Source: a virus. Taken from it: a stretch of DNA of 20,513 nt. Made by a program: the position numbers and the translations under genes. Under the pieces are notes generated by a model. That model did no database searches. It was not told the origin of the DNA and was given only the letters and a program-made list of their open reading frames with translations. The number at the start of each line of letters is the position of its first letter. Within the stretch, counting starts at the first letter, position 1. Location of the stretch: the IMG/VR virus record IMGVR_UViG_3300002835_012175, positions 1 through 20,513 of that record; one strand, given 5' to 3'. Below are positions 1 to 20,513 of this stretch, one piece after another.

Positions 1-480
1 TGCAACGCAATCGCCAAGGAAACCCGCCGTGGTAAGGGTAACTTCATCATCTGCGATAGCGATACCGCAGCTGCCCTCGCCATGTCTGGATTCATGAGCC
101 TCAGCCCAGCAATTGCTCCACAGATCAATGCTGATGATACTCAAAGCACCTTTGCAGGTATCCTAAGTGGTAAGATCAAGGTTTATATCGATCCTTATGC
201 TCCTCTCGGCGTAAACTTCTTCGTCGCAGGATATAAGGGCGAATCAGCCTATGATGCAGGTATCTTCTACTGCCCATACGTTCCGCTACAAATGGTACGC
301 GCAGTCGATCCAAATACCTTCCAACCAAAGATCGCCTTCAAAACCCGTTACGGTGTAGTTGCTAACCCATTCGTTATCAACCCAACCACCAAGACACCAG
401 ATGGTGATACTTTGACTACTGGATTGAACCAATACTACCGCTTGACAACTTTGGGTCAACTCCACGGTAACGGTAGCTGA
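1..480 (+). CDS. 23: Major capsid protein gp23, C-terminal part (5' end outside window)
   Basis: The reading frame is open from base 1 to a TGA at 478-480, so only the last 159 residues are present. The first residues, containing AKETRRGKGNFIICDSD, match the conserved C-terminal region of T4-type gp23 (AKETRRGKGNF followed by a short hydrophobic segment and ALAMSGF). Later segments, such as KVYIDPYAP, FFVAGYKG and GIFYCPYVPLQM, are also typical of T4-like capsid proteins. gp23 forms the hexamers of the prohead shell; in T4 it is cleaved by the gp21 protease during maturation, but that site would lie upstream of this window. The gene is more GC-rich than most of the window, as expected of a highly expressed core gene, and is followed at once by a strong terminator. 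Identity is well supported from motif recognition; no database search was possible. Confidence 0.95.
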   Translation, partial: CNAIAKETRRGKGNFIICDSDTAAALAMSGFMSLSPAIAPQINADDTQSTFAGILSGKIKVYIDPYAPLGVNFFVAGYKGESAYDAGIFYCPYVPLQMVRAVDPNTFQPKIAFKTRYGVVANPFVINPTTKTPDGDTLTTGLNQYYRLTTLGQLHGNGS

Positions 481-500
481 TAAGTAGGTAATAAAAATTC

Positions 501-532
501 AAAAACCCTCCCAATTTCTTGGGAGGGTTTTT
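501..532 (+). terminator. Rho-independent terminator after gp23
   Basis: A perfect 14-bp inverted repeat (501-514 paired with 519-532) surrounds the 4-base loop TTTC. The stem core is CCCTCCC/GGGAGGG, and the right arm ends in a run of five T. It lies 20 bases after the gp23 stop codon, so it probably ends the capsid transcript and separates it from the next gene, which has its own promoter-like box. Confidence 0.93.
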
Positions 533-539
533 GTTTATC

Positions 540-547
540 CATAAATA
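540..547 (+). promoter_or_regulatory. T4-type late promoter box (CATAAATA)
   Basis: CATAAATA followed by a T-run fits the late consensus TATAAATA and the cyanophage form NATAAATA, recognised by a gp55-type sigma factor. It lies between the gp23 terminator and the tail-tube-fold gene. If initiation occurs six bases after the last A, as in T4, the first transcribed base is 553, the A of the ATG. The 7-mer is common by chance in AT-rich DNA; the support comes from its position. Confidence 0.65.
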
Positions 548-552
548 TTTTT

Positions 553-1086
553 ATGACCACAACATGCAATGGTAATATCAATCCTCTTTATAATAGCTAT
601 TTTAGTTTAAAGTTTAATAGAGGTACTTATCAATTTGAATTACTTTGTCAAAGAGCAAATTTACCCGGTATAAAGGTTCCGGATTTGGTCCAACCAACAA
701 CTCTAGGTACTGTTGTTCCTGTCCCCAGTCTAAGTGCAGTTTTTGATCCACTTACAGTGGAGTTTATAGTCGATGAAGATATGCGAAACTGGAATTCAAT
801 ATATGCATGGATAAGAAATATTACTAATATTGAAAACGATAGTCAATATAATTTGGATTACGACGATTGGCACATTCAAGCAACTTTAAATATCTTTACA
901 AAACCATATTCAATAGATGCATGTGAAGGGCCAATAAAAATAAAATTCAATCACGTGGTTCCGGTATCTTTAAGTGGTTTAAATTTTCAATCAGACAACA
1001 CCGACACCGTGATTCAAAAAGCATCGGCAACTTTTAAATACTCTTATTATACAATTTCACCAAACCCAGAGAATATAATTCCTTAA
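553..1086 (+). CDS. T4 gp19/gp54-like tail-tube-fold protein
   Basis: 177 residues starting at ATG 553. The segments RANLPGI (about 34-40), FDPLTVEFIVDEDMRNW (about 64-80) and the C-terminal pattern VSLSGLNFQSDNTDT...ATFKYSYY resemble the tail-tube fold shared by T4 gp19 (tube) and gp54 (tube initiator). In T4-like cyanophages a protein of this kind is commonly encoded right after gp23, sometimes annotated gp3 or gp19-like. It is therefore probably a virion tail protein, made late. The true tube protein gp19 would be expected further upstream near gp18 and gp20, so this is likely a paralogue (initiator or terminator role), which I cannot decide. No Shine-Dalgarno sequence is visible before the ATG; the late box sits directly upstream. 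Its stop overlaps the stop of the convergent minus-strand gene by 4 bases (1083-1086). Confidence 0.75.
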   Translation: MTTTCNGNINPLYNSYFSLKFNRGTYQFELLCQRANLPGIKVPDLVQPTTLGTVVPVPSLSAVFDPLTVEFIVDEDMRNWNSIYAWIRNITNIENDSQYNLDYDDWHIQATLNIFTKPYSIDACEGPIKIKFNHVVPVSLSGLNFQSDNTDTVIQKASATFKYSYYTISPNPENIIP

Positions 1087-1733
1087 AGATAGTCTGCGGG
1101 ATTGTCAGACCAGCTTTCCGGGTCAGTTGGAGGCAGGTCTGGATTGTAGGGCATCTTGGATGCCTCTGGTTTGGTTTTCTTCTTTTTCTTGGGCTTGGGG
1201 GTGGGCTCTTCTTCGGGCGGTGTAATGGCATTTAAACCGCTTTCACCGTCATCCTCAAATTCTTCGTCTTCATCAACTAAAATTTCCACACCTTCAAAAT
1301 TTTCAATTAAGTCGTTTACAAAATTTACAAAATCTTCATTGTTAAATAAGTCATTTAAAAGCTGTAAACCATTTTCTGGAATTTCTTCAACATCACCATT
1401 TCCAACAATTGCTTTTGGATCTGTTTGCATGGTAAGAAAAAATACTTCATACATTTTTTCCAACTCAATGGTTGGTTGGCCCGAGTATATGATAACGGAT
1501 CTGTTAAGATTGATTTCAAAACTTTTTATATTTGAAATATAATTCGTAAGCTTTACGTATTCTACGACACTATTATTTTCTTTTGCATAATAGTTTTGCA
1601 GCAAAGCCGGAAGCTTTACTGTTATTTTATCTAGAGATGTCTCATTTACTAGACCGATGATTTCTTCACCGGTGTTTAACTTTAATACTCTCAAAATACC
1701 TGAGAGCGGATGTTCAGGAAGTGAATCGGACAT
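1083..1733 (-). CDS. Sm/LSm-like phage protein with charged C-terminal tail
   Basis: 216 residues from ATG 1733, preceded by a good Shine-Dalgarno (GGGAGG at 1746-1741, 7 bases from the ATG). Residues about 12-100 look like an Sm fold: the opening strands GILRVLKLNTGEEIIGLV (Sm1-like, with the G-EEIIG turn) and, further on, a strand RSVIIYSGQPTIELEKMYE that could be Sm2. The rest is an acidic helical stretch (about 116-164) followed by a proline- and lysine-rich tail (PKPKKKKKTK at 179-188). Sm-like proteins form rings that bind RNA; I recall a structural report of an Sm-like protein of putative cyanophage origin, which I cannot check here. The gene is the last of the minus-strand block and follows uvsW, whose stop codon overlaps its promoter. 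Molecular role unknown; RNA binding is inferred from the fold. Confidence 0.7.
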   Translation of the reverse strand: MSDSLPEHPLSGILRVLKLNTGEEIIGLVNETSLDKITVKLPALLQNYYAKENNSVVEYVKLTNYISNIKSFEINLNRSVIIYSGQPTIELEKMYEVFFLTMQTDPKAIVGNGDVEEIPENGLQLLNDLFNNEDFVNFVNDLIENFEGVEILVDEDEEFEDDGESGLNAITPPEEEPTPKPKKKKKTKPEASKMPYNPDLPPTDPESWSDNPADYL

Positions 1734-1753
1734 TTTATGTCCTCCCTTCCTTA

Positions 1754-3253
1754 CTATTTATCTTTTGGAAGCTCCATCGACACTATCTTGTAGTCAAACT
1801 TTTCTTTTTTGTATATCTTTATGCGTTCTTCAAAATGCTTGAATACATGATTCTTGTACGACTTAGTACAGAGATCATCGACAATGTCGAAAACCTTGAG
1901 TGTTTTCTTGCGGGCAGATACACGCAAGCCTCTACCTATGCTTTGCAGCAAACGAATTACTGACTTAGTAGGTGACGCAAAAATGATATTGTCAAGATTA
2001 ACAATGTTGATGCCAGCACTAGTAGTACCATAGCTGGCCACAAGGATCGCGTTTTTTTCCGTGTCGATGACACGGCGGATGTATTCTCTTGCGTCTGCAT
2101 CCGTTTTTCCATAGATAAGATATACTTTTCTATCGCCAGCCGCTGCCTTAAGGAGAGCGTGCAGGGGCTTCCCTTGTCCTTCGACGTAGTTGAAGAGGAC
2201 GAGGGTGTTTCCTTTGGTGCTGAGTGCGAGGTCTCGGATGAACTCATTGCGCCTATCATTACTTATGAGCCACTTGATTTCATCTGCGTAGCGTTGCTTC
2301 TTTAGCAATTCTTTTTCTGCTTCGGTGTACTTCAACAGTATTGCGTCGATTCCAAGCGTGGCAAGCAATCCCTTGTTCATCAGATTTTTGGTCTGTATGA
2401 ACTGTATGGCTGGACCCAAAATGCCTTCAATGCTCAGTCTATGTGCTTGTGCTTGATCCAGGGTTCCCGTTGTACCAATTCGGAACCAAGCCTTTGACAT
2501 CTTTTGTCCAATCATGTTTATGGATTCGGCCTTGGCTTGGTGACATTCATCGAAGATCACAGCATCAAATTGGTCGAACCATTCTCTGGGCAATTTGTAT
2601 ACGGATTGCCATGTCGAAACAATTATTTGCTTATTTGTTTCCTTTTCCGCTCCGGCACTGATCTTGTGTACTGACTTCCTGCAATTCCACTTGGGATCAT
2701 TCTTTGAATAGTCAAAAAAATCAGACTCCATCTGATTCACAAGTCCCACTGTGGGCACCAGAATCAATATTTTTCTGTCTGATTTTATCACGGATAGTAG
2801 CCAGCGGAGCAAGACGTATATTATCAAACTTTTTCCAGATCCTGTCGGGGATATAATCACGCAACGGTGATTGTTTATAGCATGGATGATTGCTTGTGAC
2901 TGATGTGGGTGCATTTGTATAGAAGACTTTTTCACCATCACATTTAGTCCAGTATAAAGCGTAGCAAGTTCCTCCGGTGTTATGCATAGGTCTTTTTTGC
3001 TTTCTTTGAAAGAAATGGAATACTTGCGTTCATCCGCAAACTTTTTTAAGTATGACTTTAAACCCCGTGGAAGTGTAGATGTAAGGATATCATACAAGCG
3101 AATCTTGCCGTCCCATATTCTGCGTTTGAACATGGGCATATATTGGGCACCAGGAACCATGAAGGAAAAATAATCCCTCAGTTCCTTTTTTATCGCGTTG
3201 TCTGTTTTGATGTAGTAACGAACTTCATCATTAGATTCAACTTCAATATCCAC
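1754..3253 (-). CDS. uvsW: UvsW, superfamily 2 DNA/RNA-DNA helicase
   Basis: 499 residues from GTG 3253. In T4, UvsW is a late-expressed helicase that unwinds R-loops and branched DNA and helps switch from origin- to recombination-dependent replication. Motifs: Walker A PTGSGKS (136-142), DECH box (235-238), the TTGT motif near 261, and motif VI QSIGRGLR (437-444). The N-terminal part has the UvsW-specific segments ELRDYFSF and WDGKIRLYD. An in-frame TTG at 3268 would add five residues, but GTG 3253 gives a start reading (M)DIEV that lines up with T4 UvsW MDIKV, so I prefer it. There is no Shine-Dalgarno sequence; a late box ends five bases before the GTG. The gene is relatively GC-rich (34 of 60 bases in 2161-2220). 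It sits between the AT-rich methyltransferase gene upstream and the Sm-like gene downstream. Confidence 0.95.
   Translation of the reverse strand: MDIEVESNDEVRYYIKTDNAIKKELRDYFSFMVPGAQYMPMFKRRIWDGKIRLYDILTSTLPRGLKSYLKKFADERKYSISFKESKKDLCITPEELATLYTGLNVMVKKSSIQMHPHQSQAIIHAINNHRCVIISPTGSGKSLIIYVLLRWLLSVIKSDRKILILVPTVGLVNQMESDFFDYSKNDPKWNCRKSVHKISAGAEKETNKQIIVSTWQSVYKLPREWFDQFDAVIFDECHQAKAESINMIGQKMSKAWFRIGTTGTLDQAQAHRLSIEGILGPAIQFIQTKNLMNKGLLATLGIDAILLKYTEAEKELLKKQRYADEIKWLISNDRRNEFIRDLALSTKGNTLVLFNYVEGQGKPLHALLKAAAGDRKVYLIYGKTDADAREYIRRVIDTEKNAILVASYGTTSAGINIVNLDNIIFASPTKSVIRLLQSIGRGLRVSARKKTLKVFDIVDDLCTKSYKNHVFKHFEERIKIYKKEKFDYKIVSMELPKDK
1755..1762 (-). promoter_or_regulatory. Late promoter box (GATAAATA) for the Sm-like gene, inside the uvsW 3' end
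   Basis: On the minus strand GATAAATA runs from 1762 to 1755 and overlaps the uvsW TAG stop (1756-1754). T4-type spacing puts the transcript start near 1749. This leaves a 16-base leader that contains the GGGAGG ribosome site and then the ATG at 1733. Having box, start, ribosome site and ATG all in register makes this one of the better late-promoter candidates in the window. Confidence 0.65.
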
Positions 3254-3257
3254 ATAA

Positions 3258-3265
3258 TATTTATG
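3258..3265 (-). promoter_or_regulatory. Late promoter box (CATAAATA) abutting the uvsW start
   Basis: On the minus strand CATAAATA runs 3265 to 3258. T4-type spacing places the first transcribed base at about 3252-3253, that is at the GTG start of uvsW. UvsW is a late protein in T4, which agrees. If the alternative TTG start (3268) were used, this box would lie inside the coding region and be meaningless. Confidence 0.6.
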
Positions 3266-3270
3266 CAAAA

Positions 3271-3288
3271 ACTTAAATTAATTTAAGT
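3271..3288. repeat. 18-bp perfect palindrome between methyltransferase gene and uvsW
   Basis: ACTTAAATTAATTTAAGT equals its own reverse complement. It covers the stop of the methyltransferase gene (3280-3278). On the minus strand it is followed by a run of five T, so it could be a weak terminator that ends the methyltransferase transcript just before the uvsW late promoter. The stem is almost all A-T, so termination would be weak; it may also be incidental in such AT-rich DNA. Confidence 0.4.
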
Positions 3289-3901
3289 AAATAAAAATTA
3301 AACAATTATCAAATGAATTATTTTTATTTTCTAAAATTTTTATAATATATGTAAAATTATTTTTTTCTTTTAAATAATTTAATTCCCGTATATAATCGTT
3401 AATTTTATCAAAAATTATATCTTCAATAATATAAATTCCAGACGGTTTTAATTTGTGTATTGAATGTTTTAAAAAATTAATATTTGCATCCAATTCATGT
3501 AAACCATCATCAATCATTATATCAAATTGAATATTTTTTAATTTTTCATTATTCCACAATATATCTATTGTTTCGCTGTTTGTTTGATCTACGTAAAAAG
3601 TACTTATACGATCATCTGAAAAAAGAATTCTGGAATCTATATCAGCACCATATATATGTGCATTTAAAAAATATTCTTTCCAACCATATAAGGATGCTCC
3701 TGGTCTGCCATTTTCTCCCATGTTTGAAGGAATATCTGTATTATTGGTCCCCAAACCAAGTTCAAAAATATTTGATGCGTTATCTTTAATATTTTTAAAA
3801 ATTCTAGAATATTCTAAAGTATAATTGTGATGACCAGATAAACCCGGAGCTTTATCGCTTTGGTTTTTTTCCATTATTTTACATAATTCTGTTTTATTCA
3901 T
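3278..3901 (-). CDS. Class I SAM-dependent methyltransferase, MycE/CmcI-like
   Basis: 207 residues from ATG 3901. The SAM-binding motif is FELGLGTNN (46-54), the post-I acidic strand is GADID (85-89), and a metal-site-like IDDGLHE follows at 130-136. The block NGRPGASLYGWKEYF (64-78) and the IDDGLHE motif are typical of the MycE-type sugar O-methyltransferases and the related CmcI family of macrolide and cephalosporin pathways. A role in methylating a sugar is therefore plausible but inferred. It is extremely AT-rich (8 G+C in the 60 bases 3361-3420), unlike uvsW next to it and like the glycan cargo on the other strand. This suggests it was acquired with, or like, that cargo and landed between uvsY and uvsW. 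A late-type box lies 16 bases before the ATG. No Shine-Dalgarno sequence is seen. Confidence 0.75.
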   Translation of the reverse strand: MNKTELCKIMEKNQSDKAPGLSGHHNYTLEYSRIFKNIKDNASNIFELGLGTNNTDIPSNMGENGRPGASLYGWKEYFLNAHIYGADIDSRILFSDDRISTFYVDQTNSETIDILWNNEKLKNIQFDIMIDDGLHELDANINFLKHSIHKLKPSGIYIIEDIIFDKINDYIRELNYLKEKNNFTYIIKILENKNNSFDNCLIFIYLN

Positions 3902-3917
3902 ATTATTTTTATAAAAA

Positions 3918-3925
3918 TATTTATA
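3918..3925 (-). promoter_or_regulatory. Late promoter box (TATAAATA) for the methyltransferase gene
   Basis: A perfect T4 late consensus, TATAAATA, runs from 3925 to 3918 on the minus strand, followed by TTTTT. Its TAA is the stop codon of uvsY (3923-3921). T4-type spacing would start the transcript at about 3912, giving an 11-base leader before ATG 3901. Confidence 0.65.
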
Positions 3926-4358
3926 CTATACCTTGGCTTATTTTATACCAATCTATAGCAGACTTTATTACAAAATTTCTATTATTAAGTGAACGCAAAA
4001 ACTCTTCAACCATCTTTAGTTTTACTTCGCTGACGGCTATCTTGGATTTTAATTCAATGACTTTTGGATCAGCTTCAATAAACTGTTCCACATCACTCTT
4101 GAGCAAAGTCAGATCGGATGGATCTTCTCCCCATAATTCCAACTCCTCTTGAGAGGCTTTTCCTGTATAAATTTTCCACTTGCGCAATTTTAAAATTGCC
4201 AAGTCATGCTGCTGTTTGGTCAACAGCAATTTGACATCTGATAAAATTGTAAGATACTTTGAGTGTATTTGAGGTATCTTAAGAGACTCTATTCCTAACT
4301 CTGTAGAGTCTATTTGAGAGTCTTTAGTAATAAGTTCTTTAAGGTTCTCTAGATTCAT
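3921..4358 (-). CDS. uvsY: UvsY recombination mediator
   Basis: 145 residues from ATG 4358. T4 UvsY forms a ring that loads the UvsX recombinase onto gp32-coated single-stranded DNA. The N-terminus, MNLENLKELITKDSQIDSTE, lines up with T4 UvsY (MRLEDLQEELKKDVFIDSTK), and both continue with a Y/SK(Y/W)L segment, a KIYTGKAS stretch like KLDYYSG, and a C-terminal RNFVIKSAIDW like RGFAIKHIQDM. Length is near T4's 137 residues. The gene is first in the minus-strand block and diverges from the glycan cassette across a 92-base control region. Its stop codon is part of the next gene's late promoter box. Its own upstream region has a sigma-70-like TTGACA and no NATAAATA box, consistent with early or middle expression. 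Confidence 0.92.
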   Translation of the reverse strand: MNLENLKELITKDSQIDSTELGIESLKIPQIHSKYLTILSDVKLLLTKQQHDLAILKLRKWKIYTGKASQEELELWGEDPSDLTLLKSDVEQFIEADPKVIELKSKIAVSEVKLKMVEEFLRSLNNRNFVIKSAIDWYKISQGIV

Positions 4359-4372
4359 CTTTTATAGATTAC

Positions 4373-4399
4373 TCTATAGTATACTCTAGATAATGTCAA
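4373..4399 (-). promoter_or_regulatory. Possible sigma-70-like promoter for uvsY
   Basis: On the minus strand a perfect -35 TTGACA (4399-4394) is followed, after a short 15-base spacer, by TATAGA (4378-4373). A start near 4366 would leave a leader of about 8 bases before ATG 4358. The spacer is shorter than ideal, and a T4-style middle promoter cannot be excluded. Confidence 0.4.
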
Positions 4400-4417
4400 A
4401 TAAATATATTTGACATT
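4392..4417. repeat. Inverted repeat in the uvsY / glycan-cassette divergent region
   Basis: A perfect 11-bp inverted repeat, 4392-4402 and 4407-4417, with the loop AATA. Each arm contains TTGACA pointing outward, so the two arms provide the -35 element for both divergent transcripts. The left arm and loop together also contain AATAAATA (4399-4406), a late-type box for the plus strand. As a DNA operator or RNA hairpin it could couple the two directions. Regulation is inferred; the symmetry and sequence are seen directly. Confidence 0.7.
4399..4406 (+). promoter_or_regulatory. Possible late promoter box (AATAAATA) for the glycan cassette
   Basis: AATAAATA fits NATAAATA and would start transcription near 4412, giving a leader of about 39 bases before ATG 4451. 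It is nested inside the inverted repeat. The 8-mer is not rare in AT-rich DNA, so confidence is modest. Confidence 0.4.
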
Positions 4418-4437
4418 TAAGTAATATAAATTATATT
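4410..4437 (+). promoter_or_regulatory. Sigma-70-like promoter for the glycan cassette
   Basis: TTGACA (4410-4415), a 16-base spacer and TATATT (4432-4437) make a near-consensus bacterial promoter. The predicted start is about 4444, a few bases before ATG 4451. It is the only good promoter I see ahead of the tightly packed cassette, suggesting early transcription by host polymerase. Confidence 0.55.
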
Positions 4438-4450
4438 GATCGTGAGCTTT

Positions 4451-5086
4451 ATGATTATTGATTTAAGAGAAATACCAGTTGTTTGGATAAATTTAGATTC
4501 TGCAACCAAAAACGCGGAATGTATGGAAGCCAAATTAAAAAATTATGGTTTCAAACAATCTTATAGAAAATCTGCAAGAATCTTGCCGGCACCACCGGGA
4601 ACTATACCGAGCAATGCACATTACGTTGGTTGTGCCCAGTCACACATAGACATTTTAGATGATCAAAATTACAAAACACCACTGCTGATTCTTGAAGATG
4701 ATGCAGAATTTTCTGATTGTTTTGATCCGATAATAGAAATACCAGATGATTCAGACGGAATCTACCTAGGAATTTCTACAGGTAATATAAATTACCAAAC
4801 CAAAAAATATAACCAAAATTATTTAAGAATTGGTGGAATTTTAGCAACGCATGCAATCTTATATGTGACTGATTCTTTTAGAAAAGATATGTCTGCCGTT
4901 GCAAAACACTGCATTGATAATCTTAAACAACCTTGGGATGTTGGGGCGTCCCAATTACAATTTTACAGAAGGGTTTATACTCCAAATAAACCTTACTTTT
5001 ATCAATCTGACAACAGAGAATCTGCTAATAAATGGCAATTTTTTACAGACAATAAATTAGAAGATAAAAATTCAATATACCTATGA
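4451..5086 (+). CDS. GT25-like glycosyltransferase (LPS/collagen-type family)
   Basis: 211 residues from ATG 4451. Upstream in-frame TTG 4436 and GTG 4442 would only add residues with no homology feel. The opening IPVVWINLDSATKNAECM matches the GT25 start (VxxINLxxxxxR). The family's central pattern GCAQSHIDIL (SH near the start of a helix) is followed by LLILEDDAEF with the metal/nucleotide-binding E82-D83-D84. GT25 enzymes transfer galactose or glucose in bacterial lipo-oligosaccharide and in collagen. First gene of the cassette, just after the divergent promoter region; its stop overlaps the next start as ATGA. Donor and acceptor cannot be told from sequence. Confidence 0.75.
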   Translation: MIIDLREIPVVWINLDSATKNAECMEAKLKNYGFKQSYRKSARILPAPPGTIPSNAHYVGCAQSHIDILDDQNYKTPLLILEDDAEFSDCFDPIIEIPDDSDGIYLGISTGNINYQTKKYNQNYLRIGGILATHAILYVTDSFRKDMSAVAKHCIDNLKQPWDVGASQLQFYRRVYTPNKPYFYQSDNRESANKWQFFTDNKLEDKNSIYL

Positions 5087-5622
5087 TTAATACCACAACA
5101 TATTCTCAAGCTGGGCAAGATTTATTTGTTTTAAACCAAACAAACTATTTAAAAAATGGTCTTTTTGTTGAGTTGGGTGGATGCCATCCAGTAAATGGAA
5201 ACAACTCTTTTATATTAGAATCAAATTATGATTGGGATGGCATTAGTATTGAAATTGACCCATCATATAATACTTTATGGTCTGAATTGCGTAAATGTAA
5301 ATTCGTAAACAGCGATGCATTTACAGTCAATTACGTTGATGAATTTGAAAAACTATTAAAAAAGCATAATAAAAAAGAAAAACATTTTAACTATTTGTCT
5401 TTAGATTTAGAACCTCCCGAATTAACATGTAAATTATTGTTTACTCTACCATTAAAAATATATAAATTTGATGTAATAACATATGAACATGATTCATATA
5501 GAGTAGGGACTATTTACAAAGAAATTGCAAATAATTATTTAACAAGTTTAGGGTATGTTCGTTTAAAAGAGGACATAGCCCATGAAAACTGTATCTTTGA
5601 AGATTGGTATGTATTAAAATAA
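5083..5622 (+). CDS. FkbM-family methyltransferase
   Basis: 179 residues from ATG 5083, overlapping the previous gene by ATGA. The FkbM hallmarks are visible: YSQAGQDLFV at 7-16, then NGLFVELGGCHPVNGNNSF (25-43), the SAM-binding region, then ISIEIDP. The mid-region YLSLDLEPPELTCK and VITYEHD correspond to the later core strands. FkbM-type enzymes O-methylate sugars and secondary metabolites using SAM. It is a little shorter than many members, and nothing is obviously missing. Within the cassette it probably caps a sugar hydroxyl; the substrate is not known. Confidence 0.8.
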   Translation: MINTTTYSQAGQDLFVLNQTNYLKNGLFVELGGCHPVNGNNSFILESNYDWDGISIEIDPSYNTLWSELRKCKFVNSDAFTVNYVDEFEKLLKKHNKKEKHFNYLSLDLEPPELTCKLLFTLPLKIYKFDVITYEHDSYRVGTIYKEIANNYLTSLGYVRLKEDIAHENCIFEDWYVLK

Positions 5623-5625
5623 TTT

Positions 5626-6411
5626 ATGATAACATTTAATAATCTTGGAAAACTTGGTAGATTTGGAAACCAAATGTTTCAATATGCATCCCTTTACGGA
5701 ATAGCAAAGAAAAATGGTTATGAATATGGCATCCCTTATAATAATAAATCAAATAATGAATATTTAAATTTTTGTTTAAATGAAGCTTTTGATAATTTAA
5801 GTGCTAAAAATTGCATAAATTATGATGTTCAGTATCAGTATACTGAACCTTTTTTTAATTATAACCCAGAAGTAGAAAAAATACCGGACAATACAGATCT
5901 TGTAGGATACTTTCAAAGTGAAAAATATTTTTTACAATATAAAGAAGATATATTAAAAGAATTTACTTTTAATAAAAATATTCAAAAAGAAGCAAATGAT
6001 ATCAAAAATGAGCATAAATCAGAAATCATATCTTTGCACATACGAATTGGTGATTATTTAAATTGGCCAGATAAACATCCAGTATGTTCTATTGAGTACT
6101 ATAAACAAGCATTAAATATGTTACCAGATTGTAAAATTTTTCTATTCAGTGATGAAATTGAAAAAGCTAAAGTTATTTTTGAAGATATTTCAGATAAAAT
6201 TGTTTATCAACAAAATAAAAATTCTTACATAGACATGTGTCTCATGACTCTGTGTGACTATCATATTATAGCAAATAGCTCTTTTAGTTGGTGGGGAGCC
6301 TGGTTATCAAATTCCAAAAAAGTTATAGCCCCATCAAAATGGTTTGGCAATAGAGATGATGCTCCAAAAGATTGGAGAGATATTTATTGTAGTGATTGGA
6401 TTGTTATATGA
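5626..6411 (+). CDS. GT11 alpha-1,2-fucosyltransferase-like protein
   Basis: 261 residues from ATG 5626, three bases after the preceding stop. The three GT11 signatures are all present and in order: GRFGNQMFQYA (11-21), the donor-binding HIRIGDY (138-144, the HxRxGDY motif), and NSSFSWWGAWL (217-227). GT11 enzymes transfer fucose from GDP-fucose to the 2-position of galactose, as in H-antigen synthesis and bacterial O-antigens. No GDP-fucose genes (gmd, fcl) are in this window, so fucose would come from the host or from elsewhere in the phage. Strong AT bias like its neighbours. It may act before the GT6 enzyme encoded at 13815. Its stop overlaps the next ATG as ATGA. Confidence 0.88.
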   Translation: MITFNNLGKLGRFGNQMFQYASLYGIAKKNGYEYGIPYNNKSNNEYLNFCLNEAFDNLSAKNCINYDVQYQYTEPFFNYNPEVEKIPDNTDLVGYFQSEKYFLQYKEDILKEFTFNKNIQKEANDIKNEHKSEIISLHIRIGDYLNWPDKHPVCSIEYYKQALNMLPDCKIFLFSDEIEKAKVIFEDISDKIVYQQNKNSYIDMCLMTLCDYHIIANSSFSWWGAWLSNSKKVIAPSKWFGNRDDAPKDWRDIYCSDWIVI

Positions 6412-7022
6412 AAAATATAGAATGTATATTATTTGATTTAGACGGAGTTTTGGTTGATGCGTGCGATTGGCATTATGAAGCTTTAAATAAATCATTATAT
6501 GATATTATTGGTATAAAAATTTCCAAAGAAGATCATGAATCAAAATATAATGGATTACCGACAAAAATTAAATTAAAAATGTTAAATGTTGATGAATTGT
6601 ATTTTGAAAAAATATGGGATTTAAAACAAAAATATACAATAGATATTATTAAATCAAATTTAACTTTATTGTCTGATAAAATAAAGTTGCATCAATATTT
6701 AAAAAACAATAATATAAAAATTTGTTGTGTTACAAATTCAATTAAAAACACAGCAGAGTTGATGTTATCATTATCTGGTCAATTACAATACATTGATTTG
6801 TTGGTAACAAATGAAAATATAAAAAATAATAAACCAAGTTCAGAATGCTACGATTTTGCAATAAAAGAAATAAATTGTGATCCAAAATATTCTATATGCG
6901 TGGAAGATTCACAGACTGGAATTTTAGCCGCACAAAATTCTTTAATTAAAAATTTGTGGCAAGTAAAAAACAGTAAAGAAGTTAATTTAATTAATTTTAA
7001 AAAATATATAAAAACATTATGA
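6408..7022 (+). CDS. HAD-superfamily phosphatase / beta-phosphoglucomutase-like
   Basis: 204 residues from ATG 6408. A TTG at 6396 lies in frame, but it falls inside the preceding gene, and the ATG gives the usual HAD start and the ATGA overlap seen along the cassette. Motif I is FDLDGVLVD (9-17) with the nucleophile D10 and acid/base D12; motif II is VTNS; motif III the Lys in NNKPSS; motif IV CVEDSQTG. The helical cap after motif I, with YNGLPTKIKLK, fits the beta-phosphoglucomutase subgroup. It could dephosphorylate or isomerise a sugar phosphate before activation by the nucleotidyltransferase encoded immediately downstream. That coupling is inferred from adjacency and overlap. Confidence 0.8.
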   Translation: MKNIECILFDLDGVLVDACDWHYEALNKSLYDIIGIKISKEDHESKYNGLPTKIKLKMLNVDELYFEKIWDLKQKYTIDIIKSNLTLLSDKIKLHQYLKNNNIKICCVTNSIKNTAELMLSLSGQLQYIDLLVTNENIKNNKPSSECYDFAIKEINCDPKYSICVEDSQTGILAAQNSLIKNLWQVKNSKEVNLINFKKYIKTL

Positions 7023-7735
7023 AAATATTAATACCAATGGCAGGTGAAGGCAGTAGATTTGCAAAAGAAGGTTATACGTTTCCAAAACCATTAATTGATG
7101 TTGCTGGAAAACCTATGATTCAAAGAGTTGTTGAAAACTTAGATTTTGATGCAGAATATATCTTCTTAGTAAGAAAAGAACATCTAGAAAAATATTCTGG
7201 ATTAAAATCTACATTATTTGGAATAACAAATTCAAATACTAAAATTGTTGAAGTTGATTCTTTAACCGAAGGGGCTGCTTGCACCGCACTGCTTGCTGAA
7301 GAATACATAAACAATGATGATGATCTTTTAATTGCCAATTCAGATCAAATTATAGACTATAGCCCTGAAAATTTTAAATATTTAAAATTGTTAACGGATA
7401 ATATTGATGGAATTGTTTTTTGTTTTAATTCAATGCATCCAAAATGGTCATTTGTAAAAACAAATTCTAGAGGTTTTGTTTGTGAAGTAGCAGAAAAAAA
7501 CCCAATATCAAATATTGCAACTTGCGGTATATATTGGTATAAACGGGGAAGTGACTTTGTAGATTGTGCAAAATCAATGATTGCAAAAAATATAAGAGTC
7601 AACAATGAATTTTATATAGCACCCGTTTACAATGAATTAATTACAAAAAATAAAAAATTAATACCATTTTATGTTAATAAAATGTATGGCATAGGAACGC
7701 CAGAAGATTTAAAATATTACTTAAGCTTATTATGA
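7019..7735 (+). CDS. Sugar-phosphate nucleotidyltransferase (NTP_transferase fold)
   Basis: 238 residues from ATG 7019, overlapping the HAD gene by ATGA. The N-terminal nucleotide loop PMAGEGSRFAKEGYTFPKPL holds the G-x-GSRF motif and the PKP lysine, followed by DVAGKPMIQ, as in RmlA/GlmU-type pyrophosphorylases. LLIANSDQII carries the metal-binding aspartate of the core, and the C-terminal GIGTPEDLKYYL is the common ending. It would make an NDP-activated sugar or polyol from a phosphate ester. There is no acetyltransferase or left-handed helix domain. The substrate cannot be read from sequence. Together with the HAD gene and the GDPD-like gene after it, it forms a three-gene overlapping unit. 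Confidence 0.82.
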   Translation: MKILIPMAGEGSRFAKEGYTFPKPLIDVAGKPMIQRVVENLDFDAEYIFLVRKEHLEKYSGLKSTLFGITNSNTKIVEVDSLTEGAACTALLAEEYINNDDDLLIANSDQIIDYSPENFKYLKLLTDNIDGIVFCFNSMHPKWSFVKTNSRGFVCEVAEKNPISNIATCGIYWYKRGSDFVDCAKSMIAKNIRVNNEFYIAPVYNELITKNKKLIPFYVNKMYGIGTPEDLKYYLSLL

Positions 7736-8169
7736 TAATAATCTCACACAGAGGAAATCTTGATGGAGTAGATCCAATCTATGAAAATATGCCAGATTAT
7801 ATCGAAAAGGCCATCCAACAAGGATTTCAAGTAGAAGTGGATGTTTGGATAAAAAATAATAAAATATTTTTAGGTCATGACCGTCCACAGTACAAAATAA
7901 ATTTAAGTTTTTTAAAAAATAAAAAACTTTGGTGTCATGCAAAAAATTTTGAAGCTATGGATATTATGCTTAAAAATAAAATTCATTGTTTCTGGCATGA
8001 GACTGATAAAATGTGTTTAACTTCAAAAAAAATAATTTGGTGTTATCCCGGAACATTTGTAAGAGGCGGAATAACAGTTGTTTTAAACAAAAATAAAAAC
8101 AATTTAAAAAATTTTTGTTATGGTATATGCACAGATTATCCAAATTATTATTTAAATTTTTTAAAATAA
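7732..8169 (+). CDS. Short GDPD-like phosphodiesterase-family protein
   Basis: 145 residues from ATG 7732, overlapping the nucleotidyltransferase gene by ATGA. The start ISHRGN (H6, R7), the EN at 18-19, the EVDVW block (E35, D37) and LGHD (H49) reproduce the catalytic and metal-binding pattern of glycerophosphodiester phosphodiesterases. The length is only about 60% of a normal GDPD barrel, and the C-terminal half (WCHAKN, CFWHETD, IWCYPG) is of a type I recall from phage and environmental proteins of unknown role. It may act on a phosphodiester-linked or nucleotide-linked sugar or polyol. Function is inferred only; the catalytic residues are seen. Confidence 0.65.
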   Translation: MIIISHRGNLDGVDPIYENMPDYIEKAIQQGFQVEVDVWIKNNKIFLGHDRPQYKINLSFLKNKKLWCHAKNFEAMDIMLKNKIHCFWHETDKMCLTSKKIIWCYPGTFVRGGITVVLNKNKNNLKNFCYGICTDYPNYYLNFLK

Positions 8170-8179
8170 AAATAAAAAA

Positions 8180-8914
8180 ATGAAATTAAAAATAGCAGTT
8201 TGTTATAAAGGTCTTTTAAGAACCATAAAAGACACGTTCAGTAATCATAAAAAATTTTTATTTAATGATAATTATATTGACGTATTTTGCCACACATGGG
8301 ATGATGGAAATGCAGATGCGTATTATTTTGTAAAAAATATAAATGAATGTAAATACATTTTTAAAGAAAAATTTAAAAACTTTTCAAATCATTTATACGA
8401 CTCTATTTTACCGCAAGATAACATTTTAAATATTAAACACGATAATGATAAAAAATATATTGAACCTTACAATAATATAAATTTACACGCTACGCCATAT
8501 AATATATTAAGCCATCTGTATTCTTTACATCAATCATATTTTTTATGTCAATTATATTCCCAAAATAATAATATTAAATATGATTACATCTGTATATTAA
8601 GACCCGACATACTATTTTACGATTATATAAATTATGATGAATTGGATTTAAATAAAATTAATATTTCATGGTTTGAAAGAAAAAATGAATTGTTAAATCA
8701 TGAAGATGCAATAATTGACCACATAGCTATTTCAAGTGAAGAACTTATAAAAACTTATTCAGAAACATTTTTAAATATTTCAAGTTTATATTTAAAACAA
8801 AAAAAACCATTTATCCCAGAAATATTGTTGGGAGCACATTTAAAGCAAAATAATTTACAGACAAATATGTTGTCTACAATACATACTGTTTATAAACCAA
8901 AAGGAACAAAATGA
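8180..8914 (+). CDS. Putative glycosyltransferase, R-x-D family (member 1)
   Basis: 244 residues from ATG 8180. I do not recognise a named family with certainty. The layout is IAVCYKGLLRT at the N-terminus, then IDVFCHTWDD, and a central YDYICILRPDILF with R141-P-D143. This closely parallels the gene at 9615 (CLSGQPRF, VDTFFHFWFDE, YDYVIRMRSD), so the two belong to one family. A GT-A-like arrangement with a short acidic motif after a DY strand suggests a glycosyltransferase. No signal peptide or membrane segment is visible. Very AT-rich. Its stop overlaps the following methyltransferase start as ATGA. Confidence 0.55.
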   Translation: MKLKIAVCYKGLLRTIKDTFSNHKKFLFNDNYIDVFCHTWDDGNADAYYFVKNINECKYIFKEKFKNFSNHLYDSILPQDNILNIKHDNDKKYIEPYNNINLHATPYNILSHLYSLHQSYFLCQLYSQNNNIKYDYICILRPDILFYDYINYDELDLNKINISWFERKNELLNHEDAIIDHIAISSEELIKTYSETFLNISSLYLKQKKPFIPEILLGAHLKQNNLQTNMLSTIHTVYKPKGTK

Positions 8915-9615
8915 TTAATTTAAAAGATATAGAATTGGTGAACACAAATAAGGATTTATATTCATCCTTTAATGAATTTATTTTGAGTGATGATACAAAA
9001 ATTTTTAATAAATTAATAATGAGATCTTTGTTAGTTGATAAAGTAAAAAATGTTCCCGGAGATATTGTAGAATGTGGTGTATTTAAAGGAACTGGATTGC
9101 TTACTTTTTTAAAATTAAAAAATTTATTAATGCCAAATAGCTATAAAAAAATTATAGGCTTTGACTATTTTAATTCAGATGAATTGTTACAAAGTTTGTG
9201 TGGACAAGATAAAGAGGCAATGGAAGTTTTATTTAAACAAAGAAATTTTGAACATAATATCAGTTTTGCAGCTGAATTAAATAAAAAAATTATTTCATAT
9301 GGTTTTAAACAAGAAAATTTTGAATTGGTTTCAGGGGATGTTTCTTATTCGACTAAAAATTTTATAAAAGACAAACCCGGATTTAAAATTTCTTTATTAT
9401 ATATGGATTTGGATTTAGATCTACCCACATACGATGTTTTATGTAATTTTTGGGATAAAATAAGTTTAAATGGAATTGTTGTTTTTGACGAGTATGCCTA
9501 CCACAATTGGTCAGAATCAAAAGGTGTTGATAGATTTTTTAAAGATAAAAATATCAAAATGACCTCATTAAATTGTTTGTGCCCCACAATGTATATTGAA
9601 AAGGAAACAATTTAA
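8911..9615 (+). CDS. TylF/MycF-type O-methyltransferase
   Basis: 234 residues from ATG 8911, overlapping the previous gene by ATGA. The SAM site PGDIVECGVFKGTG (49-62) is the typical TylF start, IIGFDYF provides the second strand, and LLYMDLDLDLPTYDVL plus VVFDEY and WSESKGVDRFF give the metal-binding and C-terminal family pattern. TylF and MycF methylate a hydroxyl of a deoxysugar (macrocin, javose) at the end of macrolide assembly. Here a phage glycan sugar is the likely target. It is the second methyltransferase of the cassette, from a different family than the FkbM gene, so two distinct positions or sugars may be methylated. The next gene starts at its last base (TAATG). Confidence 0.82.
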   Translation: MINLKDIELVNTNKDLYSSFNEFILSDDTKIFNKLIMRSLLVDKVKNVPGDIVECGVFKGTGLLTFLKLKNLLMPNSYKKIIGFDYFNSDELLQSLCGQDKEAMEVLFKQRNFEHNISFAAELNKKIISYGFKQENFELVSGDVSYSTKNFIKDKPGFKISLLYMDLDLDLPTYDVLCNFWDKISLNGIVVFDEYAYHNWSESKGVDRFFKDKNIKMTSLNCLCPTMYIEKETI

Positions 9616-10385
9616 TGAAAATTGCATTGTGTTTATCTGGCCAACCCAGATTTATAAAAGAAGTTTCTCCATATATTTTAAAAAATGTATGTGAAGGCTA
9701 TGATGTGGATACTTTTTTTCATTTTTGGTTTGATGAGGATTTAATCAATAAACCATATAAATACGGCGGAAACGGTGGTTGGATCGACCAAAGGATTGAC
9801 CCAAATGCAATAAATGATGCCATAAACATATATAACCCAAAAAATTATAAAGTAGAACCAAGTAAAAAATTTTATGATAATTTTATAAAAACAGATTATT
9901 GTTTTAGAGATAACGGAGAACTTATTTCTTGGACAAAACATTGGAAAGAATCAAATGAACCAGACTATAGAAATAGAATGGTAAATAACACTCTTTCAAA
10001 TTTTTATAGTATGAATCAAGTTTTGCTTCTTAAAAAGGAAGAAGAATATAAAAATAATAAAAAATACGATTATGTAATCAGGATGAGATCTGATTGTGTA
10101 ATACATACAAAACTAATATATGAATCTTATGATAATAATAAAGTACATTATACAGGTATTTTAAATCAGCCAGATAAAATGGTAGCTGATTGGATAAATT
10201 TTGGAAATTCTATAAATATGGATGTTTTTATGGGAATTTTTTCTATGTTTGATAAAATTTTAAATAAATGTACAAAAAATAAAAATGGAGCTTGGTCAAA
10301 TGAGATGCTGCATAAAACAGCACTAGATATATTTGAAATAGAAACTCAATCCAATTTAATTTTTGTAGAAGTTCCAAGATTTTAA
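9615..10385 (+). CDS. Putative glycosyltransferase, R-x-D family (member 2)
   Basis: 256 residues from ATG 9615, sharing one base with the preceding stop. The N-terminus MKIALCLSGQPRFI, the segment DVDTFFHFWFDED and YDYVIRMRSDCVI (R158-S-D160) match the pattern of the gene at 8180. The SGQPR opening is one I associate with uncharacterised phage and bacterial proteins in glycan clusters. A nucleotide-sugar-dependent transferase is the most likely role. No catalytic residue can be assigned with confidence. It ends one base before the next start. Confidence 0.55.
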   Translation: MKIALCLSGQPRFIKEVSPYILKNVCEGYDVDTFFHFWFDEDLINKPYKYGGNGGWIDQRIDPNAINDAINIYNPKNYKVEPSKKFYDNFIKTDYCFRDNGELISWTKHWKESNEPDYRNRMVNNTLSNFYSMNQVLLLKKEEEYKNNKKYDYVIRMRSDCVIHTKLIYESYDNNKVHYTGILNQPDKMVADWINFGNSINMDVFMGIFSMFDKILNKCTKNKNGAWSNEMLHKTALDIFEIETQSNLIFVEVPRF

Positions 10386-10386
10386 T

Positions 10387-11094
10387 ATGATAAAATTTGT
10401 AGCATACCACCAATGCTTTGATAATTTAAAAGCAACAGAATTTGCAATTAAAAATTTTAAAATTCACAACCCAGAGATACAATATTATCTTGTATCTGAT
10501 GGTGGTAAAGATTTTAGTGAAATAGCAAAAAAATATTCTTGCAAGTATATTTTTGAAAAAGATAACATAGGCATGAATTATTATACTGTAGATCAAGCAC
10601 ATAAAATAATCAATAGATTAAAAGATTGTGCTGTGGACTCTGGTGCAGAATATATTTTGTTGATGGAAGATGATGTTTTATGCAGAAAAAAAATTAATTT
10701 TAATAAAAAAATTGATATAGCTGGCGTTTATTCTCCAGGAAATATTTTTCCAGATGAACTTTTAAAACACATAAGTAAAAAATATACTGTATCTCCAAAC
10801 ATAAATTGGTATAATGCGTGTGGTGGTACACTATTGAATACTGAAATTTTATTAAATAAATATGATTTGATTAAAAAATTTATCGATGAAGATCATGATT
10901 ATATAAAAACAAATTTATCTGGAGAAAAATTTAAATTTGGTTACGGTTCAATGGATCAATTGCTGGTTTTAATTTATTTTATTTGTGGAAAAAATGTATC
11001 AGTTAATGATCAATTAACAGAATACTGGAGAAACCCATCATGGATTAATTCAGATCATGCACTTGTACATCAATATAAGGAACAATATGTCTAA
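10387..11094 (+). CDS. GT-A-fold glycosyltransferase with EDD motif
   Basis: 235 residues from ATG 10387. The N-terminal half reads as a GT-A Rossmann-like domain: FVAYHQCFDNLKATEFAIKN, then YYLVSDGGKDF, YIFEKDNIGMNYY and YILLMEDDVL with E94-D95-D96 as the probable metal/nucleotide-sugar motif. A later YNACGGTLLNTEIL and YGSMDQLL resemble the acceptor-side helices of such enzymes. It does not clearly fit GT2 by signature, so I leave the family open. Its last 8 bases overlap the next gene. Confidence 0.65.
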   Translation: MIKFVAYHQCFDNLKATEFAIKNFKIHNPEIQYYLVSDGGKDFSEIAKKYSCKYIFEKDNIGMNYYTVDQAHKIINRLKDCAVDSGAEYILLMEDDVLCRKKINFNKKIDIAGVYSPGNIFPDELLKHISKKYTVSPNINWYNACGGTLLNTEILLNKYDLIKKFIDEDHDYIKTNLSGEKFKFGYGSMDQLLVLIYFICGKNVSVNDQLTEYWRNPSWINSDHALVHQYKEQYV

Positions 11095-12091
11095 ACAAAA
11101 AGTGATAATTTGGGGCTATCCCCTACACAGCCACACCCATTCGTATATTCACGGGGCTTGGTATAAAACATTTAAGCATTTGGGGTATGATGTTTATTGG
11201 TTTGATGATAATAATTATCCTCAAAATTTTGATTTTACCAATTGCCTGTTTATAACAGAAGGATATGCAGATAATAATATTCCCATAAATGAATCATCGA
11301 CTTATTTTGTTCATATTTGCATAAATCCAGAAAAATATATTTGCAAAAATGCAAGATTAATAGATATAAGATTTAACGTAAGCGAAATTAATGATTGTAA
11401 TTATTCAATAATAGTCGATAAAGAAAAATTGCATAAAATAGATAGTGTATCTTTTTATGAAAAAAATGCAGATGATTCCGTCTTGTCAGACAAATATAAA
11501 AAAGGAATCAAAAATTACGAAGCCATCTATCTAAGTTGGGCAACAGATCTATTACCACATGAATTTAATTATGATGATGTTAATATTCAGCGAGATAACA
11601 CAATTTATTGGATTGGATCAATAGCTCAAAGTAATTACGCAGAAATCAATAAATTTATTAAAAGCTTAAAAAAACATAATATTGACTTTTTACATAATGA
11701 TCCTTGGACTAACCCATTAAGCTGGGAAGCAGCAAAAATATATACTCAAAAATCATTTATTGCTCCAGATTTAAGAGGGTCTGCCAATAGAGACAATGTA
11801 AATGGAAAAGTAGACACGGGTTCAAATCATAAAAAAATTGGTTATATACCGTGTAGAATATTTAAAAACATTAGTTACGGGCAGCTAGGAATAACAAATT
11901 CAAAAGCAGTTTATGATTTATTTGACCAAAATGTCATTTATTCTGATAATGAAGAAGAACTTTTGGATATGTCATTATCAAAAATAAAAAATTTGGATTA
12001 TATTAAGAACCAAATGAAATTTGTGCAAGATAATCACACGTATATGAATAGAGTAGATTCTATACTAAAAGTTTTAAATAAAGAAATTTAA
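11087..12091 (+). CDS. GT-B-like glycosyltransferase (CgeB/GT1-like)
   Basis: 334 residues from ATG 11087. An upstream in-frame ATG at 11057 lies inside the preceding gene, whereas 11087 has a Shine-Dalgarno AAGGA at 11077-11081, five bases away, so I choose 11087. The N-terminus KVIIWGYPLHSHTHSYIHGAW looks like the first domain of a GT-B enzyme. The C-terminal half has YWIGSI, SFIAPDLRGS, IPCRIFKNISYGQLGIT and FVQDNHTYMNRV, which is the usual donor-domain ending of CgeB-like and GT4-like proteins. Donor sugar unknown. A relative of the algal-virus or cyanophage GT-B proteins is possible. Confidence 0.6.
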   Translation: MSKQKVIIWGYPLHSHTHSYIHGAWYKTFKHLGYDVYWFDDNNYPQNFDFTNCLFITEGYADNNIPINESSTYFVHICINPEKYICKNARLIDIRFNVSEINDCNYSIIVDKEKLHKIDSVSFYEKNADDSVLSDKYKKGIKNYEAIYLSWATDLLPHEFNYDDVNIQRDNTIYWIGSIAQSNYAEINKFIKSLKKHNIDFLHNDPWTNPLSWEAAKIYTQKSFIAPDLRGSANRDNVNGKVDTGSNHKKIGYIPCRIFKNISYGQLGITNSKAVYDLFDQNVIYSDNEEELLDMSLSKIKNLDYIKNQMKFVQDNHTYMNRVDSILKVLNKEI

Positions 12092-12093
12092 AA

Positions 12094-12870
12094 ATGACAG
12101 CAACAGCAATAACGGCTCTATATGATATAGATAGAGAAAAAAATGGAGATGGAAGGTCTATTTCAGATTATTTGAACTGGTTTAAAGAAACTCTTAAATT
12201 GGATATAAATTTAGTAATTTATACTGAAAAAAAATTTGAATCATTTATATTAGATAATAGAAAAAAAAATTTTATTTTAAATATCCAACCCATAGAAGAA
12301 ATACCTTACTTTAAGTATAAAACTGACATAGAAAAGATACTTTTTTCGGAAGAGTATATTAAAGCTATAAGCGCAAATGATAGAGTTGAATGTAAACTAC
12401 CACTGTATAATGTAATTCAATATTCTAAATTTGATTGGATTGTTGATACAATAGATAACAAATTTTTTAATAGTAAGTATTATTTTTGGATGGATGCCGG
12501 CATAAGTAGATTTTTTGATGACATGGATTTATGCAATTGGCCAAAAAAATATAATCTACTAAAAGAAAACAAATTAAATATTCAAGGAAATTTTAATATT
12601 TTTAAATTTCAACAGAATTGGCCTGGTTCAGATCAATATATTTGGGACTGTAATACGATGCTGTGTGGTGGATTGTTTGGTGGTACTGAAGCTATAATGA
12701 AACATATAAAACTAATAGTTAAAGATAAATTTGAATATTACCTAAAAAACAAATGTGTAAATAACGAGCAAATTATTTTAGGAATTATAATGAAAGAAAA
12801 TCCAGAGTTATTCAACATTCATTTTAATTTTAATGGAAAACCTTTGCCTTTTTTAAAAGATCTAGCATAA
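12094..12870 (+). CDS. HtrL/YibB-like family protein
   Basis: 258 residues from ATG 12094. The start TALYDIDREKNGDGRSISDYLNWF is the family pattern of HtrL/YibB (T-x-LYDI-R, then YL-WF), followed by LVIYTEKKFESFI. The central YYFWMDAGISRFF (W132, D134, G136) and MLCGGLFGG match the conserved second half. Members of this family occur in LPS-core and capsule loci (YibB in E. coli, Wla-type in Campylobacter) and are presumed glycosyltransferases, though I know of no firm reaction. In-frame, no membrane helix. Two bases separate it from the preceding stop. CATAATATTTTT just downstream, before the next ATG, resembles a decayed late box. Confidence 0.75.
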   Translation: MTATAITALYDIDREKNGDGRSISDYLNWFKETLKLDINLVIYTEKKFESFILDNRKKNFILNIQPIEEIPYFKYKTDIEKILFSEEYIKAISANDRVECKLPLYNVIQYSKFDWIVDTIDNKFFNSKYYFWMDAGISRFFDDMDLCNWPKKYNLLKENKLNIQGNFNIFKFQQNWPGSDQYIWDCNTMLCGGLFGGTEAIMKHIKLIVKDKFEYYLKNKCVNNEQIILGIIMKENPELFNIHFNFNGKPLPFLKDLA

Positions 12871-12877
12871 TATTTTT

Positions 12878-13846
12878 ATGAAAATAGCTTTAATTGGCCC
12901 AGGAATAATGTCAATCCCTCCCAATAATTGGGGTGCTGTCGAAAGCTTAATATGGGATCAGTATGAATATTTAAAAGATCTCGGCGTATCGGTTAATATA
13001 ATAAACAATCCAAACTTAAAAGAGGTTGCCGATCAAGTAAATAAAACCGATTATGATTTCGTACATTTACAGTATGATGATCATGCTAGAATTTTAAATA
13101 AACTAATCCAGAAACCATTTTGTACAACAACTCATTACGGATATATAAAAGAACAATATCCAAATTACTATGGATGGAAGCACATTTTTGATGGTGTACT
13201 GGAAAGCAAGGGTATCATTGCCCTGTCACCAGAAATAGAATTGCTGTTCAAGGATGCTGGATATAAAAATTTTATAAAAACACTTAGAAACGGGGCAAGA
13301 ACAAATAACTTTAGGTTTAGCACCTATGCTCCAAAAGATGGGTTATGTCTTGGTAAAGTTGAACCAAGAAAAAGGCAGGCAGACCTATCAAAGCTTTGTG
13401 GGAATAAATGTAATATTGATTTTATCGGGCCCGTAATAGATTATAATTTTAGAGAGAATAATACATGTAAGTATGGCGGTGTATGGGATAAACCATCCCT
13501 ATACCAGAACATGACGCAATACAAGTGCCTTGTTCTTCTTAGCGATGGCGAAGCAGCTCCTTTAGTCGTCCCAGAAGCACTTTCTGCTGGTTTGAGTATT
13601 GTCGTATCAAAGACTGCTGCTGCTAATCTGGACACAAGCCTGCCCTTCATACATGTATTGGAAAACGGTCTTGATGATCGTTCTCCCGATGTTATATCAA
13701 AAGCCATCCAAGAAAACGTTAAATATAGAGAGCAGATTAGAGAATATGCAGTTAGTCACTTTGACTGGTCTGTTATATGTAAAGAATATATAGAAATTGT
13801 GAAAGAATTTATAAATGAAAATAGCCTTTGTAACAATAGCAACTAA
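12878..13846 (+). CDS. GT4-family glycosyltransferase
   Basis: 322 residues from ATG 12878. The N-terminal domain starts MKIALIGPGIMSIPPNNWGAVE, a classic GT4 opening with the glycine loop and WGGxE-like turn. The donor domain has CLGKVEPRKRQ (nucleotide-sugar loop) and LSDGEAAPLVVPEALSAGLSIV, the E-x7-E motif region. The probable product is a retaining sugar transfer using an NDP-sugar. GC content rises sharply inside the gene (16 of 60 bases at 12961-13020, 29 of 60 at 13501-13560), unlike the genes before it. It overlaps the GT6 gene by 32 bases. Confidence 0.85.
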   Translation: MKIALIGPGIMSIPPNNWGAVESLIWDQYEYLKDLGVSVNIINNPNLKEVADQVNKTDYDFVHLQYDDHARILNKLIQKPFCTTTHYGYIKEQYPNYYGWKHIFDGVLESKGIIALSPEIELLFKDAGYKNFIKTLRNGARTNNFRFSTYAPKDGLCLGKVEPRKRQADLSKLCGNKCNIDFIGPVIDYNFRENNTCKYGGVWDKPSLYQNMTQYKCLVLLSDGEAAPLVVPEALSAGLSIVVSKTAAANLDTSLPFIHVLENGLDDRSPDVISKAIQENVKYREQIREYAVSHFDWSVICKEYIEIVKEFINENSLCNNSN

Positions 13847-14522
13847 CAAGTATATTAAGTTTGCAGAAAATTTATTGGATTCTTTGGGAAAGTATTCTTT
13901 CCTAAATGAAAATTTTAAAGTTAATTTGTTTGTCTTTTCAAACGTACCCCAAATTTTTAATTTAAAAAACGGAAGAATTGACACAAAGGGAATAATGACC
14001 ACACATGTTCCGTTTCCAATGATATCTCTTTTGAGGTATCATTATTACGGTAGTTGCCAAGAGCTGGAAAACTATGATTATATTTTTCATATAGACTGCG
14101 ATATGGAACTAAAACAAGTGGTTGGCCAAGAAATACTTTCAGAAAGAACCTGTGTATTGCATCCCGGATTTACATGGAACCAAGATGTAAATTCTTATCC
14201 ATATGATAGAAATGATCAAAGTAATGCATATGTCGCATATGGTGATGGAAAGCAGTATTACCAAAACTGCTTTCAGGGAGGATCTTCACAAGAATTTTTA
14301 AAAATGTGTTCCACATTGAAACACAGGGCGGAAGAAGATTTAAGAAAAAATTATATAGCACTCTGGCATGATGAGAGCTACATGAATCGTTATATGGTGG
14401 AAAATCCACCCACACTAGTTTTGCCACCGACATACGCACAGCCAGAGAACTGGCCTCCTTTTGGTGAAACAAAAATAATGCACTTGGTTAAGAATCATCT
14501 TGAAATGAGGATAAGCACATGA
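13815..14522 (+). CDS. GT6-family (ABO/alpha-1,3-Gal(NAc) transferase-like) glycosyltransferase
   Basis: 235 residues from ATG 13815. The GT6 landmarks are in order: IATNKYIKFAENLLDS (8-23), PFPMISLLRYHYY, YDYIFHIDCDME with the DXD metal site D94-C95-D96, HPGF, YYQNCFQGGSSQEFLKM, IALWHDESYMNRY (W184-H185-D186-E187-S188) and HLVKNHLEMR. Animal members are the ABO A/B transferases and alpha-1,3-galactosyltransferase, which add Gal or GalNAc to galactose, in the ABO case to the fucosylated H structure. From memory, most bacterial GT6 proteins have NXN instead of DXD, and the cyanophage P-SSM2 member keeps DXD; this gene has the DXD form, so it should be metal-dependent. It has no membrane anchor. 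Overlaps GT4 by 32 bases and the epimerase by ATGA. Confidence 0.88.
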   Translation: MKIAFVTIATNKYIKFAENLLDSLGKYSFLNENFKVNLFVFSNVPQIFNLKNGRIDTKGIMTTHVPFPMISLLRYHYYGSCQELENYDYIFHIDCDMELKQVVGQEILSERTCVLHPGFTWNQDVNSYPYDRNDQSNAYVAYGDGKQYYQNCFQGGSSQEFLKMCSTLKHRAEEDLRKNYIALWHDESYMNRYMVENPPTLVLPPTYAQPENWPPFGETKIMHLVKNHLEMRIST

Positions 14523-15418
14523 AATATTTGGTTACCGGTGGAGCGGGATTTATAGGTTCAAACATCGTAAATGAACTCATTGCAGAAGGTCATGAAGTAG
14601 ACGTAATCGATGATCTATCTTCAGATGCACATGAAGAATTTTATTTTAATGAAAATGCAACATACCATCTGGTGTCTGTCTTGGACTATACCTTATGTTC
14701 AGATGTAATGAACGTCTGTAAACCAGATTATGTTTTGCATCTTGCCGCAGAGGCAAGAATACAAAATTGTGTATTGGACCCAACAAAAGCATATGAAACG
14801 AATTTGATCGGGACACTCAACATGCTTGCTTTGTGTAAAAAATATTCAGTCAAACGTCTAGTTCTGTCCTCAACATCTGCAATATATGGGTTGAAAAACA
14901 CAGGCCCATTGAATGAATCGATGTTACCGGATTGTCTTAATGCATACTCTCTTTCAAAATACAATGCAGAGCAGGCATGTGAACTTTACGGCAAAATGTA
15001 TGGTCAAGACACAATATGTTTAAGATACTTTAATGTTTATGGGCCCAACCAACCCACCAAAGGACAATACGCCCCCGTCATCGGAGTATTTCAAAGACAA
15101 AAGACAAATAATCAAAGTTTGACTGTCGTGGGTGATGGAGAGCAAACCAGAGATTATGTTCATGTGAAAGATGTTGTTGCGGCAAACATATTAGCATCAC
15201 AACACCCCGGTACTTTTACTGGTGATGTTTTTAACGTAGGCTGTGGTAAAAATTATTCAGTAAACTGGATTGCAAATAAGATTGAATCCGATAAAACTAA
15301 AATAACAAATATTCCAGCAAGAGGTGGTGAAGCTCGTGATACCATTTCAAACATAGAAAAGATAAAAAGTGTTTTTGGATGGCAACCATCTATATCTTTA
15401 GATGAATGGCTTAAGTGA
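14519..15418 (+). CDS. NAD-dependent sugar epimerase/dehydratase (extended SDR, GalE-like)
   Basis: 299 residues from ATG 14519, overlapping the GT6 gene by ATGA. The NAD-binding motif TGGAGFIGSN (6-15), LHLAAEARI, LSSTSAIYG, the catalytic Y143-x3-K147 in NAYSLSKYNAE, RYFNVYGPNQP and DYVHVKDVV are the standard extended-SDR signature. UDP-glucose/UDP-GlcNAc 4-epimerase is the closest generic role; dehydratase or other NDP-sugar epimerase activity cannot be excluded. Placed directly after GT6, it could supply UDP-Gal or UDP-GalNAc. The protein ends at SLDEWLK, slightly short of many relatives. Last gene of the cassette. Confidence 0.85.
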   Translation: MKYLVTGGAGFIGSNIVNELIAEGHEVDVIDDLSSDAHEEFYFNENATYHLVSVLDYTLCSDVMNVCKPDYVLHLAAEARIQNCVLDPTKAYETNLIGTLNMLALCKKYSVKRLVLSSTSAIYGLKNTGPLNESMLPDCLNAYSLSKYNAEQACELYGKMYGQDTICLRYFNVYGPNQPTKGQYAPVIGVFQRQKTNNQSLTVVGDGEQTRDYVHVKDVVAANILASQHPGTFTGDVFNVGCGKNYSVNWIANKIESDKTKITNIPARGGEARDTISNIEKIKSVFGWQPSISLDEWLK

Positions 15419-15422
15419 TTTA

Positions 15423-15450
15423 TTGACTTATCTAATTTAAATGGTACTCT
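15423..15450 (+). promoter_or_regulatory. Possible sigma-70-like promoter for gene 55
   Basis: TTGACT (15423-15428), a 16-base spacer and TACTCT (15445-15450) lie in the 38-base gap before gene 55. The predicted start is at about 15457, the G of the GTG. The -10 is only a fair match; TATAAA at 15451-15456 may also contribute. A host-type promoter fits the need to make the late sigma factor before late transcription. Confidence 0.45.
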
Positions 15451-15456
15451 TATAAA

Positions 15457-16023
15457 GTGAAAAAGCCTAAAAAGAAAAAGAAAAAAGAAACTGATGCTGA
15501 TTACGTAAGCAACCAAGCTTTATATGATGCATTAGTAGACTATAAAATAAAAATAACAGATGCAGAAAATGCTGGAAGAAAAAAGCCAAAGCTTCCGGAT
15601 TTTATTGGAGAATGTGTTTTAAAAATAGCTACGAGACTTTCTTTTAGGCCAAATTTTGCAAATTATCCATATAGAGAAGAAATGGTATCCGATGCAGTGT
15701 TAAATTGCATAACATATATTGATAATTTTGATCCCAGCAAGTCTACTAGCCCATTTGGCTACCTTACCCAGATTTGCTGGTTTTCTTTTGTACGGATAAT
15801 AAACAAAGAGAAAAAAGAAAAATACGTTCAGTATAAGTTTGCTGAACAAAAAAACGATAAAGACTTTCATAATTGGTTTAATGAGACCTATGCAGGTATA
15901 GACATAGGTCGAAGAGATTTTTTTGGATTAACCGATCTGGATATGGAAAGATTTGATGAGATGTTAAGTACAAAAAAATCAAAAAGAAAGAAAAGAACAA
16001 AAAAAGGTCTATTTGATATATGA
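15457..16023 (+). CDS. 55: Late-transcription sigma factor gp55
   Basis: 188 residues from GTG 15457; there is no ATG near the start of the homology. T4 gp55 (185 residues) replaces sigma-70 on host RNA polymerase and recognises TATAAATA late promoters, stimulated by the gp45 clamp. After a lysine-rich start (KKPKKKKKK) the sequence YVSNQALYDALVDYK lines up with T4 YVNNKELLQAIIDWK. Further matches are FRPNFANYPYREEMVSDAV, YIDNFDPSKSTSPFGYLTQICWFSFVR and NKEKKEKY, the region-2-like DNA- and polymerase-binding core. The C-terminal tail is also basic, ending KKGLFDI. Its presence fits the late boxes seen elsewhere in the window. Its stop overlaps the start of gene 47 as ATGA. Confidence 0.94.
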   Translation: MKKPKKKKKKETDADYVSNQALYDALVDYKIKITDAENAGRKKPKLPDFIGECVLKIATRLSFRPNFANYPYREEMVSDAVLNCITYIDNFDPSKSTSPFGYLTQICWFSFVRIINKEKKEKYVQYKFAEQKNDKDFHNWFNETYAGIDIGRRDFFGLTDLDMERFDEMLSTKKSKRKKRTKKGLFDI

Positions 16024-17066
16024 AAGCTGTTATTTTGAATGACAGCCATTTTGGCTATAAAGCGGATTCCCCGATTGTTCTTGAATATTTTTTAAAGTTT
16101 TTTGAGGAGCAGTTGTTTCCTTATCTAAAGGAAAACAATATCAAAACAATCTTTCATCTGGGAGATGTTTTTGATCGCAGAAAGTATGTAAACTTCCGTA
16201 CCTTAAATCAAGTTCGCACCAGATTTATGGAACCCCTGCGCGACATGGGTATCAAGTGTATCGCTATTTGCGGTAATCATGATACTTATTACAAAAACAA
16301 TAACCGAGTAAACTCTTTGGATGAATTGGTATCCCAGTATACCAACTGGGAGATCTATTCTGAGCCAATTGAGATAAGCACCACAGCTGGATGTGTGGCC
16401 CTTTTACCTTGGATCAACCCAGAGAACGAGGAGGCCGCAGCAAAATTTATTTCAGAAACCACATGCAGTGTTCTGTTGGGCCACCTTGAACTCTGTGGCT
16501 TCCAGAGCATTCGAGGAATTTTTATAGAGCAAGGATATGACCCAAAACACTTTGACAAGTTTGATTATGTACTCACCGGTCATTATCATGTTAAGTCTAG
16601 TCGTGATAATATTCATTACCTGGGTACGCAGTATCAGATGGCTTTCTCGGATGTATGGGAACCAAAGGGCTTCCACGTATTTGATTTTTCGTCTAGAGAA
16701 CTTGTATTCATCCAGAATCCTAGAAAACTTTTCTATACGTTTGACTATAATGAAGACCAACCGCAACAACTGGACTATTCGACATTCAAGGATTGCTACG
16801 TCAAGATCTTTGTCAAGAAGCGGACGAAGGCTGCGCCGTTTGAGAAATACATGGATAAGTTCTATGAGGCGGGTGTGGCGGAACTGGCTGTCACCGAGGA
16901 AGTTAGCGCAAACCCTGAACTGGTTGCGGTGGACGTACACAAGGACACTCTACAGTTACTACATGAGGAACTTGGAACCATTAACGAGAAGTCAATCGAC
17001 AAGCAAATGCTTGCCAAGATAATAGACGAAGCGTATAATAGTGCACTGTCAAAGGATGAAGAGTGA
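16020..17066 (+). CDS. 47: gp47 recombination nuclease subunit (Mre11/SbcD-like)
   Basis: 348 residues from ATG 16020, near T4's 339. The metallophosphoesterase motifs are complete: NDSHFG with D8 and H10, GDVFDRRK (48-55), GNHDTY (85-90), LLGHLELCGF, and GHYH (187-190) binding two metals. gp47 with gp46 forms the T4 equivalent of Mre11/Rad50, which resects double-strand ends for recombination-dependent replication and degrades host DNA. The genes 47 and 46 overlap as GTGA, as expected of a stoichiometric pair. GC content is higher in its second half (27 of 60 bases at 16801-16860). Confidence 0.95.
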   Translation: MKAVILNDSHFGYKADSPIVLEYFLKFFEEQLFPYLKENNIKTIFHLGDVFDRRKYVNFRTLNQVRTRFMEPLRDMGIKCIAICGNHDTYYKNNNRVNSLDELVSQYTNWEIYSEPIEISTTAGCVALLPWINPENEEAAAKFISETTCSVLLGHLELCGFQSIRGIFIEQGYDPKHFDKFDYVLTGHYHVKSSRDNIHYLGTQYQMAFSDVWEPKGFHVFDFSSRELVFIQNPRKLFYTFDYNEDQPQQLDYSTFKDCYVKIFVKKRTKAAPFEKYMDKFYEAGVAELAVTEEVSANPELVAVDVHKDTLQLLHEELGTINEKSIDKQMLAKIIDEAYNSALSKDEE

Positions 17067-18784
17067 TTGAATTTTTAACTGTTCGCTTCAAAAACTTTGG
17101 GTCATTCGGCAACAACTTTTCCGAAATAGACCTCAACACAAGAAAGACCACGCTTGTAACTGGAACAAACGGTCACGGCAAGTCTTTTGCATTGCTTGAT
17201 TCGCTATGCTTTGGTTTATTTGGCAAGCCATTTCGCCCAATCAATATCCCCCAGCTGGTCAACAGCGTAAACGGCAAGGGTTGTGTCGTTGAGATAGAAT
17301 TCAACAAGTCCGGGGCACACTACTTGGTACGCCGTGGTCTCTCTCCAAAGATCTTTGAGATCCATAAGAACGGAGAGATGATTGATCAGAATGCCAAGAC
17401 CAAGGACTACCAAGAAATGTTCGAGGAACAGATTCTTGGTTTTGATTATTCGGCTTTTAAGCAAGTAGTGATTCTTGGCAAGTCAAACTTCATCCCCTTC
17501 ATGCAATTGACTCCTGCGGAGCGTAGAAAGATCATTGAAGGGCTACTGGATCTTGACATTCTTGCAGATATGAACCAGTATGTCAAAGGACAGCTGGGAT
17601 CCTTGAAGGTAAGCATAGCCGAGAATGAGTCGTTGGTCAAGATCTCCCATGAAAAGATCAAGGCCCAAAAACAATTCATCGATCAGGTAAAGACGCATAA
17701 TGCGGACGACATCAAATTAATTGATGAAAAAATTGAATCGTTTGAGGCCAATATCAAACTAAGCAAATCTGAGAGAAGCGAGTTTGCAAAACAACTTGAA
17801 AAACTTTTAGGGGAGCAGGCAAAGTATCAAAAGACGGTTCAGTCTTTAAAAGATGTGCCCCTAATGCTGGCAAAAACAGAAGCCCTGGAGACGACGCTAA
17901 AAGAGGAAATAGAATCTCTGAATACTTCCGCAACATGTAAATGCTGCGGACAAGAACTTCCGTTAAAACAAAAAGAAAAGCATATTCAAGAAAAGAAGAA
18001 TAAACTTTTAGAATGTCAAAAAGCAATAAAAATTGCCCAAGACAAAAACCAAAAACTCCTTGATGCACAAAGCCAATACAATTCCTATAAAGAGGAAATC
18101 GACACGATGAACAATGATATCGTGGGAATAAATTATAGAATTGGTAACGGTGAAGAGAACGTAAAGCGACTTCAAAAAGAAAAGAAAGACAAACAAGCAT
18201 CCAGCAATATATCTTCTTTGGAAGAAAGTCTGCACAAATCTGAATCCGAAAAGCAAGAACTTACTAATACCCTACAGACTCTTATCAATGAACAAATTCA
18301 CTACGATGTTGTCTACGATATTCTTAAGGATGGCGGTCTTAAGAGCCGTATCATCAAACATTATGTTCCCATCATCAATGGACTCGTCAACAAGTTCCTC
18401 GGAAAGCTTAATCTCTACGTTGACTTCACCATCGATGAGGAGTTCAAGGAAACCATCAAGTCACGATACCGAGATGCATTCTCATATTCCTCTTTCTCTG
18501 AGGGAGAAAAGCAGCGTATCGATCTGGCCATACTGCTGACTTGGCGTGAGGTAGCCAAGATGAAAAACAGCCTAAATTGCAACCTGCTGATCTTTGATGA
18601 GATATTGGATTCATCCTTGGATGCTTCTGGGACAGAGTCTTTTCTCAAGCTTCTAAACAAGATGAAGAATAAATGTTCAATTTTTATTATTAGCCACAAG
18701 GCAGATGCTTTGGTTGATAAGTTTGATTCTTCGATGCAGTTTGAAAAGAAAAATAATTTTTCAAAGATTAAGGCAAATATCTAA
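17063..18784 (+). CDS. 46: gp46 recombination ATPase subunit (Rad50/SbcC-like)
   Basis: 573 residues from GTG 17063 (T4: 560), overlapping gene 47 by GTGA. Walker A is GTNGHGKS (34-41). Coiled-coil arms follow, with a zinc-hook CxxC in TCKCCGQEL (C292 and C295; C294 is an extra cysteine). The ABC signature is FSEGEKQR (478-485), and Walker B is LLIFDE (508-513) with a SSLD D-loop. This matches an SMC-like ATPase that partners gp47. The ends are more GC-rich than the hinge side of the coiled coil. Its stop TAA lies inside a late-type box for the next small gene. Confidence 0.95.
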   Translation: MIEFLTVRFKNFGSFGNNFSEIDLNTRKTTLVTGTNGHGKSFALLDSLCFGLFGKPFRPINIPQLVNSVNGKGCVVEIEFNKSGAHYLVRRGLSPKIFEIHKNGEMIDQNAKTKDYQEMFEEQILGFDYSAFKQVVILGKSNFIPFMQLTPAERRKIIEGLLDLDILADMNQYVKGQLGSLKVSIAENESLVKISHEKIKAQKQFIDQVKTHNADDIKLIDEKIESFEANIKLSKSERSEFAKQLEKLLGEQAKYQKTVQSLKDVPLMLAKTEALETTLKEEIESLNTSATCKCCGQELPLKQKEKHIQEKKNKLLECQKAIKIAQDKNQKLLDAQSQYNSYKEEIDTMNNDIVGINYRIGNGEENVKRLQKEKKDKQASSNISSLEESLHKSESEKQELTNTLQTLINEQIHYDVVYDILKDGGLKSRIIKHYVPIINGLVNKFLGKLNLYVDFTIDEEFKETIKSRYRDAFSYSSFSEGEKQRIDLAILLTWREVAKMKNSLNCNLLIFDEILDSSLDASGTESFLKLLNKMKNKCSIFIISHKADALVDKFDSSMQFEKKNNFSKIKANI

Positions 18785-18787
18785 ATA
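18780..18787 (+). promoter_or_regulatory. Possible late promoter box (TCTAAATA) overlapping the gene 46 stop
   Basis: TCTAAATA differs from TATAAATA at one base and contains the gp46 TAA. T4-type spacing starts a transcript near 18793, two bases before ATG 18795. The virion-like nature of the next gene makes late expression reasonable, but the mismatch keeps confidence low. Confidence 0.4.
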
Positions 18788-18794
18788 TTTGTAA

Positions 18795-19079
18795 ATGTTC
18801 AGAGGAAAATTTAAATCAAAAACTGATAGAGGAACTAATGTTCTTTACAATATAAATGATGTTGTCCTCGAACAGGGATCTTTATACAAATGCGTAAACC
18901 CTTCAAGTGTAAGCCCAGTAAAAGATAAAAATAAATGGGTATCAATTGGACTTTCTGAGGTCTACAAGGGAACTTTACCACCAGTAAGCCCGATAGAAAA
19001 CCAAATGTGGATTTCGGATTCTGGGGTGATGTATATTTGGTACAGAGATGATAACGGTTTTCAGTGGATTGAAGTTTGA
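18795..19079 (+). CDS. Small virion-type protein, carbohydrate-binding/fibre-like
   Basis: 94 residues from ATG 18795. The middle, YNINDVVLEQGSLYKCVN then NKWVSIG, resembles the chitin-binding type 3 (CBM5/12) pattern of Y-x-x-GD-V, G-x-x-Y-x-C and a tryptophan. The C-terminal GTLPPVSPIENQMWISDSG with YIWYRDDNGFQWIEV resembles the short repeat found in phage tail fibres and head decoration proteins (P-x-NP-x-GD-xW ... Y-YYDG-x-QW). A surface-exposed structural role is thus likely. It is oddly placed between replication genes 46 and 45. No Shine-Dalgarno sequence. Family assignment is tentative. Confidence 0.55.
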   Translation: MFRGKFKSKTDRGTNVLYNINDVVLEQGSLYKCVNPSSVSPVKDKNKWVSIGLSEVYKGTLPPVSPIENQMWISDSGVMYIWYRDDNGFQWIEV

Positions 19080-19103
19080 CTTAAATTAAAATGGAGTTAT
19101 GAT
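19076..19103 (+). promoter_or_regulatory. Sigma-70-like promoter before the 50-residue ORF and gene 45
   Basis: TTGACT (19076-19081), a 16-base spacer and TATGAT (19098-19103) give a good host-type promoter. Its -35 overlaps the TGA stop of the preceding gene. The predicted start is about 19110, the A of the next ATG. It could drive the basic protein, gp45 and gp44 early. Confidence 0.6.
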
Positions 19104-19109
19104 ACAGAT

Positions 19110-19262
19110 ATGAACGAAGACAGTTTTGAAAAGTTTACCAATCGCCGCAAGAACAAGCCATCGGGATTTAGCAAAAAGCAGCAAACCCGAAACAAACGTG
19201 GAAACAGACATGAGCAAAAGCAGAAGCTGAATGATTCTGTATATCGAAGAGACCTTGATTAA
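19110..19262 (+). CDS. 50-residue basic protein of unknown function
   Basis: ATG 19110 to TAA 19262. I do not recognise it. It has 8 lysines and 7 arginines against 7 acidic residues, with a polar, Q/N/K/R-rich middle (KKQQTRNKRGNRHEQKQK) and no hydrophobic core, so it is probably disordered or nucleic-acid-binding. It fills the space between the small virion-like gene and gene 45; in T4 the same neighbourhood holds small genes such as 45.2 and rpbA, but there is no visible similarity. A promoter-like element ends just before it, and only 17 bases separate it from gp45. The clean ORF in a compact genome supports it being real. Confidence 0.6.
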   Translation: MNEDSFEKFTNRRKNKPSGFSKKQQTRNKRGNRHEQKQKLNDSVYRRDLD

Positions 19263-19279
19263 TTTACATAAGGATTTAT

Positions 19280-19951
19280 ATGAGTACTGTGACAAAAATG
19301 CGTCTTACAAAAGAAACTCTTTCTATTCTAAAAAACTTTGCCGCAATCAATTCAAACATCCTGATTAAACCAGGCAATGCATTGAAGACAATGAGCCCGG
19401 GAAAGAATATCTATGCAGAGGCTACGGTCCAAGAAGATTTTGACGTTGAGGTTCCGATCTGGGATCTCAACAAGTTTTTGGGCGTAGTTAGCATGTTCAA
19501 CAACCCAGATCTTGAGTTTGAGGAAACATTTGTTACTATTTCCAATGGCCACTCAAGCGTAAAGTACTTTTACTCAGAGCCGTCTTTGCTTACTGTTCCA
19601 AACAAAGATCTGAAGATGCCAAAGACCATTGTTTCATTCTCTCTGAATGAGCACACTTTGAATGAGATTTTGAAGGCATCTAGCATTCTTCAGGTCAGTG
19701 ATGTCCAGATCCTCGGCAATGATGGTGTCCTGAAGATTATTGTAAATGACAACAGCAACAGTTCATCAAACAGCTTTTCGGTTGTAATTGATGAAAATTA
19801 TTCTGGTCCTGATTACGAAGGATCGTTTAATGTGTCAGAGATTAAATTTTTGCCAGGGTCGTATACTGTAGATCTGACAGGAACAGTAATCTCCAAGTTT
19901 ACTCACCAAAGCCAGTCCATCTCCTATTACGTCGCAATCAACAAGGGATAA
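19280..19951 (+). CDS. 45: gp45 sliding clamp
   Basis: 223 residues from ATG 19280 (T4: 228), with AAGGA at 19270-19274, five bases upstream. The T4-type clamp pattern is clear: MRLTKETLSILKNFAAINSNI, the PGKNIYAEA strand, FDVEVPIWDLNKFLGVVS, and the C-terminal ISYYVAINKG. The clamp is a homotrimeric ring that tethers DNA polymerase gp43 to DNA and, on late promoters in T4, activates gp55-dependent transcription. It is followed two bases later by gene 44. Confidence 0.95.
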   Translation: MSTVTKMRLTKETLSILKNFAAINSNILIKPGNALKTMSPGKNIYAEATVQEDFDVEVPIWDLNKFLGVVSMFNNPDLEFEETFVTISNGHSSVKYFYSEPSLLTVPNKDLKMPKTIVSFSLNEHTLNEILKASSILQVSDVQILGNDGVLKIIVNDNSNSSSNSFSVVIDENYSGPDYEGSFNVSEIKFLPGSYTVDLTGTVISKFTHQSQSISYYVAINKG

Positions 19952-19953
19952 AA

Positions 19954-20513
19954 GTGACCGAAGTAAAAAACCTTCTTTGGGTTGAAAAATATCGACCCAA
20001 GACGCTATCAGATTGTATTCTTCCGGTAGATCTATCCGTTGTTTTCAACGGCATGATCAAGGAAGGAACCATCCCGAACATGTTGTTGTACGGCAAGGCT
20101 GGCACGGGAAAGACTACGGTCGCCCGTGCCATCGCCAATGACATCGGCGCAGATAGCATCATCATCAACTGTTCGGAAGAGAACGGTATTGATACACTCC
20201 GCACAAAAATCCGAAATTACTGCTCCACGGTCTCTCTTAATGGTGGACTAAAGGTAGTGATCTTGGACGAGTTTGACTATGCTAACCAAAACTCCGTACA
20301 GCCTGCGTTGCGCGGTGCAATTGAGGAATTTGCCAAAAACTGCCGGTTTGTGCTGACATGCAACTACAAGAACAGGGTCATCGATCCTCTTCACTCACGG
20401 TGCACGGGCATTGACTTTACAGTTCCGGCAGCGGAAAAGGCCCAGCTTGCCATGGGAATTCTGAAGAGGGTGGAACACATCCTAACTACTGAAAAGGTTC
20501 CATATGACACACC
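19954..20513 (+). CDS. 44: gp44 clamp-loader ATPase, N-terminal part (3' end outside window)
   Basis: GTG 19954, two bases after the gp45 stop, with AGGG shortly upstream; 186 codons are present and the frame is open at the window end. The start LLWVEKYRPKTLSDCILP matches clamp-loader proteins (T4: EQKYRPSTIDECILP). Walker A is GKAGTGKTT (47-55), Walker B VVILDEFD (101-108, with the T4-type DEFD rather than DExx), and the arginine finger SRC is at 148-150. gp44 with gp62 opens and loads the gp45 clamp using ATP. The remaining C-terminal collar domain lies beyond the window. Confidence 0.95.
   Translation, partial: MTEVKNLLWVEKYRPKTLSDCILPVDLSVVFNGMIKEGTIPNMLLYGKAGTGKTTVARAIANDIGADSIIINCSEENGIDTLRTKIRNYCSTVSLNGGLKVVILDEFDYANQNSVQPALRGAIEEFAKNCRFVLTCNYKNRVIDPLHSRCTGIDFTVPAAEKAQLAMGILKRVEHILTTEKVPYDT

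Follow-up and report, generated by a model that had tools for sequence, protein, structure and literature searches.

The window analysed here is the entire 20,513-b IMG/VR contig IMGVR_UViG_3300002835_012175, a genome fragment of a T4-like aquatic myovirus. Between uvsY and gp55 it carries a hypervariable glycan island, about 11 kb of sugar-handling genes whose reading frames are all open, mostly overlap and lie on one strand. The genes of the contig are as follows.

1..480, + strand: C-terminal part of the gp23 major capsid protein, a T4-like core gene (PHROG 138 major head protein, 8.8e-55)
1754..3268, - strand: UvsW helicase, T4-like core, left flank (PF21241 UvsW_N, 4.2e-17, and helicase domains)
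3921..4358, - strand: UvsY, final core gene ahead of the island (PF11056, 7.1e-26)
4436..5086, + strand: GT25-like transferase, first island gene (PF01755, 0.0021, under the cut-off)
5083..5622, + strand: FkbM-like methyltransferase (35% identity to L022:11108-11635, annotated as an FkbM protein in DSL-LC02; no match in a Pfam search)
5626..6411, + strand: GT11 transferase, alpha-1,2-fucosyltransferase family (PF01531, 1.3e-26; HxR and SSFSWWGA motifs)
6396..8169, + strand: three-gene sugar-activation module of HAD hydrolase, NTP transferase and small unknown protein (PF13419, PF00483)
8180..8914, + strand: phrog_13607 protein, probable GT-A transferase, paralogue of 9615-10385 (PHROG 13607, 1.1e-17)
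8911..9615, + strand: TylF-like methyltransferase (PF05711, 1.7e-08)
9615..10385, + strand: phrog_13607 protein, predicted GT-A fold nearest GT6 structures (AlphaFold pLDDT 87; best Foldseek matches alpha3GT/BoGT6a/GTA, 3e-6, TM 0.42-0.49)
10387..11094, + strand: probable transferase (25% identity to L022:11737-12462, a distant homologue annotated as glycosyltransferase)
11057..12091, + strand: probable GT-B transferase (AlphaFold pLDDT 86; Foldseek TreT/SenB/GT4 matches at 2e-4 and weaker, TM ~0.48)
12094..12870, + strand: HtrL/YibB family protein (PF09612, 1.9e-16)
12878..13846, + strand: GT4-type transferase, putative partner of GT6 (PF00534, 3.3e-05, under the Pfam cut-off)
13815..14522, + strand: GT6 transferase, DXD (DCD) type with a Q-N-C pocket (PF03414, 3.7e-31; residues)
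14519..15418, + strand: extended SDR, GalE-like nucleotide-sugar 4-epimerase (PF01370, 1.1e-57; 4zrm, 7e-59)
15457..16023, + strand: gp55-like late sigma factor, first core gene past the island (PF04542, 0.0042)

The gp55-like gene has homologues at the same place, beside gp47, in L003, L009 and L014, and the sugar-activation trio is kept in L003, L021 and L132. No integrase was seen on the contig, and the phage looks lytic. Compared by UvsW, no isolate comes closer than Methylophilales phage Melnitz and Pelagibacter phage HTVC008M, which reach only 46%, and Polynucleobacter L241 and L242 carry a GT6 of QGC/His/DXD type; both leads were judged too weak to name a host. A scan for promoter-like sites gave 89 against 82 in shuffled sequence, which is about the shuffle level, and was not used as evidence.

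It is clear from the comparison of relatives that the island is a fixed site with gene turnover between uvsY and gp55. In L081 the core stretches on both flanks are 88% identical at the DNA level, and within the island only GT25 and GT11 are similar in DNA; in L111 UvsW is 98% identical, yet GT25 and GT11 are missing in 9.5 kb. The 5' end (GT25-like, GT11) is otherwise near-constant across the clade, a homologue of the GT25-like gene being present in 41 of 49 unselected islands, and the middle is exchanged among close relatives. The 3' end in this phage is a GT4-GT6-SDR module with a G+C content of 34.5-37%, whereas the genes between 5083 and 12870 have 22-28%.

Sugar gene clusters have reportedly been known in T4-like phages since P-SSM2. 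Whether such clusters are functional or stuffer has been asked (PMC3037559), and for the cyanophage LPS clusters the same work raises the possibility of DNA that merely fills the head. Functionless or decaying DNA is highly improbable for the present island; besides the open and mostly overlapping frames, there is conservation of the catalytic residues, and L003, L004 and L037 keep the entire cassette in the same gene order at 56-82% protein identity.

The first-pass annotation had described complete GT11 motifs at 5626-6411, and this holds: PF01531 scores 94 bits against a cut-off of 23.9, and the protein has H138-x-R140, D143 and the SSFSWWGA motif, all of them kept across 161 non-redundant homologues. 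The assignment as an alpha-1,2-fucosyltransferase acting on GDP-fucose would be at the family level; GDP-L-galactose is also a possible donor, as in some relatives the gene follows one for a GDP-mannose-3',5'-epimerase. The earlier observation that the sequence lacks GDP-fucose synthesis genes is likewise correct, since neither gmd nor fcl lies on the 20.5-kb contig, which thus falls short of a full H/A/B pathway, in which GT11 and GT6 would be joined by gmd and fcl or another GDP-fucose supply. The contig is a fragment, and so absence from it does not mean absence from the phage; gmd and fcl may lie elsewhere in the genome, or the GDP-fucose of the host may be used. In the related viral contigs L312, L344 and L289, gmd-fcl-GT11-GT6 form one overlapping operon. 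In four cyanophages GDP-mannose-3',5'-epimerase takes the place of gmd/fcl, which suggests that L-galactose is used there instead of fucose; S-CAM9 carries such an epimerase.

Membership of the 13815-14522 protein in GT6 is not in doubt (108.5 bits against a curated PF03414 cut-off of 25; 0 of 14 control genomes gave a GT6 match); NCBIfam Gltr_6 gave 2.9e-48, under its 250-bit cut-off. Among solved structures the best match is B. ovatus BoGT6a (4.7e-35), followed by human ABO (~3e-26). The GT6 motifs, also reported at first as complete, are so in the catalytic region, where WHDES, the DXD metal site and the C-terminal Lys/Arg are present, but not where the choice of donor and acceptor is set in ABO enzymes; these positions are Gln-Asn-Cys and His, rather than the ABO-like Ala/Leu-Gly-Gly and Ala. 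The Ala three before the C-terminal Lys, found in human ABO and in the P-SSM2-type phage GT6, presumably gives space for the fucose of the acceptor; here it is replaced by His. The ABO donor-choice residues 266/268 are Leu/Gly or Met/Ala (PMC4202792), and the aligned residues of this GT6 are Gln and Cys. The enzyme is probably metal-dependent because it has DCD and the C-terminal Lys...Arg. In the tree the QNC clade of this phage and the cyanophage QGC clade are separate, but without starred support, so that the Q-x-C pocket may have arisen once or by convergence.

The adjoining gene is an extended-SDR epimerase as originally proposed, with TGGAGFIG and YSLSK (YxxxK) in its translation, and its ATGA overlap with GT6 is seen at 14519-14522. 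Its best equivalog is galE (3.3e-51), although the score of 174.1 bits is below the TIGR01179 cut-off of 262.3, and its best structure is T. maritima GalE.

The central claim of the first-pass annotation was a blood-group-like pathway linking GT11 to GT6. At the family level there is good evidence for such a pairing. Most cyanophages with GT6 have it immediately downstream of GT11, with a gap of no more than 5 nt in 10 of 17 named records; the distances of the two proteins co-vary (Mantel r=0.56), and the 12 pairs lying far apart also do so (r=0.63). Together with the gmd-fcl-GT11-GT6 operons, this part of the claim stands; for the phage studied here the pairing is no more than a possibility. 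Bare co-occurrence (GT11 in 23 of 24 GT6-bearing records) was rejected as evidence within the clade because GT11 is found in 38 of the 49 islands of the unselected UvsW-anchored control, near-constant with or without GT6; the cyanophage adjacency was kept. GT6 itself was found in 0 of 37 UvsW-anchored records. What adjoins GT6 in L002-L014 is GT4, and the two are fused into one ORF in nine cyanophage-type contigs (L089, L090, L091, L097, L099, L101, L104-L106). In this clade, as judged from gene order, GT6 travels with the adjacent GT4 and not with GT11; GT4 would be its functional partner, and the best reading of GT4-GT6-SDR is an optional capping module.

The strict version of the proposal, in which the H disaccharide comes from GT11 and its galactose then receives alpha-1,3-Gal or GalNAc from GT6, would give a true A or B trisaccharide. 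This product is possible in this phage: ABO and BoGT6a are the nearest solved GT6 relatives, many other phages have GT11 and GT6 adjacent or in operons with co-varying distances even for well separated pairs, and E. coli O86 offers a precedent in WbwK/WbnI (PMC4202792). Nevertheless we consider it unlikely, given the Q-N-C/His pocket, a GT11 that is present irrespective of GT6, the tie of this GT6 type to GT4, and a contig without gmd/fcl.

The reading that we favour, at a probability of roughly 55%, is a cytoplasmic phage-encoded pathway to a fucosylated branched glycan, probably destined for virion proteins. Soluble enzymes would assemble a branched oligosaccharide, fucosylated or L-galactosylated, on acceptors in the cytoplasm of the infected cell. 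GT25 and GT11, the former like GT4 a Pfam match below cut-off, would produce an element resembling Fuc-alpha-1,2-Gal; GT4 together with GT6, a retaining and metal-dependent enzyme, would attach a module that ends in an alpha-linked cap sugar; and the SDR would interconvert UDP-Glc(NAc) and UDP-Gal(NAc) to supply both. Less certainly, the acceptor may be a virion protein of capsid or fibre, and an island swap might then change the sugar coat of the virion in the manner of a serotype switch.

Alternatively, the island could alter the LPS or capsule of the infected host, with a host flippase exporting the glycan, and so block superinfection or grazing. Such a role was put forward for the P-SSM2 LPS genes (PMC2984593), and both GT25 and YibB are families characteristic of LPS loci. 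However, no membrane helix is predicted in any cassette protein, and therefore no flippase or polymerase is encoded; at least five helices are predicted in only 7 of 2,328 ORFs of at least 200 aa in related loci. On this survey a phage-encoded Wzx/Wzy route was rejected, the multi-pass flippase and polymerase of an O-antigen or capsule locus being absent from the cassette. As the cassette also lacks a polyprenyl-phosphate transferase, such genes and membrane proteins in general being uncommon in related islands too, and the phage appears lytic, host-surface modification seems doubtful.

A further possibility is that the enzymes hypermodify phage DNA bases, like the T4 alpha/beta-glucosyltransferases; the phage is T4-like, and glycosylation of phage DNA is known (PMC12619734 and references). 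T4-type glucosylation pairs a dCMP hydroxymethylase (PF00303) with a DNA glucosyltransferase, and PF00303 was found in 0 of 24 related records, including five complete GT6+GT11 cyanophage genomes, whereas T4 gp42, the positive control, scores with the same model. That complete relatives are without this family argues against glycosylated hydroxymethylated DNA, which was rejected on this test; non-hydroxymethyl routes stand outside it, and for this phage itself the test speaks through relatives, the contig being a fragment. Base modification as a whole is very improbable.

The virion pathway can be set against several known systems. The characterised E. coli O86 O-antigen locus makes the H and then the B antigen with WbwK (GT11) and WbnI (GT6) (PMC4202792). 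The phage island likewise holds GT11 and GT6 within one locus, but it has no Wzx/Wzy-like membrane proteins and its GT6 is of the DXD type, with a Q-N-C pocket and coupled to GT4. The cyanophage LPS clusters (P-SSM2, S-SM2, S-SSM7) are islands of the same kind in T4-like phages; P-SSM2 carries gmd, fcl, GT11, GT6, epimerase and GT25, and T4-GC260 (GT11), T4-GC265 (epimerase) and T4-GC266 (GT25) co-occur in three phages (PMC3037559). The present island differs in lying at uvsY/gp55, not near hli/phoH, and in its QNC-type GT6, that of P-SSM2 being AGG/Ala. BoGT6a (4ayj), the nearest solved relative, is NAN and metal-independent (PMC3961637), whereas this GT6 has DCD and Lys...Arg, and Gln-Asn-Cys for Ala-Gly-Gly. 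With human GTA/GTB it shares the fold family, DXD, WHDES and the C-terminal KNH..R, but Leu266-Gly267-Gly268 is Gln-Asn-Cys and Thr245 is Pro. In mycobacteriophages, as cited in PMC12619734, phage-encoded transferases coat capsid and tail tube proteins; that gene set is not homologous as far as tested, and the glycan of the present island is a predicted one.

GT11 and GT6 are related by sequence to the enzymes that determine the human blood groups H and A/B. A broader reading, which we hold tentatively and with the odds against it, is that phages possess self-contained blood-group-like operons (gmd-fcl-GT11-GT6, or an L-galactose H variant via GDP-mannose-3',5'-epimerase), that island swaps at a fixed locus switch the virion serotype, and that the present enzyme stands for a second type of GT6, one that is linked with GT4 or fused to it and uses another donor and acceptor. 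The compact operons make function testable in culturable cyanophages, of which S-PRM1, P-SSM2, S-CAM9 and Bellamy carry the GT11-GT6 pair, since donor sugar, transfer order and final cap can be predicted, and in the AGG/Ala and QxC/His specificity classes enzymologists have naturally occurring versions of the ABO pocket. Should virions be coated with the product, phages would own blood-group-like antigens, and cassette exchange would amount to serotype switching.

The window (a whole IMG/VR contig of 20,513 b) derives from a T4-like myovirus, and its uvsY-gp55 interval is occupied by an island of 11 kb whose 15 genes all lie on the + strand. To the left lie the gp23 C-terminus, a gp19-like tube protein, UvsW and UvsY, and to the right a gp55-like sigma factor, gp47, gp46, gp45 and gp44; gp19, gp44 and gp45-gp47 are presumed identities, taken from reading of the translations and gene order. 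The first-pass annotation had proposed a phage blood-group-like pathway from GT11 (H step), GT6 (A/B step) and a GalE-like SDR epimerase; all three are confirmed as real genes by family matches, with structure matches as well for GT6 and the SDR, and the ATGA overlap of SDR and GT6 is indeed present in the sequence. The island also encodes FkbM-like and TylF methyltransferases and HtrL/YibB, in addition to the following:

4436-5086, +, GT25-like, first island gene
5626-6411, +, GT11
6396-8169, +, HAD hydrolase, NTP transferase and small protein
9615-10385, +, no Pfam assignment; confident structure model, apparently GT-A-like (top matches GT6 structures, TM <0.5)
11057-12091, +, no Pfam assignment; confident structure model, apparently GT-B-like (TM ~0.48)
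12878-13846, +, GT4
13815-14522, +, GT6
14519-15418, +, GalE-like SDR

The HAD/NTP-transferase trio, which may make an activated sugar or alcohol, recurs (L021:17854-19676, a related locus); its small protein has a glycerophosphodiesterase-like HRG...EVDV pattern, and in phage B23 the HAD and NTP transferase are one fused protein. Between uvsW and uvsY, an ORF at 3278-3901 on the - strand (23% G+C, no Pfam match), presumably methyltransferase-like from reading of its sequence, is missing from the relative L110 (DNA 99% identical over 1-3263) and from the other near relatives aligned.

Relatives were collected via UvsW, an anchor that introduces no selection for sugar genes. Where at least 2.5 kb of island was present, 41/49 carried the GT25-like gene and 38/49 GT11; GT6 was found in 0/37 whole UvsW-anchored records, many with incomplete islands, and in one additional record (L184/G001). 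In core stretches on either side of the island, the DNA of the relative L081 matches that of the window at 88% identity; inside the island DNA similarity occurs only at GT25 and GT11. The entire cassette is retained in L003/L004/L037, at 56-82% protein identity. By these counts, the L081 break and this synteny, the island has a fixed site and a near-constant 5' end, and the remainder is exchangeable.

In other phages GT11 and GT6 are often closely linked. GT11 lies upstream on the same strand in 16 of the 17 records where both genes were located, with a gap of ≤5 nt or an overlap in ten (DSL-LC02, DSL-LC03, B23, Bellamy, SynMITS9220M01, S-8S53, S-8S55, S-8S56, S-CAM9 and S-PRM1). GT11 lay within 6 kb of GT6 in 49 of the 80 viral contigs that ranked best in a profile scan, upstream and same-strand in 49/49. 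In bacteria GT11 lies within 8 kb in 40/80, mostly downstream, so phages have a gene order of their own. Distances among GT6 sequences co-vary with those among GT11 sequences (Mantel r=0.56, 0/2000 shuffles), to which shared ancestry contributes.

Donor-synthesis genes accompany several of these pairs. fcl overlaps the 5' side of GT11 in 13 non-redundant phage loci, with gmd adjoining in 10/13, and three environmental phage contigs carry contiguous gmd-fcl-GT11-GT6 (L312:3294-6696, L344:3285-6696, L289:1189-4662), which is a candidate for a complete blood-group-like operon. The gmd of L312 and L344 reaches 567-574 bits, above the 415-bit cut-off, and the fcl 461-480, slightly below its cut-off of 500. 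In four cyanophages (S-CAM9, S-PRM1, SynMITS9220M01, Bellamy) an SDR overlaps the 5' side of GT11 instead. Structure comparison, which covered S-CAM9 and Bellamy, matched these to Arabidopsis GDP-mannose-3',5'-epimerase 2c59 (6e-81 and 2e-82), with SAC(I/M)YP and EKAPAA kept; the SynMITS9220M01 and S-PRM1 SDRs score 526 and 845 bits with this enzyme. In all four, epimerase, GT11 and GT6 form an overlapping three-gene unit (L352:7068-9717; L353; L351; L023:10116-12717). Since the epimerase yields GDP-L-galactose, and L-galactose is 6-hydroxy-fucose, the GT11 there may transfer L-galactose.

Phage GT6 proteins fall into two pocket types, by the residues at ABO 266-268 and the third before the C-terminal Lys. 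The Ala-Gly-Gly/Ala type (51 non-redundant sequences) has a GT4 neighbour in 0/51 and GT11 within 3 kb in 35/51. The Gln-x-Cys type, mostly with His (25 non-redundant sequences plus the window), has GT4 adjacent in 11 loci and fused in seven non-redundant loci, nine in all (single ORFs in L089:7488-9158, 557 aa, L090, L091, L097, L099, L101, L104, L105 and L106). The window GT6 is Q-N-C/His, with Pro in place of Thr245; its GT4, GT6 and SDR have 34.5-37% G+C, versus 22-28% for the genes between 5083 and 12870. The reading frames of GT4 and GT6 share 32 nt, with a like arrangement in L003, L010 and L014. Pocket type, GT4 fusion or adjacency, G+C and overlap together assign the window GT6 to a GT4-GT6-SDR module and not to GT11. 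L289 carries two GT6 genes (3952-4662, 6039-6758), one per pocket type. DXD is present in all phage GT6 and NXN, a sign of metal independence (PMC3961637), in many bacterial ones. Freshwater Polynucleobacter GT6 (L241, L242; DXD, Q-G-C/His) cluster with those of the cyanophage type, which may reflect exchange between phage and host.

Earlier papers describe two cyanophages with GT6 (PMC3961637), cyanophage LPS clusters in which T4-GC260/265/266 co-occur (PMC3037559), and the gmd, fcl, GDP-mannose-3',5'-epimerase and alpha-1,2-fucosyltransferase of S-SCSM1 (PMC9602691); the superinfection proposal, too, is in print (PMC2984593). In the literature searched, which left out most subscription papers, no description was found of GT11 and GT6 as a phage operon, of GT4 fused to GT6, of two GT6 pocket types or of islands exchanged at uvsY|gp55.

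Genes and motifs, their linkage, fusion and turnover are observed directly; beyond these, the enzymes, presumably soluble, would transfer sugars one after another in the cytoplasm. None of the cassette proteins shows a predicted membrane helix, and among 2,328 large ORFs of related loci only 7 have at least five; by this helix survey the phage encodes no flippase or polymerase of its own here. The family to which T4 dCMP hydroxymethylase belongs, PF00303, was found in 0/24 related records, five complete cyanophages among them (positive control T4 gp42, 3.4e-16). The main rival target is the host surface, which would be reached through host machinery; because flippase, polymerase and PF00303 are all missing in these surveys, virion proteins are left as the likeliest target.
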